Source: Fibrobacterota bacterium
GTDB lineage: Bacteria; Fibrobacterota; Chitinivibrionia; Chitinivibrionales; FEN-1185
Assembly (NCBI GenBank): GCA_003165595.1
Contig: PLWQ01000028.1
Coordinates: 181,144-245,143, forward strand
DNA: 64,000 bases
Direction: 5' to 3'
Numbering within the stretch: position 1 is the stretch's first letter; each line of letters starts with the position of its first letter. The translations under genes were made by a program, and so were the position numbers. Shown one piece after another: positions 1-64,000 of this stretch. A model generated the notes under the pieces. It was not told where the DNA came from, ran no database searches, and saw only the letters and a list, made by a program, of their open reading frames with translations.

Positions 1-62
1 GTTCGCTGTCGCGTCTACTCCTGTAGTGTTGCATGCAGTCGTAGTCGTGGTGCTTCGGGGTT
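1..62 (+). repeat. Dispersed repeat R1, copy 1 (cut by window edge)
   Basis: This is the first of three copies of one element in the window. It shares the core CTACTCCTGTAGTGTTG, then GTCGTAGTCGTGGTG, with copies at 106-183 and 51979-52056. The 5' part is diverged and the window edge may cut it. It lies in direct orientation to copy 2, about 45 bp away. I see no gene in it. Function unknown. Confidence 0.75.
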
Positions 63-105
63 AGCAAACGACTATAAACTTCTTCTTCCTTAGGGATGGA
101 AGATG

Positions 106-183
106 CCCCGCAGGTTCGCAAGAGCGGCTACTCCTGTAGTGTTGTATGCAGTCGTAGTCGTGGTGCTGCGGGGTTCTTCAATG
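106..183 (+). repeat. Dispersed repeat R1, copy 2
   Basis: The 78-bp element is bounded by CCCCGCA at 106-112 and its inverted match TGCGGGG at 167-173, so it can fold as one closed unit. An inner CTAC/GTAG hairpin is also present. It matches the inverse copy at 51979-52056 with only three mismatches. It abuts a transposase remnant (200-331), which suggests mobility or insertion into a hot spot. Structured RNA or a small non-autonomous element are both possible. Confidence 0.8.
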
Positions 184-199
184 ACGCATTCTTGTTCGT

Positions 200-331
200 T
201 CATTTCTTGTACCGCCGACCATGCTGACGAAGCCTGGCGAGGTTTTGCTCGCTGACCATTCCCCTGTCCATGACCCAGATGCGATCCGCCGCAGGCACAT
301 GGAAAATGAATTTTCGGACAAAGTAGATCCT
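200..331 (-). pseudogene. Transposase fragment, IS1634/IS4-superfamily type
   Basis: The reverse strand reads a fragment ending in a stop at 200-202 that contains ADRIWVMDRGMVSEQNLARL. The D-R-G-M-V-S-E-x-N-L motif is typical of the second catalytic Asp region of IS1634-like DDE transposases. Only about 40 residues are readable, with no start codon and no flanking transposase domain, so it is a decayed remnant. It sits beside repeat R1. The family call rests on recalled motif similarity only. Confidence 0.55.
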
Positions 332-344
332 TTTTGAGGGGCAT

Positions 345-805
345 ATTTTGTTATATTTATTCAACCAGATTCCGGGTTGCTAATGGCAAATTAACAAAGA
401 AATAACTTGCTCTTTTGTAATTGAATTCATATATTCCCTTTTCGCCATCACCACCTAAACCAAGGCCAGTAGAAAAAGAGGACTCTTCGGGAGAGCTTTT
501 GGCCTAAAAGCAACTGGATTTGTCGCACGTGCGCGGTAATCGAGAGGATCACGTGGCAGTTCTTCGCCCGGGAACTTCCTTTCATTGCTTGCTTTGGCGA
601 TTTATTCCTGCTGGATTGGCCATTCATAGGCGACTGCTCGAATGAGCACAGTCGGAGCGATGCTCAGCATCACTGCTTGTTTTCTTCATTGCATCTGCTT
701 TGCCTCTAAGGCACGCCTTCTTGTCTTGTGCCAAGCATCTCAGAATCAGATGGTTTTTTGGCAATAATTCCTGTTTTACGTAGATGAACTTACTAGGAGG
801 CCCTC
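345..805. other. Intergenic region with a stem-loop, upstream of the giant surface gene
   Basis: No convincing gene is visible in these 460 bp. A stem-loop pairs AGGCCA (463-468) with TGGCCT (500-505), extended by AAAAG/CTTTT inside. It could be a terminator or part of a long leader for the gene at 806. A good ribosome-binding site (AGGAGG) precedes ATG 806. I found no known riboswitch consensus. Confidence 0.4.
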
Positions 806-2761
806 ATGACCGCCCGACGTGCAATACTCTCGTTGGCTGCGTTGATGTTGCTGGCGAGTTTTCTTCCCGTTGCTGCGACTGAGAACTATTCAAATTGGCT
901 CCACAGCAAATACGTCTATTTCAACACGACCTCCAGCGGCGCGAATGTTTCGGGCAGTGTTGTGAATTTTCCCGTGCTTATTCGTCTCAAGGGTTCAGAC
1001 ATCGATTTTTCGCAAGCCAAGACCGGCGGAGCTGACATGCGTTTCGCTAAAGCCGATGGCACTCACCTGCCGTATCAGATCGAGCGCTGGGTTGATGTCG
1101 CAAACTACCAGGACACGACTGAAATCTGGGTAAAAGTCGACACAGTAAAGGGCAATAGCAGTTCCCAGTTTATAATCATGTATTACGGCAATACCTGTGC
1201 GGTGGATAGCTCCAACGGCAAAGCAGTTTTCGATACTGCGAACGGTTTTGCGGGATGCTGGCATCTTAACAATGACCCCTCCGGCGCTGCACCTCAGATC
1301 ATTGACGCTACCAAGAACAGCGTTAACGGCACTAGCTATGGCTCGATGCCAAGCAGCGACCTTGTTGCCGGCGATATCGGCAAGGCGCTGCTTTTTGACG
1401 GCAGCAACGACGATGTGGACTTTGGAAACGGATCCAAGGTGAATATAACCGGTCATAACAGTATGACGTTCTCGACCTGGATAAAGTTCAAAGCGTTGAG
1501 CACATCTGTAGGCCAGGATGTAATCAAGAAGGGCGATCACCAATACGGTTTTCAAAAGTTAGCCGGCGGTAATAAAGTCCAGTTTGTGATCTACGACAGC
1601 ACCTATTGGCACACCGCAGTTTCGGATAGTAATGTCGATACCGCACATTGGTTCCAGATTACCGGCGTTTACAACGGAGCAAATGATTCTGTGTTCCTGT
1701 ATGTAAATGGGTCAAGACAAGCCAATGCCGCAAAAGCCGCCAAGGGCATCTACAACGGCACAACATACGATCTGCAATTTGGGCGATGTTCCGAACGCCA
1801 ATCCTGCTATTTCAGCGGCTCGCTAGATGAGGCCATTTTGAGCAAGACAACAAGAAGCTCTGATTGGATAAGACTCAGTTATCAAAATCAAATGCCCAAT
1901 CAGACCTTGGTATCAATACAAAACGTTCCCGAAAATCTCACCCAGTGGTTTTTTTGCCAGACCATAACTCTCAACACCGGGTCAACAGGCGCGAATGTCA
2001 CAAGCAGCGTCTATGGGTTTCCCGCGCTTATCAGACTCAATGGCAACAACTTCGATTTCACGGAGGCCCGCTCTGACGGCGCAGACATCAGGTTCTCAAA
2101 GGCCGATTCGGCAAGAACTCCGTTGTCATTTGAAATTGAGCGGTGGGACAGCGCAAACCAGGCCGCGGAAATCTGGGTAAGAGTCGATACCATTCAAGGA
2201 AATAATGCAACGCAAAGCATCCAGATGTACTGGGGAAACAGCAATGTGACGAGCAAGTCGAACTCCTCGGCGGTTTTTGATACGGCAACGGGTTTTGCAG
2301 GAGTGTGGCACCTCGATAATAATCCAGGGGGAACGGCTCCTCAAATAGCAGATGAAACTAAGAACGGTTTGAGTGGAACTTCGCACGGCTCGCTGGGAAG
2401 CAGTGATCTCATCACCGGTGTCGTGAACAAGGGAATAAACTTCAATGGTACCAACGATTACCTGGATTTCGGGAATGGGCCCAAGGTCGACATTACAGGC
2501 CATAACAGCGTTACTTTTTCCACCTGGGTGAAGTTCAACGAACTGATCACCGGCACCAGATACGATATCATGAAAAAGGGTGACCATCAGTTTGGGCTAC
2601 AGAAGATGAATAGCACGAACAACAAGGTCCAGGTTGTCGTTTACGACAGCACGTATTGGCACACGGCAGCGTCCAATAGCGACGTCGATACCTCGCACTG
2701 GTTTTTCCTCACCGGCGTGTACAACGGAGCCAGTGATTCCGTATTCCTTTACGTCAATTGA
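806..2761 (+). CDS. Secreted DUF2341-LamG protein, N-terminal part ended by in-frame TGA
   Basis: The start has AGGAGG upstream and a signal peptide (about residues 1-25, ending VAATE). The protein then holds two tandem units of about 350 residues. Each has a DUF2341 domain (roughly 30-140 and 385-490) followed by a LamG/concanavalin-like domain (150-345 and 500-650). In unit 1 the LamG reads FLYVNGSRQ. In unit 2 it reads FLYVN, then TGA at 2759-2761, then SRQ. The reading frame continues open to 7870, so this is the front of a protein of about 2,350 residues. DUF2341 and LamG domains are typical of surface or carbohydrate-binding proteins. Either the gene is recently inactivated, the TGA is read through, or it is a sequence error. 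Confidence 0.8.
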   Translation: MTARRAILSLAALMLLASFLPVAATENYSNWLHSKYVYFNTTSSGANVSGSVVNFPVLIRLKGSDIDFSQAKTGGADMRFAKADGTHLPYQIERWVDVANYQDTTEIWVKVDTVKGNSSSQFIIMYYGNTCAVDSSNGKAVFDTANGFAGCWHLNNDPSGAAPQIIDATKNSVNGTSYGSMPSSDLVAGDIGKALLFDGSNDDVDFGNGSKVNITGHNSMTFSTWIKFKALSTSVGQDVIKKGDHQYGFQKLAGGNKVQFVIYDSTYWHTAVSDSNVDTAHWFQITGVYNGANDSVFLYVNGSRQANAAKAAKGIYNGTTYDLQFGRCSERQSCYFSGSLDEAILSKTTRSSDWIRLSYQNQMPNQTLVSIQNVPENLTQWFFCQTITLNTGSTGANVTSSVYGFPALIRLNGNNFDFTEARSDGADIRFSKADSARTPLSFEIERWDSANQAAEIWVRVDTIQGNNATQSIQMYWGNSNVTSKSNSSAVFDTATGFAGVWHLDNNPGGTAPQIADETKNGLSGTSHGSLGSSDLITGVVNKGINFNGTNDYLDFGNGPKVDITGHNSVTFSTWVKFNELITGTRYDIMKKGDHQFGLQKMNSTNNKVQVVVYDSTYWHTAASNSDVDTSHWFFLTGVYNGASDSVFLYVN

Positions 2762-5700
2762 TCAAGACAAACCAATGCCGCGAAAGCGCCAAAGGGCATT
2801 TACGGCGGCAGGGATGATTCTCTGCAACTAGGACGCTGCTCGGAAACGCACTCCTACTATTTCAAGGGAAGAATGGATGAAACGGTCTTAAGCAAGGTCG
2901 CAAGAAGCGATGCGTGGATAAATCTTTGCTATCAAAATCAGGAAGTGAGTCAGACCCTTGTGAAGTTGGGGCAGGTGGTTGCGTTAGCTGCGAACAACAG
3001 TACCGTGCCCAACGTGGTGAAAGCCGTTTTGGGTGCTGATTCTTCCGGCGCTGATCTTGTCAGGCCGACCGCTTGGCTTAATGCGTCTGACTCAAGCCAG
3101 ACCGTTTATTACAATTTCAGCCAATTTGCGGGATATTCCGCCTTTGACAGTGTTCCCCTTCAAATTGGGGCAGGAACGCTCAATTCGGACTACAATCCGA
3201 TAATTCGGGTGGTAAACAACTTCACTCCTCCCCCCATTTCAAATCACGCCACTATTGAAGAATTCGACGTTACGGCCGGAATATACGACACGCTTTCCAT
3301 TCCTTTCCCTTTGCAATCACAATACCAGCATACTCCAAAGGAGTACCTCTTGCTCCAGCATTTTCGAGAGGATTTGAACAAGTGGGAAATTCTGCCGGTG
3401 GATAGCATTCGGAACGGACTTGCATATGCCAAAATGGCTCACAATGGGTCCGTTGCTGTCTCAAACATGCAGGATACTTCCGCAGATACAATGTATGTCG
3501 ATTCCGCCGCAACGGGCAGCAACAACGGATCATCCTGGACAAATGCCTACACCAGTCTTCAGACAGCATTAACTATAGCCGCGGATAGCGCACAGCTAAA
3601 TACTCCAAATCTCATTCGCAAATTCGATTTTTGGGTGGCCAAGGGAACTTACAAACCGACAAACGATACGGACAGGACTAAATCATTCGTCGTGTTTGAC
3701 CATGTTCGCATGTTCGGCGGCTTTCAGCAACCGCAGACAACTACTCTCAACCAAAGGAAGCCCGCAGTTTACAAAACAATTTTGAGCGGAGACATCAGCA
3801 GGCAGGGAGATATCACGGACAATACCTACTCCGTTGTACAAGCGGATAGTGCAAGGGCGACGATAGACGGCTTTACGGTGACCGGAGGAAACACCCAGGG
3901 CCTTTATATCCCCGGAAATGGAACCAGGGCGGCAGGTTTGGACATTTGCAATCCGCGCTCGACGGTAGTCAACAACTGTACCTTTGATGAAAACAACGGG
4001 ACCAACGGTACTGTGAGTATTTGGCAAACGGTCGGAGTGCTTTTTGAGCCGGGATATCACCCGGACACGGTAGCGATTACCAATTGTGCCTTTACCAAAA
4101 ACTATGGCGATGGCGGTGCATTAACCGGCTCAGGCCAAAGGGTGCTCTATCTTCAAAATACTTGTGTAAAGCAATGCATAATTGACAGGTGTGCATTTGT
4201 TGGAAATTATGGAACCTCCGTTGATGCCGAAAACCTTTATTACAACAAAATTACGAACTGCGTTTTGGGGAAAAACAGCAATGGGAGCGCAATCTATTTG
4301 AATAATAACTACTCATACTTCAGGGAACTCTACGCCGACACAATAGAAAATTGCACGTTTTTTGGAAACAAATCGCCGAGCTTTGGCGGCGCAATCTTCG
4401 GCAGCGAATTTCCGCAAACAGCGATAAAGAATTGCATACTCTGGAACGACAGTGCCAACTCCGGCGGCTCCGAAATATCAATGTCCGGGTATGAACCATA
4501 TATGGACAGCAACCTCGTTCATGTGCGCAACTGCGATATCCAGGGTGGCGTGAACGGCGCCAAATGCGTCTGGGAAGGCGGGCTTATCAATAATGGGGGG
4601 AACATAAATGTTGATCCGCAATTCGCGGATACCACAAACATTGCCGGGCCCGATTCTCAGCTTGCTACGAGAGATGATGGGCTTCGGCTAAAACAGGCCA
4701 GCTCGTGCATAGACACTTGCCCTATAGCTGGAGCACCAGTCACCGACATCCTTGGAGTGGCAAGGCCGTGGGGCTCAAAGGTGGACATGGGGGCTTATGA
4801 GTATTTTGGCCCGGTGACTATTAATTTTCCGCTCAACGACACGTTAGTTGGCAACCGCACATTCACGATACAATACACAAATAACAAAACGGTCTATGAT
4901 ACGACGGTCACGCTTACGAGCGACACGAGCCAAATTATCATAAGCAAAGTTGATGCGTTGGGCAAACTGGTAAGCGATACGGAAACAGTTCGCCTTGACA
5001 CTAAGCCGCCCGTAATTGCTTTCGTAAGTCCAAGCAAAGATACGGCAGTTAGCACGGGTTCGCTCAGCATTTCCTACACAATTGACGGATTCCCACGCGA
5101 CACGAATGTGATTCTAAATCCGGGAGTTAACGCCATTACCGTATCCGCGAAGGACTCAGCAGGGAATTCATCATCTGCAATAATCCACATTCTATACGCC
5201 GCAACAGCAAACCAAGTTTTTGCCTGGGCTCAAGCGCCTCAAACCGCATATTCTTATCAAACCATTTATCTTGACGCAAGGGTAACTCAAAATCTAATGG
5301 GTTTCCCGACGGCAGTCAGGTGGAGACTAATCCCGGTCCCTGGATCCAACTATGTTTGCATTGCAGATTCCACTGCGGCTCTTACATCGGTGCTCACTCG
5401 CGGCCCGGACAATTTAGCATTCCAACTTGAGGTTATGGACGCTGCCGGGGTTCTTGCTCCAGCGTTCGACACTTTGCGGGTGACTGTGAAAGATCCTGTG
5501 ACGCTGTTTGACTATTTACAGTTGCTGACCTATAATAAGTCTGGAAGCGACAACAGCCAGCAAATTACTGTAACGTCTCCGGGAATGGATGCGTCGTATT
5601 ACACGACATCGGACAGCATAAGCCTGGGCGGAACTGTTGCAAGCACAACAGCGGCGGATACCATTTACTGGCATGTGCAGCCCAGCAACCTGACGGGTTT

Positions 5701-7870
5701 CTTTGTCCCTCAGGGAACGGACTGGAGCGGATTGAATGTGCCCGTAATGACGGGGGACAACCTGATTACGCTAATCTATTCATGCGACTCCTCGTGGCAT
5801 CAATCCGCTGACCATTTGCATATCTCGAAAGGTAAAGATGTTTCGTTTGGGGATCTTGCTGTCAACCCGGGTGTATTCTGGATAGACAGTTTGATGAATT
5901 TTAACGTGCAGATGAAAACCACAGACAGCAACATTGCATCTGTTCATTTGCTTCAAGTTAGCGTAAACGGCATAATAGACAATCCAATGAATGACATCGG
6001 CAACAACGGTGACAGTGCAGCAGGAGACGGAATTTACAGCACCAAATTGAGAAACGTAGTTCCTGTAAAAGACTCGGTTTATTTCTTCCGGGTAAAAGCA
6101 ACGGCAAACGGGCAAGATCAGTATTCAGCAGTCTACACTTATTTGCCGCAAACACCCTATTCACCGACATTGGCGAGGCAGATTTTGCAAATTAGCAATA
6201 CTGCGTCCTCCCAATATTATTCTCTCAAAGGAACCATCGGACAAATTGCGGCAATGGACAGTGTAGTAAGCTGGTTGCGTAAGCAAGCAACTGTCCTCAT
6301 GGCTGGCCGTACAACTGGAGGAATGGCGCTTTGCTGGGAGTTCGAGTGTGGTGTGCATTCCATAATTAGTGATGTGCCAGATGGAGAACGTGGAAGCATA
6401 AAATACAAAACAAAAGGACTATCGCCCTATTTGTGGAAGTTTAAGCCCAGTGATGATTGCTATTCGGACATCAACTACCACAATGCCTATTACCAATTAG
6501 GATTGGACACTACGCTTTTTGACCGGGATTCGGCAATTGTAAACGTGGATAGCACTCTTATGGAGGTGACAATAGAGGATTGGAAAAACTGGGGCAAATA
6601 CGGAACAGTTGTTGTTGCGACTCATGGAAATACATTTGCATACGATGAGCCTTCTCAGGACAAAAGATTCCCATCATTTAACAGTCCTGAACCAGAATTT
6701 CGATCAAATCCCAACCCGACATTTAACTGTTTGCTAACAAATGTCGAAGCAGACACTTCTGTGCTTTCTGAATATTGGGATGACCTAACAAGTTCTCCTA
6801 TTCCGCGGATTGTGGTTGGGATTTCGGCAAAGAGCGACATGACTTCTCAGCCGTACTACGTGTTAACGCCGTATTTTTTTCTGAAATACGACCAAAACTT
6901 GGATTCCTCGTTGCTTTACATTGGCGCGTGTCGTTCTCTCTATCCGCTTACAACCGGGGGTGGATCCTTATGGAACGCATTTCGTGCCAGGCACGCCAAG
7001 GCCATGTTGGGGTACACAGATTATGTTAAAACCAATTTTGCCGCGAAGATGGGCGAAATTATTTACAACAGACTTGCCTTGGGAGATACCCTTAAGTTTG
7101 CTTATGATTCAGCTAGAAACTACGTAACACATGGGTTGGGCGACCCAAGTTGGACAATTATCGACAATGCTCCCGCAGACCGCGCAGATCCAGATTCAGC
7201 AGCTTTGTTCAAGTTCAAGGGCGATTCCAATTTTGTTTTCTCTCGCCCTTCTTACATAATGGTGAACATGAGCACGGAAGCTGACACCTCCTCGTTTGTT
7301 GATGTCTTTTGCCATGGCAACGGCACGCTCTTTGCTAATTACGCCAACATCCAACCGGATTCCTTTGTGGTTGTGGGTGGACCAGGTGGTCAAAGCATAC
7401 CTCTATTGAACGCAAAGTTTTTGGAATTAGTTTCAGACGCTAATGTCACAAAAAAGTCCTCCGCGACGATCCGGCTGACCAGCAAAAACGTTCACCCAAG
7501 GAACATTTATTTTTGTGCGAATACATATGGGGCTGCAACCGTATTTGCGAATCAAAATGTTGTGACGATTACCAACTATTACCATAAGTACGATACGGTT
7601 AAAACATCAACGGAATACCTAACATTAGGCAAAAACATCCGAAATGACCAAGCAGGTGACGGTTACTCTGCCAATCCGTGCTCGGATACTGCCAATTGGA
7701 CCAACATTGGAACCTATGGAGGCTTGTATGTGGATTTGTCAAGAATTGTAATTCCAGATAGTTGCCGCGGGCTGCTGCTTGACAGTATGAAATTATCAGT
7801 AATAAATCTGACATTTTCGTCGGCGCTCGAAGGGGGTGTTTTTATTCAAGCGATTTCAGTTCAGCAATAG
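2762..7870 (+). pseudogene. Continuation of the giant surface protein: LamG end, beta-helix, Ig-like, caspase/CHAT-like domain
   Basis: Same frame as 806-2761 with no further stop; the first ATG after the TGA is 2873, without a good ribosome-binding site. In residues counted from 2873: the end of LamG; a right-handed beta-helix (about 200-650) opening with VDSAATGSNNGSSWTNAYT and rich in NC-type turns; Ig-like segments (650-870); then a C-terminal domain (about 1080-1430). That domain has VVVATHGNTF (His1251) and LLYIGACRSL (Cys1353), followed by a GGGSLWNAF stretch and an ALGDTLKFAYDSA helix. The order resembles clan CD peptidases of the CHAT/gingipain type, where His-Gly and Cys form the catalytic dyad. 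No sorting tail is seen. Unless the TGA is bypassed, this part has no signal peptide. Confidence 0.6.
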
Positions 7871-7914
7871 AAAGCCTTAACGCGTCTGGAGAGATAATGT
7901 ACAAGGAGGTGGTA

Positions 7915-8298
7915 ATGGGTACAACGATGGGCAGGTCAATACTACTAGTCTTCATGATTGTGTTCGTTAATTGCAACGGCGGCCCCCAACCCGTGTTTGA
8001 ATATCATTGCGTTGGAGTAAGGCCAGATAGGCTCCATGGGTTCAGAGAATTTGTGCGAGCCCCAATTGTTCACGAAGACACCATATCTTTTACGCACTGT
8101 TTTGGCGGAACTTACTGTAAATATGTCTTCCGATTGGTTGTGAATAAAGATACTTTATGGATTTTGGATTCCTGTGTCGCTGGCACCATGGAACGAACTG
8201 AATCAAATTTTTGTGTTTCATGCAAAATATATGGCCTAAAGAAAGGCGTTTACTTTTTGAATTATCAGGGCAGTCCGATTCGAATGGAAATAAGATGA
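7915..8298 (+). CDS. Small putative lipoprotein
   Basis: I chose ATG 7915 over ATG 7897 because AAGGAGGTGG lies just upstream of it. The 127-residue product starts with a hydrophobic segment ending FVNCNGG, a loose lipobox, so it is probably a lipoprotein. It has six further cysteines, several in C-x3-C or C-x-C spacing. I recognise no family. It lies directly behind the giant surface gene and may be co-transcribed with it. Confidence 0.55.
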   Translation: MGTTMGRSILLVFMIVFVNCNGGPQPVFEYHCVGVRPDRLHGFREFVRAPIVHEDTISFTHCFGGTYCKYVFRLVVNKDTLWILDSCVAGTMERTESNFCVSCKIYGLKKGVYFLNYQGSPIRMEIR

Positions 8299-8389
8299 AG
8301 TCCGGGAATTGATAGCAAAGCTTGCACAATTTATCGAAGTGGACGTTTTTTAATGAAAAGAAGCCCTTGTTCCGCTGGCAATCCTTTTC

Positions 8390-9340
8390 GTGGTTGTCCT
8401 GTCGATTGCCCAATCAATTGACACCACCACTGGATTAATAGGATTGTACACCTTTGACACCTTGCCCAAAGCCCAGAGGGCAATTGAGACACTTTACGAC
8501 AACTCACCGTACAAAAACAATCTGTCCGGAGTACTCGTCACGGGATTCCCGATTATTGTGGATTCCGTGTTTTGTCCTTTCTATTATGATACAACACACA
8601 AGGTCAGTTTGAAAATGCTGAAGTATGGTGGTTACGGATCAAGGTCCTCCTACTCGAGCTCTACTTTCAAGGGTTTCGATACTGTCGGCACATCGAGCTT
8701 TTCAATCAGTTTTTGGTTTCTTTTCACTGTGGAGCAGGATACTTTGGTTAATGATACGTCCACTGAGGCCCTTTTCGAAATTGTGGGATCAGGTAGTCCT
8801 TCAAGTTCTATTCTAATTGGCACGCATTCGGTATACAACAACCCCAACCGCGTCATCCAGGTAATAATAGGAACGCCAACCGGCCAAGTGGAGGATTCCG
8901 TTGTTATGGCTAAACAATCCTCATCTTTTTTATTGCATCACTTCGCTTTAACCTGGGATGCAGTAAAAGATACAGGATCTCTATGCGTTGACAATACCTA
9001 TAAGCCACTTTTGGTCCTGCCTCCGAAAACAGGGGAACTTACAGTTTTGTTGCAGTATCCTCAGGTGTTCTTAGGGTCAGCTAGGGACAATTTTTGCTAT
9101 CATGGGTACTTTGCGGATGTGAAGATCTACAACCGTGCTTTGACCAAGCAAGAAGTGCTTTCCTATTTGCCGTCTACTCATGTGATTGCAAAGAATGGGG
9201 TAGCCGCTTTTCCCGTCCAACAGGCAAGGTCCGCGAAAGCAGGAACGTTTGATTTTCTGGGTAGGGAAGTCAAATCGAAGTACATTGTGAATGGCAGCTA
9301 CATTGTCGGCAATCATCCACTACTCTTGTTGAATAAATAA
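8390..9340 (+). CDS. Secreted LamG-domain protein with probable frameshift in its signal peptide
   Basis: From GTG 8390 the product is 316 residues and covers a single LamG/concanavalin-like domain (about 15-265: GLIGLYTFD, SFSISFWFLF, ADVKIYNRALTKQEV). A short tail with FDFLGREV resembles the end of Fibrobacterota-type C-terminal sorting domains. The reading start cuts a signal peptide in half. An out-of-frame ATG at 8353 is followed by four A residues; with one A fewer the frame would join as MKEALVPLAILFVVVLSIAQ, a perfect signal peptide. So the gene probably runs 8353-9340 with a one-base indel at 8356-8359, either real or a sequencing error. GTG 8390 has no ribosome-binding site. Confidence 0.65.
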   Translation: MVVLSIAQSIDTTTGLIGLYTFDTLPKAQRAIETLYDNSPYKNNLSGVLVTGFPIIVDSVFCPFYYDTTHKVSLKMLKYGGYGSRSSYSSSTFKGFDTVGTSSFSISFWFLFTVEQDTLVNDTSTEALFEIVGSGSPSSSILIGTHSVYNNPNRVIQVIIGTPTGQVEDSVVMAKQSSSFLLHHFALTWDAVKDTGSLCVDNTYKPLLVLPPKTGELTVLLQYPQVFLGSARDNFCYHGYFADVKIYNRALTKQEVLSYLPSTHVIAKNGVAAFPVQQARSAKAGTFDFLGREVKSKYIVNGSYIVGNHPLLLLNK

Positions 9341-9905
9341 TCCTTGCGCCGCTTGTCCGCCGGGTGTTTTGGGCCATTACCGCAAAAAGCAAATGGTCTA
9401 ATGATAGGGATTTTCCTTTTTCGTGAGCGGGTGGGCGTATAAAGAGAGTTTCTTTACAGATGCTCAAATCTTCCCCCGCTTTCCCGCTTCCATCGTCCGC
9501 ATCTTGAACGTCCTCAAGGCACAATATAGACATTGTCGGCCACAATTGTCAAATCCGGGAATACCCGTCTCGTGGCCCCGGTGCAAGCAAAAAAATATTC
9601 GGGGATGTCAGGCACAGGTTTTCTCAAAGAATCCGTAATCGAGGACAGTCTCCTCGACGCCGGGCGGCGGCTTCTCTTCCGGCGGCGGGCGCGGGGCATG
9701 TTCCTTCCAGGCCCACAGGGTCAGATTCTTAAGTGGCCCGATTGGCTACCCAAACACCCCCCTCACACAATCGCATAAACGCACTCCGTCTCACAAACTG
9801 TGACGCCCGTCACACCCTCTTTGCGACCTTTTTTGTTGCGCCAGCAAACTCAAATTATTGCGGAACTGTCTGTTTAGCAATTAGTTACGGTTCACCCAAG
9901 CGAAT
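9341..9905. other. Intergenic region without recognised gene
   Basis: Several short open frames exist on both strands, but none shows a ribosome-binding site, a recognisable domain or coherent composition. I see no repeat shared with the rest of the window. The only clear signal nearby is the sigma-54 promoter-like site that follows at 9906. Confidence 0.4.
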
Positions 9906-9921
9906 TGGCACGTTGCATGCA
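9906..9921 (+). promoter_or_regulatory. Candidate sigma-54 (-24/-12) promoter
   Basis: The site reads TGGCACGTTGCATGCA. It matches the RpoN consensus TGGCACG-N4-TTGCW at every conserved position except one T, with exact GG-to-GC spacing. It lies 60 bp before the start of the lipoprotein gene at 9981. An rpoN gene (62454-63902) and an NtrC-type activator (19167-20516) are in the same window. Confidence 0.65.
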
Positions 9922-9980
9922 ATCTCCGCCAATAGCCTTTTCCAGAAATTGAACCAACATCTCAACCAAAGGGGTTCCGT

Positions 9981-11243
9981 ATGAAGAAGCAGTGGCTTGC
10001 AGGATTCGCGGCAGGCATAGCGGTCGTGTTCGTATCGTGCGCCAACAACCCGTCCGGTTATGCCAAATCCAAGACAGGAAGCGCAGAGATCTGGGCGTCG
10101 GTGGTCAAACCGCAATCGCAGAGTGTGCTGGCAAAAGGTCTTGCCACCACTTGGGATAGCCTTGTGATCGTTGTCTATGCCGCCGACATGGACACTATAC
10201 TCGTCTCGGCCAAGTTCAGTCCTTCCGATCCCTACATGTCACAAGTAATAGACAATGTTCCGGCAGGAAGCAAGCGGACGTTCACTGTTTACACAAAGAC
10301 AAAGGACAACCTGATAATTCACACGGCGGCAGCCCGAACAGTGGATATTCAACCTTCGGTGAAGGCGGAACTTGATTTCAATCTGGTTCCCACCAAAGGC
10401 TCTATCTACGTTGACCTGTCGAATATCCCGACCAGTGTCAAACAACTGTGCGCCGAATTCGGGGGCTTCACCGCTTGCGATACAAGATCGACAAAACTGT
10501 ATCTGAGCATCGACGACATACCGGACAAGACCAGCGATTCGCTTGTCTTGACGGGAACGGATTCCTCGGGCACCGTGATTTACAGATCGGCATTGTGGCT
10601 CGTTTTTTCCGTGCTGAAAGACACGAGCGTTTCGGGGCAGTTCTACCGGGTGACAACGGGCGCAACAGTATCTGTGTCGGCCCAAATGCCTGCAACGACG
10701 GTGGTATCCGGAAACGTTGGAAGCCAGCAAACGATCGCTTTTGAGACAGGCCGTCTTATTATTTCCGAAATAATGTACAATGCAAACGATTCGGAATACG
10801 TGGAGATATATAATCCGCAGGCTGAGCAATACAACGACTCTTTGATACTTGCCATCGACGGCACCTGCCGTTCGTACGGAGTTGTTTCCATAGCACCAAA
10901 GGCCTTTTTTGTAGTCGGGAGGCGGAGCCTGCCCTGGGCAGACACCTATAATTCCGTGTCGTCGGCCCTGGACCTATCTTCCACAGGTAACTGGCTTTGT
11001 CTGAAGTCAAGAACAGCTGGCGACACGGTGTTGGATTGGGTGGCTTTTGCCGGTGGAAGCAACAGTCAGGAATGGCCGAATCTGGGAACTGCGAAAAAAT
11101 CCATTGTTCTGGACTCACTTGTTTCAGATCCAACCTACAACAACTATGGGAGGAATTGGGCGGCAGCTCAAACGCTCATAAGTCAATTATATCCATCTGC
11201 GACAACCGGACAGTACGGCACCCCCAGGAGCGCAGGGCTTTAG
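9981..11243 (+). CDS. Lipoprotein with lamin-tail (LTD) domain
   Basis: The 420-residue product starts with MKKQWLAGFAAGIAVVFVSC, a type II signal peptide with Cys20 as lipidation site. The middle (about 30-260) looks like beta-sandwich repeats. Residues about 255-400 form a lamin-tail domain (RLIISEIMYNANDSEYVEIYN, then SWLP/DTVLDWVAF-like strands and a terminal SATTGQYGTP). LTD domains are common in exported bacterial proteins and may bind surfaces or polymers; the precise role is unknown. Start supported by AAAGGGG upstream. It is preceded by a sigma-54-like promoter, so expression may depend on an enhancer-binding activator. Confidence 0.75.
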   Translation: MKKQWLAGFAAGIAVVFVSCANNPSGYAKSKTGSAEIWASVVKPQSQSVLAKGLATTWDSLVIVVYAADMDTILVSAKFSPSDPYMSQVIDNVPAGSKRTFTVYTKTKDNLIIHTAAARTVDIQPSVKAELDFNLVPTKGSIYVDLSNIPTSVKQLCAEFGGFTACDTRSTKLYLSIDDIPDKTSDSLVLTGTDSSGTVIYRSALWLVFSVLKDTSVSGQFYRVTTGATVSVSAQMPATTVVSGNVGSQQTIAFETGRLIISEIMYNANDSEYVEIYNPQAEQYNDSLILAIDGTCRSYGVVSIAPKAFFVVGRRSLPWADTYNSVSSALDLSSTGNWLCLKSRTAGDTVLDWVAFAGGSNSQEWPNLGTAKKSIVLDSLVSDPTYNNYGRNWAAAQTLISQLYPSATTGQYGTPRSAGL

Positions 11244-11311
11244 ACTACGGTTGGCCCGTTTCGCCCGGATTTCTTTTCCGGCCGCACAAACCCCTTGTTT
11301 GCCCGGCAAGG

Positions 11312-11345
11312 CCCTTGGGACTCGTTCTCAAGGGCTTCTGCTTTT
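11312..11345 (+). terminator. Possible terminator after the LTD lipoprotein gene
   Basis: An inverted repeat CCCTTG (11312-11317) / CAAGGG (11329-11334) is followed by a pyrimidine-rich run with TTTT. The stem is short, so this is a modest candidate. Confidence 0.35.
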
Positions 11346-11425
11346 GAGAAGAAAGTTATTCTCATCTTTTCTTCCCATTAACTATTTATTGACTGATGGC
11401 TCCCTTTACCCCAAAGGAGGACGAC

Positions 11426-12325
11426 ATGCACCGTGAGCAGGCTTCTTTCAGGAAGAAGTTTCAAGGGATTCTTGCCATATCTTTGATTCTGTTGGTCGCT
11501 GCGCCGGCCTTTTCTGCGTCGACAAAGGATGCGGCAAACGACTATTTTGCGACCCTCAAAAAAGACCTCGACAAGCTCGCGGCAAGCCCGGCTCTCAAGA
11601 ACCAGCGCACGAAGGGCATCAACGGTTTGTTCGTTGCCTCTCTCAAGAAGCACCAACCTGTTGCCTACCTGGCGCGAGCGAGCGCAAAAGGTATCATCGT
11701 AAACGAAGTTATCCGCGGAGAAGTGCCGAAGAAGAAGGTGAGCGCTAAAGTCGGTGACGCGGAATGGTACTCATCTGTGGTGAAGAGCCAGAAGCCGTAC
11801 ACCGGTTTTACCGAAGAAAACGGCCGTTACTATCTGGTGTGGAGCGACCCGGTAATCTCAAAGAAGCGGCTGTCGTTCGTCATCGTTTCAAAAGTTGACA
11901 TATGGGACTGTTTTCACAAACTTGCAAACGAAACGCCTGAACCGTTCCTGGTGCGCATCGGCCAAAAGAGCCTGTACTCCAACAAATGGAAAAACGAGTC
12001 GGCTTACACAGAGGACCAGCTCGACGTTCCCGGCGTGGAGAATGTATCCATTCTCTCCGAAAAGCCGTCCACCGCAGCCCGCACCGCGGAAACGCTTGCG
12101 ACTTCCGTCCACCGGGACACTTCGGCAGCCGTTTCGACACAGGCAGCTTCGCCCGCACAGCCGAATGCCGCAGCCACCGCAAAATCGTCGTTTGTTGCGA
12201 AGCACCGCCCGCTCGTAATCGCATTAGCGATTGTCGTGGTGATACTTCTTATTGTGCTCATATTCCGGTTCTACGTGTGGCTCAACCATCAGTTCCTGAT
12301 GCGGTCAATTAACAAGCCGGATTAG
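11426..12325 (+). CDS. Periplasmic Cache/PDC-like sensor protein with C-terminal membrane anchor
   Basis: I chose ATG 11426 because AAAGGAGG stands 7 bp upstream. The 299-residue product has a signal peptide (about 1-30, ending PAFSAS). A folded region (about 35-190) resembles a single Cache/PDC sensor: GIIVNEVIRG, PYTGFTEENGRYYLVWSDPV, then RLSFVIVSKVDIWDCF. A low-complexity Ala/Thr/Ser linker leads to one strong membrane segment near the C-terminus (LVIALAIVVVILLIVLIF). There is no cytoplasmic kinase, GGDEF or methyl-accepting domain, so any signal must pass to a partner or the protein has another role. Confidence 0.6.
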   Translation: MHREQASFRKKFQGILAISLILLVAAPAFSASTKDAANDYFATLKKDLDKLAASPALKNQRTKGINGLFVASLKKHQPVAYLARASAKGIIVNEVIRGEVPKKKVSAKVGDAEWYSSVVKSQKPYTGFTEENGRYYLVWSDPVISKKRLSFVIVSKVDIWDCFHKLANETPEPFLVRIGQKSLYSNKWKNESAYTEDQLDVPGVENVSILSEKPSTAARTAETLATSVHRDTSAAVSTQAASPAQPNAAATAKSSFVAKHRPLVIALAIVVVILLIVLIFRFYVWLNHQFLMRSINKPD

Positions 12326-12364
12326 CGCGAATCCCTGGCCGGCGGTGTTGGAAAGCGTTCTCAA

Positions 12365-13135
12365 ATGCGGCAGGATACAGTGACTTGGCAGCACATGCCG
12401 CATCGCTCTTGCGCATCTCGTTGCTTCACCCTCACGAAGCCAGGGTTCTCCCTGAAAACGCTTCTCGTTGCACCCTTGGTTGCCGCGGCCATGTGCTCCC
12501 CTCCGCCCGCGGTAATTGCCGGCAATCCTACGTCTTTCGACTATTCGTCTATTGCCGCCAAGCACATCGCCTTTGGCAGACCGGTGGTCGTTTCGTCGGA
12601 GATCTTTTACGAAAACAGGTTTACCAATCAGAGCTATCACAGTATCGATAAGTCCATTACCCAGGACGCCTTCTTTCGGGACTTCAAGCAGGCGGTGCTT
12701 GCGTCCGGTCTGGGATGGACGGAGCTGCCGGCTCGCGCAGACAGCCTGATTCAGGCAAGGTACGCGTATGTCAACAAAGCCGCCGACAGTCTTCCCCCCG
12801 ATGTTCGCCGGTGTCTGCGCGAAGACTCCGTCGATGCCGTCGTCGTGGTCTGTGCCATGCGGCTGTACCACCGCCAGCTGATCGGTCTTCGGCCCGGCGG
12901 CTCGGGCTATGTCAATTCGTACGGCGCCGATTTCGTCAAGAAACTGGAATACACCTGCTCGATATTCGACGTTGGGAAAAACTCGGTGGTGTGGCGGCTG
13001 CCCGTGATGCAGGAGGAAAACAGTCAATCACTCGGATTGTTTGAAACCAGCGTGCGGCAGGTCTTCCGAGCGTTGCTGCGGAACCGGGGCCGCCCGCCGA
13101 AAGGGGAAAGACACCCGACAACAGCGCATCAATAG
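12365..13135 (+). CDS. Putative lipoprotein of unknown function
   Basis: The 256-residue product has an N-terminal basic stretch followed by LLVAPLVAAAMCSPPP, a plausible type II signal peptide with lipidation at Cys44, so the true start may be an internal Met. The rest (FDYSSIAAKHIAFGRPVVVS, DAVVVVCAMRLYHRQLIG, KLEYTCSIFDVGKNSVVWR) reads like a periplasmic alpha/beta domain of the kind that scores as DUF-type lipoproteins. No catalytic motif is evident. It overlaps the 3' end of the convergent small gene at 13129. Confidence 0.5.
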   Translation: MRQDTVTWQHMPHRSCASRCFTLTKPGFSLKTLLVAPLVAAAMCSPPPAVIAGNPTSFDYSSIAAKHIAFGRPVVVSSEIFYENRFTNQSYHSIDKSITQDAFFRDFKQAVLASGLGWTELPARADSLIQARYAYVNKAADSLPPDVRRCLREDSVDAVVVVCAMRLYHRQLIGLRPGGSGYVNSYGADFVKKLEYTCSIFDVGKNSVVWRLPVMQEENSQSLGLFETSVRQVFRALLRNRGRPPKGERHPTTAHQ

Positions 13136-13335
13136 CGGTAGGTGAGTTCGCCTTCTATGCAATCATCCATCACCGGCGCGATATCATCGACGATTTTCAT
13201 GACGACGGTGTCACGATAGAAGAAACCTTGCTCTATGCGATTCCGCAGATCCGAAAGGTAGCGCCTTTTCTCAGCCTCGTCCATCCAGAGGAATCTTCCG
13301 GTTCTGATATTGGGGGATTCTTTGTGAGGATCCAC
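13129..13335 (-). CDS. Small FlgM-like hypothetical protein
   Basis: A GTG start is preceded by AAGGA at proper spacing. The 68-residue product contains YLSDLRNRIEQGFFYRDTVV and then KIVDDIAP, which resembles the C-terminal sigma-binding helix region of FlgM anti-sigma-28 factors (Leu-x-x-x-Ile-x-x-Gly-Tyr/Phe, then a Val/Ile-Ala helix). No flagellar gene lies in the window, so the link to motility is only inferred from shape. It is convergent with, and overlaps by 7 bp, the lipoprotein gene before it. It could also be a small regulator unrelated to FlgM. Confidence 0.45.
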   Translation of the reverse strand: MDPHKESPNIRTGRFLWMDEAEKRRYLSDLRNRIEQGFFYRDTVVMKIVDDIAPVMDDCIEGELTYRY

Positions 13336-13632
13336 GGTTTCGTCCTTGAAAGGTGGTTGCGTCCTTGCATGGTATCAGACCTCTTATCTGTACCAATCAT
13401 TGTATCGTCATTTTCGCGGGTAACCTTTAGGGAATACGGCGAGAATGCTTGTCAAAATATATCCGCATAACTCCTTTTGTTACCGTGAGAAATGCCATTT
13501 TGTCTCGACAGAATCACGTCATTAATGGTAGACTGATTCTATTCGATGTCATGAAATTTCGACATTGGAAGCGAATTCTTCAGCCTGCTGCCGACACTTC
13601 GTGCAGTGGGTTTTGGGGCGGCGGACTAGCCT

Positions 13633-14817
13633 ATGGTACGCTACAATCTCGACGATATAACCGACGACATGATTCTTGGAGAGTCGCTGTTTCTTCCCAC
13701 AGGCGAACTCCTCCTTGCCGCGGGATACAGGCTCAAAGAGCGCTATCGCAGACGGCTGTTGGAGCTCGGATTCACTTCGGTCCTCGTTGAAGTCGATGGC
13801 ACCGAAAGCGTCATCCCGGAAACCATCATCAGCACGCATGTACAGCGGGAAATGGCGCTCTCGCTGGACAAGACCACTAAGGACATTTCCGACACGCTCA
13901 ACGTTTTCGACCGGGGCGAGCGTAGCGTCCAGAAGATGATTCGGGAGAACAGGCACCATCTTAACAAATTTATAGCCACCTCGGGACTGTTTCATGCCCT
14001 GGACAAGTTCATTGAGGACATTCTGAGCCAATCGTCCGTTGTCCTTAACATGTCGGAGCTCTCCAAGGCAAGCGGCGACCTCTTCACGCATGCAATAAAC
14101 GTCACCATCGTCGCGTTGTGTATCGGCAAGAAATACCATTTCACCTACGAAGAAATGAAGCAGCTCGGCATCGGGGCGATCAATGTTGACCTGGGTATGG
14201 TGGCCGTACCTCGCGATATACTCGAAAAGACCGGCGAATTGACAGATGAGGAGAACCTGATGCTGCGCCAGCACACGGTGTTCGGGTATCTCATGCTGTC
14301 GCAGAACCCGGCCATTCCACCCACAAGCGCAGCCGTGGCGCTCCAGCATCACGAACACCAGGACGGGTCCGGTTATCCGCGCGGCATTAAGGGAGAAAAC
14401 CGGCCGCCGCTCAAGGATTTCTCAAGGAAAAAAGTGATCCACCGGTTCGCCGAAATCGTTGCCGTTGCCGACACCTACGAAATGCTCACCTCGGGGCGGC
14501 TCCACTACAGTGAACCGCACTGCACGCAGGACGCGATCAAGTCGATTATAGAGATGGGCGGGCACCGGCTTAATTCCGAGGTGGTAAAGACGCTGGTCGC
14601 AATCGTTCCGATCTTCCCGACCGGCGCGCGAGTCCGTATTGTCAATGCACCGGTACCCCAGCTCGTAGGGTACATCGGCGTGGTGGCGAAAAATGATCCC
14701 GAAAGTCTCGACCAGCCGTCCCTGGTGCTGTACGAAACAAGAAATCACCAGAAGATAAAACCGATTCTCATCGACACGGCCAAACACTCGGGGATCCAAT
14801 TCGAGCTGGTGGCATAG
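13633..14817 (+). CDS. HD-GYP-type protein with degenerate HD dyad
   Basis: The 394-residue protein has an N-terminal region (1-110) of the kind found before cytoplasmic HD-GYP modules, an HD-GYP domain (about 130-320) and a C-terminal beta-rich tail. Family members hydrolyse cyclic-di-GMP with the motifs HDIGK, HHE and GYP. Here HHE (239-241) and GSGYP (245-249) are intact and VADTYEMLTS is present. The HDIGK position reads VDLGM (185-189): the metal-binding His is Val185 and the Lys is Met189. Hydrolysis is therefore doubtful and it may act as a receptor or scaffold. The ribosome-binding site is weak. Confidence 0.8.
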   Translation: MVRYNLDDITDDMILGESLFLPTGELLLAAGYRLKERYRRRLLELGFTSVLVEVDGTESVIPETIISTHVQREMALSLDKTTKDISDTLNVFDRGERSVQKMIRENRHHLNKFIATSGLFHALDKFIEDILSQSSVVLNMSELSKASGDLFTHAINVTIVALCIGKKYHFTYEEMKQLGIGAINVDLGMVAVPRDILEKTGELTDEENLMLRQHTVFGYLMLSQNPAIPPTSAAVALQHHEHQDGSGYPRGIKGENRPPLKDFSRKKVIHRFAEIVAVADTYEMLTSGRLHYSEPHCTQDAIKSIIEMGGHRLNSEVVKTLVAIVPIFPTGARVRIVNAPVPQLVGYIGVVAKNDPESLDQPSLVLYETRNHQKIKPILIDTAKHSGIQFELVA

Positions 14818-14830
14818 CCGCAAAAGAACC

Positions 14831-14858
14831 CGCTCCTGCCGGAGCACCTGCCCGTTTT
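14831..14858 (+). terminator. Rho-independent terminator after the HD-GYP gene
   Basis: Stem GCTCC (14832-14836) / GGAGC (14841-14845) with a TGCC loop, followed by a TTTTT run at 14854-14858. It lies between the convergent ends of the HD-GYP gene and trpS. Confidence 0.5.
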
Positions 14859-14859
14859 T

Positions 14860-15825
14860 CTAGCGCGCCGTTCCCACCAGCCGTCTCACGGTGTCGAGTG
14901 TCGGCGTTCCCGCGGCGCGCGCCTTCTGAGCGCCGGCCTTTCGAACTTCGGCGACATAGTCGAGATTGCCGGCGAGTTCTTCGCGTTTCGTTCTGAAGGG
15001 CAGGAAATAGTCCCAGAGAACCGAGAACAATTCCTTTTTCGCGTCTCCGTACCCGTATCCGCCCTTGCGCAACCGCTGCTCCATGTCCGCCGTTTTTTCG
15101 GGTGTTGCAAAAAGCCTGTATATGGCAAACACCACACTCTTGTCCGGGTCCTTGGGCAGCTCAAGCGGCGTGGGATCGGTGACGATGCTCATTACTTTCT
15201 TCTTTAGTTGATTTTCGGGAGCAAAGATGTCGATGGTGTTGCCGTAGGACTTCGACATCTTCTGGCCGTCGATGCCGGGAATCACGGCCACCGCATCGCT
15301 GATCCTGGGCTCCGGGATGGTAAAGGCTTCGCCGTACATCTGGTTGAATTTTATCGCGATGTCGCGGGCGACCTCAACGTGCTGCTTCTGGTCTTTGCCC
15401 ACCGGCACCACATTTGATTGATACATAAGAATGTCGGCCGCCATGAGCACCGGATAGGAGAACAGGCCGTTGTTGGCCGGGAGGTTCTTCGCGACCTTGT
15501 CTTTGTAGGAATGACACCGTTCGAGCAGTCCCACGGGGGTCACGTTGTTGAGGTACCAGGTGAGTTCGGTAACTTCCGGAACATCGGACTGAACCCAGAA
15601 TACCGACTTCTGAGGATCGATGCCAAGGCTGAGCAGGTCAAGCATCGCTTCGTTCGTATACCCCTGAAGGTGCTTCGGGTCAAACACCGAGGTAAGGCTA
15701 TGCATGTTGGCAAGAAAACAGAAAAGCTCGCCCTTCTCCTGCGACTGGAGCATGGGCTGGATCATGCCGAGAAAGTTGCCGATGTGAAGGGTTCCCGAAG
15801 GCTGAATGCCGGAAAGAATGCGCAT
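14860..15825 (-). CDS. trpS: Tryptophanyl-tRNA synthetase
   Basis: This class I aminoacyl-tRNA synthetase charges tRNA-Trp with tryptophan in the cytoplasm. The 321-residue length is normal. Residues 1-20 read MRILSGIQPSGTLHIGNFLG, with the HIGH-type signature as HIGN. The second catalytic motif KMSKS is present, followed by YGNTI. The catalytic fold and the short C-terminal anticodon-binding helices are complete. The start is fixed by the conserved RILSGIQPSG beginning. It is convergent with the HD-GYP gene and sits alone between unrelated neighbours. Confidence 0.95.
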   Translation of the reverse strand: MRILSGIQPSGTLHIGNFLGMIQPMLQSQEKGELFCFLANMHSLTSVFDPKHLQGYTNEAMLDLLSLGIDPQKSVFWVQSDVPEVTELTWYLNNVTPVGLLERCHSYKDKVAKNLPANNGLFSYPVLMAADILMYQSNVVPVGKDQKQHVEVARDIAIKFNQMYGEAFTIPEPRISDAVAVIPGIDGQKMSKSYGNTIDIFAPENQLKKKVMSIVTDPTPLELPKDPDKSVVFAIYRLFATPEKTADMEQRLRKGGYGYGDAKKELFSVLWDYFLPFRTKREELAGNLDYVAEVRKAGAQKARAAGTPTLDTVRRLVGTAR

Positions 15826-15922
15826 GCGATGCGGTCTCCTTGTTTGTTATTCGTGTGCGAACTGTCTTGCAAAAAATACGTTGCCGCTTATTGCCAACTA
15901 AAGGATTTCCCGGGAGCAAGGC

Positions 15923-17623
15923 TCAGAAACCCAGCCCGCCAACGAATTCCTCGTTGAAATCCTCGCGTCCCGACAATTCCACGTATTGGGCCATGGCCGC
16001 GATTCTTTCGACCGACGCCTCGAATTTCCTCGACCGTACGGCGCTGCGCGCGCCCGTTCCCGCCGCATTCCCGAGCGACACCACCCTGTCCTGCAGCGGG
16101 CGCGGGATCATGCCGATGGCAACGGCGTTCTTCACGTTTATAAATGCGCCGAATGCTCCGGCGAGGAAAAGGGTTTCTATGTCGTCAATGACGAGGCCTG
16201 CGGTTTTCAACAGGATACTGATGCCGGCGGCGAGGGCCGCTTTTGCAAGCTGGATTTGACGGATGTCCTGCGGCGTGACCGCTATGTTCCGTCTCGTTGC
16301 GGTCCGGGCGCCGTTCTCGACCACGAAACGCGTTTCCATGTACCCGGCTCTGTCAACAATCCCTTTGTCAAGCAGCCAGGCCACGATGTCGACAATGCCG
16401 GAACCGCATATCCCGAGCGGCTTTGCGCCGCCGATGGTGCGGTATCGACCATTGTCAAACGAGTATATGGCGCCCTCCACGCCGCCGACGCCGCTCCCGA
16501 TGGAAGCTCCCTCAAACGCCGGGCCCGCCGCGGAAGCGCAGCACCACAGCCCGTCCTTGTTGCCGACGGCCATTTCCCCGTTTGTTCCGATGTCGAGGTA
16601 CAGGCACAGCGCCTTGCTTCTCACCAAGGCAGTGCATGCAATGCCGGCGGTTATGTCGGCGCCGACATAACCGGACACGCTCGGCAATACGTGCACGACG
16701 CCGCGCCGGTTCATTCGAAGACCGCTTCGGCCGGCCGGCGTTGCTCGAAACGCCGTGAATGCCGGTTTGTAGGGCGCGATAGCAATTGAGGCGGGGTTTA
16801 CTCCTAGAAACAGATGAAGCATTGTAGGGTTGCCTACAATTGCAGCCTCTCGGATCTCCCGGCGCTTTACGCCTGTGCCCCGGCACATCGCGTCGACAGA
16901 CTCATTTACTGTTGCAATAAGGCATTCGCGAAGATCTCGAAGCCCGCTGCGGCGTTCCATGCAATGATGTATCCTGGCAACCACGTCGTGCCCGTATACG
17001 CTTTGGGGGTTGACAAACGATTCAATTGCCCGCGTGCCCGCGGTGTTCAGATCCTCCAGATAGACAACCACCGTTGTGGTGCCGATGTCTATCGCGAGGC
17101 CAAAGCGGCTCTCGACTCCGGGGCGGGCCGGGGTGAAACGACCGGATCGCAGCGCGTTCGCTGCTCCGCCTCCGCGCCACCTGCTGGGACCATCCACAAG
17201 GATGGTCGCCCGGGCCGGGCGCGGCAGCGCGACCTTGGTGTCCCGCACCAAGGCGTGCCGGCATGCGAGACGCGTGCCGGTTCCCGCAATTGTCACGCCG
17301 CACTTTTTGCAGCGGCCTCTGCCGCCGCATGCGGCCGTGACGGTTGCGCCTGCTCTTTGCAGGGTGTCAAGTAACGAGGCGCCCTTGCGCGCCAGGATGG
17401 TTCGCGTGGCGCCGTCGCAGATGGTCACACGTACAAGGTTCTCGCTCACATCGATCTTCTTCCTGGTGCGTGCCGGGGGAAAGCCCGGGTGGCAGGACTG
17501 CAGATCAATATACATAATTTGCTCGGTCGGCGAATTCCGGACAGGTAAGCGTTTCCTCTTGTGGACGACCCCCGGTGCCGGTCTTCCGAAAGCGGCTGCA
17601 AGATTTGTTGGTCCTGCCGGCAT
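15923..17623 (-). CDS. RACo/RamA-type ATP-dependent corrinoid-protein reductive activator (ferredoxin + ASKHA)
   Basis: Members of this family use ATP and a [2Fe-2S] cluster to reduce inactive Co(II) corrinoid proteins of methyl-transfer systems. The N-terminal ferredoxin-like domain has Cys99, Cys105, Cys108 and Cys121 (C-x5-C-x2-C-x12-C). The following ASKHA/DUF4445 domain opens with GLAIDIGTTTVVVYLEDL and contains YLDIGTNGEMAVG and ICGSGIVDIVAWLLDKG. The start is uncertain: Met37 (17515) is as likely as 17623, since neither has a good ribosome-binding site. No corrinoid protein or methyltransferase is adjacent, so its target is not shown by context. Confidence 0.85.
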   Translation of the reverse strand: MPAGPTNLAAAFGRPAPGVVHKRKRLPVRNSPTEQIMYIDLQSCHPGFPPARTRKKIDVSENLVRVTICDGATRTILARKGASLLDTLQRAGATVTAACGGRGRCKKCGVTIAGTGTRLACRHALVRDTKVALPRPARATILVDGPSRWRGGGAANALRSGRFTPARPGVESRFGLAIDIGTTTVVVYLEDLNTAGTRAIESFVNPQSVYGHDVVARIHHCMERRSGLRDLRECLIATVNESVDAMCRGTGVKRREIREAAIVGNPTMLHLFLGVNPASIAIAPYKPAFTAFRATPAGRSGLRMNRRGVVHVLPSVSGYVGADITAGIACTALVRSKALCLYLDIGTNGEMAVGNKDGLWCCASAAGPAFEGASIGSGVGGVEGAIYSFDNGRYRTIGGAKPLGICGSGIVDIVAWLLDKGIVDRAGYMETRFVVENGARTATRRNIAVTPQDIRQIQLAKAALAAGISILLKTAGLVIDDIETLFLAGAFGAFINVKNAVAIGMIPRPLQDRVVSLGNAAGTGARSAVRSRKFEASVERIAAMAQYVELSGREDFNEEFVGGLGF

Positions 17624-17681
17624 CTGAGGTACTATTTTAGTGTCTGGTCCCGGCCGACAAACCTCGTCCCCTTGCCGTTGT

Positions 17682-19148
17682 ATGAGTTTTCAAACCAAGC
17701 TGTTCCTCGCTTTCGCGCCTTTTTTCATCATCGTCATTGCGCTGATGCTTTTCTTTACAATCCAGTTCGAACACATCATTGTGCGGCAATTCGAAACCGA
17801 GATTCGGGACATCGTGCACACGGTGCATTACTCGACGCAGAGACTCGCCACCAGAAAAGGTCCCGACTCCGAGGCGCTCGAACGGTTCATCGAAGAGGTG
17901 AAAAGCAACACCTCGGTACGTGAAGTGTCCGTTGTGGGAAGCAGCCAGAAAATTGTCGCGAGTAGCAATCCCAAAAAATTGGGTCAAAAGAGCAACCTTC
18001 TCTCCGGAAAGGAAATCATCGTCAAGGCGCAATACGGCGCGGAAGACTCGGCGGGCAGGCCGGTGCGCTACGATTTTGTCCAGGTCCCCATTGTCCAGAA
18101 CAACAAAGTAATCGGCGTGCTGCAGACCTCAATCGTCGTCAACGACTTCGGCGTACTCACGAGACAACTCAACATCAGGACCCTTATTATTGCGTCCATT
18201 GCGCTGTTTGTCATGTTTTTGGTATCGTTTTTCGTCCTGTACCAGCTTAACAGGCCGCTTCGGCAGCTTTCGGTTGCGGCCGAACATGTGGCCTCCGGCG
18301 ATCTTTCGGTACAGCTGCACCACAAGGGGCGCGATGAGATTGGACGCCTCACAAAATCTTTCAACACCATGACGCAGAAACTGGGCGAGCAAAAACGCCT
18401 CGAAGAGAAACTGCGCGCGCTGGAACGCCATGCCATATTGGCAGAAATGGCGTCGAGTCTGGCCCACGAAATCCGGAACCCGCTCAACCTTATCAACCTG
18501 ACCGCCGACCACCTGGGCCACGATTATGTTCCGGAAATCGAGGACCGCAGGGCCTCCTACGCAGACCTGATTGCCGCCCTCAAGGCCGAGGTCCAACAAC
18601 TTAACAAGATGGTGAACGAGTTTCTTACTATCGGCAGGCCCTCTCGGCTCAAGAAAGCGAAATTCCCTTTTGTCGAGCTGCTCGAACAGGTTCATATGCT
18701 CATCAGACAGCAGGTTATTTCCAAGCATATTTCGCTTACATTCTCGGGCGAAACCTCGCAGGAAATCAATGCGGATATCGAACAAATGAGGCTCGTGTTT
18801 CTCAATTTGTTCCTTAACGCCATAGAGGCGGTACCGGAAAACGGGGTTATTTCCTGCTCCGTTGAGCCTGCCGGGGAAAACCGTGTTCTTATAAAAATAT
18901 TGGACAACGGATCCGGAATCGCACCGGAGAATCTTGAAAGAATCTTTGAACCGTACTTCAGCAAGAGACCCGGAGGCACGGGTTTGGGGCTCGCGCTTGC
19001 AAGAAGGATCATAGAGGAACATGAGGGGACCATTGTCGCTGGCAATCGGGTCGATGGCGGCGCCCAGTTCGAAATTCTTTTGCCTCTTGATATTCAGGAA
19101 GAAGGCCTGCCTCAGGAAGAGCCACTGGCAGCAGCAGAGGAACAATAA
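17682..19148 (+). CDS. NtrB-like membrane sensor histidine kinase
   Basis: I chose ATG 17682 (MSFQTKLFLAF); an upstream in-frame ATG at 17640 adds a non-conserved stretch. The 488-residue protein has a first membrane helix (about 8-28), a periplasmic PDC-like sensor domain (30-175), a second helix (about 182-205), and HAMP (205-258). A HisKA domain follows with LAHEIRNPLNLI (phosphoacceptor His262), then a HATPase domain with N-box NLFLNAIEAV, DNGSGI and GTGLGLALARRI. The next gene, 18 bp downstream, is its sigma-54 response regulator, so the pair is a complete two-component system. The periplasmic ligand is unknown. Confidence 0.9.
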   Translation: MSFQTKLFLAFAPFFIIVIALMLFFTIQFEHIIVRQFETEIRDIVHTVHYSTQRLATRKGPDSEALERFIEEVKSNTSVREVSVVGSSQKIVASSNPKKLGQKSNLLSGKEIIVKAQYGAEDSAGRPVRYDFVQVPIVQNNKVIGVLQTSIVVNDFGVLTRQLNIRTLIIASIALFVMFLVSFFVLYQLNRPLRQLSVAAEHVASGDLSVQLHHKGRDEIGRLTKSFNTMTQKLGEQKRLEEKLRALERHAILAEMASSLAHEIRNPLNLINLTADHLGHDYVPEIEDRRASYADLIAALKAEVQQLNKMVNEFLTIGRPSRLKKAKFPFVELLEQVHMLIRQQVISKHISLTFSGETSQEINADIEQMRLVFLNLFLNAIEAVPENGVISCSVEPAGENRVLIKILDNGSGIAPENLERIFEPYFSKRPGGTGLGLALARRIIEEHEGTIVAGNRVDGGAQFEILLPLDIQEEGLPQEEPLAAAEEQ

Positions 19149-19166
19149 CATCAACGTGGACAGACT

Positions 19167-20516
19167 ATGGCAAAAGTTCTTGTGGTAGACGACGACGCCG
19201 GGCAACGCAACATCATGGTGAGCATTCTCGCTTCCCAGGGACATTCGCTCCTCGCCGCTCCCAACGTCGACGAAGCGCTGAGCCAGATATACGACAACCA
19301 GCCGCAGGTTGTGCTCACCGACCTCAAGATGCCCGGAAAAAGCGGCCTTGTCCTTGTAGAAGAGACGGCAAAACTGGCCGTGCGGCCGGAAATCGTGGTG
19401 ATCACCGCTTTCGGGTCGGTCGAAACCGCGGTCAAAGCAATCCGCGCTGGCGCCTACGATTATCTCAATAAGCCCCTCGAACGCGAGGAGCTTATCCTTG
19501 TTGTCCAGCGCGCTGCCGAAAAATTTCTCCTTCGTGAAGAAGGCGAACAGCTCCGCGCCGAGATAACCAAACAGCTCACCACCGGGTTGATCGCGGAATC
19601 GGCCGCCATGAAGAATATCCTTGAAATCGTAAAACGCGTCGCGGCCAGCGACTCAACGGTGCTCGTTCGCGGCGAGTCGGGCACGGGCAAGGAACGGATA
19701 GCGCGGCTCATTCACTACCAAAGCAACCGTGGAAGAAAACCCATGCAGAGCATCAACTGCGCGGCATTTCCCGAAACGTTGCTCGAATCTGAATTGTTCG
19801 GGTACGAAAAGGGCGCGTTTACCGGCGCCCAGAACAGGAGGATCGGACTCATTGAATCCGCGGGCGGAAGCACCCTTTTCCTCGACGAAGTGGCCGATAT
19901 GTCCCTTTCGACCCAGGCAAAACTGCTCCGCGTGCTGCAGGAAAGGGAAATACGGCGGGTGGGCGGCACCAAGAGCGTTCCGGTTGACATCCGCATTATT
20001 GCCGCGACAAACAAGAACCTCGAAGAAGCGATAAAGCAGGGAACCTTTCGCGACGACCTGTTCTATCGCCTCAATATCATTCCCATCATGTTGCCGCCTT
20101 TGCGCGATCGATCCGAGGACATCGAAGCGCTGGTCGGGTTTTTTATCAGCCGGTCGGGGCGGCCCAAGACCGTGGAGCCCGACGCCATGAAGCTCATCAG
20201 GGGATACGGCTGGCCCGGCAATGTGCGCGAACTCGAGGCCGTTATGGAGAGGATTACGGTATTGTCAAGCAGCGATGTGATCCGGGGCGAAGATCTTCCC
20301 GTCGAACTGCGTGTAGTCCACGTGACGGCGCCGTCATCTCCCGGGTACGATATCCCGGAAGACGGCCTGGTATTTGAGGAGTGGGAAAAGAGCATTCTCG
20401 CCCAAGCGCTTGCCCGATCCAAGGGCGTCATGGCCGATGCCGCGAAGCTGCTGGGCATGACCTATCGCACCTTCCAATACCGGGCCGAGAAATTCGGGCT
20501 CAAAGAGGGTCAATAG
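19167..20516 (+). CDS. NtrC-family sigma-54-dependent response regulator
   Basis: The 449-residue activator has a receiver domain (1-120, phosphoacceptor Asp52 in LTDLKMPG). The AAA+ domain (about 140-370) carries Walker A GESGTGKE, the sigma-54-contacting GAFTGA loop and the Walker B segment TLFLDEVADM. A C-terminal Fis-type helix-turn-helix contains AAKLLGMTYRTFQYRAEKFG. Such proteins oligomerise on phosphorylation and remodel RpoN holoenzyme. It is co-oriented with the kinase. The first downstream gene has a strong sigma-54 promoter at 20746, making that gene its likeliest target. Confidence 0.93.
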   Translation: MAKVLVVDDDAGQRNIMVSILASQGHSLLAAPNVDEALSQIYDNQPQVVLTDLKMPGKSGLVLVEETAKLAVRPEIVVITAFGSVETAVKAIRAGAYDYLNKPLEREELILVVQRAAEKFLLREEGEQLRAEITKQLTTGLIAESAAMKNILEIVKRVAASDSTVLVRGESGTGKERIARLIHYQSNRGRKPMQSINCAAFPETLLESELFGYEKGAFTGAQNRRIGLIESAGGSTLFLDEVADMSLSTQAKLLRVLQEREIRRVGGTKSVPVDIRIIAATNKNLEEAIKQGTFRDDLFYRLNIIPIMLPPLRDRSEDIEALVGFFISRSGRPKTVEPDAMKLIRGYGWPGNVRELEAVMERITVLSSSDVIRGEDLPVELRVVHVTAPSSPGYDIPEDGLVFEEWEKSILAQALARSKGVMADAAKLLGMTYRTFQYRAEKFGLKEGQ

Positions 20517-20745
20517 TTGCCGACGTTCTTCAGGTTTCCGCCGCAGCTTGGCATCATGCAAGGGCAAGACAAGAAAGACGCGTAGGATTGCTCGAACTTA
20601 CCTTTTGGTATATGACAGATACACCATTTCGTAAGTTATTCGCTTAACTGAACTTTCTCTTCTTTTACTGCCCCAACCTGATTCTGTTGATGTAATATGT
20701 TTAATTATAATGCGTTGTCGTTTTGTCACTATTGATAAAGAACAA

Positions 20746-20761
20746 TGGCAAGTCCTTTGCG
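20746..20761 (+). promoter_or_regulatory. Candidate sigma-54 (-24/-12) promoter
   Basis: TGGCAAGTCCTTTGCG matches TGGCACG-N4-TTGCW in 10 of 12 fixed positions, with correct GG and GC elements 12 bp apart. It lies 93 bp upstream of ATG 20854 and directly behind an NtrC-type activator gene. The predicted start point is near 20772, leaving a leader of about 80 nt. A loose inverted repeat TGGTAT/ATACACCA upstream (about 20607-20626) could be an activator site, but this is weak. Confidence 0.7.
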
Positions 20762-20853
20762 TTGAATAGCGTACGGTTCTTGAAATTCAAGCTTTTGTTT
20801 TTATCAAACCCCATATCAATCAACATCTCAACCGTCTCACAAAGGAGTGCCGC

Positions 20854-21285
20854 ATGAAGTTCGCAAAGATTCTCGTTGCCGTTCTCGCCTGCTCGAGCCT
20901 TCTCCTTGCCCAAGAAGCTGCTGCTCCCAAAGCGGAAAAAGCTGCAAAAGGCGAAAAGAAAGCCGCTTCCAGCACGATCAAGGGAACGTTTGTTTCCGCT
21001 GATGCAGTTGCCAACACGATCATCGTAAAAGTTGGAAAGAAAGACGACACTCTGGCCGTTGATGCCAGCGCCAAGATAATGAGCGGAAAAGACGCCATCG
21101 CGCTCGGCGACATCAAGGCCGATTCAAAAGTGACCGTTACCTGCAAAATGGTTGATGGCAAGAAAGTTGCCGACAAGATCGCCGTTGCTGCCGCTGCAGC
21201 GCCCAAAGCCGAAAAAGCGAAGAAAGCGGAGAAGAAAGATGCCGCAGCTCCCGCAGCTGAGCCGGCCGCTGCTCCTGCCAAGTAA
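20854..21285 (+). CDS. Small exported Ala/Lys-rich protein with OB-like core
   Basis: AAAGGAG precedes the ATG. The 143-residue product has a signal peptide (1-19, ending LLLAQ). Lys/Ala-rich low-complexity arms (20-42 and 110-143) flank a compact beta-rich core (43-108: TIKGTFVSADAVANTIIVKV, DTLAVDASAKIM, KVTVTCKMVDGKKVADKI). That core resembles DUF5666-type small beta-barrels. It sits behind a sigma-54-type promoter and the NtrB/NtrC-like pair and ends in a strong terminator, so it is a single-gene transcript. The cationic arms could bind polyanions or envelope surfaces; that is inference. Confidence 0.7.
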   Translation: MKFAKILVAVLACSSLLLAQEAAAPKAEKAAKGEKKAASSTIKGTFVSADAVANTIIVKVGKKDDTLAVDASAKIMSGKDAIALGDIKADSKVTVTCKMVDGKKVADKIAVAAAAAPKAEKAKKAEKKDAAAPAAEPAAAPAK

Positions 21286-21330
21286 ATTTTCTTCAGTGTA
21301 AATTTTTCGACAATGGGGTTTGTGTTGATG

Positions 21331-21366
21331 CCGCCCCGGGTTACCCCGGGGCGGTTTCTTTTTTTT
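21331..21366 (+). terminator. Strong rho-independent terminator
   Basis: The inverted repeat CCGCCCCGGG / CCCGGGGCGG (21331-21354) with a TTA-type loop is followed by TTTC and eight T residues. It ends the 20854 gene and touches the stop codon of the convergent nickel transporter ATPase gene, so it probably works for one or both strands. Confidence 0.85.
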
Positions 21367-22202
21367 CATCTGAATCCGCTGATATCGCGATGGTGCGGGT
21401 GTTCGTGGCCATGCTCATGCAGGTGCGCGTGCGCGACGCCAAGGTGCCTGTGCACGTGAATGTGCACGAGATTGTTCTGCTGCAGAAATTCCGTATCGGC
21501 CAGAATCTCCTCGGCGGTCCCGCTGCGTATCACGTTCTTGTTGCCGCCGAACACATGGACCACATCCGCGATTTCTTCCACAATGTGTAAATCGTGAGTC
21601 GCCATGACCACGGTCTTTCCGTTCTTATGCGCCTGATCGATGACGTCGATGATGTCGCGCATTGTCTGCGGGTCGAGACCGGCAGTAGGTTCATCCAGCA
21701 GGAGGACCTCGGGTTCCATGATGAGCACCGAGGCGATGGCCGCCTTCTTTTTTTCTCCCAGGGAAAGCTGGTGCGGCGACCGGTCGAGCAGGTGTGAGAT
21801 CCTTATTCTGTTCGCCAGTGCTTCAAGTCTGCGCCGGATTTCTGCATGATCGACACCAAGCTGCAGTGGCCCGAATACGATGTCTTCTCTGACCGTGGGG
21901 CAGAACAATTGCACGTCGGGATTTTGAAACACAAACCCGACGCGGGAACGGAAATCGCGCTGCCTGCCTGCGTCTCGCATTGTTTTCTCGGTGAGTTGGT
22001 TTCCCCAGGCAGACACGATGCCGCTATTCGCGAATATCAATGCGTCGAGCAGGGTAAGCATGGTTGATTTTCCCGTGCCGTTGGCGCCGATGATTGCCGC
22101 CCGCTCGCCCTGGTTGAAGTCAAGCGTGAGGTTTTCGAGCGCAGGTATGCCGCCCGGATACGAATAGGAAACGTCTTTCAGCGAAAAAACAGATTGAGCC
22201 AT
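21366..22202 (-). CDS. nikO: Nickel/cobalt ECF transporter ATPase, CbiO/NikO type, His-rich tail
   Basis: This ATP-binding subunit powers an energy-coupling-factor transporter. The start ATG 22202 (MAQSVFSLKDVSYSY) is set by homology; it overlaps the preceding nikQ by 25 bp. Walker A is GANGTGKS, the Q-loop is VFQNPDVQLF, the signature is LSLGEKK, and Walker B is VLLLDEPTAGLD followed by switch THDLH. The last 40 residues hold many histidines (HIHVHRH, HAHLHEHGHEHPHH), which is unusual for this subunit and fits metal sensing or buffering. It is the last gene of nikMNQO and ends against a strong terminator. Confidence 0.9.
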   Translation of the reverse strand: MAQSVFSLKDVSYSYPGGIPALENLTLDFNQGERAAIIGANGTGKSTMLTLLDALIFANSGIVSAWGNQLTEKTMRDAGRQRDFRSRVGFVFQNPDVQLFCPTVREDIVFGPLQLGVDHAEIRRRLEALANRIRISHLLDRSPHQLSLGEKKKAAIASVLIMEPEVLLLDEPTAGLDPQTMRDIIDVIDQAHKNGKTVVMATHDLHIVEEIADVVHVFGGNKNVIRSGTAEEILADTEFLQQNNLVHIHVHRHLGVAHAHLHEHGHEHPHHRDISGFR

Positions 22203-23026
22203 AGGGTTCCGATCAGCGCCATCAGCGCAGCGAGGAGGATAACAACGTCGGGGACGCGTGCATGGAATTCGTCGAGCACGAACGCCTCTCCCGAAAAGCC
22301 ACGGGCGACCATTGCGTCGTACACCTGTGAATGAAGACGGTACGAGCGAAGCCACAGGCCTGCCATGTTTGCGGTGACTATCTTTCGGCCGTCCCTGGTG
22401 GATGCCACGAATCCAACGCGGCTCTTGATCGCAATGAGCATTTTCTGGATTATGTCAAGAAACAGGAAAATATACCTGTAGGTCATGCCCATGGTCATCA
22501 CAAACAGCTGCGGAACCCGGAAGACCCGCAGGGTCTTGAGCAGCACGTGCTGGCGCGTGGTGAGTACCAGCAGCACGGCAAAGGAAACCGAATCGAGCAC
22601 GCGCATGAAAAAGACGATTGCGGAATCCACGCCTTGACGTGTGATGGTGAGATTCCAGAGCAGGACCTTGAATGACGCGAGCGGTTCGCCCGGCGTCACG
22701 CCGCTGAAAATTGCCGGAACCACGATGAAAAGCGAAAAGACCGGGACAAACAGCAGCGTACGCTTCAGAAAAAAGAACAGACCGATCGCAGAAAGAAGGG
22801 CCATGCACAGCACTGCAGCGTACAGCACGGACAATTCGGCAAGATTTCTCGACATGAGGACCGCGATGAGCAGCGCAGCAGCGCTCAGGCATTTGAATCG
22901 GGGATCGCGGTGCTGCAGGAAGCCGTTTCTCGCGGCAACGTTCTCAACGGAAACGGTTTCCTGCAGCAGGGAGACCGCGCCTTGGATGGTGCGTTCCAGA
23001 AACCCGCCGCTTGTTTTGCCGCTCAT
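22178..23026 (-). CDS. nikQ: Nickel/cobalt ECF transporter transmembrane (T) subunit
   Basis: The 282-residue CbiQ/NikQ family protein couples the ATPase to the substrate-binding subunit. The start ATG 23026 overlaps the upstream stop as ATGA. It has about five to six membrane helices. A conserved late segment, LRSYRLHSQVYDAMVARGFSG, contains the A-R-G motif that contacts the ATPase. HRDPRFKCLSAAALL near the N-terminus also fits the family. The operon order M-N-Q-O is complete. Confidence 0.9.
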   Translation of the reverse strand: MSGKTSGGFLERTIQGAVSLLQETVSVENVAARNGFLQHRDPRFKCLSAAALLIAVLMSRNLAELSVLYAAVLCMALLSAIGLFFFLKRTLLFVPVFSLFIVVPAIFSGVTPGEPLASFKVLLWNLTITRQGVDSAIVFFMRVLDSVSFAVLLVLTTRQHVLLKTLRVFRVPQLFVMTMGMTYRYIFLFLDIIQKMLIAIKSRVGFVASTRDGRKIVTANMAGLWLRSYRLHSQVYDAMVARGFSGEAFVLDEFHARVPDVVILLAALMALIGTLWLNLFFR

Positions 23027-23364
23027 CGCCTGCTTTCCTTCTTGGAAAGCAACCTGCCCAGCAGTAACGCCAGGCCCACGCATAAAGCAATGCCCAATAC
23101 CGCGGAAACGACATAGGCAAGACTCAGATGCCCGAGTCCAAGGTTTTCCCAACCCTTGAAGGAATAATCCCGAAACGGTGCGTTCCACAGCGATCCGAGT
23201 TTCCTCAGTCCATGCGGTACGTACCCAACCAACCCATGCATTTCCTCCGCTCCCCACTCACCCCAGGCAGATCCGGCCTTGAACTTTTTCGGCAAGTAAA
23301 GTCCGATCGGCGTGAGGATTGCCAATACACCAAGCCCGATCCATAATTTCGTGGTCGTTTTCAT
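23023..23364 (-). CDS. nikN: PDGLE/NikN-type accessory subunit of the nickel transporter
   Basis: The 113-residue protein has two membrane helices (about 7-24 and 80-106) around a periplasmic segment (GEWGAEEMHGLVGYVPHGLRK). Position, size and topology match NikN/CbiN-like PDGLE proteins that stabilise the metal-binding M subunit. It overlaps nikM by 4 bp and nikQ by 4 bp, which indicates translational coupling. Confidence 0.75.
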   Translation of the reverse strand: MKTTTKLWIGLGVLAILTPIGLYLPKKFKAGSAWGEWGAEEMHGLVGYVPHGLRKLGSLWNAPFRDYSFKGWENLGLGHLSLAYVVSAVLGIALCVGLALLLGRLLSKKESRR

Positions 23365-24047
23365 GATGCTGCCTCCCTGTTATGACCGAGCAGGGTCGGG
23401 TCCTGAACCTGGAGGAATTTAACAACCAGCGACGTAACGGCGAGTTCTACAAACCCGAACAACAGATGCCCGCCTACCATAGAAACAACGGCCACTTTGA
23501 TTCCATACGGACAGTACAGGGCCTGTCCTGAGGCAGTATGATGCAACAGCGGCTGTATTCCGAATTCCAGTCCCGCGCAGACCGACGCAATTACGAGGCC
23601 CGCATAGCCGGCAATGCCTGCGGCAACCACCCTCCGGAACGATTTTACCGGACTGTTCCCGCTTATCAATCTATACACGAAATACCCCGTAACCGGCAGG
23701 ACAAACGCCATGTTGAAGCAGTTCGCGCCGAGCGCGGTGATGCCGCCGTCACCGAACAGCAAAGCCTGAATGACGAGCGCGACACTCACCGCGATGCAGG
23801 CGGCCCAGGGACCCAGCAGTATGGCAACCAGAACTGCGCCTACGGCATGACCGGTGGTTCCTCCGGGTATGGGTACGTTGAACATCATGATGACAAAAGA
23901 GAAAGCCGCTCCGATGGCGAGCAGCGGCACCTGCCGGGCAGCCAGCGTTTTTTTCACCCGGCGCGAAGCGATGATCCAGGCCGGGACCATGGCGGCATAG
24001 GCAACGCCGCAAGTGATGGGACCGAGATAGCCGTCGGGAATGTGCAT
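23361..24047 (-). CDS. nikM: Nickel/cobalt ECF transporter substrate-binding subunit CbiM/NikM
   Basis: This S-component binds Ni(II) or Co(II) through its N-terminal Met1-His2 and His residues in the membrane. The product begins MHIPDGYLGP, the diagnostic start, and has seven predicted helices. GGTTGHAVGAVL supplies the conserved His, and LGANCFNMAF is also typical. First gene of nikMNQO; the promoter region upstream (24048-24160) contains two palindromes that fit NikR operators, shared with the divergent TonB receptor gene. NikR itself is encoded at 51496-51912, which favours nickel over cobalt. Confidence 0.92.
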   Translation of the reverse strand: MHIPDGYLGPITCGVAYAAMVPAWIIASRRVKKTLAARQVPLLAIGAAFSFVIMMFNVPIPGGTTGHAVGAVLVAILLGPWAACIAVSVALVIQALLFGDGGITALGANCFNMAFVLPVTGYFVYRLISGNSPVKSFRRVVAAGIAGYAGLVIASVCAGLEFGIQPLLHHTASGQALYCPYGIKVAVVSMVGGHLLFGFVELAVTSLVVKFLQVQDPTLLGHNREAAS

Positions 24048-24083
24048 GGGAATCTCCCTGCAAGAAAAATAATGGATGGGTTA

Positions 24084-24112
24084 GGTAGCATGAAAAAAAA
24101 GTTCATGCTACC
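24084..24112. promoter_or_regulatory. Perfect palindromic operator, probable NikR box 1
   Basis: GGTAGCATGAA (24084-24094) and TTCATGCTACC (24102-24112) form a perfect 11-bp inverted repeat with a 7-bp spacer. It lies between divergent nikM and a TonB receptor gene. Total span and half-site spacing resemble known NikR operators (for example GTATGA-N16-TCATAC), with a different half-site sequence. NikR assignment is inference from context. Confidence 0.7.
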
Positions 24113-24116
24113 ATTC

Positions 24117-24143
24117 GTGGCACAAAATATATATTCATGCTAC
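24117..24143. promoter_or_regulatory. Second, degenerate operator, probable NikR box 2
   Basis: GTGGCACAAA (24117-24126) and TTCATGCTAC (24134-24143) repeat the box 1 design with the same 7-bp spacer. The left arm has three mismatches. Centre-to-centre distance from box 1 is 32 bp, about three helical turns, so two repressor tetramers could bind on one face of the DNA. Confidence 0.6.
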
Positions 24144-24261
24144 TGCGCTACAGCGTTTTTTGCTTGTTTTGGTTGGCGCGATGAGTGGCGGGGCGCCAAA
24201 AAAGGTCCCGGCTTGCTATGAGGCGATCCAAGGTCCACCATCCCACAGAAAGGGGACGACG

Positions 24262-26484
24262 ATGAGGAAGGTTTCTTGTTTGGCGCGTTTTGGGAACAAC
24301 AGAGCGGAGTTCTTATTTTCGCAAGCAAATCGTTTGATCCTCGCGGTATTGTTTCTTACGGCCGTATCCCGGGCCGAGGTTCCTCATCCCAATGAGATTC
24401 CGATTCCGGTGGAAAGCGATTCGGCAGTCGCGGTTGTGAAGGACAGTGCCAATGCATCAAACGATTCGTCCCAGACGGCCAAGCCCGCGAAAACAAATTC
24501 CGGAATAACGGAGCTTACGCCGATAAACGTGATCGGGCATTATCAGAACAAAACCGGAACCACCAGCGCAGCCAGCAGCGGTACCTACACCAGTCAACTA
24601 CTGGAAGATCGTCCAATCCTGCGGCCCGGCGAAGTGGAAGAGGTTGTTCCGGGTCTTATTGTAACGCAGCACAGCGGCGCGGGAAAGGCAAATCAATTCC
24701 TGTTGCGCGGCTTCAACCTTGACCATGGGACCGACTTCGCGACTTCCGTCGACGGCGTGCCAGTAAATCTGCCCACGCAAGGCCACGGACAAGGCTATGA
24801 CGACCTTAACTTTGTAATCCCCGAGCTCATCGACCATGCCGACTATTTCAAAGGGACATACAATGCGGCAGAGGGAGATTTCTCTTCCGCGGGAGCCATC
24901 AACATATTCTATGACAAACAGCTTGCCCATCCTTTTGTAACGGCAACGCTCGGCTCATATAGCTACTACCGTTCCCTTGGCGCCGCGTCCACCGATCTGG
25001 CCGGCGGGAAACTGCTTCTCGGGCTTGAAGCCATGCATCAGGACGGACCGTTTGTTGTTCCCCAGGATTATAACAAGTACAACGGAATGTTGCGGTGGTC
25101 CCGACAGCTCGGGGAGGGAACTTTTGATGTAGAAGCTATGTATTATTCGGGTGAGTGGAACGCCACCAACCATATCCCCCAGCGGGCCGCGACAGAGGGC
25201 CTCATCAGCATCTGGGGCACCGAGGATTCCAGCGACGGCGGAACGTCTCACCGCTACAGCCTGTCAACTTCCTGGAAAGGACAGCTTGGAGGCGGCGTGC
25301 TTTCGGCTAACGCATACATTGTGCAGTACGCCATGAATCTTTTCTCGAATTTCACCTACTTTCTGGACGACACGGTGAACGGGGATCAGATGAACCAGAA
25401 AGACAGCCGGTGGTTCTTCGGATCATCGGACAACTGGCAGCGGGAATTCTCGTTGCTGGGTTTCCAGGAAAAGGCACGGATTGGTGTTGACGCGCGTTGC
25501 GACCTGATTGATCCGGTAGGACTGTTGCACACCGATCACCGGCGAGTACTGGAATCCTGGGGTGTGGACAGCGTTGTCGAAACGAAAATTGAACCGTGGA
25601 TCGATCTGGACAACCGGCTCACGCCGTGGATGAAAGTTATGCTCGGGCTGAGAGGTGTATATCTTAATGCCGATGTGCGTTCGGACTACACGGTAAACTC
25701 CGGGAGTGCCGAAGCGAGCATGCTTCTCCCAAAGGTAACGGTTGTTTTGGGACCGTGGGCCAAAACCGAGTTCTATGCCAATTACGGTGACGGGTATCAC
25801 TCAAACGACGTCCGCGGCGCCACTGCAACCATAAATGATAAGTCGGGAGATTCCGTTGACAAAGTAACGCTACTTGTACGGTCGCGCGGGTTTGAAATCG
25901 GCGGACGCAACGACGCCGTTCCCGGCCTGCAAAGTTCACTTGCGCTATGGCTTTTGGATTTCAACTCGGAGCTGGTATGGGACGCAGACGAAGGAACCAC
26001 CGACGCTTCGGCGCCATCCCGCCGCATGGGTGTTGAATGGAGCGAACGCTGGCAACCGCTGCCATGGCTGCTTTTCGACCTTGACGTAGCATATTCTCAG
26101 GCTCGATTCATTAACCCGGACACTAACGGACAGTATGTGCCGGAGGCAATTGAGTCGATGATGTCGGCCGGCGCATCCATTCACAGGCTCGGACCGTGGT
26201 CGGCTAGCCTTTTTGTGCGCTACGTTGGACCTCGGGCGCTTGTTCAGGACAACAGCGAACGGTCTGCCGCTTCAACGCTGTTTAACGGCCAGGTCGCCTA
26301 CGACTTCAATCGCAACATGCGGCTCACCCTAGACGTCCTCAATATCTTTAACGCACAAGTCAATGATATGGAATATTATTACACGACCCGTCTTAAGGGA
26401 GAGCCTGCCGCGGGCGTCAGTGACTTTGAAATTCACCCCTCCGAGCCGACGAGCTTTCGGCTGAGCCTGACGGTCAAGTTTTGA
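24262..26484 (+). CDS. TonB-dependent outer-membrane receptor, probably for a nickel complex
   Basis: ATG 24262 follows GAAAGGGG and gives a signal peptide. The 740-residue protein has a plug domain (about 110-230: PGLIVTQHSGAGKANQFLLR, then GFNLDHGTDFATSVDGVPVN and GTYNAAEGDFSSAGAINI), followed by a beta-barrel ending in SLTVKF. Such receptors import metal chelates across the outer membrane using TonB energy. The gene diverges from nikMNQO around shared operator palindromes, so a nickel substrate is inferred. A Ton motor is encoded nearby (29.4-34.3 kb). Confidence 0.88.
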   Translation: MRKVSCLARFGNNRAEFLFSQANRLILAVLFLTAVSRAEVPHPNEIPIPVESDSAVAVVKDSANASNDSSQTAKPAKTNSGITELTPINVIGHYQNKTGTTSAASSGTYTSQLLEDRPILRPGEVEEVVPGLIVTQHSGAGKANQFLLRGFNLDHGTDFATSVDGVPVNLPTQGHGQGYDDLNFVIPELIDHADYFKGTYNAAEGDFSSAGAINIFYDKQLAHPFVTATLGSYSYYRSLGAASTDLAGGKLLLGLEAMHQDGPFVVPQDYNKYNGMLRWSRQLGEGTFDVEAMYYSGEWNATNHIPQRAATEGLISIWGTEDSSDGGTSHRYSLSTSWKGQLGGGVLSANAYIVQYAMNLFSNFTYFLDDTVNGDQMNQKDSRWFFGSSDNWQREFSLLGFQEKARIGVDARCDLIDPVGLLHTDHRRVLESWGVDSVVETKIEPWIDLDNRLTPWMKVMLGLRGVYLNADVRSDYTVNSGSAEASMLLPKVTVVLGPWAKTEFYANYGDGYHSNDVRGATATINDKSGDSVDKVTLLVRSRGFEIGGRNDAVPGLQSSLALWLLDFNSELVWDADEGTTDASAPSRRMGVEWSERWQPLPWLLFDLDVAYSQARFINPDTNGQYVPEAIESMMSAGASIHRLGPWSASLFVRYVGPRALVQDNSERSAASTLFNGQVAYDFNRNMRLTLDVLNIFNAQVNDMEYYYTTRLKGEPAAGVSDFEIHPSEPTSFRLSLTVKF

Positions 26485-26515
26485 TAGGAATTGCTAGGAC
26501 TTGCAGCGCCCGCAG

Positions 26516-26547
26516 GCGCCGTAAGGTTGATTTTTTTGCTCTTTGAA
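26516..26547 (+). terminator. Probable terminator after the nickel receptor gene
   Basis: Stem GCGCC (26516-26520) / GGCGC (26525-26529) with loop CGCA, then an A/T-rich stretch ending in seven T residues. The T run is 11 bp after the stem, so efficiency is uncertain. Confidence 0.45.
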
Positions 26548-26623
26548 ATATTCGGAGTGGTGACCGGCCTGGAAAAAGATCGTCAATAACTGCTTTTCCA
26601 ATACGTATATTCGTTAAGTTATC

Positions 26624-26923
26624 ATGCGCAACAAATCGATTTCCATAATTCAATCTTTACAGGAAAATCTTTTTTTAAAGATCTTCCTGTCGATGTATGT
26701 CTGCCTCTTTTTTGGCGTTGCCCTACCTACCCACCACCATAGTGACGGTGCGGACCATGACGACTGCGCGTTTTGCACCATGCAGAACCACGCCCCTGTG
26801 GTTGGCGCGGTTTTTTCTCTTCCAACGGTCACCGATGCCATCGTTGAATTGCCTTGCCAAATAGCGCAATCTTGCATTCCCGGCATTTTTTCCTCTTTTG
26901 ACAGCCGCGCACCTCCCGCTTAG
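26624..26923 (+). CDS. Small exported His/Cys-rich metal-associated protein (HHHSDG family)
   Basis: The 99-residue product has a hydrophobic signal segment (about 18-34, KIFLSMYVCLFFGVALP) immediately followed by THHHSDGADHDDCAFC. A later QSCIPGI and RAPP end it. A homologue with the same plan (PAHHHSDGQEHGDCSLC, QSCTPAI, RGPP) is encoded at 48477. DUF2946-type small proteins share the H...C..C idea, but I cannot assign the family firmly. Both copies lie just upstream of an outer-membrane metal-uptake gene, so metal binding in the periplasm, or sensing during export, is plausible. Confidence 0.6.
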   Translation: MRNKSISIIQSLQENLFLKIFLSMYVCLFFGVALPTHHHSDGADHDDCAFCTMQNHAPVVGAVFSLPTVTDAIVELPCQIAQSCIPGIFSSFDSRAPPA

Positions 26924-26965
26924 ATCTTGGTTTCTCAAAACGCTTCGTTTTTACTTGCTGACCAG

Positions 26966-27103
26966 CCGGGAGACAAATAAGGTACTCCACGTCTAAATTA
27001 TTTAGGCAAAATGCATTCATAATTCAGACGGAGTATCTAAACAAATAGTCCGAACCCTCCCGGGCTTTCTGTGGCAATTTGTTTAACCATGCGACTCGGG
27101 AGG
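26966..27103 (+). promoter_or_regulatory. Structured leader that can mask the ribosome-binding site of the next receptor gene
   Basis: A long hairpin pairs 26980-27001 with 27019-27038 (AGGTACTCC.. with GGAGTATCT, AAATTAT with ATAATT; about 18 of 20 positions). It is nested inside CCGGGAG (26966-26972) / CTCCCGG (27057-27063). The same CCTCCCG (27056-27062) also complements CGGGAGG (27097-27103), the Shine-Dalgarno of the receptor at 27107. The two pairings exclude each other, the design of a translational switch. No known riboswitch consensus was recognised. Confidence 0.45.
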
Positions 27104-27106
27104 CAC

Positions 27107-29308
27107 ATGAAATTCATTTTAGAATTATTGATAAATCAACTACGCGGGTTTTCAGGAATTGTTTTGTCAAGGAATCCCTTGCGTAAATCGTTTTTCTTTG
27201 CGGTGACCGTTCTTTTTGCTTCATCACATTTTGTCCAGGCACAAACGAAGCCGGATTCCTCATCGCAAAAAATACGTATGCTCGATACAATGACTGTTAC
27301 TACCCAGAAACTCAACGAAGCCCGCCTGGACCGCCTGGGAGCCATGTCCAACGCCATCCAACCTACAAGCGTTGTTACGCCCGAAGCAATCTTTCTTAAA
27401 AACGCTGATGATTTCACTCAAGCGGTGACGTCGGAACCGGGCGTCTGTGTCTTGACGGGATGCAGTTCATGCGGTTTCAAGCAGATTCAGATCAATGGTC
27501 TTGGCGCCAATCATACCACCGTGCTTGTCGACGGCCTTCCGATTTACACACCGGTAACGAGTTTTTACGGAGTTGATGCGCTCACAACAGCAGGTGTCGC
27601 GGACATCGATATTTCACGCGGTCCAGGAGCATCTTTATTGGCGCCTGGCGCAATGGGCGGGGCCATGGACGTTCGTTTTCGCAACCCCACCCGTAATGCC
27701 ATTACGGCCGACGCCGCCATAGGCAATAACGACTGGAACCATCTTTCATTTTCAGGAACGGCTGTGCTGGACAGCGCGAAACTCGGCATCCTTGTTGCCG
27801 GCCATCATTTTTATGAAGGACAATGGGACGCCGACGGCAACGGCGTTTCCGAATCGCCGTCTCTCAATGATGAGAGCGCTTTGTTGAGGCTCAACGGTCT
27901 TATCGGCGAAAACTGGTCGTGGAATTTACGGTATATGCATGGCTACTCGGAGGTTTTCGGCGCGGCCGTGACGTCGAACCATATGGGCGCGGCAATTGGA
28001 CCGGCGGATTCGATTCCGCTGTACGCGGATGGGGATGTGCGAAAAGCCTTTGTAGGCAATCCTCAGGACATTATCGAATGGGTCCAAACAACGCGAGACG
28101 AAGCCGCCGGCGCGTTGACATGGGATTCTCCGCACCTTGGGACATGGCAGTTACGGACAGGCATTGCCAGCCAATCGCAAGTCTCCGAATACGAGGGAGG
28201 CGCGGACTATAACAATTCGGACAATAACGTCGTGGGAGACTTGCGGTGGATGGGAACTGCGTGGGCCAACACCCTGACACTGGGCGTTGACGCCAACATC
28301 GAAAGAATGGCGTCGCAATCCCACTACTATTACCAAGTTCTCGGAATTACTCCCGATTCTTATAATGCAACTTTCGGGGGCGGTTACGCGCAGGACGTAT
28401 GGAACTTCGGACATGAGCGGGACCTGTCTCTGGCGCTGCGCCTGGACGACATTGACGTTAATTGGATTAACAAGCCGGGCCAAAAAATCAACAATTTCAT
28501 AGCCGCTCCCCGGGCCAGCTTGCGTTGGGAGTTCATTGAAGGCCTCACCGGACGCGTGTCTGCCGGTTTAGGCTGGCGTGCACCGCTCACTTTTTTTGAA
28601 CTTGATCACGGTCTGTTGGATAACGGGTTCGACATTGGCGTTACCAAGTTGGAGAAAGCCGAAGGAGCGGGTGGCTCTCTCTCCTTCGACAGGTCGCAAT
28701 GGGAGATAACCGCCGGAGCCTACGTAACGCAAGTTTCGGATCTGGAATTCGTGGACAATAACCCAGCTTTACCGCGTCCTGTGTTGAGGAACGATTCCAT
28801 TCAACTTACTTTCTTAGACGTTGACGCCGAAGCTTCTTTTATTCCATGGAATTGGCTTAAGTTGGGCATAGGGATCGAACACCAGCAAATTCCCGATCAG
28901 TATAAAGCCGTCGAACTGGTGGCGGCCATGGAAACGGAGATCAACGGACGTGTCGAAATGAATTACGGACCTGCATCACTTTCCGGTGATGTGGCCTGGA
29001 CCGCGCCGCGAGACCTCACGCCTTACGGCTATACGGGCCAATACAACGTTTTTGAAAACGGCGTGGCCAGCGATCCCAAACTCACCCAAGCGCCCGGTTA
29101 TGCTGTTGTCAATTTGAAAGCGACTTGGAAGCTCCTTCCCGTCCTAGATCTTTACGCCGGGGCCGAGAACCTGCTCAACTACACCCAGACGGGCTCGGCC
29201 GGCGACGATCCCCACTTCTGGGATGATCAGGGCAATTTTAATACTTCACATATATGGGGACCGTTGCGAGGAAGGCAAATGTATGTTGGGTTGCGTTTGA
29301 AAACATAG
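27107..29308 (+). CDS. TonB-dependent receptor with Cys-rich plug motif
   Basis: ATG 27107 follows GGGAGG. The 733-residue protein has a signal peptide (ending FVQAQ), a TonB-box-like stretch (LDTMTVTTQ), and a plug domain containing CVLTGCSSCGFKQIQINGLG and TVLVDGLPIY. The barrel ends in YVGLRLKT. The C-x4-C-x2-C plug motif occurs in receptors linked to metal or metal-complex uptake, and the barrel holds an ENLLNYTQTG-type end. A small HHHSDG protein precedes it and the Ton motor genes follow. The substrate is not known; zinc, copper or another chelate are options. Confidence 0.85.
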   Translation: MKFILELLINQLRGFSGIVLSRNPLRKSFFFAVTVLFASSHFVQAQTKPDSSSQKIRMLDTMTVTTQKLNEARLDRLGAMSNAIQPTSVVTPEAIFLKNADDFTQAVTSEPGVCVLTGCSSCGFKQIQINGLGANHTTVLVDGLPIYTPVTSFYGVDALTTAGVADIDISRGPGASLLAPGAMGGAMDVRFRNPTRNAITADAAIGNNDWNHLSFSGTAVLDSAKLGILVAGHHFYEGQWDADGNGVSESPSLNDESALLRLNGLIGENWSWNLRYMHGYSEVFGAAVTSNHMGAAIGPADSIPLYADGDVRKAFVGNPQDIIEWVQTTRDEAAGALTWDSPHLGTWQLRTGIASQSQVSEYEGGADYNNSDNNVVGDLRWMGTAWANTLTLGVDANIERMASQSHYYYQVLGITPDSYNATFGGGYAQDVWNFGHERDLSLALRLDDIDVNWINKPGQKINNFIAAPRASLRWEFIEGLTGRVSAGLGWRAPLTFFELDHGLLDNGFDIGVTKLEKAEGAGGSLSFDRSQWEITAGAYVTQVSDLEFVDNNPALPRPVLRNDSIQLTFLDVDAEASFIPWNWLKLGIGIEHQQIPDQYKAVELVAAMETEINGRVEMNYGPASLSGDVAWTAPRDLTPYGYTGQYNVFENGVASDPKLTQAPGYAVVNLKATWKLLPVLDLYAGAENLLNYTQTGSAGDDPHFWDDQGNFNTSHIWGPLRGRQMYVGLRLKT

Positions 29309-29328
29309 GTTATGCAATTTGAAATGAA

Positions 29329-29360
29329 GGGACTGCCGAATCCAAACGGCAGGCCCTTTA
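29329..29360 (+). terminator. Possible terminator after the second receptor
   Basis: GGGACTGCCG (29329-29338) pairs with CGGCAGGCCC (29347-29356) with one mismatch; only TTTA follows. It may end the receptor transcript or give partial read-through into the Ton module. Confidence 0.45.
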
Positions 29361-29417
29361 CTCCGGTTTCGGCACTATTTTCTCAATGCAAAAGATTCTT
29401 TAATGGAGACAAAGCTT

Positions 29418-30251
29418 ATGATTCAGATCGTTCGCCCCGTGACGTTTGCAGCGGCACTAGCATGCTGTGCACTGGCAGGTCTTGTTTCGGCCCAAACACC
29501 ACCTCAGTCGATTGATGATGAAATCGCGCGGCTTCGCAAGGAACTTATCCAAACGCAAGTCGACGCCGAGCGAGTAGGCCAGGAAATGAAAAAGGACAAA
29601 CAAGACTTCGAAGCCTACCAAACACGCACATCCCAGCACCTGGCCCAAACGCAGAGCCAGCTTGATACTTTAAAATCCGAAACCGTGGTGCAGTCGCGGG
29701 CCGACGACGCGCTTGCCGCCCAGATTCGCGGTGTGCTTGCGCAACGTCATGAGATTGAGTTGTCGCAAGACGAGTTCCGCCAGAAGCTGATCCTCTTTTG
29801 CAATAACGTGACTCCTGAAGTCAAGCGATTGCCGCCCCTCATTATGGCGCCGACGCTATCCGGTCTTTCTCTTCTCATCAATGACCTGACCACCAAATCG
29901 GTTGATGTTGTCGAAGGGTGCACGCGGCTTGTGCAGATCCTTAACAAACTCGACGAGGCCGGTTCCAACATCCAGGTTTCACAGGAAAGCTCCCCCGCGC
30001 CGGACATTCCCGGCATGGTTTACCGTTTGCGTATCGGAACCATTTTTGAGGCCGTTGTCGATACAAAGGGCGAGAAATGCGCCGTATTCACGGGCTGGGG
30101 CGATGGCGGCGCTCCTCACTGGAAGAATTTGAATTCTCCAACAAGCGCCTTGGCCATTCTTCAGGCTGTTAACGTTCGGGAAGGAAAGTCGCTTCCTTCT
30201 TTTGTCAACCTGCCGATTGCCGTCGGAGCGGGACAGGAGGGTGTAAAGTGA
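29418..30251 (+). CDS. DUF3450 periplasmic coiled-coil protein of a TonB2-type motor
   Basis: I prefer ATG 29418 (GGAG upstream) over 29403. The 277-residue product has a signal peptide ending VSAQ and a long coiled coil (about 30-115: DDEIARLRKELIQTQVDAER). A conserved globular part includes YRLRIGTIFEAVVDTKGEKC and FTGWG. DUF3450 proteins accompany TtpC-ExbB-ExbD-TonB modules in Vibrio and other Gram-negatives, and are thought to help couple the motor to TonB. It overlaps the next gene by 4 bp (GTGA). Confidence 0.82.
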   Translation: MIQIVRPVTFAAALACCALAGLVSAQTPPQSIDDEIARLRKELIQTQVDAERVGQEMKKDKQDFEAYQTRTSQHLAQTQSQLDTLKSETVVQSRADDALAAQIRGVLAQRHEIELSQDEFRQKLILFCNNVTPEVKRLPPLIMAPTLSGLSLLINDLTTKSVDVVEGCTRLVQILNKLDEAGSNIQVSQESSPAPDIPGMVYRLRIGTIFEAVVDTKGEKCAVFTGWGDGGAPHWKNLNSPTSALAILQAVNVREGKSLPSFVNLPIAVGAGQEGVK

Positions 30252-31714
30252 ACAAGATACTCTTCTCAATTCTTTTCCTGACGGCCACGGCGTCCTTTGC
30301 CGGCAAGGCGGAAAAGATCCAAGCAATAAAAGAGGAGGAACGTAAGGAACTCCAAAACTCTCTCGATAAGTCGCGTGACAGCCTGCAGGAGCTCGTCACA
30401 AAACAATACGCGTTCGAGCAGCAGGCCGTTGAGATGAAAGAGGCAAACAAGGATGAGTTCGACAAGCTGCGCGAGCAGCAGGATCGAATGGAAACCGAAC
30501 TGGCGCGAATAAAGGAAGAACGGCTGAGCCGAGAGCAGTCGCTTGCCGATGAAGTCAAAAGCCTTGATGCAAAAAAAGAAGAGTGGACATACTTACAGAA
30601 CCAGATCAAAGACATTTTCCAGAAAGAGGCCGATGGACTCCTTGAGGTTTTCCCTCTCGACAAGGAAGTTCGCCGGGCGGAGCTTGAAAAGATCCGGGCT
30701 TCACTGAGTGAACATCACTCTCCGGGAGCGGCATTTGGAGCTTTTGTCAATTACCGGTTAGCATGGTTGGCCCTCGGTGATTCCATCACGTTTACCAAGG
30801 CCGTAGTTCTTCCTGAAGATGGCGGCCAAAAACAACTGACAATATCACGGTTCGGCAACGTGTTCGGGTACGGTACCGACTCGGCGGCCAAAACGTGCTA
30901 TTATTTGCGCCAAACGGGAAGACTCGGGGCGGATCGGTTTTCCGTTGAAAGAATTGCAGCGCCGCAGCTTGCCTCAAAATTGACCGAACAGTTTCCCAAA
31001 TGGCTGGCGGCAGGACGCATTTCCGGCTCAGTGCTTATGGAGGTTATGCAAAACGACCAGGCCCGCATGCTTATTGCGGGAAAAAGACAATCCACCGGTT
31101 TTGCGTTGTACGAATCGTTCGCCAAGGGCGGATGGGTAATGATTCCGATGCTCATGTTGCCATTCTGGGTGCTGTACCTGATGTTCGGCAAGATCGTTCA
31201 GTATACGGGGCGTGGTCGCTTACTTAAGGAACAATATACGGTGGCGATGAAATTACTTGACTCCAAGGATTTCGCCGGGGCTCTGGCATGGGCAAAAAAC
31301 TGTAAAAAGGGAGTAATGGCCCGAATTGTTGCAGCCAGCCTTGAACGACAAAGCCAAGGCAGACAAACGGGTGAACGGGCGGCGTACGAAATTCTTACCC
31401 TTGAGACGCCGCCATTGCGTCGACACCTCAATACGCTGGCGGTAATCGCGGGCGCGGCGCCGCTGCTTGGACTTCTGGGAACCATAAGCGGCATGATCAC
31501 GTTGTTCGCCGCGGTCACGCATTTCGGAACGGGAGACCCCAAATTTCTGGCAGGCGGCATATCCGAGGCGCTTATCACGGCGAAAACGGGGCTGGCTATT
31601 GCTATCCCGGTGCTGTTTATACACGACTTGCTTCGCGCCGCAAAGGATCGTCTGATGGCCGACTTGGAAAATGACACGATTTCCGTGCTTAATGCGGTCT
31701 ATCCCGAGGAATAA
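30248..31714 (+). CDS. TtpC-like MotA/TolQ/ExbB proton-channel protein with coiled-coil N-terminus
   Basis: GTG start coupled to the upstream stop. The 488-residue protein has a signal peptide (1-18), a long periplasmic coiled coil (about 20-125) and a soluble region. A C-terminal MotA/TolQ/ExbB domain (about 290-480) carries the hallmark APLLGLLGTISGMITLFAAV and GISEALITAKTGLAIAIP. In Vibrio, TtpC is the extra component of the TonB2 system. Only 3 bp separate it from the ExbB-ExbD gene. Confidence 0.87.
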   Translation: MNKILFSILFLTATASFAGKAEKIQAIKEEERKELQNSLDKSRDSLQELVTKQYAFEQQAVEMKEANKDEFDKLREQQDRMETELARIKEERLSREQSLADEVKSLDAKKEEWTYLQNQIKDIFQKEADGLLEVFPLDKEVRRAELEKIRASLSEHHSPGAAFGAFVNYRLAWLALGDSITFTKAVVLPEDGGQKQLTISRFGNVFGYGTDSAAKTCYYLRQTGRLGADRFSVERIAAPQLASKLTEQFPKWLAAGRISGSVLMEVMQNDQARMLIAGKRQSTGFALYESFAKGGWVMIPMLMLPFWVLYLMFGKIVQYTGRGRLLKEQYTVAMKLLDSKDFAGALAWAKNCKKGVMARIVAASLERQSQGRQTGERAAYEILTLETPPLRRHLNTLAVIAGAAPLLGLLGTISGMITLFAAVTHFGTGDPKFLAGGISEALITAKTGLAIAIPVLFIHDLLRAAKDRLMADLENDTISVLNAVYPEE

Positions 31715-31717
31715 GAA

Positions 31718-32755
31718 GTGTTCACGCCGTTCTTGAAACTTTTTTATGAAGGCGGATGGGTGCTGTTTCCCATCTTTGCCGTGTCGGCCGTGGTGTGGCA
31801 CATCGTGTTCGGAAAGCTGATTCGCTTTGCGCAATTGCGTACCGCGCGCAAGCGCGTTCATTCCGTTCTCGTGACGCAAAAAGCGGAGGCGACAACGCGC
31901 ACCGGTTATCCGGCCTTTGACGTTTTTGTCAAGCGCCTCCTGAAGCCGGGGATGAAACCGGAGCAGGTGGAACGCGCGTTCGATGAGCTGGTGATTGAAA
32001 TCAAGCCCCGGCTTGACCGTGGTTTTTCCACGATTGCCGCCTGTATTGTTATGGCGCCGCTGCTTGGCTTGCTCGGCACCATTACCGGCATGAACAGCAT
32101 GTTCGCCATTATCGGCCAATTCGGATTCGGCAATCCGACAATCATGGCCAACGGCATTTCCATGGCGCTTGAAGCAACCCTCACGGGTCTGGCGGTTGCC
32201 GTATCGTCGCTTTTGTTTCTGGATTACCTCAATACCGCAAAGCAAAAGCTTATTGCCGGCCTTCGTGAAGACCGGGACATAATATTAAACAAACTTCTAA
32301 GCGGCCGCTCCCGGACCAAGGCCGAGCAATCCAAGGGAGGATCAATGCGTCCCGTCAACAACCCATTCCACGAGGAACACCAGAATCCTGAAATCAACCT
32401 TGCGCCGTTTGTCGACACAATCATGATTCTTCTGATTTTCTTTGTGGTCACCGCAAACCTTTACGTTGAGACCGGCGTGGACGTATCCAAGCCAAAGGCG
32501 CAGAGCGCGCGGCCAGCGGGCCAGAAGGCGATACTCATCGGAATCACCCGAGAAGGCACGGTTCACATTTACGGACGACAAACTACTGTCGAACGGATTC
32601 GCACGATTGTTGAGCAGGAAGTGACCAAACAACCGGATGTGTCGGTGGTAATCGTATCCGACCGGGACGGAGCGGTAGGCAAAACGGTTGAGGTAATAGA
32701 CCAATGTACTCTTGCCGGGGCGCAGAAGATTTCAATTGCCGCAAATAAGGACTGA
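31718..32755 (+). CDS. ExbB-ExbD fusion protein of the Ton motor
   Basis: Residues 1-205 are a complete ExbB: first helix GGWVLFPIFAVSAVVWHIVFG, then MAPLLGLLGTITGMNSMF and ANGISMALEATLTGLAVAV. Residues 210-345 are a complete ExbD: the single helix LAPFVDTIMILLIFFVVTA with the proton-carrying Asp233, and the periplasmic domain VSVVIVSDRDGAVGKTVEVI. Normally these are separate genes. No stop separates them. An internal AAGGGAGG at 32333-32340 stands 4 bp before ATG 32345 (Met210), so free ExbD could also be made. Fixed ratio or dual expression are both possible. Proton-motive force drives TonB. Confidence 0.85.
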   Translation: MFTPFLKLFYEGGWVLFPIFAVSAVVWHIVFGKLIRFAQLRTARKRVHSVLVTQKAEATTRTGYPAFDVFVKRLLKPGMKPEQVERAFDELVIEIKPRLDRGFSTIAACIVMAPLLGLLGTITGMNSMFAIIGQFGFGNPTIMANGISMALEATLTGLAVAVSSLLFLDYLNTAKQKLIAGLREDRDIILNKLLSGRSRTKAEQSKGGSMRPVNNPFHEEHQNPEINLAPFVDTIMILLIFFVVTANLYVETGVDVSKPKAQSARPAGQKAILIGITREGTVHIYGRQTTVERIRTIVEQEVTKQPDVSVVIVSDRDGAVGKTVEVIDQCTLAGAQKISIAANKD

Positions 32756-32761
32756 ATCCGA

Positions 32762-33400
32762 ATGAATTTGGTTTCGTATTGGTTAATTTGGACCGGCCGG
32801 TTGGCCCTTGCCGTTGTTGTGAGCTTTCTCTTATTCACCGGGGTTTCGCTTTTGCATGCCGCGGTGGGGCTTGGTTCCAAGGCGGATAGCCGGCAAGCAA
32901 GCAGGATTTCGGCAATTGACATCGTGAGTAAGCCGCCGGAAGAAAAGAAAATAACGCAGCTTCGCATCCGTCAAGTCCAAGCTCCGATGAACCGGGGAAG
33001 ATCCCTTGACAACCAGATGAACATGCGTTTTTCGCCGGACCTGGCCGTGGACGCGTCCGGGGAAGGCGGCGCGGGCGTGGCCCTGCAGAAACAGGAACTT
33101 TCCGCGGAAGTTTTTGAGCAGGGCCAAGTGGATCAGGACGCATTTCCGGAATCCGCGCCGCAGATCCCCTATCCCGAGCGAGCCGCCGAGCAAGGGATCA
33201 GAGGCGCGGTCGAAGTGGAATTCGTCGTCACGTACCAAGGAAAGATAACCAATATCCAGGTTACGAAATCGCCATCGTCTTTGTTTACCGAAGCGGTCAA
33301 GCGAGGAGTGGCGCAATGGCGCTTTAAGCCGGCAAGAAACAAGGGGATTCCGGTCAACCAGCGATTCCGCCAAATAATCCGGTTCAATCTCGATCAGTGA
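32762..33400 (+). CDS. tonB: TonB energy transducer
   Basis: The 212-residue protein has an N-terminal membrane anchor (about 8-35) and a linker that is less Pro/Lys-rich than E. coli TonB. The C-terminal TonB domain (125-212) has IPYPERAAEQGIRGAVEVEF, then VTKSPSSLFTEAVKRGVAQW, RFKPA and a final RQIIRFNLDQ. It spans the periplasm and contacts TonB boxes of receptors such as those at 24262 and 27107. It is in the motor operon, 6 bp after the ExbB-ExbD gene. Confidence 0.92.
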   Translation: MNLVSYWLIWTGRLALAVVVSFLLFTGVSLLHAAVGLGSKADSRQASRISAIDIVSKPPEEKKITQLRIRQVQAPMNRGRSLDNQMNMRFSPDLAVDASGEGGAGVALQKQELSAEVFEQGQVDQDAFPESAPQIPYPERAAEQGIRGAVEVEFVVTYQGKITNIQVTKSPSSLFTEAVKRGVAQWRFKPARNKGIPVNQRFRQIIRFNLDQ

Positions 33401-34341
33401 CTTTTAACATTATGAACAGTAAAGCCTTCTTCATTGCCATATTCATCGCAGCGGCAATGCCTGTAGTCGCCTCAACCGCGCTATCCCAGGGAGGTGTTGC
33501 TTACAATGCCGGAAATTTTCACCAGGCGATAACTCTGTTCCACAAAGCCGCCGTCGAAGGAGAAAGCCCGGCCCTGTGCTATTACAACATGGCCAACGCA
33601 TATTTTCAGCTCGATAGTCTTGCGGAAGCCGTTGTTTACTATCGCGCATGCATTCAGAACGCCCCGGATTTTCTCAAGGCAAATCTCAACCTTGCCGTGT
33701 GTTATTACCAGCTCAACGACCTTGGCAGGTGCCTTGCGGCGATAAAACGAACCCTCGAAATTGATCCTACTCATCAGAAGGCGCTTCTGATCCAGGCGGT
33801 TGCACTACGCAAGGTAGGCGCGATTGCCAAGGCCGTGGCGGCCTTTGAAAACATAATCAGGCTCTATCCTCAGGTTGAGGAGGCTTATATCGCGCTTGGG
33901 GAAATGTACCGCGGCATCGGCGATGCCGACGAAGCGATCAAATGGCTCGAATCGTTTCCGCCCAACGGCAAAAACACCTTGTACGTTGATTTACTGCTTG
34001 CCGACCTGTACGAAAAAGCGGGCGATATTCCCCGGTCGATTTCTTATCTTACAATGGGTTTTGGTCTTGACACAACGAAACAATGGACCCTGTATCGCAT
34101 CGCGCAATTACAACAGCAATCCGGCAATCAGCTTGTAGCGCTTGAAACCTGTCGCGACGGTATGAAGCGTTTCCCGAACTTTGCCGATATGGCCGTGCTT
34201 GCAGGAAGCATCGCTTTTGATCGCGAACGTATTGATGAAGCGGAAGCGTTTTTTTCACGTGGCGCGAAGAACGGAAGTCCGTCGGCGGTCGTGGGCCTCG
34301 CAAACGTCCGTGCATGGCGGAATGCGCATATGCCGCAGTAA
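33397..34341 (+). CDS. Exported TPR protein of the Ton module
   Basis: The start GTG overlaps the tonB stop (GTGA); ATG 33412 is an alternative. The 314-residue product has a signal peptide (ending PVVASTALS) followed by about seven tetratricopeptide repeats (for example ALCYYNMANAYFQLDSLAEA, ALLIQAVALRKVGAIAKAVA). TPR proteins close TonB2-type operons in several phyla and probably scaffold the periplasmic machinery. The gene ends convergently with the outer-membrane protein gene at 34357. Confidence 0.85.
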   Translation: MTFNIMNSKAFFIAIFIAAAMPVVASTALSQGGVAYNAGNFHQAITLFHKAAVEGESPALCYYNMANAYFQLDSLAEAVVYYRACIQNAPDFLKANLNLAVCYYQLNDLGRCLAAIKRTLEIDPTHQKALLIQAVALRKVGAIAKAVAAFENIIRLYPQVEEAYIALGEMYRGIGDADEAIKWLESFPPNGKNTLYVDLLLADLYEKAGDIPRSISYLTMGFGLDTTKQWTLYRIAQLQQQSGNQLVALETCRDGMKRFPNFADMAVLAGSIAFDRERIDEAEAFFSRGAKNGSPSAVVGLANVRAWRNAHMPQ

Positions 34342-34356
34342 CAAATTTCGGTCGTA

Positions 34357-35283
34357 TCAGAATCTGATTGAGACACCCGCAAAGGGGTTGTACTGGTCGG
34401 CGGCATCGGTAACGCCGAAATTGCAGCCGCAATCGAATTGCAGATTGTCGGCAACAGCCAATTCCAGGCCGGCGTCCACCGTGCCGATCCACCCCGCGTG
34501 AGCTTGGCCACTGATGTCGCTGAAGAATTCCACATAGCCGCTCAGCGCGCGGAAAAGGCGGTGGTCGAAGGTGATGGAATTGACAAAATCCCCGTGATAC
34601 CCGGCGCCATTTTCGTTCCGCAAAACCAAGACCGCCGTTTCGCAGCCCATGTCCACGTCTGCGGGCAATTTGACCGCAAGCGGAACGATCGTCCCGCCCT
34701 CCACCGCGTTGTTGCCCAGCCCCCCCGTGTTCGTCGGCATCTTCACAAAGGGCAATATCCCCAAGGCCGTTGTGCCCTGATCGTCACCCCAAAGGTTGAG
34801 CTTGAGACGCAACGTAAGGTCACCAACGCCGTATTTCCTCGTCACCGTCCGGGTCACATTGTCTTTGGTTTGCGAGAAGAGATAGTCGTCGAAAACCAAC
34901 TGAAGGTCGGTATTATTGAGCAAACCGACCTTCACGTTGAACGGCGCCATGTTCCAGGTTTGCGTCACCATACCGCCCGAGTTATCATAGGTGAAGTTGG
35001 CAAAATCCATCTCAAGCTGGAAATGGCCCGCGTCGACGGTATAGGGCGACTCTGTCTTGTCGGGCCTATCCGGGCTCAATTCGCGCATCATGCGGACCGG
35101 TACCGGATTGAAAAGCGTGTATCTGCCCTTGTCCGGCGTAGGCGCATCCTGTGCGTCCTGTGCGAACACATCTTGTGTTCGTCCATGGGGTGTGATCAGG
35201 GCGATAACCAAGGCGGCAACGGCAATTGTTTTTCCCCGCGTTGCGGAAAAAAGATCGTGCAGGGGATTCATCGCTATTTTCAT
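34357..35283 (-). CDS. Outer-membrane beta-barrel protein, PF13557 (phenol MetA-pathway type)
   Basis: The 308-residue product has a signal peptide (ALVIALITPHGRTQDVFAQ) and a barrel domain that begins ELSPDRPDKTESPYTVDAG, the hallmark of PF13557-type transporters, and ends in Phe (YNPFAGVSIRF). The start is uncertain: ATG 35283 lies right after AAAGGA, ATG 35271 lies 12 bp further. It follows uspA by 5 bp and mntH, so the three look like one operon. A role as outer-membrane channel is family knowledge; the solute is unknown. Confidence 0.7.
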   Translation of the reverse strand: MKIAMNPLHDLFSATRGKTIAVAALVIALITPHGRTQDVFAQDAQDAPTPDKGRYTLFNPVPVRMMRELSPDRPDKTESPYTVDAGHFQLEMDFANFTYDNSGGMVTQTWNMAPFNVKVGLLNNTDLQLVFDDYLFSQTKDNVTRTVTRKYGVGDLTLRLKLNLWGDDQGTTALGILPFVKMPTNTGGLGNNAVEGGTIVPLAVKLPADVDMGCETAVLVLRNENGAGYHGDFVNSITFDHRLFRALSGYVEFFSDISGQAHAGWIGTVDAGLELAVADNLQFDCGCNFGVTDAADQYNPFAGVSIRF

Positions 35284-35288
35284 TCCTT

Positions 35289-36185
35289 TCAGGCCACTGG
35301 CATAAGCATGACCGGTTTCATGCTCTCTGCAAACACCTTGTGAGCGACGCTCCCTTCCCACAATGCAGACATACCCGATTTTCCGTGCGTCGCCATGACG
35401 ATCATGGCGGCGGCGGATTCTTCCGCGTCAACTGCGATCAAATGTCCCGGATCGCCTCGAAGCACTTTGGTTTCCGCGACAATGTCCTTTTTTCGAAGCA
35501 CGGAAGCCTGCAGTTCGAGAATCTTTGACATTTCCTCCGCCTCGATGTCAAGCATTTCAGATGTGGTTCCGGGCAGAAGACGGCCAACCTGGAACCATTT
35601 TCCTGGTATCGTGTCAAACGTGGGGACAACGGAAACCAGGCGAATGATTGCTTGGCAGCATCGTGCGAATTGCGTGGCCGATTCGAGAATGTCCCCATGG
35701 TCGCCTTGGCCTCCAAGGGGCATGAGGATCTTTCCGCACGCGAATTCGTCTTGAGGTTTATTGCCTGCATGTACCGCGAGAACCGGCAATGTGCCCCGTG
35801 CAATTACTTGTTGCGCGATGCTGCCCGAAACAAACCGGCGCGTACCCTCATCACCGTGAGTGCACATGATAACAAGATCGGAATGCAGTTCGGTCATACT
35901 GTGGTCCACGATGCTCTGGGCGACATGACTGACCTCTTCCGCATGCACATGTAAATTCACGTGAGCGCCCAGGGGGAATAATGAAGCTATCCCGGCAAGA
36001 TAAGCGGCTGCTTCTTTCTCATCATGCAAGTGCGGCTGGTCGTGCACGGTTTGCGGTCTGCCTTTTTCTATGAGATGAACAAGCGAGATCTGGGCGCCAA
36101 AACATTTCGCAAAGTACATGGCCGCGGGCAAAGCGGTTTCCGCCATGGGGGACCCGTCCAAAGGAACGAAAATGTGTTTGAACAT
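35289..36185 (-). CDS. Tandem universal stress protein (two UspA domains)
   Basis: The 298-residue protein has two Usp domains (1-143 and 150-298). The first has FVPLDGSPMAETAL and MCTHGDEGTRRFVSGSIAQQ. The second has KILMPLGGQGDHGD, RGDPGHLIAVDAEE and ATHGKSGMSALWEGSVAHKV, with an ATP-binding G-x2-G-x9-G-S pattern. It starts 5 bp after mntH. Usp genes are often paired with membrane transporters that they may regulate by nucleotide binding. Several extra His residues occur in the first domain (HDQPHLHDE). Confidence 0.9.
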   Translation of the reverse strand: MFKHIFVPLDGSPMAETALPAAMYFAKCFGAQISLVHLIEKGRPQTVHDQPHLHDEKEAAAYLAGIASLFPLGAHVNLHVHAEEVSHVAQSIVDHSMTELHSDLVIMCTHGDEGTRRFVSGSIAQQVIARGTLPVLAVHAGNKPQDEFACGKILMPLGGQGDHGDILESATQFARCCQAIIRLVSVVPTFDTIPGKWFQVGRLLPGTTSEMLDIEAEEMSKILELQASVLRKKDIVAETKVLRGDPGHLIAVDAEESAAAMIVMATHGKSGMSALWEGSVAHKVFAESMKPVMLMPVA

Positions 36186-36189
36186 GGCC

Positions 36190-37485
36190 TTATCCCTTCA
36201 CAATAAGGAATACGAGATACATGTTAAGCAGAATGATGGTGCCGGTAATCAGCGTCATAAGAATCGTGGTTGTCCGTCGGTTTGAAAGCTCGCCCATGAG
36301 CGATTTATTGGCGGTAAACAAAAGAAGCGGCACAAGGGCGAACGGAAGGCCGAAGCTTAGCACAACCTGGCTGATTACAAGTGTGCGAGTAGGATCGAGT
36401 CCGATTGCAATGACAAGCAGCGACGGAGCCGTTGTGACAAGCCGTCGTACCCAGACGGGAATTCTCCGCCTTACAAACCCTTGCATAATCACTTGACCGG
36501 CGCTCGTGCCCACCGTGGAAGATGAAAGACCGGAAGCAAGAAGGGACACAGCGAATATGAAGCTCGACGCTTTTCCCAAGAGAGGTTCCAGGGTTTTGTG
36601 CGCGTCCTCGATCGTTGCGATTGAAGTAAAACCGTGGCCGTGAAACGTTGCCGCAGCCATGATCAGCATTGCCATGTTGACCAAGCCCGCGATGGTCATT
36701 GCAATGGTAACGTCCGCAACCTCAAAGCGAAATAAGCGCATCCTCCTCACAGGATCTTTTACAACAATCCTGCCCTGAGTGAGCGCCGAGTGCAAAAATA
36801 TCGCGTGGGGCATAACCGTTGCGCCCAATATTCCGGCTGCAAGCAGCACGCTTTCACGACCGGAAAAGCGTGGGGTCACCGAATTAATAAAAACCAACCC
36901 GAAGTTCGGTACGTCAAGTACCGTTTCCACGAGATAGCACCCGGCGATCAGGCCCACCATGGTAGCAATTACCGCCTCGAGTGGACGAAACCCGAACCTC
37001 TGCAAACCAAGAATCAGAAACGTTGCGATAGCGGCAAGCACGCCGCCCCATAGCAGCGGTATGCCGAAAAGCAAGTTGAAGCCCACTGCTGCGCCGATGA
37101 ACTCAGCTAAATCGGTCGCCATTGCAACCACTTCCATAAGGACCCACATTATCAAAGCAGGCTTGCGTCCAAATCGATCCCTGCAAAGTTCGGCCAGGTT
37201 CTTGCCCGTGGCAATTCCAAGTTTGGCAGACAAAGTTTGAATAAGCATTGCCATGAGATTGCTCGCCACGACGACCCACAAAAGCATGTAGCCGAATTCC
37301 GAGCCTGATTGTATGTTCGTAGCGAAATTGCCAGGGTCTATATAGGCGACGCTTGCAATGAACGCAGGACCTAGAAATGGAAGAACCCGCCGCAAATCCA
37401 TCTTGCCCCGTCCGTCAAGGGCGCGGCCTGCGGCATCCAAGGTGTGTGCGTCTGCAGAGGATTTCGAGGACGAAAAATTTGCCAT
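36190..37485 (-). CDS. mntH: NRAMP-family manganese/divalent-metal transporter
   Basis: The family imports Mn(II) or Fe(II) with protons. I chose ATG 37485 (MANFSSS); 37554 would add 23 unlikely residues. The 431-residue product has about 11 helices. Helix 1 has the metal-site motif DPGNFATN; helix 6 has MPHAIFLHS (usual MPHN-x-YLHS). EVVAMATDLAEFIGAAVG is also conserved. It is the first gene of a probable mntH-uspA-PF13557 operon. A region upstream (37611-37636) resembles a DtxR/MntR site. Confidence 0.92.
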   Translation of the reverse strand: MANFSSSKSSADAHTLDAAGRALDGRGKMDLRRVLPFLGPAFIASVAYIDPGNFATNIQSGSEFGYMLLWVVVASNLMAMLIQTLSAKLGIATGKNLAELCRDRFGRKPALIMWVLMEVVAMATDLAEFIGAAVGFNLLFGIPLLWGGVLAAIATFLILGLQRFGFRPLEAVIATMVGLIAGCYLVETVLDVPNFGLVFINSVTPRFSGRESVLLAAGILGATVMPHAIFLHSALTQGRIVVKDPVRRMRLFRFEVADVTIAMTIAGLVNMAMLIMAAATFHGHGFTSIATIEDAHKTLEPLLGKASSFIFAVSLLASGLSSSTVGTSAGQVIMQGFVRRRIPVWVRRLVTTAPSLLVIAIGLDPTRTLVISQVVLSFGLPFALVPLLLFTANKSLMGELSNRRTTTILMTLITGTIILLNMYLVFLIVKG

Positions 37486-37610
37486 TTTTTCCCATTGAAG
37501 GGGACTTTCAATTATTGTTGCTGGAACAATTGTGCTGCAAATGCTATGCCACAATTCGCAACAGAAATAGAATAACTACGCTTCAAGGGAAAGTAGATAG
37601 CGTCCAGATG

Positions 37611-37636
37611 GAGGTATACCTTAACCTAACCTCAGG
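37611..37636. promoter_or_regulatory. Possible DtxR/MntR-type operator upstream of mntH
   Basis: On the minus strand the site contains TGAGGTTAGGTTAAGGT, whose first half fits the IdeR/DtxR half-site (TTAGGTTAG). The second half does not complete the palindrome. A separate perfect palindrome GGTATACC (37613-37620) overlaps it. The site lies about 130 bp upstream of mntH. No MntR gene is in the window. Confidence 0.3.
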
Positions 37637-37756
37637 AAAATGCCGGAAAGCTGTCAACGTAGAGTGTATTTGGCACTTTGTTGACGGTCGTAGGGACAAG
37701 TCATAGGTGTATTCCTGACAGATTGCGCTTCTGTTTCGGGAGCAGACCCCTTTAGG

Positions 37757-39055
37757 TTACAGTCTGAAATGCACTCTTTTGAACGCCATTGGAATAACTC
37801 CTGAATGACCATACTCCTTCCGCAGCGCATTAATCTTGCCGCGCGGAATTGCTTGAGGTACAGCAGCGAGCCGTTTCGCAGCCCCTGCACTCTGCCCTAT
37901 TAACGCCTCTGCAACGACGAGTGCATCGGAATCCGGAGGAACGGAGATGTCTGGAACAATACCAACAAGGTCGTAAGGAGCGCCGGTAATGGGCTTTAGC
38001 AGAGCATATGTCACCTTCACAAGTGCAGAGTCTGGTGTTGAACTTAGGACCTGACCTCTTGCTTTCCCGAAGGTTTTGGTGCCAACGGTTTTGATATCCG
38101 GCCTATTGCTCATAAGGCAGGAAGTCAGAATCTCAGCAGCGCTGGCGGTATTACTGTCTACAAGCTCAACGAAGCTTCTGGAAAGTGTTGCGCCTTGAAA
38201 GGAGGATACAAGCACGGTGTCAACAACTGAGATTGTGTACCTGACAGTGTCTTGCAGATTCTCGTGTATTCGGATAATCGCGGTTTTGTTTGGCACGAAC
38301 CGGCCGCACACATTGACGCATTGGTCAAGGTCACCACCGGGGTTACCTCGCAGATCAAGAATAGTGTGCTGCGCCCATCGTGTTTGGGCCAACGCACTGT
38401 CAAGTTCTTCAGTTGTCCCGCCAGGCAAGTCGGTCTGCGAAAGAAAGATTGAAAGGTATATGTATGCTGTTGTTGAATCAAGGGAGTCGGTAAACACCGA
38501 CGGCGCCAGAAATGTCCCAAGAGTGACAGTAATCGTTACGGACCCACCTGCCCCTAAAATGGAAAGCCGTTTTTTGTCTCCTATGTTTCCTTCTGCTCTC
38601 TTGGACAAGGTGTCATAACTAACACCGGCAACTGAAACGCCGTTGATTGAGTCTATGGTATCGCCTTTCATGAGTCCGGCAGTTTGTGCTGGCGAATTCG
38701 CAAATACATTCATGATTTCATACCCATTCTTGACTGAGTCCAGTTGAATTCCCATACCTCCTGTATTGGTCGTCAGAAAATTCAAAAAGAGTTTTGCGCT
38801 GTCAGGCGGAAAATAGAGGGTCCAGCGCTCATTGACAGACTTGTACAACGCCTGCGCCGACGCAAAACCAAAGGTGTCTTTTGGAAGGCTGTCAGGGAAA
38901 ATGAAAAAACCGTACAGAAATTCAGCTGCATAGAGGTACTCAGGATTGTTTCGATCGGATTGACCGGGTTGCGGGTTGGTGTGCAAAGAGCAACCGGCCA
39001 ATGCGAGAAGGAAAGAAAACGTAACAAATATGAGCGTTATTTTTTTGCAATGCAT
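37757..39055 (-). CDS. Exported PDZ / S41 C-terminal-processing peptidase, lipoprotein
   Basis: ATG 39055 follows AAAGGCGGG and gives the lipoprotein signal MHCKKITLIFVTFSFLLALAGC. The 432-residue enzyme has a PDZ domain (about 95-170: GMGIQLDSVKNGYEIMNVF, GDTIDSINGVSV) and an S41 peptidase domain. That domain contains TILDLRGNPGGDL, the catalytic Ser in DSNTASAAE and the Lys in GTKTFGKARGQ. The C-terminal tail (INALRKEYGHSGVIPMAFKR) lies beyond the domain and recurs, diverged, in intergenic DNA at 43940-44026. The enzyme likely trims or degrades envelope proteins. Confidence 0.88.
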   Translation of the reverse strand: MHCKKITLIFVTFSFLLALAGCSLHTNPQPGQSDRNNPEYLYAAEFLYGFFIFPDSLPKDTFGFASAQALYKSVNERWTLYFPPDSAKLFLNFLTTNTGGMGIQLDSVKNGYEIMNVFANSPAQTAGLMKGDTIDSINGVSVAGVSYDTLSKRAEGNIGDKKRLSILGAGGSVTITVTLGTFLAPSVFTDSLDSTTAYIYLSIFLSQTDLPGGTTEELDSALAQTRWAQHTILDLRGNPGGDLDQCVNVCGRFVPNKTAIIRIHENLQDTVRYTISVVDTVLVSSFQGATLSRSFVELVDSNTASAAEILTSCLMSNRPDIKTVGTKTFGKARGQVLSSTPDSALVKVTYALLKPITGAPYDLVGIVPDISVPPDSDALVVAEALIGQSAGAAKRLAAVPQAIPRGKINALRKEYGHSGVIPMAFKRVHFRL

Positions 39056-39118
39056 TATGCCCGCCTTTGGTTTCGCGAAGAGGCCGCAGTGGATACGGAA
39101 TAAACAACCCATATCATA

Positions 39119-41131
39119 TTATTTTCCTGCCCCGACCGAAACGGTCTTTACATCCACCATGATCGCGTCAAGCTTCTTCCGAATTGTTTCCCGAATCTCT
39201 TTCTGATACCTCCCGCCCAGGTTTGCCGCAAAAAATTTCTCCATTGCCGCGTACATTGCAATACGGTTTTCCAGCCCCTTGTACCCGTGCCCTTCGTCCG
39301 GCGCGACCATGTATTGGACACTTCTTCCAAGATCGCGCAAGGCAACCACAATTTGATCGGATTCGGCTTTCTTAACGCGCGGATCATTAGCGCCCTGAAC
39401 CACAAAAAGGGGCGCTTTGATATTCTTTGCGGAAAAAAGAGGAGACTGAGATTCCATCATTTTGCGGTCGGCAGGTTTGTCTTTATCGCCTACTCGTATG
39501 GCAAAAGTCTTTTTCATAGGCTCCCAGTACGGCGGGATGGAATTCAAAAGCGTAATGATATTCGACGGCCCAACAATGTCGAATCCCGCGGCATACAGAT
39601 CGGGCGTAAAAGCTAATCCCGCGAGCGTGGCGTAGCCGCCGTACGAGCCTCCGGCAATCGCAATTTTCTTGGGATCGGCAATGCCTTGCTTAATGAGATA
39701 ACCGACGCCGTCGGTGAGATCGTTTTGCATGGAGCCGGTGCCCCACTGTTTGTTCCCAGCATTCAGGAACTTCTTGCCGAATCCGGTGGAACCTCTGTAG
39801 TTGGGCTGAAGAACCGCATACCCTCGATTGGCGAGAAACTGCGCAACAGGATCGTACCCCCATTCGTCACGCGCCCACGGTCCTCCGTGAACGAACAGCA
39901 CCGCGGGAAGTTTTTCTGCCGGAATTCCCTTTGGCAGGGTCAGGTACGCGGAAATGGTTAGCCCATCGCGCGCCGTGTAACGGACGGGTTTCATGCTTAC
40001 GAGTTTGTCGGATGGAAGTTCGGGCCTTGAAACATAGAGAAACTCGGCTGTGCCGGTCTTCCTGTCGAAAATGTAAACAGTACCCGCATTTACATCGCTC
40101 GTGATTGCCGCCAGCCACGTTTGTTCGTCGAATGTCGTCGAAATAATATGCAGTTCTCCGTGAGGCAGCGCTTTTTTCAAGCGGCCATAGTCATCCGAAA
40201 ACCTTTTCTGCTTCGGATAGACTCGCAATGTATCGCCGAGGTAGAAGGTCGCCAGTAATTCGTTAGTGACCTCGGAGAAGAGTGCTTCACCAAAGTCCAC
40301 TTGGTCTTCCGGGTCCTTTTCCACGAATGTGATGGTACCGTTTTTCAGATTATACAGTGCAAGTTGACTGAGGTTAAGTTCCATTCCCTTGTTGGTTTCA
40401 AAGTAAAATCCGTTGCCATCAGGCGTGAAACGCACCGGACTGACGGACTCATCGGCGTTGACCGAATAAATTGAGAGCAATTTATCTCCGTCAATTCTAA
40501 GAATTTCCGTTCCTCCATTAGCTGTTTGACGTATGCCGAGCCGCAGATCCCCTTTGAGATCCGTGACCCATCCGGCAACATTCTCGGTGTTTTTCCAGAG
40601 CAGCGTGCGTCCTCCGGTCGTCAAGTTGAGACGGTACACATCGTGAAGGGCCGGATCGCGGTCGTTAAGGCCGATGATGATTTCGTTCGGAGTGTTGCGT
40701 GGAACATCGTAAATCGAGGCCCTGACTTTTACCAACGGCGTCAAGTCTTTTGCCGGAGGAACCGGAGTTCCTGAGGCGCGCGGATCCACCTCGTAAATCC
40801 GAAAATTCTCATCTCCGCCTTTGTCTTGCGCAAAAAGCACGTACCTGCCGTCCTGCGACCAAAAATATGAGGTAATCGGACGAAGACTGTCTGCCGTCAA
40901 GGGCCGGGCCTGGTCAAACTTCTGCGATCGGTCCTTGATCCAAATGTTTCGCACGTTCTTAAAAGGCCTTAGGAAGGTAATAAATTTACCGTCCGGTGAA
41001 ATCTGCGCCCCGGAAATCTGCGGATCGCCGAAAAAGACCTCGCGGTCGATCAGCGGAGGAAGCTGGGCGAAACTGTTTGAGAGTAAGAAGGCGCACAAAC
41101 CAATTGCTGCAAAGATTCTTCGAATCCTCAT
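39119..41131 (-). CDS. Secreted S9 prolyl-oligopeptidase-family peptidase
   Basis: The 670-residue product has a signal peptide (ending SNSFAQ), an N-terminal beta-propeller (about 30-400, with DGKFITFLRPFKNVRNIWI and DGRYVLFAQDKGGDENFRIY) and a C-terminal alpha/beta-hydrolase domain. The catalytic Ser lies in GGSYGGYATL, the Asp in GANDPRV, and the His in DEGHGY. S9 peptidases cleave short peptides, often after Pro or with broad exopeptidase action. The start is supported by AAAGGG upstream. The neighbours are also exported peptidases, suggesting peptide scavenging. Confidence 0.92.
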   Translation of the reverse strand: MRIRRIFAAIGLCAFLLSNSFAQLPPLIDREVFFGDPQISGAQISPDGKFITFLRPFKNVRNIWIKDRSQKFDQARPLTADSLRPITSYFWSQDGRYVLFAQDKGGDENFRIYEVDPRASGTPVPPAKDLTPLVKVRASIYDVPRNTPNEIIIGLNDRDPALHDVYRLNLTTGGRTLLWKNTENVAGWVTDLKGDLRLGIRQTANGGTEILRIDGDKLLSIYSVNADESVSPVRFTPDGNGFYFETNKGMELNLSQLALYNLKNGTITFVEKDPEDQVDFGEALFSEVTNELLATFYLGDTLRVYPKQKRFSDDYGRLKKALPHGELHIISTTFDEQTWLAAITSDVNAGTVYIFDRKTGTAEFLYVSRPELPSDKLVSMKPVRYTARDGLTISAYLTLPKGIPAEKLPAVLFVHGGPWARDEWGYDPVAQFLANRGYAVLQPNYRGSTGFGKKFLNAGNKQWGTGSMQNDLTDGVGYLIKQGIADPKKIAIAGGSYGGYATLAGLAFTPDLYAAGFDIVGPSNIITLLNSIPPYWEPMKKTFAIRVGDKDKPADRKMMESQSPLFSAKNIKAPLFVVQGANDPRVKKAESDQIVVALRDLGRSVQYMVAPDEGHGYKGLENRIAMYAAMEKFFAANLGGRYQKEIRETIRKKLDAIMVDVKTVSVGAGK

Positions 41132-41214
41132 GTAGTGGACCCTTTGTTTGGGTGGAAGTTATGCTGGTAAAATAGGTCTTTCTGGTCGCCTGAGTGATGT
41201 TGCAACGGTGCGGT

Positions 41215-41565
41215 TCATTGTTTCGGTGCGTCAAGATCAAGGTCTATCGTATAATGCAATGGGCGCTTCGGCCGAAACTTCCCTGAACGCAAGAACGGCG
41301 CCCGCGCGTATCGAAACCGAGGGACCCAAAGCCGCGGTTCCCGCGACCCATCCATTTGTTTTTGCTTCCAACTCGGCATAAACACTCGAAAACCTGGAGA
41401 GCCGCACATACTTCCTGCATTGGCGGGAAAGTCAACAAAATCGAGATCGAGTCGAAACAGCGGAGAATTTGCGGTATCGTGCTCAGAACCCAAGGTGTCT
41501 GTGCAAATCAGAGCAACAGTCAGAAAGGCTTGAAACAAAGTTACACACCGCACTCGATCCTCCAT
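41215..41565 (-). CDS. Short exported protein, possibly frameshifted
   Basis: The start overlaps the stop of the upstream metalloprotease gene (TGATG), indicating coupling. The 116-residue reading starts with a signal-like segment (CVTLFQAFLTVALICTDTLG) and SPLFRLDLDFVDFPANAGS. After about residue 60 this frame becomes rich in Arg, Trp and Pro. A different frame over the same DNA reads smoothly (VYAELEAKTNGWVAGTAALG, then PSVSIRAGAVLAF) and stops at 41237. I infer a frameshift near 41385-41390 in a small envelope protein. No family recognised. Confidence 0.4.
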   Translation of the reverse strand: MEDRVRCVTLFQAFLTVALICTDTLGSEHDTANSPLFRLDLDFVDFPANAGSMCGSPGFRVFMPSWKQKQMDGSREPRLWVPRFRYARAPFLRSGKFRPKRPLHYTIDLDLDAPKQ

Positions 41566-43865
41566 CAGGGAACCACGAATATTTTCTGCGTCTGTTTCTT
41601 CATGCCCATTGTCACCGCGTCCTTATAACCGATGCGCGAAAAGTAGACCCCGGGAGGCACCGCGGCGCCGCTGATGTTGCACAACCGCCAGTCGAAGCCG
41701 TTTGCGGACTCCGCCACCGCCCGTGGCTGACTGTTCTGGCCATACACGTCATGAGCGATAAGCGTGCCGTCAATGGAGTAGATCCATAGTTCGAGAAGGC
41801 TCTTACCCCTAAAAGCGATGCTGGCGTTTGTCCTGAGGCGAGCCGGATTGGGGAAGACCGCCACGGTGCTCATCGAATCCAGCCATGACGCGGATGAATG
41901 AAAGATTGCATAGATTCCCGGCTGAACAACCGGCGCTACGGCGCGCAGGGACTTATTGATATATGACAATGCGCCGCCCGCATTGACCCATGCGGAACCG
42001 ATCCACACATACAATCCCAGAGTCGTGACAGTCGGCGTGTCATTTGCCGGGCAACTGATGGTAAGCCCCATTGACGCACCGTTGGACCAGGCCGCAGGAA
42101 AAGAAATGTCGAACAGGCTGCTCATGGGAGAAAGTTGGCTGCCTGTGGCGGCGGCTAGCAGGGATTTGTTCGTGTCGGTGGTCATAACGAGAGAGCAACG
42201 CAAATCCGTTAGCGCTTTCAGCGTCACCGTGGCAGTGTCGGAAGCCGCGGCTGCTCGGAGGGTATCCTGCGATCCGGCAGCGTAGGTAATCGGGCAGGTT
42301 TGAAACGAAATCGTCGCATTATGGCTTGCCGAAATATCCCCGTTGGAGACGATGATGACCGCATCCTGGAATGAATTCCATAAAGGAATTTCCAGCGAAG
42401 CTATTGTGTTGCCGGCGAACGCAAAGTGCACGATGGAATCCAACCCGTTGGGTCGTTCCAGAATGCAGGAAGCGGACCAGGTGGGATAATTGACGGATGA
42501 GGCTGGAGGGTCTCCCTGAAAGCTGACATCAAGGGTGTCGCCCTGAATTTGGGACGGCCGGAAAGCAAAGATCTGCATCGCGTATGGATTGACCTGCTTG
42601 GTTATCTTCTTAGTGGCATCAAGCGCATCATAGCCGAAACTCCATTCGGGGAGCAGCGGGGCGTCTTGTATGAAAACCCCCGAAAGGGCCCTGTCACCCG
42701 TAAAGTAACTCTGCGTACCAAAGGCGTTGAGAATGTCAACCCAGTTCTTCCCGACAGAAGAAGACACCGAACGAAGAATTTTATAGAAGTTTCCCAAAGT
42801 ATCGTAATTACTAAAGAAGACATGCCGAATGAAATCATTGTCGGGCGCCGGGCTGCATAGTTCATGCAAGAATTTAGTCACCAGCGAATTCGTATAAATC
42901 GTCATGCTTTCATCCGTGGGGTCGAGCATGGCCATTGTGGGATCATTGAAATAGCCGGGAGTATACTGAATGTAATCGTACACATACCGGAATGCCAATC
43001 CTTCCATCATGACCGCCGTTCCTTCGGTCCAGCTTAACGGAAAAGAATCGGGCGCGGCGTCATCCTGAAATTGCGACCAGGCCATTGCGTATTGGATCGT
43101 ATGAAAAAATTCATGCGGGCAGGTGACACGCGCCCCGTTATAGGGTATCGTATCGTATCCGGTCCCGGCCCAATCCGGACCCGACCAATCATTGTTTATT
43201 TCTATTTGGCTTGAGATTCCATGTGATCCGACCGGGGCGCCGGGGAAAGTTTCGCCGTAATAGCCTTCACCCAGCGAACCGATTACCACTTTAGATCTGT
43301 TCGATGTATGTGTCGCATCCGTATATGGAACGGGTTGAATATATTGAAACCGACCGATCTCCATGGACCATGCGCTGTCGAGATCCCATGCGACTTCGTC
43401 GACATAGTCGGGAACGCCATTCGGTTGACTGTTCTTTGTCCGCCAATTGCCCGGAGAGCCGAATCCATAATTGTCTTCAGCGTTTATCTTGTCTTGGCCT
43501 TTGGTCGTATAGTAAACCTCAAAATGACCGCTCGGCGAAACGTAGAAGGCATCCTGTGAGGGAATTTGGGTCGCTTGCAGGTACAGTTGCTTGAAATCCG
43601 CGCTGAGCTTGTTCCAGACCTTGGCCAGCATCACCAAATCGTCTTCGTTGAGCTGGTTTTGAGCGGTGGCGGGAGTATGGTTGATCCTCCGTTCCAAATA
43701 GGGCCTGAGCCTGTCTTCCAAGGCTTGAACGCTTTCGAGAGGAACTACTTTCCGGGAGGACTGCATGGAATGAAAGACTGACGAATTAACTTTGGCGGTA
43801 CTTGGCTCAGCCGCGATTACGAGCAACAGGAGGCCTGTCCAAAGATACCGCGTTGAGAATTCCAA
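41565..43865 (-). CDS. Secreted HExxH metalloprotease, MXAN_6640-like, with C-terminal sorting domain
   Basis: The 766-residue protein has a signal peptide (1-24) and a peptidase region (about 100-360). CPHEFFHTIQYA carries the zinc-binding HExxH, and SWTEGTAVMMEG downstream probably supplies the third ligand. A beta-sandwich region follows. The last 85 residues match a FlgD/T9SS-like sorting domain (VFPNPARLRTNASIAF, LWIYSIDGTLIAHDVYGQ, NISGAAVPPGVYFSRIGY). Such tails direct export and surface attachment in Bacteroidota/Fibrobacterota. A gene coupled to its stop follows at 41565. Confidence 0.82.
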   Translation of the reverse strand: MEFSTRYLWTGLLLLVIAAEPSTAKVNSSVFHSMQSSRKVVPLESVQALEDRLRPYLERRINHTPATAQNQLNEDDLVMLAKVWNKLSADFKQLYLQATQIPSQDAFYVSPSGHFEVYYTTKGQDKINAEDNYGFGSPGNWRTKNSQPNGVPDYVDEVAWDLDSAWSMEIGRFQYIQPVPYTDATHTSNRSKVVIGSLGEGYYGETFPGAPVGSHGISSQIEINNDWSGPDWAGTGYDTIPYNGARVTCPHEFFHTIQYAMAWSQFQDDAAPDSFPLSWTEGTAVMMEGLAFRYVYDYIQYTPGYFNDPTMAMLDPTDESMTIYTNSLVTKFLHELCSPAPDNDFIRHVFFSNYDTLGNFYKILRSVSSSVGKNWVDILNAFGTQSYFTGDRALSGVFIQDAPLLPEWSFGYDALDATKKITKQVNPYAMQIFAFRPSQIQGDTLDVSFQGDPPASSVNYPTWSASCILERPNGLDSIVHFAFAGNTIASLEIPLWNSFQDAVIIVSNGDISASHNATISFQTCPITYAAGSQDTLRAAAASDTATVTLKALTDLRCSLVMTTDTNKSLLAAATGSQLSPMSSLFDISFPAAWSNGASMGLTISCPANDTPTVTTLGLYVWIGSAWVNAGGALSYINKSLRAVAPVVQPGIYAIFHSSASWLDSMSTVAVFPNPARLRTNASIAFRGKSLLELWIYSIDGTLIAHDVYGQNSQPRAVAESANGFDWRLCNISGAAVPPGVYFSRIGYKDAVTMGMKKQTQKIFVVP

Positions 43866-43939
43866 GATAACCTCGTGACAAAATTTACTTTACTTTTAGC
43901 GCAGGCGGGAAACATCGAACTTCGTTTTGTCCGTGCCCT

Positions 43940-44026
43940 CAATTCAAAATCGGAGCGTGTTTTCTTGAAAGCCATAGGCGTAACGCCAGCGCGACCACAA
44001 GCTTTGCGCAATGCGTTGACCCGCCC
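43940..44026 (-). repeat. Diverged copy of the S41-peptidase tail motif in intergenic DNA
   Basis: Between znuB and the metalloprotease gene the minus strand reads GRVNALRKACGRAGVTPMAF, then KK and FEL. The end of the S41 peptidase at 37760-37843 reads GKINALRKEYGHSGVIPMAF. About 15 of 20 residues are equal or similar. No peptidase domain precedes it here. It may be a dispersed element that became the tail of the peptidase, or the remnant of a lost gene. Confidence 0.45.
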
Positions 44027-44061
44027 GGCTGCAGGCTGTTGTGGTGTTGCTGTCCACGATC

Positions 44062-44961
44062 TCACCATTTTTTCTGACGACTTTGTTTACCCGACACCCT
44101 TTCCACGATTTTGGCCAAAATCCAAGCCATGCCATAAAACACCCCAAGCAACACCACGTCGGCCGGACCAACGGGAAAGTCCCATTTGTAAGCAATCCAG
44201 AATCCTGCCAGCGATGCAAATCCTCCCAGAAGGGACGCAAACAGGAGAAATTGCCGCATAGTTCGCGCGAAAAGATGCGCGGCAAGCGCCGGTATCAGCA
44301 GGAAGCCGAAGGATATAAGCGGCCCAACGCTGAGCACCGCTAAAGAAACGGTGATTCCGAGCAGGAGATACAAAACAATATCCCAGAACACGACGTTCTT
44401 GCGCAGTGTAACCGCCATCGCGCGATCGAAGGAAACAAGAAACAGTTCTTTGTGAAAGAGCGCGAGAATCCCCAAAACCAAGCCAAGAGCGGTTGCCGTG
44501 AGCGCAAGATCGAAATTTGAAATGGTGATAACCTCTCCTTTGAGCAGATCGAGCCACCCAAGTTCGGCATAGCGGTTCTTGGAGAGAATCAGAATACTGA
44601 GCGCCGCGGCAACGACATAGGCCGTTCCCAACCGGCCTTCGGCAAGACCGCGGCCCCGACGTTCCAGGAAAGCAAGTACCAGAATCGCGACCAACGTAAA
44701 AACCACCGAACCGACAAAAGCTATGGTGTGATCGCTTTGCGAGCTGTGGGTAGCTTGACTTACTCCAAACCATAATGGTGCCGACAGGGCGACGGCCACG
44801 CCGGTTGACGAAATTTGCGGCAGCGCCACACCCATGAACACCAATCTGCGCAACACAAGAAAGGCTCCCACGAGCGGGCAGGCAAACCCCACCAGGATGC
44901 TCGTGTAAACCGAATTCCGCAAAAGAAAGTCCGGAGACAAGATTTGTAACAGGGTTTCCAT
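44062..44961 (-). CDS. znuB: Zinc/manganese ABC transporter permease
   Basis: The 299-residue ABC-3 family permease has about eight helices. GAFLVLRRLVFMGVALPQIS is the typical N-terminal segment, and LGTAYVVAAALSILILSKNR and GPLISFGFLLIPALAAHLFA are conserved later. It forms the channel of a metal importer together with the ATPase 2 bp upstream and the binding protein at 45863. Zinc is the likeliest metal from the company of a His-rich binding protein and porin; manganese cannot be excluded. Confidence 0.9.
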   Translation of the reverse strand: METLLQILSPDFLLRNSVYTSILVGFACPLVGAFLVLRRLVFMGVALPQISSTGVAVALSAPLWFGVSQATHSSQSDHTIAFVGSVVFTLVAILVLAFLERRGRGLAEGRLGTAYVVAAALSILILSKNRYAELGWLDLLKGEVITISNFDLALTATALGLVLGILALFHKELFLVSFDRAMAVTLRKNVVFWDIVLYLLLGITVSLAVLSVGPLISFGFLLIPALAAHLFARTMRQFLLFASLLGGFASLAGFWIAYKWDFPVGPADVVLLGVFYGMAWILAKIVERVSGKQSRQKKW

Positions 44962-44963
44962 TC

Positions 44964-45692
44964 TCAGCCGACCTCCATTTCAAAAATCGAAGCCAGACGT
45001 TCCGGCATAAGCATTTCGGCAACCGGGCCGTACAGCACCTTTCCCTGATGCAGCCACACCACATGTTGAGCATGCTCCCGGACAATAGGCAGGTCGTGGG
45101 TCACCAGCAGCACCGTAATTTCCTTTTCCCGGTGAATCCTTGAAATAAATTCCAGGACCGCGTGCGTCGCTGCCGCGTCCACCGCAGCCGTCGGCTCGTC
45201 GAGAACAAGAACGTCCGGCTGTGTGACGAGCGCACGCGCGATAAGCACACGCTGTTTTTGACCGCCCGACAGCTCCGCGAACCTCGCCGTCGCAAAGCCC
45301 TGAGCGCCAGCCGCTTCGAGGCACACGTGCGTGAATTCACGCTCGCTGGCAGGCACGAACCTGCCCGGTTTGATGCGACCGTACGAGCCCATGAGCGCGA
45401 CGTCGAAGCCGGTAAAGGGATAGAGCGGGTCGAGGGCGCTTGATTGCGGAACGTACCCGAAGATTATCGGCGTTCCGGAAGGTTTCGCCAGCGCAACGCG
45501 GCCTACCACCGGAGGAATCAAGCCGAGAATCGTCTTGAGCAACGTTGATTTACCAGAACCGTTGGAGCCGAGGACCGCGGTAAAACTCCCTTGGTTGATG
45601 GAGAGGGAGATATCCCTCAAAAGGGGCTCGCCGTTGTAGCCGATGCTCAGGTTCTCAAAAGTAATTATGGCTGAATTCATCCCAGGCACCAT
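44964..45692 (-). CDS. znuC: Zinc/manganese ABC transporter ATPase
   Basis: The 242-residue ATPase has Walker A GSNGSGKS, Q-loop GYVPQSSALDP, signature LSGGQKQR, Walker B VLVLDEPTAAVD and switch His in LVTHDLP. These are complete. AAAGGAG lies immediately before the first ATG; the next codon, GTG, is better spaced and could be the real start. It is nearly contiguous with znuB. A gap of 170 bp separates it from znuA. Confidence 0.93.
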   Translation of the reverse strand: MVPGMNSAIITFENLSIGYNGEPLLRDISLSINQGSFTAVLGSNGSGKSTLLKTILGLIPPVVGRVALAKPSGTPIIFGYVPQSSALDPLYPFTGFDVALMGSYGRIKPGRFVPASEREFTHVCLEAAGAQGFATARFAELSGGQKQRVLIARALVTQPDVLVLDEPTAAVDAAATHAVLEFISRIHREKEITVLLVTHDLPIVREHAQHVVWLHQGKVLYGPVAEMLMPERLASIFEMEVG

Positions 45693-45862
45693 TCTCCTTT
45701 CGGGTGTATTTCACGGCGCAACCTATTTACCCGCTCCGCCAATTTTCGCGGCGAGACGGTTTCCACATCCACCCAAATCGCGTCACGTCTCGCGTTCTTC
45801 CAAGGCAACCTGCGGTCGGATCCGCCCGGAACCGATTCCGGGCGCAATCTTGATTGCGGAGA

Positions 45863-46792
45863 CTACTTGCCTACCGCATCGACCATGGTGCTCACGATAT
45901 AGTCCATCATTTCAATATACGTGTCGGTCTGAGCAACCCCTCCCGGCATAATCGGCAATGTCACCAGTTTGGCGCCGGCTTTCTCTGCAATCAGCCTAGG
46001 AACTTTTTCCGGGAATTGCGGCTCGCGCACGACAAGCGGCACGTGGTCGGCTTTCATCATGGAAATCAGTTCTTCGATATGCCTCGGCGTCGGATCAATT
46101 CCCGGCTTGAGTTCAATTGTACCAACGTAACGCAGGCCGAAACGATCGGCAAAATAGGGCCAGTGCTCGTGATATGACACAAACTGCAAGCCTTTGAGCG
46201 GCTTCATCTTTTCCCGCCACGCGACGATCTTGGTATCGAGTTCCGCTAGATATGTATCGCGGTTGCGCTCAAAGACCGCCCGGTCCTTGGGATCGAATGC
46301 CACAAGGGCTTCACAGATTTCCTTTACCGCGGTTTCGGCCAGGACTGGATCCAGCATGTAGTGCGGGTTTCCATAAGGATGCACGTCGCCGCCGGAGTGG
46401 TCAGTGGTCTTGGGCACGTCAACCGGAACGATGTTTCTTGCACAGTCAACATATCCCTGATGCCCTACCTGTATCCGGGGATTCTTGCTAGCCTCAAGGA
46501 GTGCGGGCAAAAAGGCGTGCTCACAATCGAAACCGACGAGCACCACAAGATCGGCCCTGTTGAGCACCGGAACGAAACTGGGCTTCATAGGCACGCCGTG
46601 CGTGTCTTCGACTCCCGTGGCAAGACTGCGAACATCCACAAGGTCCTTTCCGACTTCGCGCGTAAAGTCCGCCAGGTCCGTAAGCGTTGTCACCACGCGG
46701 ACTTTTGCCTGTACGGGCAACGCCGCCCCGAATAATGCGGCTACGACGAGACAGATGGTGGTAAGTAAACGGATTGCGTTTTTCATTTGCAT
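45863..46792 (-). CDS. znuA: Zinc/manganese ABC transporter substrate-binding protein
   Basis: The 309-residue cluster A-I binding protein has a signal peptide ending VQAK. Probable metal ligands are the His in EDTHGVP, the His in GNPHYMLDP, the His in SYHEHWPYFADRFGL, and an acidic residue near the C-terminus. A short His-containing loop (TTDHSGGDVHPYG) is present but lacks the long His/Asp tract of many ZnuA proteins. It lies between the porin gene and znuC in one direction, so it feeds metal from the porin side to the ABC channel. Confidence 0.9.
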   Translation of the reverse strand: MQMKNAIRLLTTICLVVAALFGAALPVQAKVRVVTTLTDLADFTREVGKDLVDVRSLATGVEDTHGVPMKPSFVPVLNRADLVVLVGFDCEHAFLPALLEASKNPRIQVGHQGYVDCARNIVPVDVPKTTDHSGGDVHPYGNPHYMLDPVLAETAVKEICEALVAFDPKDRAVFERNRDTYLAELDTKIVAWREKMKPLKGLQFVSYHEHWPYFADRFGLRYVGTIELKPGIDPTPRHIEELISMMKADHVPLVVREPQFPEKVPRLIAEKAGAKLVTLPIMPGGVAQTDTYIEMMDYIVSTMVDAVGK

Positions 46793-46847
46793 TTTCCTTC
46801 CCTAGTTAAATCCCGGTAATCGTCTTAATCCTGAAAATCCCGGCCGG

Positions 46848-48233
46848 TCAACGCTGTTGCCAACCGTGAGAGTGCGAACCGATGATCCACGACCATTGCA
46901 TGTAAACGGCATCGTCATTTGATAAGCCGAGAACGTGATTGCTTTCGGTATGAGTGTATTGAAGCCGCAACTGGTTCCAATGGCTCAGCGCCCAGGTGAT
47001 GTAGGGCGAATATTGCGCCGTTTGGTCATGAGCGTTTAGATTATTCTGCACCCACTCATACAAAAACCCCGCGGACCACTCACGGCTGAATTTGTAGGTC
47101 AAATAGGAGTAGACGCCCCACGCGCCGACCGAGTCCTCGCCCATGATACTTCCGGCGGAAACGCTGTCGCGATATACGTTGTCGCTGTAGAGCGCCTCTG
47201 TGCCCCATGTCAAGCTTTGGAACTGGTTGTTACGCAAGGGAACCCACTTAAGGGAAAAATCCGCCCCAACCAACCGCCGTTTCTTTTCGGTGAGCGTGCT
47301 ACCGTCCGGTTGCACCAGCACGCCGCCCCTGTCCTCGGTTCTGGGGTTGTAAAGACCCGAGACGCCCATTTCGGCCTGCCAATCGGGTGTCAGGTCGAAA
47401 TAGGTCGACAGCCGGCCCCAGTAGTTAAGCTCGTCAAATTGCCGGATGTCGCCGGGATTGCTTGGTGGAATGTCTCCTCCGAAACCATCGCCCGCGCCCG
47501 CAGAGAGGCTTACGTACTGCGGCAGCGGTATCAGCCAGTTTATCTGAAATCCGTCGCTCCTTGATTCGCCGCCGATGTACTCGTCAAGCACGAGCGGCCG
47601 ATTAACAAAGGGGAGCTCGTGATCGTGGATGTATCCCAAGCGTCCAAATTCACCAAAGAACCGTCCCGCTTTGAGTTCAAGATTCCATGGAAGCGAGTTG
47701 GTCTGCAACGCGGCTTCTTCGATGCCCATAGTGGCTTCGCCGGTAACCGGATCCGCCGAGGCATTGATAACCGCGTAGCCCTTGGCGAAGGGATCCACCG
47801 ATGCCGCGACGTTGAGTTCCACCGATCGCGCATTTATGTCGATCCCGCCTGGACGATCGCTGCCGGTTTCCACCTTGCCTTGCGTGCGATACGACGTGAC
47901 CAACTCGCCGACCAAACCGATAGACGGATTGAATTCGTTCGGCTTAGACTGCTTCTGTGCCCCGGAAATGGAATTGACTTTCTCGGTCAATTCTTCAATC
48001 CGCTCCTCCAAATCCCGTACGGACTTTTGATCGACCGCGGAAGGCGCCGAGGGTGCGGCCGCCGTTTTTGCCATATCCGAAGCGGAAATTCCTTTTTTCA
48101 AGTCGTTTACCTGCTGCTGCAAAAGTTGTATCTGTTGCTTGAGGGAGTCCAGCGGCGACTCGCTCTTCTGGGCGTATGAGACGGTAGTCGTTGCACCGAT
48201 AATAAGGCACAACAACGAAGGAAATATTTTCAT
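46848..48233 (-). CDS. Outer-membrane porin with coiled-coil N-terminus, probably metal-regulated
   Basis: ATG 48233 follows AAAAGGAG. The 461-residue protein has a signal peptide (ending VSYAQ), a coiled coil (about 22-90: LDSLKQQIQLLQQQVNDLKK and EERIEELTEKV) and a barrel (110-461). The barrel includes LELKAGRFFGEFGRLGYIHDHELPF-type strands and many aromatic belt residues. Its place as first gene before znuA-znuC-znuB suggests it admits zinc or a zinc complex. The C-terminus (WIIGSHSHGWQQR) adds His residues, which is unusual for a barrel end. Confidence 0.8.
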   Translation of the reverse strand: MKIFPSLLCLIIGATTTVSYAQKSESPLDSLKQQIQLLQQQVNDLKKGISASDMAKTAAAPSAPSAVDQKSVRDLEERIEELTEKVNSISGAQKQSKPNEFNPSIGLVGELVTSYRTQGKVETGSDRPGGIDINARSVELNVAASVDPFAKGYAVINASADPVTGEATMGIEEAALQTNSLPWNLELKAGRFFGEFGRLGYIHDHELPFVNRPLVLDEYIGGESRSDGFQINWLIPLPQYVSLSAGAGDGFGGDIPPSNPGDIRQFDELNYWGRLSTYFDLTPDWQAEMGVSGLYNPRTEDRGGVLVQPDGSTLTEKKRRLVGADFSLKWVPLRNNQFQSLTWGTEALYSDNVYRDSVSAGSIMGEDSVGAWGVYSYLTYKFSREWSAGFLYEWVQNNLNAHDQTAQYSPYITWALSHWNQLRLQYTHTESNHVLGLSNDDAVYMQWSWIIGSHSHGWQQR

Positions 48234-48238
48234 TGTTT

Positions 48239-48299
48239 CTCCTTTTGTAAAAGGCTGCTCTGTTCCTCGCACTATGAGCACCGAACGCCTCATGAACAG
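48239..48299 (-). promoter_or_regulatory. Leader hairpins before the porin gene, one masking its ribosome-binding site
   Basis: On the minus strand the Shine-Dalgarno AAAAGGAG (48239-48246) lies in a small hairpin CCTTT-TACA-AAAGG (48241-48254). Just upstream, CTGTTC-ATGAG pairs with CTCAT and GAACAG (48260-48299) to give a longer stem with one bulge. Both lie between the HHHSDG-protein gene and the porin gene. Confidence 0.35.
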
Positions 48300-48476
48300 G
48301 AGGGCTGGATACATAGTGTCGGTTCGTGGAAATTCATTACATCCCCCTCCCTGGAATCGGCGGGGACAGGTTCTCGCTTCTTCCGCTTGTGCGACGTGCC
48401 ATGGCATGCAAGAAACAGCATGCAATCGAAATGCCATTTATTGGACATTGGCTTTCGAAAAGGCTGCCGGCGGATT

Positions 48477-48791
48477 TCAGACAATGGGTGGAGGCAAAGG
48501 CGGGCCGCGGGTTTGATATGACGTGTGGATCGCGGGCGTGCAGGATTGGACGGAAAACTGAATTGCCTCGGACGGAATGGCGGCAGCCGGCATGGAAAAC
48601 GTGCATTCGGCAATGGATGGCTGGTGCTGCGCGACACAGAGAGAACAATCGCCATGTTCCTGGCCGTCCGAATGGTGGTGCGCAGGAAGAAGAACGCAGA
48701 GGTAGAGGCTGAGAAACAGGGTGCACGCAACGGAAAGCAGCCTGTTGCGTCGCATGTGCAGAATGGATAATGATTTTGGATGACCGAACAT
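48477..48791 (-). CDS. Small exported His/Cys-rich protein (HHHSDG family), second copy
   Basis: Homologous to the 26624 gene: a signal-like segment (LSVACTLFLSLYLCVLLP) followed by AHHHSDGQEHGDCSLC, then VQSCTPAI and RGPP. The start is uncertain; Met at 48791 gives 104 residues and mirrors the N-terminus of the paralogue, Met at 48758 is an alternative. It lies upstream of, and in line with, the porin-znuA-znuC-znuB genes. Periplasmic metal binding or sensing is inferred from the motif and from recurrence beside metal uptake genes. Confidence 0.55.
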   Translation of the reverse strand: MFGHPKSLSILHMRRNRLLSVACTLFLSLYLCVLLPAHHHSDGQEHGDCSLCVAQHQPSIAECTFSMPAAAIPSEAIQFSVQSCTPAIHTSYQTRGPPLPPPIV

Positions 48792-49044
48792 AGGATATAA
48801 ATTCGTATCCTGCCGGGTTTTATTGCTACTAAAAAAGCGGAAAAGTGTATCACGACAAATTGGTATTGAAGGGACTGGAGGCATTCCCCGGCTTTTGCAG
48901 CAAGATTGTTGTGTGATTCTATAGTACCCGTTGTATTTTACCGCGGTACCTAACTCAAACCTGGAGGGTTTTGAAAATCAAAACACGCTGATTCGTCCGG
49001 TCGGCCGACTTACGCGTGGAAAACAATCATCAACGGAGGACTGC

Positions 49045-49761
49045 ATGATCCGTCTATCCTGCCTTTTTTCTACTTGTGTGCTCGCATCGGTTTCCGCAGG
49101 TTTCGCCTCTCCCACAATTGCCGTCGACAAAACAACCTTTGATTGCGGCGTTATCCTCGAAGGAAAAACCGACAAACTCCACGCTCAGTTTACAGTCAAG
49201 AACACCGGCGACGCTCCGCTTAGAATCGACAACGTGCGGCCGGGCTGCGGATGCACGGTCGTCAAGTTCGATACGCTGGTTTTGCCGGGAAAATCGAGTG
49301 TGATCCAGTCGACGGTCAACATCGCCAATTTCCATTCCGGCGCGCTGTCGAAGTCCATCACGGTCCAATCAAACGCGTCGAACAGCCCTTCGATGCAGCT
49401 TACCATCACCGCCTCTATAAAGCCGATTATCGAAGTGTCAGAGCAATATGTTACGTTGACCCAGCAGAAGCCGCACACCATTGTGCTGGCTTCCGCCAAA
49501 AAGGACCTTCACATCACCGAAGTAATCTTGAAGACCGCGTCGTCCGGTGCTTCCTCGACTCCTTCCTGGCAAACGACCGTGCCCCTGCAGATCGCATTCA
49601 AGGTAGCCTCGACAGATTCGACTCGATCCGACGGGCTTCTGGTTTTCAAGCTCGACCTTACCGCGCCGGCAGTTACGGAACGGATGTCCGGGCAATTCGT
49701 GATAAAGACAAACCATCCGGACAAGCCGGAGATATTGCTCAACGGGTCGATTGAGCGGTAG
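49045..49761 (+). CDS. Exported DUF1573 protein, copy 1
   Basis: ATG 49045 follows GGAGGA. The 238-residue product has a signal peptide (1-20) and a DUF1573 Ig-like domain (about 21-120). The latter has FDCGVILEGKTDKLHAQFTV, NTGDAPLRI and VRPGCGCTVVKFD, the conserved Cys pair region. A second beta domain follows and ends in KTNHPDKPEILLNGSI. DUF1573 domains are found in envelope proteins of FCB bacteria; function unknown. A close paralogue follows 127 bp downstream. Confidence 0.82.
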   Translation: MIRLSCLFSTCVLASVSAGFASPTIAVDKTTFDCGVILEGKTDKLHAQFTVKNTGDAPLRIDNVRPGCGCTVVKFDTLVLPGKSSVIQSTVNIANFHSGALSKSITVQSNASNSPSMQLTITASIKPIIEVSEQYVTLTQQKPHTIVLASAKKDLHITEVILKTASSGASSTPSWQTTVPLQIAFKVASTDSTRSDGLLVFKLDLTAPAVTERMSGQFVIKTNHPDKPEILLNGSIER

Positions 49762-49888
49762 CCGACATTCTTGCGCCCGATCCGCAGATCATGGGCGCGC
49801 TGGGGTGCGCGATTGAGGCTGCGAGGTCAAGCGGGTAGTCCGCTCATGGCCGTTGAGCATGCAGTATTTTTTCTGTGGAGGACCCGCC

Positions 49889-50602
49889 ATGCCTTGTTCC
49901 GGCGGCGCAATCTTGCTATTCACCGCAATTTCGATAACACAGGTCTTTGCCGCGCCAAAGATCGAAGTGGACAGGTCAACGTTTGATTGCGGCACGGTCG
50001 TTGAAGGGCAAAAGGACCAGATCAACGCTTACTTCACAATAAAGAACACCGGCGACGCTTTGCTCGAGATCGAGAATGTCCGGCCGGGATGCGGATGCAC
50101 CGTGGTCAAGTTCGACACCGTGGTGGCGCCCGGGAAATCCGGCGTCATCAGGTCAACGGTGAACCTGGCGGGCTTTCACACGGGACCGATTTCCAAGTTT
50201 GTCACCGTTATCTCGAACGCGGCGAACAACGGCTCCCTGCGGCTGACGATCACCGCAATGCTCAAACCTGCGATAGAGCTTTCGGAGGATTACATTTCCC
50301 TTGCGCAGCGTGTGCCGCACACGGTCGTTTTTGCCTGCACCCAAAAGGACCTTCGAGTCACGTCGGTGGGGCTTTCCTCTTCGGCTTCTTCACCCACAGC
50401 CACACTTTGGCAATCGAACCTTCCGGTGCCTATTCAATACAAATGGATTCCCACCGATTCGACCCGCGCCAACGGAATGAGGGTCTTTAGGCTTGTGCTC
50501 ACTGCGCCTGAGGTTCAGGAACGGCTGCCGGGACAATTCCTCATCTCGACCAATAATCCGGACAAGCCGGAAATCCGGCTGAGCGGCTCGATCGAAAAGT
50601 AG
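49889..50602 (+). CDS. Exported DUF1573 protein, copy 2
   Basis: I chose ATG 49889 because GGAGG stands just upstream; this makes it 237 residues, the same size as its paralogue. Signal peptide ending QVFAAP, then FDCGTVVEGQKDQINAYFTI, NTGDALLEI and VRPGCGCTVVKFD as in copy 1, and the same terminal STNNPDKPEIRLSGSIEK. A tandem gene duplication is evident from near-identical motifs along the whole length. It is convergent with ygiD. Confidence 0.82.
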   Translation: MPCSGGAILLFTAISITQVFAAPKIEVDRSTFDCGTVVEGQKDQINAYFTIKNTGDALLEIENVRPGCGCTVVKFDTVVAPGKSGVIRSTVNLAGFHTGPISKFVTVISNAANNGSLRLTITAMLKPAIELSEDYISLAQRVPHTVVFACTQKDLRVTSVGLSSSASSPTATLWQSNLPVPIQYKWIPTDSTRANGMRVFRLVLTAPEVQERLPGQFLISTNNPDKPEIRLSGSIEK

Positions 50603-50610
50603 GCCGCGAA

Positions 50611-51423
50611 TCAATGTGCTCCAATTAGGAACGACGTCATGGTGAGCGAACCCGCCACCGGCTTGTCGTTGAACCATTCAATCGGCTCCCCGCTTCGCCT
50701 GAGCGCAAGAACGTACAGCATGGGAAGGTAATGCTCCGGCGTGGGCACGGCAAGCCGTACGGCCTTACCCAGTGATTGGTATTCCGTCAACTTCTCGTGC
50801 TTGTTGTCGGCTATCAGCTTTTTGAACAGTTGGTTGGCCTCCACGGCCCATTCGAATCCGAAGGGCTTGTTGAAGTCCTGCGGACCATCGCCGGAAAATT
50901 CGACGAGCCCGAGGTTGTGCACGAGATTTCCGCTCCCCACGATGAGCACGCCGTTATCCCGCAGCGGTGCAAGGCCCTTCGCAAGATCGTACTGTTGGCG
51001 CGCAGACCTGCCGGTGTCCAGGCTTAACTGGACAATGGGCACATCCGCATCCGGATACATGCGCGACAGCACGCTCCAGCAGCCATGGTCGAGCCCCCAT
51101 TCGTTATCAAAGGCAACGTCCGCATTCCTGAGCGCCTTCTTCACTTCGGCAGCAAGCCACGCGTTTCCCGGCGCCGGATATTGCACTTCGTAAAGTTCGC
51201 GCGGGAACCCGCCGAAATCGTGGATGGTAGGGGGCTGTTCCATCGCCGTCACGCGCACCCCGGCGGTTTCCCAATGCGCCGAAATGCACAGAACCGCCTT
51301 AGGGGGCGGCACTCTCGCCGCGAGCGCACTCCACTCCCGCGAAAACTCGTTGTCTTCGATCGCATTCATGGGGCTGCCGTGACCGACGAAGAGAACGGGC
51401 ATGACCACGTCGTTTGATTTCAT
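50611..51423 (-). CDS. ygiD: 4,5-DOPA extradiol dioxygenase-like protein (YgiD/DODA family)
   Basis: ATG 51423 follows GGAAGG. The 270-residue protein belongs to LigB-type class III ring-opening dioxygenases that bind Zn(II) or Fe(II). Probable ligands are the His residues in FVGHGSP, ISAHWET and LDHGCW. GSGNLVHNLG and PTPEHYLPMLYVLAL are also typical. In E. coli, YgiD opens DOPA in vitro, but its physiological substrate is unclear. It lies between DUF1573 genes and nikR with no evident pathway. Confidence 0.85.
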   Translation of the reverse strand: MKSNDVVMPVLFVGHGSPMNAIEDNEFSREWSALAARVPPPKAVLCISAHWETAGVRVTAMEQPPTIHDFGGFPRELYEVQYPAPGNAWLAAEVKKALRNADVAFDNEWGLDHGCWSVLSRMYPDADVPIVQLSLDTGRSARQQYDLAKGLAPLRDNGVLIVGSGNLVHNLGLVEFSGDGPQDFNKPFGFEWAVEANQLFKKLIADNKHEKLTEYQSLGKAVRLAVPTPEHYLPMLYVLALRRSGEPIEWFNDKPVAGSLTMTSFLIGAH

Positions 51424-51495
51424 TGGAGCCTTCCAAAGCTGGTTGTTAGGGAAATTGAGCACGTAAACCGGTCGGACGGAGAGTCGATGCCGCCG

Positions 51496-51912
51496 CTACC
51501 GCAGCTCTTTTCCCGTGCTCGACATCGACAACGTCACGTGCATCACGCCCTTTTGGGCCTTCATCCTGTTTGACAAATCGGTAACGTCACAGGCTTTTCC
51601 TTTTACCGCCAGAATCTCCAGGCAGTGATGATGGTCGAGGTGGACGTGCTGGGAGGAGATCACAAGCGACTGAAAATCGTGCTGAATGTCCATGAGGTTG
51701 TTCACCAGCTCGCGCTTATGATGATCGTAGATCATGGTGATGGCGCCGGCAACTTCGTTGTCGCACAGCCATTGTTTCTTGACAAGCTCCTCGCGGATGA
51801 GGTCGCGGATCGCTTCCGACCGGTTCCTGTAGTTGTTCGCTTCGATGTGTTTGTCGAAGTCGCGGATAAGATCCTTTTCAAGGGAGATGCCGAAGCGGTA
51901 GAGATTACTCAT
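51496..51912 (-). CDS. nikR: Nickel-responsive transcriptional regulator NikR
   Basis: The 138-residue protein has an N-terminal ribbon-helix-helix (1-45, YRFGISLEKDLIRDFDKHIE) and a C-terminal ACT-like nickel-binding domain. The four high-affinity ligands of E. coli NikR (His76, His87, His89, Cys95) correspond to His78, His89, His91 and Cys97 here. With Ni(II) the tetramer represses uptake genes. The likely targets are nikMNQO and the divergent receptor at 24 kb, 27 kb away, whose promoter has two palindromes. AGAAGG precedes the start. Confidence 0.95.
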   Translation of the reverse strand: MSNLYRFGISLEKDLIRDFDKHIEANNYRNRSEAIRDLIREELVKKQWLCDNEVAGAITMIYDHHKRELVNNLMDIQHDFQSLVISSQHVHLDHHHCLEILAVKGKACDVTDLSNRMKAQKGVMHVTLSMSSTGKELR

Positions 51913-51978
51913 TGTTCGACCTTCTGCTCATGTGCGAATTCGTTCTTTTGTGACAATTGGTGTTGCCTTTGTTGTGCG

Positions 51979-52056
51979 CATTGAAGACCCCCGCAACACC
52001 ACGACTACGACTGCATGCAACACTACAGGAGTAGCCGCTCTTGCGAACCTGCGGGG
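51979..52056 (-). repeat. Dispersed repeat R1, copy 3 (inverse orientation)
   Basis: Matches copy 2 (106-183) in reverse complement with three mismatches in 78 bp. Terminal CCCCGCA (51989-51995) and TGCGGGG (52050-52056) are conserved. It lies between nikR and the downstream end of the sugar transferase gene, in the upstream region of nikR. Confidence 0.8.
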
Positions 52057-52126
52057 ACCGCGATTACAACCGGATGTACACCCCAGTGAGCAGCCTGCAA
52101 TGCGCAAACTTGGGGATTCACTTCTT

Positions 52127-53614
52127 TCAATGCGCTCCCTTGCCCGTAAACACCACAAGAATGGTGTGCAGCATGATCTTGAGGTCGAGCATAAGGGACA
52201 TGTTTTCGAAGTAGTACAAATCGTACATCACCTTCTGCTTGACATCCTCAATCGATGAATCGTATTTGTGCTTCACCTGCGCCCAGCCCGTGATACCCGG
52301 CTTCATTTTGATGCGGCGCACGTACCACGGGATCTCCTGCTTGAGCTGCTGGATAAAAAACGCCCGTTCCGGCCGGGGACCAACAAGGCTCATTTCGCCC
52401 GCCAGCACGTTGATGAACTGGGGTATTTCGTCAAGCCTCGTTTTCCGCAAAAACCGCCCCACCGGCGTGATCCGCGGGTCTTCTTTCTTGGCCCACATGG
52501 GACCGGTACGTTTCTCCGCGTCCTGGTACATGGAGCGGAACTTGTGCATGATGAACGGCTTGCCGTTCTGTCCCACGCGTTCCTGGTTGTAAATTGCTCT
52601 GCCGGGCGACGTAAGCCTGATGATCGCAGCGATGGCAAGCCAGGCCGGCGCTCCGAGCGCGAGCACGAGCAGCGACACGGCAAGGTCGATGATGCGCTTG
52701 ATCTGCGCTTCCCAGGCCGGCATGTGATCCTGCAGCAGTATCATGAGCGGTACGCCGAAGATCTGGTGGGTCTTGAGATGCCCCGAAATCACATCCATGA
52801 GCGACGGCACCATGTAAATGGTAAGCCGCAGGTCGCCGCAATAATTGACTATCTTGAGGATTTCGTTGGCCGAGCCCGACACGTGGGAAAAGATAAGCGC
52901 CGTGATTCGTTCCTTTTTGACAATGGCGGGAATATCGGAATACGTGCCGAGCACCGGCAGCCCGTCGCATTGCGTTCCGGCAAACTTGCCGTTGTCGTCG
53001 ATAAACCCGCGCACCTCGTAACCGAGCTGCGGGTAATGCTTGATTTCGTCGAGCAGCTGCACCCCCTGCTCCTGCGCGCCAATAATGAGCACTTTGCTCA
53101 CGCCGATGCCGCGCGTAAACAGAAATGAAAGCAGACTGTGCATGAGGAAGCGGTCGCTGGTGGCAAAGAACACCAGGCATGCCGCATACGTGAAGAGAAC
53201 GGCAAGCTTTGTTCTTGTCAATATTACGGTAAGGTTGCCGCTCCGGGCAAAGTCCATGAGTTGCGATGCGCTTGTAATGAGGAACAGGAAGAAAATACCG
53301 ATGGCGATGGTGCGCACCACAACAAAGAACTCGTCGAGCCTGGACTCCTTATACCAATCACGGTACAGGCCGGTAAAAAAGAACATAAGCACCCAGCCGG
53401 CGGCAACGATGATCGACAGCGTGATGTAGGAGGAAAATTCCAGGTCTGGATTGTAGCTTTCGGGGAAGATGTTGCTCCCGTAGCGGATCCAAAACGCGGA
53501 GGCGAAGGCGACATTGAATGCAATGACGTCAATGAGGAACGTGAGGGCTTTTTCGAAGAGTCGTGCGAACATATTTATTAGTTTTGGAACGCGCAGAGAA
53601 ATTGGGCGTTCCAC
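52127..53614 (-). CDS. Polyprenyl-phosphate glycosylphosphotransferase (exopolysaccharide initiation)
   Basis: The 495-residue membrane protein has four to five N-terminal helices, a CoA-binding-like Rossmann domain (about 150-290: GVSKVLIIGAQEQGVQLLDE), and a C-terminal bacterial sugar transferase domain. The latter has KRIIDLAVSLLVLALGAPAW, then QERVGQNGKPFIMHKFRSM, KTRLDEIPQFINVLAGEMSL and GPRPE. It transfers a sugar phosphate from a nucleotide sugar to undecaprenyl phosphate, the first step of capsule or exopolysaccharide synthesis (WbaP/WcaJ type). Met15 (53572) is an alternative start. No other glycan genes are adjacent. Confidence 0.92.
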   Translation of the reverse strand: MERPISLRVPKLINMFARLFEKALTFLIDVIAFNVAFASAFWIRYGSNIFPESYNPDLEFSSYITLSIIVAAGWVLMFFFTGLYRDWYKESRLDEFFVVVRTIAIGIFFLFLITSASQLMDFARSGNLTVILTRTKLAVLFTYAACLVFFATSDRFLMHSLLSFLFTRGIGVSKVLIIGAQEQGVQLLDEIKHYPQLGYEVRGFIDDNGKFAGTQCDGLPVLGTYSDIPAIVKKERITALIFSHVSGSANEILKIVNYCGDLRLTIYMVPSLMDVISGHLKTHQIFGVPLMILLQDHMPAWEAQIKRIIDLAVSLLVLALGAPAWLAIAAIIRLTSPGRAIYNQERVGQNGKPFIMHKFRSMYQDAEKRTGPMWAKKEDPRITPVGRFLRKTRLDEIPQFINVLAGEMSLVGPRPERAFFIQQLKQEIPWYVRRIKMKPGITGWAQVKHKYDSSIEDVKQKVMYDLYYFENMSLMLDLKIMLHTILVVFTGKGAH

Positions 53615-53742
53615 CGGCTAAAGCCGGTGGCGGCCCTCCTTTCGGGCTCGGCCAGTTGGCCTCGTTGCCGGATCGCCCCTACGCCTTGCGGCGGGGTCGA
53701 CCGGCAATGCGCTCCAGCGCACCCTTCAGTCCTGCCTAACGC
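53603..53742. repeat. GC-rich structured repeat, module A copy 1
   Basis: Begins TGGGCGTTCC and ends GCCTAACGC. It contains hairpins CCGGCT/AGCCGG and TGCGCT/AGCGCA (GCGCTCCAGCGC) and CGGGCTCGGCCA. A diverged copy with the same ends and inner hairpin is at 55158-55307. Together with module B it flanks the apgM-like gene. Confidence 0.7.
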
Positions 53743-53807
53743 AAAAATCAACTTCGAAATGCTGCCTCGTACTTGTTAAGCTGTTTTGCAATAGCAAAAC
53801 TCTCCGC

Positions 53808-53920
53808 GGGTGCCCCCCAGCAGAAGATTAACTCTTGCAACTACTCCTTCTTGGGGGTCACCCAGGAGGGCATGCGCCCGCCCAACTGGAAGGGCGGAAA
53901 GCGCACTTCCCCCACCAAAA
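53808..53920. repeat. Structured repeat, module B copy 1
   Basis: Shares the block TTCTTGGGGGTCACCCAGGA and GGGCATGCGCCCGCCCAAC with 55495-55637. On the minus strand GGGTG-CCCCC-AGAAG pairs with CTTCT-GGGGG-CACCC, and CCGCCC pairs with GGGCGG. A coding explanation is unlikely, because differences between the copies fall mainly at first codon positions. Confidence 0.7.
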
Positions 53921-53930
53921 CACTGCATTC

Positions 53931-55121
53931 CTATTCGAATGTACCCCTAATGAACGTCTCAAACAAGGTGACCCCGGTATACATCTTCTTCCCCTGCGCC
54001 GACTTTTCGCAGTACGCAATGCTGCCGTCGGCGTCGACGCCGGCGCCGCATACCGTAAACGGTACCGGCCCCGCATGATGCGTCTTGAGCGGCACGGGCG
54101 TAGCATGGTCAGGAAGAACCAGGATACGCAAGTCGGGGAACTCTGTGCGGAATTTGAGCACTTCTCCTACGATGTTCTTGTCGAATTCCTCGATTGCCTG
54201 AATTTTCTTCTCTAGCGACCCTTCGTGCGAAGTCTCGTCGGGCGCCTCAACATGGACAAAAACAAAATCCTCCTTGGAAAGCGCATCATGCGCCGCGGCC
54301 ACTTTCCCCGCATAATTGGTTCCCAGGTATCCGGTGGCACCCGGAACAATCCGAACGTTGAGGCCGGCCAGCACGCCGATGCCCCGCACCAGATCCACGG
54401 CCGAAACCACGGAACCACAGATCGCGAACCGTTCTTTCATGCTTGGCAGCACAACCGCTTTTCCCTGCCCCCAGAGCCAGATGTCGGTAGCCGGGGATTT
54501 CCCCTGCGCCTCGCGTCGCTTGTTGACAGCACAAGAAGCAAGAACCGGTCGCGCCTCCTCCATGAGAGTTCGCACAAAATCCTGGCCCGTGCCTGCGGGA
54601 AGGTGGGGTGCGTACTCCTTGCCGGAAATATCATGCGGCGGTGTGCAGTCGAGCTTTCCCGCCGGGAAGTCGGCCATGACCGTGATATGGCGGTAACTCA
54701 CGCCGGGATAGAACGTCACCGTCGGCGAGCCGAGTTCTTTTTGCAAAGCAGCGATGATCTCGTGCGCGTCGGCCGTTTCGATGTGGCCGGCAGAATAGTC
54801 GACCATAAGCCCGCACTTGAGGGTCACCAGGTTGCAGCGGAACGCGACGTCCGTGTTTTTCAGTTTGATCCCCATGCTCGCGGCTTCGATGGGCGCGCGG
54901 CCGGAATAATAGGCCGCCGGATCGTATCCCATGAGCGACATGTTTGCCACATCGCTGCCGGGTGAAAGCCCGTCGGGGATTGTCTTGACAAGCCCTACAC
55001 GCCCCGCACGCGCGACCGCGTCCATGCTGGGTGTTGCCGCATATTCGAGCGGTGTGCGGTTGTCGAGCTCGGGCAGGGAAAAGTCAGCCATGCCGTCGCC
55101 GACGAGAATTGCATATTTCAT
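53931..55121 (-). CDS. ApgM-type alkaline-phosphatase-superfamily enzyme, probable homoserine kinase of the threonine pathway
   Basis: ATG 55121 (MKYAILVGDGMADFSLPELD) follows AGAGGA. The 396-residue protein matches cofactor-independent phosphoglycerate mutases of archaeal type: GDGMAD metal site, LMGYDPAAYYSGRAPIEAAS, HVEAPDETSHEG and VLPDHATPVPLKTHHAGPVP. In several bacteria this branch sits with hom and thrC and replaces ThrB as homoserine kinase. Here hom and thrC are the upstream genes and no thrB is seen in the window, so that role is more likely than glycolysis. Certain only as to superfamily. Confidence 0.85.
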   Translation of the reverse strand: MKYAILVGDGMADFSLPELDNRTPLEYAATPSMDAVARAGRVGLVKTIPDGLSPGSDVANMSLMGYDPAAYYSGRAPIEAASMGIKLKNTDVAFRCNLVTLKCGLMVDYSAGHIETADAHEIIAALQKELGSPTVTFYPGVSYRHITVMADFPAGKLDCTPPHDISGKEYAPHLPAGTGQDFVRTLMEEARPVLASCAVNKRREAQGKSPATDIWLWGQGKAVVLPSMKERFAICGSVVSAVDLVRGIGVLAGLNVRIVPGATGYLGTNYAGKVAAAHDALSKEDFVFVHVEAPDETSHEGSLEKKIQAIEEFDKNIVGEVLKFRTEFPDLRILVLPDHATPVPLKTHHAGPVPFTVCGAGVDADGSIAYCEKSAQGKKMYTGVTLFETFIRGTFE

Positions 55122-55157
55122 AATAACTAATCCTCTTGTCAAATTATCCGGAGGATC

Positions 55158-55307
55158 TGGGCGTTCCCCTTGCCTTCGTCAAAACTCGGGCTCGGGTCGG
55201 CCTCCCTCCGGGCTCGGCCACAGGCCTCGGTGCCGCCCGCCGCTATGGCCTGCGGCCGCGGTCGGGCGGCCCTGCGCTCCAGCGCACCACTGCGTTCCGC
55301 CTAACGC
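55158..55307. repeat. GC-rich structured repeat, module A copy 2
   Basis: Same boundaries as copy 1: TGGGCGTTCC at the left and GCCTAACGC at the right, with CCTCCGGGCTCGGCCA and the TGCGCTCCAGCGCA hairpin conserved and the centre expanded (GCCGCCCG, CGGGCGGC). Together with module B copy 2 it fills the gap between apgM-like and thrC. Confidence 0.7.
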
Positions 55308-55494
55308 GCGAAAACGGCACTCCATTCTGTCCAGAGGTTGAATTTACGCCTCCGAAATTGTCGTCAGACGAAGCGGAAGTCTTTTCCATCGCCAGCAGCG
55401 AACTGCAAAACGCCAAGGTTCTTCGGTTACGGTATTTGGCGAAGACAAGAACCATGACCTCGGCAACCTTTCGTTGCTCTCCGTGGGTGCCCCC
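55308..55494. other. Spacer between repeat modules, no gene recognised
   Basis: The 187-bp stretch between modules A and B of the second repeat pair has open frames but no ribosome-binding site, domain or shared sequence with the equivalent 65-bp spacer at 53743-53807. Confidence 0.35.
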
Positions 55495-55637
55495 GAGCAG
55501 AAGGTTGATACTTGCAGCTACACCTTCTTGGGGGTCACCCAGGAGGGCATGCGCCCGCCCAACATTAAGGGCGGAAAGCGCCGGAAGACCGGCGGAACGC
55601 CGGGCTGAAGCGAGGGGAAAACTTCCCCCACAAGAAA
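55495..55637. repeat. Structured repeat, module B copy 2
   Basis: Nearly identical core to copy 1, with an extra segment (about 55581-55620) containing GGAAGACCGGCGG-type stems. On the minus strand AGAAGG pairs with CCTTCT, where copy 1 has a G-T wobble, a compensatory difference that supports conservation of the hairpin. It ends 3 bp before the thrC stop codon. Confidence 0.7.
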
Positions 55638-55639
55638 AC

Positions 55640-56992
55640 CTATTTACTACTATTCCACTTATCAATAAAGCTCATTATCTTGTTCGCATCCGCCGGCAAT
55701 TTCACCGGTTTATTGCCGTTCCCGCCGGTAGAAATACGCTGCGTCCCGGACAATGTTGTCGTCCGCTGGGCGTCGAGGTACAATTCGTCGCGGTGAAACT
55801 CCACGGTGTAGTCCGGGTCTTTAAGCAAGTGACCGGTAAGGATGCAAACCGCGTTATCGGACTTCCGGATAATTCCCTTTTCGACAAGCTTCCTGCACCC
55901 CGCGATTGTTGTGGCAGAAGCAGGCTCCGATCCCACGCCGTCGCGACCGACCTTGGATTTCGCAATGGCGATTTCCTCTTCCGAAACCTGTTCGACAATG
56001 CCGCCCGTGGATTCCACGGCGAACCACGCCTTGTCGAAACTCACAGGGTTGCCGATCTTTATCGCGGTTGCCCGCGTGTTTGCGTGCACGGGCTTGAGCG
56101 TCCGGTCGCCCGAGATAAAGCTGTTGTACAGCGGGTTAGCTCCCTGTGCCTGAATGACCGCGATCTTCGGCGCTTTCTTGATGAAGTTTGCCCTGAGCAT
56201 TTCGTCGAACGCCTTGCCGAACGAGCTGGAATTTCCCAGATTGCCGCCGGGCACAATCACCCAGTCGGGCGCTTTCCACCCGAGCTGGTGAAGCATCTCG
56301 ATCATAATGGTCTTCTGGCCCTCGATGCGGAACGGGTTGATCGAATTGAGCAGGTAGATTGTGCCCCGGTTGCACAGGTCTTCCACGATTTCCATGGCCT
56401 TGTCGAAATCGCCCTCAATTTGAATGGTGAGCGCGCCGTAGTCGAGCGATTGCGACAACTTGCCGTAGGCGATCTGGCCGTCCGGGATAAACACGACGCT
56501 CATCATGCCCGCGCGCGCGGCATATGCCGCCATAGATGCGGAGGTGTTGCCCGTTGAAGCGCACGCAACCATGGTGGCGCCGAGTTTCTTTGCCATGGTG
56601 ACCGCCGTGGTCATACCGTTGTCCTTGAACGATCCGGTCGGGTTAAGCCCCTGGTGCTTTGCAAGAAGGGAAGTCATGCCGCAAAAACGTGCGCATTGCG
56701 GCATGTCGAAAATGGTGGTGTTTCCCTCTTCCATGGTGACCACAGCGTCAAACGGCTTGAAGGCGGGTAGGAATTCCCGGTATCGCCACACGCCGCTTTT
56801 ATCGAGCGGCTTGCGCGACATGAGCCGTTTGTCGAAAAGGGCGCGCAGCGCTGAAGCCTGCTTCGCTGCAAGCGGTGTCAGGCAATTGTCAACTTCGAGG
56901 GTGCGGCCGTCGTCGCTACGATAGCGGACCTCGCTTATCGGATAGGTGGCGGCTTCCTTACCGCCGAACGCACGCAAATAGGGTTTCTTCAT
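55640..56992 (-). CDS. thrC: Threonine synthase
   Basis: This PLP enzyme converts O-phosphohomoserine to threonine. The 450-residue product has the PLP lysine in TGSFKDNGM, phosphate-binding ASTGNTSASMAAYAARAG, and IVPGGNLGNSSSFGKAFDEM. The start MKKPYLRAFGG carries the family's N-terminal arm. Upstream is hom, downstream an ApgM-like probable homoserine kinase, making a three-gene threonine pathway in the order hom-thrC-apgM, although spacers with repeats interrupt it. Confidence 0.95.
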   Translation of the reverse strand: MKKPYLRAFGGKEAATYPISEVRYRSDDGRTLEVDNCLTPLAAKQASALRALFDKRLMSRKPLDKSGVWRYREFLPAFKPFDAVVTMEEGNTTIFDMPQCARFCGMTSLLAKHQGLNPTGSFKDNGMTTAVTMAKKLGATMVACASTGNTSASMAAYAARAGMMSVVFIPDGQIAYGKLSQSLDYGALTIQIEGDFDKAMEIVEDLCNRGTIYLLNSINPFRIEGQKTIMIEMLHQLGWKAPDWVIVPGGNLGNSSSFGKAFDEMLRANFIKKAPKIAVIQAQGANPLYNSFISGDRTLKPVHANTRATAIKIGNPVSFDKAWFAVESTGGIVEQVSEEEIAIAKSKVGRDGVGSEPASATTIAGCRKLVEKGIIRKSDNAVCILTGHLLKDPDYTVEFHRDELYLDAQRTTTLSGTQRISTGGNGNKPVKLPADANKIMSFIDKWNSSK

Positions 56993-57086
56993 GACAACCT
57001 CATCTTTTCTTCCGGTCTCTTGCCGACATCATTTTCAACTTTGTAACTTTGTTACTCTCTCGGGGACCTCTGCAAAACTGCCAAAA

Positions 57087-57172
57087 TGTCATTGCGAGGA
57101 GCGAAGCGACGTGGCAATCTCACTTAATTCCTTTCAAAAACGCGAGATTGCTTCACTTCGTTCGCAATGACA
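57087..57172. repeat. MITE-like palindromic repeat
   Basis: Terminal inverted repeats TGTCATTGCGA (57087-57097) and TCGCAATGACA (57162-57172), with inner arms GGCAATCTC (57113-57121) and GAGATTGC (57144-57151). This design, TGTCATTGCGAGGAGCGAAG, is a widespread dispersed intergenic repeat in many bacterial genomes. It lies between hom and thrC. Confidence 0.8.
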
Positions 57173-57203
57173 GACCGCGTTTTTGAATTTTTAGATGTCC
57201 CCT

Positions 57204-58514
57204 TTAATACGTCCTTCCCGCGATCCGGATCAAGTGCGTCTTCTTCTTGACAAAGTCCATAGTTTCAATCTCCGCAAGAGCTTCCTGGACGTTTTTCTCC
57301 ACGGCTTTATGGGTAAGCATTATCACGGGAACGCAGCTTTCTTCGGTAGATTCCTGCTGCAGCACCGAGGAAATGGATATTGAATAATTCCCCAGAATCG
57401 TGGCTATCGACGCCAGCACCTTTGGTTTGTCTGATACCCAGAAGCACAGATAGTATCGCGAAACGATATCGGCAATAGGTTTAATCTTGAGCTCGTTACT
57501 GAGCCTGTAGTAGTTCATGGGAATCCGGCGGGGCACGCCCGCGGTGATATTCCTGGCAATGTCGATGATGTCGCTTACTACCGATGAAGCCGTTGGCAGT
57601 TCGCCTGCGCCGCGACCGTACAGAAGCGTGGGGCCCACGGCGCTTCCCTCAAGAAGAACGGCGTTAAAGACGTCGCGTACCGAGGCAAGAATGTGGTTCT
57701 TGTGAATCATGGTCGGATGCACACGGACGTCCACGCAGTCCTCGCCAGGCGCCTTTCGAATGATGCCGAGCAAACGGATGGTGCATTGGAGCTGGCGCGC
57801 GGACTCAATGTCTTCCTTGGAAATATTTGATATGCCTTCTATGTAAATTTTGGTGAGGGGCACGTACCCACCATAAATGAGCGATGCCATGATCGCCACC
57901 TTGTGCCCGCTGTCGCCTCCGCCAATGTCAAGCGTAGGATCAGCCTCCGCATACCCGCTCTTCTGGGCTTTCTTAAGCGCCGTGTCGAACAGCAGGCCCT
58001 TATCGGACATCTGAGTGAGGATGTAATTGCAGGTGCCGTTGATGATTGTCTTGACGGAAGTGATGTCGTTGCCGACAAGCGATTCCCTGATTGTCTTGAT
58101 CACGGGCATGCCGCCGCCCACCGAGGCCTCGAACAGAACCGACACGCCGCTTTTTTCCGCAAGTTCAAAAATGGTGGGCCCGTACTCGGCAATGAGCGCT
58201 TTGTTTGCGGTAATCACGTGCTTGCCCTTTGAGAGCGCGGCGATAATCAGGTCCTTGGCGAATGTTGTGCCCCCAACCAGCTCAATAACGATGTCGATGT
58301 CGGGATCATTTATGATGTCGCTAGCGTTGTCGGTGCACACCGCGTTGCCTACAGGCAGCTCGGTAAACCGATTCGCTGCCTTGTCTGCGATGCGCGCCAG
58401 GCGCAGGGGAATTCCGAGGTTGTCGCGGAAATACGAGCCTTTCTGATCGAGCAACTTTACGACCCCGCCGCCAACGGTCCCGGCGCCTATGAGGCCTATT
58501 TGAATTTCCTTCAT
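57204..58514 (-). CDS. hom: Homoserine dehydrogenase with ACT domain
   Basis: The enzyme reduces aspartate semialdehyde to homoserine. The 436-residue product has the NAD(P)-binding start IQIGLIGAGTVGGGVVKLL and the catalytic region (NGTCNYILTQM, then YAEADPTLDIGGGDSGHKVA). A C-terminal ACT domain (about 350-430: KVLASIATILGNYSISISSV) presumably gives threonine feedback inhibition. It is the first gene of the threonine set, followed by a MITE and thrC. Confidence 0.95.
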   Translation of the reverse strand: MKEIQIGLIGAGTVGGGVVKLLDQKGSYFRDNLGIPLRLARIADKAANRFTELPVGNAVCTDNASDIINDPDIDIVIELVGGTTFAKDLIIAALSKGKHVITANKALIAEYGPTIFELAEKSGVSVLFEASVGGGMPVIKTIRESLVGNDITSVKTIINGTCNYILTQMSDKGLLFDTALKKAQKSGYAEADPTLDIGGGDSGHKVAIMASLIYGGYVPLTKIYIEGISNISKEDIESARQLQCTIRLLGIIRKAPGEDCVDVRVHPTMIHKNHILASVRDVFNAVLLEGSAVGPTLLYGRGAGELPTASSVVSDIIDIARNITAGVPRRIPMNYYRLSNELKIKPIADIVSRYYLCFWVSDKPKVLASIATILGNYSISISSVLQQESTEESCVPVIMLTHKAVEKNVQEALAEIETMDFVKKKTHLIRIAGRTY

Positions 58515-58863
58515 TTGGTCCCCTCTAGCGATATCCTTAACTCACTGGTTTTTCGGAAGGTAAGGTACGGTCTTTGTGGAGATAGGAATATACATTATTG
58601 TCTTGACTGAATCGAAGAACGCGAATTTGGCAAGCAGACTCCCGCCGGGGAGGCTTTCAACGGTTGGGTGAGAGATTTCTGGAGGCGTAACCGAACCCAA
58701 TCACCGGGATTCTGGCTCGTGAATTCAGAATGCAGATTGAGTTGAGATATCTCTGGTTGCCCGACAGTCATCACACTTTCGACAACCGAATGCAAGACCG
58801 TATTCCACGATTGTGGTGTCAAATCAGAATACGAAAGGGAGCAACAGCCAGAAGGATCAGCAA
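58515..58863. other. Intergenic region, no gene recognised
   Basis: The 349 bp between hom and ptsH hold a few short open frames without ribosome-binding sites. I could not make out a T-box, leader peptide or known riboswitch for threonine. A promoter for hom is expected here but no site stands out. Confidence 0.35.
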
Positions 58864-59130
58864 TCACGCCTCGTTGAACTTGCTTTCAAACAACTTCACG
58901 ATCGCGTCAACCGCTTTTTCCTCATCCTTGCCCGACGCATGAACTACGACCATGGAATCGCACCCGGCTGCGAGCATCATCACGCTCATGATGCTCTTGG
59001 CGTTAGCCTCTGTGCCGTCTTTTTCAAGCCAAACATCGGACTGGAACCCAGAGGACGTTTGAACAATGAGCGAGGCCGGTCGGGCATGGATACCCAAATG
59101 ATTTGTAACCCTGACTTCTTGCTGGATCAT
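58864..59130 (-). CDS. ptsH: HPr-family phosphocarrier protein
   Basis: The 88-residue protein has the phosphohistidine His15 in IHARPAS and the regulatory Ser46 in AKSIMSVMML, with normal length for HPr. HPr kinase is encoded three kilobases upstream in the same cluster, so Ser46 is likely its target. No sugar PTS permease or enzyme I is in the window. The system may act in regulation rather than sugar uptake, as in many Gram-negatives with the rpoN-hpf-hprK arrangement. It overlaps mlaD by 4 bp. Confidence 0.93.
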   Translation of the reverse strand: MIQQEVRVTNHLGIHARPASLIVQTSSGFQSDVWLEKDGTEANAKSIMSVMMLAAGCDSMVVVHASGKDEEKAVDAIVKLFESKFNEA

Positions 59131-60077
59131 GGGGTTTGCTTCTTGGTCTCCTTCTTGAATCCAAACTTGAGTCTCAGCTTCAACCCGTCCTGCGACACAT
59201 CGGACACCAGCGAGTCAAGATCGGCCACGGATTTCTTAAGGTCCTTGTAGAATTGTTCGTCCTTCATAAGCGCGCCCACGGATCCTTCGCCGCGCTCTAT
59301 CTTCCGTACCATCGCCTGCAGGGAAGTGGTTATCGTGTCGACCGTGCCGACAATGGCAACTGCGCGAGAGGTGACAACGGTGCCGTTGGATACCATGGTA
59401 TTAATCTGGGCCTTGTTGGAGTCGAGCAGCTGTCTGATGTCCGAGGTGACTACCTTCACATCTGTGAGGCTCTGGTCGATCTTTCCCTTGTTGTCCTTCA
59501 CCAGCGTCTGCGCAAGCCGGGACACGGTGTCGAGTCTGCCAACGATATGCTTGAAGGCTGAGTAAAACGCCGAATCTCCCACGGTGCTGTCGATGATAGA
59601 CGACACGTTTGCCAGGAGCACGCGCGCGTCTCCGAGCACCGACCCCAGCATGCCCATGGCCTCGGCAATACCGCTGTCGAACTTGCCGTTTATGTACGTG
59701 ATTTTCCCTTTAGTGCTCGGATGGATGACCTTGCCGCCCTCGGTAAGCTGAATGCCCACGGTGCGCTCGCCCATGAGGCCGATGTTTTGCACCGTGATGG
59801 TGGAGGAGTCGGTAAGCTTTACGTCTTTGTCAACCCTTATCACCACTGTCACCCGGGCCCCGGTGAGCGCAACGCTCCCGACAACGCCTTTGCGGACGCC
59901 GTTCACCTGAACTGGATCGCCCGGTTGGAGCGAGCCGATATTGGGGAAAAGCACGCTGTATTCCACCATGGAACGCGTGAGCGTGGAGCTCTTGAGCCAC
60001 AAAACGCCCGCAATGAGGATAAAAAGGGCTATGAGGATGAACCCGCCCACGGTAAATTCCATGTTGTCTTTTTTCAC
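59127..60077 (-). CDS. mlaD: MlaD/MCE-domain lipid-transport protein
   Basis: The 316-residue protein has one N-terminal membrane helix (GGFILIALFILIAGVLWLKS) and an MCE domain (about 40-120: YSVLFPNIGSLQPGDPVQVN, GVRKGVVGSVAL). A long helical C-terminus (130-310) follows. MCE proteins form hexameric rings that move phospholipids between inner and outer membranes. No MlaE/MlaF partner is adjacent. It lies between hprK and ptsH, with a 4-bp overlap with ptsH. Confidence 0.85.
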   Translation of the reverse strand: MKKDNMEFTVGGFILIALFILIAGVLWLKSSTLTRSMVEYSVLFPNIGSLQPGDPVQVNGVRKGVVGSVALTGARVTVVIRVDKDVKLTDSSTITVQNIGLMGERTVGIQLTEGGKVIHPSTKGKITYINGKFDSGIAEAMGMLGSVLGDARVLLANVSSIIDSTVGDSAFYSAFKHIVGRLDTVSRLAQTLVKDNKGKIDQSLTDVKVVTSDIRQLLDSNKAQINTMVSNGTVVTSRAVAIVGTVDTITTSLQAMVRKIERGEGSVGALMKDEQFYKDLKKSVADLDSLVSDVSQDGLKLRLKFGFKKETKKQTP

Positions 60078-60116
60078 AGCCCATCCTTTCGGGATGACAC
60101 GGTCCGTCGCCTGGAC

Positions 60117-61121
60117 TTACTCCCGGCCCCGAGCGGCCGCCGAATTCTTCATGTGTAAAATTAATTTTTTGTCAAACTCTTTTATAGTACTTTTTCCATT
60201 CCTCGACAACTCCATGCGCAGAGCCAGTATTTCGGAAATCGCAGAAATGTTCTTCCCGGGGGACACCGGAATGCATAGGTGCGGGATGGGCACGCCCAGG
60301 ATGGTAACCTTCTTCTCGTCGAGTCCGCTGCGGTCGAGATATTCGGCGCGGTTCCATTCGACGAGTTCCATCTGAACATCGATGCGCGCGCGCGGCCGCA
60401 CGCTTCGCATGCCGCAGAGCTCCTTTACGTTCACGATTCCTATGCCGCGGATTTCCATGTGATGGCCCAAGATTTCGTTGCATTCGCCCACCAGGCAGTC
60501 GCCGGTGCGCACGATATGGACCACATCGTCTGAGACAAGCGCATGTCCTTTACAAACAAGATCTAGCGCGCATTCGCTCTTGCCAATGCCGCTCTTGCCC
60601 ACATACAAGATGCCGACGCCGTGCACCAGGACAAGGGTGCCGTGCACCGAGGTGCGTTCCGCGAAAACGTCATGCAAATGGGTGCCCGCGATTTCGTAGA
60701 ACGCTTCTGCGGGAAGCCTGGTGGTGAACAGCGCTACTTTCTTTTTTGCCGCGCTCGCGACCATCCACGGTTCGGGTTCCGCAGGGTGAGCGAACACAAC
60801 TGCAGGCACGCGTTCCGAAAGCAGGTACTCGAACGCCTGGCGCCGGCGAGAGGTTGATAGGTTGCAAAGATAGGCAAACTCGATCTCACCGATAAGTTGC
60901 AGGCTCTCTCTCGGAAAATACTTGACAAAACCCGCAAGCGCCAACCCGGGGCGGTGGACGGGGCGGCCGGTGAGCGCCGCATCGGGAATAGGCTGCATGC
61001 ACGGCGTGAGAAGGCATTCGCGCCGCAGGTCGTCATAAAAGCGCTTTAACGACAGGGCAGGCTCGTCACTGTAGCGCCTTTGCGCCGTCCCTCCCGCTTT
61101 TTTTCTGAATGATGGCATCAT
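60117..61121 (-). CDS. hprK: HPr kinase/phosphorylase
   Basis: The bifunctional enzyme phosphorylates HPr on Ser46 and reverses the reaction. The 334-residue product has a regulatory N-terminal domain and a catalytic domain with the Walker A GKSGIGKSECALDLV, followed by GHALVSDDVV. The signature EIRGIGIVNVKELCG is also present. A short N-terminal extension (1-22) precedes the usual start. It is co-oriented with hpf, mlaD and ptsH. Confidence 0.93.
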   Translation of the reverse strand: MMPSFRKKAGGTAQRRYSDEPALSLKRFYDDLRRECLLTPCMQPIPDAALTGRPVHRPGLALAGFVKYFPRESLQLIGEIEFAYLCNLSTSRRRQAFEYLLSERVPAVVFAHPAEPEPWMVASAAKKKVALFTTRLPAEAFYEIAGTHLHDVFAERTSVHGTLVLVHGVGILYVGKSGIGKSECALDLVCKGHALVSDDVVHIVRTGDCLVGECNEILGHHMEIRGIGIVNVKELCGMRSVRPRARIDVQMELVEWNRAEYLDRSGLDEKKVTILGVPIPHLCIPVSPGKNISAISEILALRMELSRNGKSTIKEFDKKLILHMKNSAAARGRE

Positions 61122-61136
61122 GTGCCTTTTCGGAGG

Positions 61137-61463
61137 TTATTCTTCTTTTTCGCCCTCGCCTTGCGACCGGCTGCTTTTATGGCTCTTGATCTTTTCGTTT
61201 ATCTTTTTGAGCTGCCGTTCTACTTTGGTGACAGTCGCGTCGATTGCTTTCCCGAGATTCTCAGCCTTGGCCGTTGCGGCAACCGTGTGGCCTGCCATAT
61301 GCACCACCACTTCCATTATTTCTTTGCCGCGCTGCTTGTCGAGAACCACGTGGCAGGAGGTTATGCGGTCGTAGAATTTCTGAAGACCTTCCAACTCGGC
61401 CGTGATTTTGTCGTGCAGGCTTTGTGATGTTTTTTCGTGGCGAGACGTGATTTGGATTTCCAT
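61137..61463 (-). CDS. hpf: Ribosome hibernation-promoting factor (short HPF/RaiA)
   Basis: ATG 61463 follows GGAGGA. The 108-residue product begins MEIQITSRHEKTSQSLHDKI and has the beta-alpha fold signature VVHMAGHTVAATAKAENLGKAI, then VERQLKKINEKIKSHK. The acidic tail (GEGEKEE) is short, so it belongs to the short HPF class that pairs with RMF-like factors or acts alone. It lies downstream of rpoN and lipA, as hpf does after rpoN in many bacteria. Confidence 0.93.
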   Translation of the reverse strand: MEIQITSRHEKTSQSLHDKITAELEGLQKFYDRITSCHVVLDKQRGKEIMEVVVHMAGHTVAATAKAENLGKAIDATVTKVERQLKKINEKIKSHKSSRSQGEGEKEE

Positions 61464-61510
61464 GACCGTGTTCCTCCTGTTATTGTGTGTCTCTCGATGC
61501 CGAGATGTCG

Positions 61511-62461
61511 CTATTTCGTCGTACTGCCCTGCGAAGACGATGCCCCTTTTGCGCCGCGCGCCGTTGCCCCGTCGACCTTGGCGAGAAGCTCCCCGGCCCG
61601 GTATGAACTGCGCACAAACGGCGCGGAACTCACCTGCGCAAATCCGATGCCAAGCGCGTATTCGCGATACGCTTCGAACTGCGGCGGCGCGACAAACGCG
61701 ACAACCGGCAATTGCCACTGCGACGGGCGCAGGTACTGGCCTATGGTTACCATTACACATCCGGCGGCACGCATGTCGGCGAGGGCCGAATGGACTTCTT
61801 CGTCGGTTTCGCCGAGGCCCACGATGAGGCCGGACTTGACCATTAATTCCAGGGCGGCGCCGGCTGCCCGGGCGAGGATCCGCAGCGACAGCCGGTACTC
61901 GGCGCCGGGCCGCACCGATGGATACAGCCGGGGCACGGTTTCGACGTTGTGGTTGAACACATCGGGCCGCGCGTTGAGAACCCCATCCAGTGCGTCGTTG
62001 TTTCCCGCAAAATCGGGCACAAGTACCTCCACCGACACGTCCGGCAACTCCCGCCTCATGCGTGTAATGACCTCCGCGAATTGGCCAGCGCCGCCGTCGG
62101 CAAGGTCGTCGCGCGTCACCGACGTTATGACGGCATGGGTTATTCCCATGCGAGCCACAGCTTCCACCACGCGGCGCGGTTCGTCTTTGTCAACAGGGGC
62201 GGGCGAGCCGTGCCCTATGCCGCAAAATCCGCAGTTGCGCGTGCACGTGTCGCCCAGAATAAGAAACGTGGCCGTGCCGCGTCCAAAGCACTCACCCTGG
62301 TTGGGGCACCTGGCCTCGGCGCACACCGTATGCAGGCGGCTGTCGGAAAGTCTCTGCGAAAGCCTGTTTGCCGTTCCCGAGGCTGCAAGGGGGCGCTTTA
62401 GCCAGGGCGGCAGCCTGCGGCGCTCGGCGGGACGAGGTGCGCAGACGTTCGGATCAATCAT
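61511..62461 (-). CDS. lipA: Lipoyl synthase
   Basis: The radical-SAM enzyme inserts two sulfurs into octanoyl groups on carrier proteins. The 316-residue product has the auxiliary-cluster cysteines in TVCAEARCPNQGECF, the radical-SAM CTRNCGFC motif, and the C-terminal RSSY motif (FVRSSYRAGELL) that supplies a serine ligand. It overlaps rpoN by 8 bp. Its insertion between rpoN and hpf is unusual and suggests co-transcription with this cluster. Confidence 0.95.
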   Translation of the reverse strand: MIDPNVCAPRPAERRRLPPWLKRPLAASGTANRLSQRLSDSRLHTVCAEARCPNQGECFGRGTATFLILGDTCTRNCGFCGIGHGSPAPVDKDEPRRVVEAVARMGITHAVITSVTRDDLADGGAGQFAEVITRMRRELPDVSVEVLVPDFAGNNDALDGVLNARPDVFNHNVETVPRLYPSVRPGAEYRLSLRILARAAGAALELMVKSGLIVGLGETDEEVHSALADMRAAGCVMVTIGQYLRPSQWQLPVVAFVAPPQFEAYREYALGIGFAQVSSAPFVRSSYRAGELLAKVDGATARGAKGASSSQGSTTK

Positions 62462-63902
62462 ACTTCTGCCTCATGCGTGCGGGAAGGATCCTCTGCTGCT
62501 CCCTGTATTTTGCCACCGTTCTTCGCGCCACCGAGAAGCCCTCGCGCGACAGAATGTCGGACAGTTTCTGATCGCTCATCGGCTTCTTGGTATTTTCGTT
62601 TTCCACAAGCTCACGTATGCGATTGCGTATTTTTTCTGCCGAGACGTCATCGCCGGCAAGATCCTGGCCCATGGATTCGGTGAAGAAATACTTGAGTTCG
62701 TAAATGCCATAGGGCGTCTGGACATATTTGTTGCTCGTGACACGGCTCACCGTTGAAATATGCATGCCTACCATGGTGGCAATGTCCTGAAGCTTGAGCG
62801 GATTGAGGTTGGGCGGTCCTTTTTCAAAGAAATCCCTTTGCCGCTCGACTATAGCCGACATCACCCGCAGCATGGTTGTGCGGCGCTGTTCTATGGATCG
62901 AACGAGCCACGCGGCACTGTTGAGCTTTTCCCGTATGTAATTCTTCACTTCCTTCTTGGCGGGCCCGCCGCGCTTGATCAGCTGCATGTACGACCGGTTG
63001 ATGTGGAGCATGGGCACGTTGCGGTCGTTGATCATCACCATAAATTCGCCGTCTACCTTTTCCACGACGAGGTCGGGAATTATGGTGGAGGGATTTTCTC
63101 CGGTAATGAGGGAGCCGGGCTTCGGATGAAGCGTCTTGATCTCGTCGATTGCGGCCTGAACTTCGTGAACGTCAACGCCGCACTGCCTGGCAATCTCGGG
63201 CAACTTGAGTTTTTCGAACAACTCCCAAGTCTCAACGATAATCCGCATTGCGAGGGAATTCTCTTTGTGCTTGGCAATCAGCTGGAGCTTGAGGCATTCC
63301 TGCAGGGAGCGGGCGCCAAGGCCCGGCGGCTCCATGGTCCATATCACCTTGAGGGCTTCCTCGACCTCAGCCTCGGAGATGCCGAGAAAATCCGCGATAT
63401 CTTTGAGGGAAAGCCGGAGATAGCCGTCCGGTTCCAGGCTGTCGATGAGAAACGTCACGAGAAGTTTTTGTTTTTCCTCCGGATTCTTGTCGTTGAGTTG
63501 AGTCATGAGGTGCTCTTCGAGCGACACCTGACTCACGGGCTGAGGTTCCCAGTGCTCCTTGTTCGGGTCGGTCTCCTCGCTTACCCTGCTGCCCATGTCG
63601 AATCCCTCTTCGAGGTATTCTTCCCAGTTGACATCGTCTTCGGTGACCTCAAGTTCCTTCTCATCTTCCTTCTCCGATGCCTCGTCTTTCAGGTCCTCTT
63701 CTTTTTCTTTCTCTTCCTGTTCGTCCTGTTCCTGCTCGGCTTCGAGCTCGTCGGATGCTTCCAGAACCGGATTCATTTCGAGTTCCGTCTTGAGCATCTG
63801 CTCAAGCTGCAGGGTATTCACCTGCAACAGCTTGAGCGATTGTATCATTTGGAAAGACAGCTTCTGCTGAAGCCGCATCGATAAATCGAGACCAAGATTC
63901 AT
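62454..63902 (-). CDS. rpoN: RNA polymerase sigma-54 factor
   Basis: The 482-residue protein has the Gln/Leu-rich activator-interacting region (1-50: LQQKLSFQMIQSLKLLQVNT). A very acidic stretch (about 55-110) follows, then the core-binding and HTH regions, ending with the RpoN box ARRTVAKYREQ that reads the -24 element. It recognises TGGC...TTGC promoters activated by NtrC-type proteins. Two such promoters and one activator are in this window. The cluster is rpoN-lipA-hpf-hprK-mlaD-ptsH. Confidence 0.96.
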   Translation of the reverse strand: MNLGLDLSMRLQQKLSFQMIQSLKLLQVNTLQLEQMLKTELEMNPVLEASDELEAEQEQDEQEEKEKEEDLKDEASEKEDEKELEVTEDDVNWEEYLEEGFDMGSRVSEETDPNKEHWEPQPVSQVSLEEHLMTQLNDKNPEEKQKLLVTFLIDSLEPDGYLRLSLKDIADFLGISEAEVEEALKVIWTMEPPGLGARSLQECLKLQLIAKHKENSLAMRIIVETWELFEKLKLPEIARQCGVDVHEVQAAIDEIKTLHPKPGSLITGENPSTIIPDLVVEKVDGEFMVMINDRNVPMLHINRSYMQLIKRGGPAKKEVKNYIREKLNSAAWLVRSIEQRRTTMLRVMSAIVERQRDFFEKGPPNLNPLKLQDIATMVGMHISTVSRVTSNKYVQTPYGIYELKYFFTESMGQDLAGDDVSAEKIRNRIRELVENENTKKPMSDQKLSDILSREGFSVARRTVAKYREQQRILPARMRQKYD

Positions 63903-64000
63903 TGAACGTCCATCCTGTACTGGCTAAGCGAAATAGGGCAATACATCAAATATCGTGCCACATCAAATTTAGTATATAATATCGCATGGGAAACAGAAAA

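Follow-up and report, generated by a model that had tools for sequence, protein, structure and literature searches.

Two small exported proteins encoded in a 64,000-nucleotide stretch of Fibrobacterota DNA (the window) are probably regulatory leader peptides. As upstream open reading frames (uORFs), they would control the uptake genes behind them through a metal-responsive arrest of their own nascent chains, the metal most likely being zinc. The motifs of these leaders, their spacing, their position and their neighbours are observed directly; from these we infer ribosome arrest, metal binding and the direction of control.

Copy 1, a putative arrest-peptide sensor, occupies positions 26624-26923 of the forward strand and encodes 99 residues in an open frame that matches the family profile and carries its motifs. 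Residues 37-51 (26732-26776) form the metal segment, HHHSDGADHDDCAFC. The known arrest motif RAPP is encoded at 26906-26917, 43 residues past the CxxC and one residue before the stop, within the C-terminal end SRAPPA; the protein also contains THHHSDGADHDDCAFC. Copy 2, the second sensor uORF, is placed at 48477-48791 on the reverse strand, with an uncertain start (48884, 48791 or 48746). Its full frame, 48477-48884, encodes 135 residues, and the true start is probably further in, near 48791 or 48746. By sequence and motif survey its metal segment, HHHSDGQEHGDCSLC, lies at 48636-48680, and RGPP, a published strong arrest motif, at 48498-48509, 42 residues past the CxxC. This protein contains AHHHSDGQEHGDCSLC and ends in TRGPPLPPPIV.

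The sequence-only reading of this DNA had described two homologous exported proteins at these positions, and our searches bear this out: with copy 1 as the query against the whole 5.39-Mb genome, copy 2 was recovered at an E value of 3.9e-17, far beyond chance, and the two proteins are 38-39% identical. Both contain the HHHSDG-x2-H-x-DC-x2-C and R-PP motifs that had been noticed, the latter as a C-terminal R(A/G)PP. The third proposed motif, QSC.P.I, occurs in both window copies, but the family at large does not conserve it. Searches of the 5.39-Mb genome with the family profile and with copy 1 revealed no third copy. Copy 1 scored 17.8 bits against DUF2946 (PF11162), below the gathering cut-off of 23.7, while copy 2 had no match to this Pfam family. 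Neither window protein was matched in NCBIfam, and no known RNA family was matched in an Rfam search of the window.

Profile searching, using 12 relatives to build the profile, identified 48 copies in 45 of 168 Fibrobacterota genomes; the large genus g24 we infer to be Fibrobacter. In all 47 copies that have both motifs, CxxC and RxPP are separated by 42-45 residues (44 in 29 copies and 43 in 16), and RxPP is placed 1-10 residues from the C terminus. The motif reads R[AG]PP in 46 of these 47 (RAPP in 28, RGPP in 18) and RATP in the remaining one. A hydrophobic segment, the export signal, is present in 47 of 47 members. Alignment of 38 members revealed that the only invariant residues are H37, H39, C48, C51, R95, P97 and P98, all seven of which fall within the metal segment and RxPP; H45 is conserved in over 90%, and the alignment shows no conservation between the two segments. 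DUF2946 was matched at E <= 0.1 by 32 of 38 relatives, the best at 4.9e-6. Among named genomes, copy 1 as the query returned nothing and a consensus-like query returned one Chitinispirillaceae MAG, apparently the same contig as that of a relative in the set above. No relatives were found in the viral contigs and plasmids searched, and one alignment (A1) lacked any block of sufficient conservation for scanning contigs.

A second strongly hydrophobic stretch lies between CxxC and RxPP in 36 of 47 members, so that during arrest the His/Cys loop may be flanked by a pair of membrane-seeking helices. The two window copies fall below the threshold. One Fibrobacter copy (L077, genome G060) has an early stop that leaves a 57-residue frame and removes the RxPP end. 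Its downstream receptor is also in pieces, a case of joint decay of sensor and target.

These features bear on two explanations that do not invoke metal-responsive arrest. A hydrophobic export segment combined with RAPP is the layout of SecM and ApdA, and the family might consist of secretion or insertion monitors in which the metal motif is incidental. We find this very unlikely, given that the downstream genes encode metal uptake rather than sec or yidC functions and that HxH..CxxC never varies and keeps a fixed distance, a constraint that sensing force alone would not impose. The second explanation, a periplasmic metallochaperone or metal-delivery protein feeding the outer-membrane and ABC uptake systems, was one of two roles suggested by the sequence-only reading. 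It would account for the export signal in every member and for the conserved metal ligands, and AlphaFold predicted two helices around the His/Cys loop with a mean pLDDT of 81, but a pTM of 0.47. The pattern of conservation argues against it: the metal segment, the spacing and the RxPP at the C-terminal end, near-invariant and at a fixed distance, are all that is kept, and the remainder of the protein can vary. In the locus of the nearest relative of copy 1, L079 from the same genus, the receptor is 93.9% identical and the intergenic DNA 86.9%, but the uORF only 31%, and the uORF matches cluster in the metal segment and SRAPPA; a metallochaperone acting as a mature protein would be expected to keep its sequence. 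Moreover, a PDB profile search found no relative of known structure, and CruR, the copper-responsive DUF2946 uORF of Bordetella pertussis, acts only in cis, and its protein product was not detected (Roy et al. 2022, PMC9426467). We consider the metallochaperone improbable, whereas the other suggested role, a leader-type sensor for zinc or some similar metal, agrees well with the evidence.

Each copy directly precedes an outer-membrane uptake gene, as had been proposed. The end of copy 1 is separated by 183 nt from the ATG of a TonB-dependent receptor gene (27107-29308, forward strand), the product of which has a Cys-rich plug (VCVLTGCSSCGF) and matches plug and TonB barrel in Pfam. Energising genes follow on the same strand (29403-33400), assigned by Pfam to DUF3450, ExbB, ExbB-ExbD and TonB. 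The leader 3' of copy 1 is unusually structured (z = -2.94); it contains a long hairpin at 26981-27038, between copy 1 and the receptor gene, that is kept in the aligned L079 sequence. The tail of the uORF carries CCUCCCG at 26912-26918, complementary to the CGGGAGG of the receptor Shine-Dalgarno (SD), with a predicted duplex energy of -14.3 kcal/mol. The SD and its ATG (27107) span 27097-27109. A second anti-Shine-Dalgarno CCUCCCG at 27056-27062 is paired with 27097-27103 in the predicted fold. By eye, the tail, a GGGAG near 26967, the CCUCCCG at 27056 and the SD make an attractive ermC-like four-segment switch. We dropped this candidate and do not claim such a switch, because in the predicted fold the SD stays paired with 27056-27062 even when the tail is masked. 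No convincing intrinsic terminators were found between uORF and target. Upstream of copy 1, the region 21366-26484 contains cobalt/nickel ECF-type genes (CbiM, CbiQ and ATPase) divergent from another TonB receptor gene, the 3' end of which lies 139 nt before copy 1.

The first target of copy 2, reached after 243 nt on the reverse strand, is a porin gene (46848-48233; SD at 48238-48245) whose product has a His-containing C terminus, GSHSHGWQQR. It is followed by znuA, znuC and znuB, encoding a ZnuA-type metal-binding protein (45863-46792, reverse; best NCBIfam match the zinc protein AztC), a ZnuC-type ATPase (44964-45692, reverse; best match the zinc protein AztA) and a ZnuB-type ABC-3 permease (44062-44961, reverse). 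A porin homologue also adjoins the uORF and znuACB in L082. Structured leaders had been proposed for both intervals; this holds for copy 1 but not for copy 2, whose 3' leader is not unusually structured (z = -0.31). Also close to the copy 2 locus is a gene for a NikR-type regulator (51496-51912). Divergent from copy 2, at 48931-50602, lie two similar genes in tandem; their exported products have CGT/CGV-type N-termini, contain a PGCGCTVVKFDT motif and look DUF1573-like by eye. The genome's second znuA (G000:C35:16498-17705) adjoins a Fur-family gene; no member of the uORF family accompanies it.

Random genomic contexts or unconserved motif residues among homologues would have counted against the sequence-only reading. 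Instead, the motifs are kept and about 40 of the 48 copies lie at zinc-uptake loci. The uORFs are codirectional with metal-homeostasis genes across a long intergenic gap, as in the window. A ZnuA homologue is encoded downstream at 13 loci, copy 2 included. At some 27 Fibrobacter loci the uORF is placed between znu genes and those for a His-rich lipoprotein and a ZnuD-like receptor; in Fibrobacter it is operon-internal, following znuACB and an orphan gene almost or entirely without a gap. The gene order at L105, for example, is Fur-family gene, ZnuA, ATPase, ABC-3 permease, 141-residue orphan, uORF, lipoprotein and receptor; the lipoprotein ends in HEHHHDDEDHDHDHHDHEHEHED, and the best NCBIfam match of the receptor is ZnuD (E = 4.5e-46). 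Several relatives carry either a ZigA-like zinc GTPase (E = 3.6e-89) or a NicO permease further on, one locus has DUF1007 with NicO, and another has a ZnuA relative with an ArsP-type permease; as no neighbour match lies above the NCBIfam curated equivalog cut-offs, all these names give nearest families only. The orphans form a family of 141-163 residues without a Pfam match, with the sequence GTMVY.QVYQMV..P.K..GK and the end FPIIRNA; almost every Fibrobacter locus has one separating the znuB-type gene from the uORF (for example L105:7105-7530). The zinc operons here may be under a Fur-family repressor, in which case the leader would be a second layer of control.

By this association zinc is the most likely metal for copy 2 and for the clade, although ZnuA-type transporters also carry manganese. 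For copy 1 the assignment to zinc rests on the near-identical metal segment, because its receptor has no zinc gene beside it. The same arrest-peptide leader could instead sense copper exactly like CruR, the zinc neighbours being misleading or the site promiscuous. Both studied relatives, CruR and CutF, are copper-responsive, copy 1 has the CruR arrangement with a TonB receptor next, and the ZnuD-like receptors weakly match a copper receptor family (E = 1.9e-7). Against this stand the neighbours themselves, namely znuABC, the ZnuD-like receptor, the His-rich lipoprotein and the ZigA-like GTPase, with no copper gene seen among the annotated neighbours, as well as the histidines adjacent to CxxC, which are invariant here and not among the conserved motifs listed for CruR. 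We therefore regard copper as unlikely. Nickel or cobalt would be suggested by NicO at some loci, by the CbiMQO and NikR genes within the window, and by a proposal of these metals for some His-only CutF relatives, which occur beside HupE/UreJ (PMC9973294). NicO, however, shares Fibrobacter loci, L052 and L053 among them, with ZnuD-like receptors, and the CbiMQO and NikR genes are outside the uORF operons, which leaves these metals a very small chance.

With zinc as the preferred ligand, the leader would operate as follows. When the metal is scarce, the ribosome translating the leader would arrest at the C-terminal R-A/G-P-P and the downstream uptake genes would stay on. The metal segment, 42-45 residues behind the arrest point, would then be just out of the exit tunnel. 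When plentiful, the metal would be bound by the His-rich/CxxC segment, and the metal-bound chain would fold or be pulled, relieving the arrest; the ribosome would depart and the uptake genes would be off. In part of the family this off state may be aided by pairing of the leader tail with the downstream SD, a pairing that would be masked while the ribosome is stalled. Termination by Rho, the route known from CruR, may contribute or take its place; the second halves of the two window uORFs are C-rich and G-poor (33.3% C and 20.7% G, and 40.8% C and 19.7% G).

The effect of a stalled ribosome was modelled by predicted folding with a 32-nt mask at RxPP, the readout being the SD opening energy of the next gene; downstream start codons were picked by script and a few were corrected by hand. 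Masking freed the SD by more than 1 kcal/mol at 20 of 44 loci (mean 1.29), compared with 11 of 142 ordinary codirectional gene pairs from the same DNA (mean -0.01). The contrast was 16/27 versus 11/82 within Fibrobacter and 4/17 versus 0/60 in other genomes, and because loci within one genus share ancestry and are not independent, its P values overstate the evidence. When the mask was slid along the leader, the effect was strongest within 6 nt of the Arg codon. In some loci the predicted release can be traced to complementarity between the SD and codons located at RxPP or downstream of it, examples being L089 (UUCUCUCGAU with AUCGAGAGAA) and L091 (CUCUCGG with CCGAGAG); across the family, tails pair only slightly better with their own SD than with swapped ones (mean -10.0 versus -8.5 kcal/mol). 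The masking gain was 1.6 kcal/mol for copy 1, with its second anti-Shine-Dalgarno kept, 0.2 for copy 2, and none for L079. The modelling thus suggests that a stalled ribosome may open the SD in part of the family, weakly for copy 1 and not for copy 2.

In one Fibrobacter group we also observed a candidate three-helix RNA conserved between the uORF stop and the lipoprotein start (L087, L088, L090-L095, L050, L052-L055, L057 and L060). It has a GCAAC...GUUGY closing stem, two inner hairpins and conserved CUUUUUGCC and GGUGUUUU blocks, with two-sided changes in only three pairs.

For the family as a whole, the balance tips slightly towards a RAPP/RGPP arrest-peptide clade that senses zinc on the nascent chain and controls outer-membrane zinc uptake, in Fibrobacter from within the znu operon, the leader's own tail serving as an anti-Shine-Dalgarno in part of the family. 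If so, this would be the first nascent-chain zinc sensor that we have come across. It would mean that an arrest peptide of this kind can be adapted to a second metal, perhaps through added histidines, and would offer a direct test of how a metal outside the tunnel frees a stalled ribosome. It would also explain how outer-membrane zinc uptake could be set separately from the inner-membrane transporter in one Fibrobacter operon. The pattern CxxC-(42-45)-R[AG]PP gives a simple rule for finding such sensors elsewhere.

The family had been called possibly undescribed. Its architecture is that of the published CruR and CutF uORFs, and the kind of device is known from these and from RAPP arrest peptides; what is new is the link to zinc uptake, the placement inside the operon in Fibrobacter, the invariance of the histidines and the predicted tail:SD pairing, and we did not find the zinc-uptake, operon-internal or Fibrobacterota use described. 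In the open-access literature we found no paper linking a CruR-type device to zinc uptake, and a 2025 survey of RAPP peptides does not mention zinc. A Caulobacter Zur paper lists two DUF2946 genes, only among the genes lowered in a zur mutant, one of which heads a zinc-efflux operon; DUF2946 genes near zinc genes have thus been seen before, but at efflux and not as uORFs. Plasmid pMOL30 contained no DUF2946 member with which copper and zinc motifs could be compared.

The closest known system is CruR. In the absence of copper its operon stays on through arrest at RAPP, which is relieved once metal occupies CxxC; the CxxC-RAPP distance of 45 residues, conserved to within one or two, is required, and a 162-nt intergenic gap separates CruR from a TonB receptor gene (PMC9426467). 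According to its authors, no uORF acting on a transition metal was known before CruR, and no riboswitch is known for copper or zinc (PMC9426467). In a purified system CruR stalls when the third RAPP residue occupies the P site and the fourth the A site; of the arrest motifs published, RAPP and RGPP are the ones that tolerate the widest range of contexts (PMC10951233, PMC12992588). The family described here shares with CruR the export signal, the CxxC, the C-terminal RAPP, the spacing of about 45 and the long gap, with a TonB receptor downstream in the case of copy 1. It differs in having zinc-uptake rather than copper neighbours, in the invariant histidines before CxxC, in using RGPP as often as not in Fibrobacter, where the uORF is operon-internal while CruR homologues are reported as the first gene of a copper operon, and in the SD release predicted for part of the family. 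CutF of Rhodobacter capsulatus, a DUF2946-like protein with CxxxC, serves a copper oxidase, which it turns on with copper (PMC9973294). It resembles the Fibrobacterota leaders as an exported nascent metal sensor with a Pro-rich C terminus and structure over the SD of the next gene; unlike the CutF target, the Fibrobacterota uptake genes would be expected to be off with metal. With the ApdA, ApdP and SecM class the family has in common the C-terminal R-A/G-P-P and a small exported protein upstream of the regulated gene. The studied members of that class monitor protein localisation, whereas here the metal segment would replace the pulling-force cue. The ermBL and MsrD leaders exemplify translation attenuators, where the ribosome, once stalled, covers part of the leader and thereby exposes the start of the following gene. 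The Fibrobacterota leaders would differ from these in that the cue reaches the nascent chain beyond the tunnel, and the part covered is the uORF's own tail, surrounding the arrest motif.
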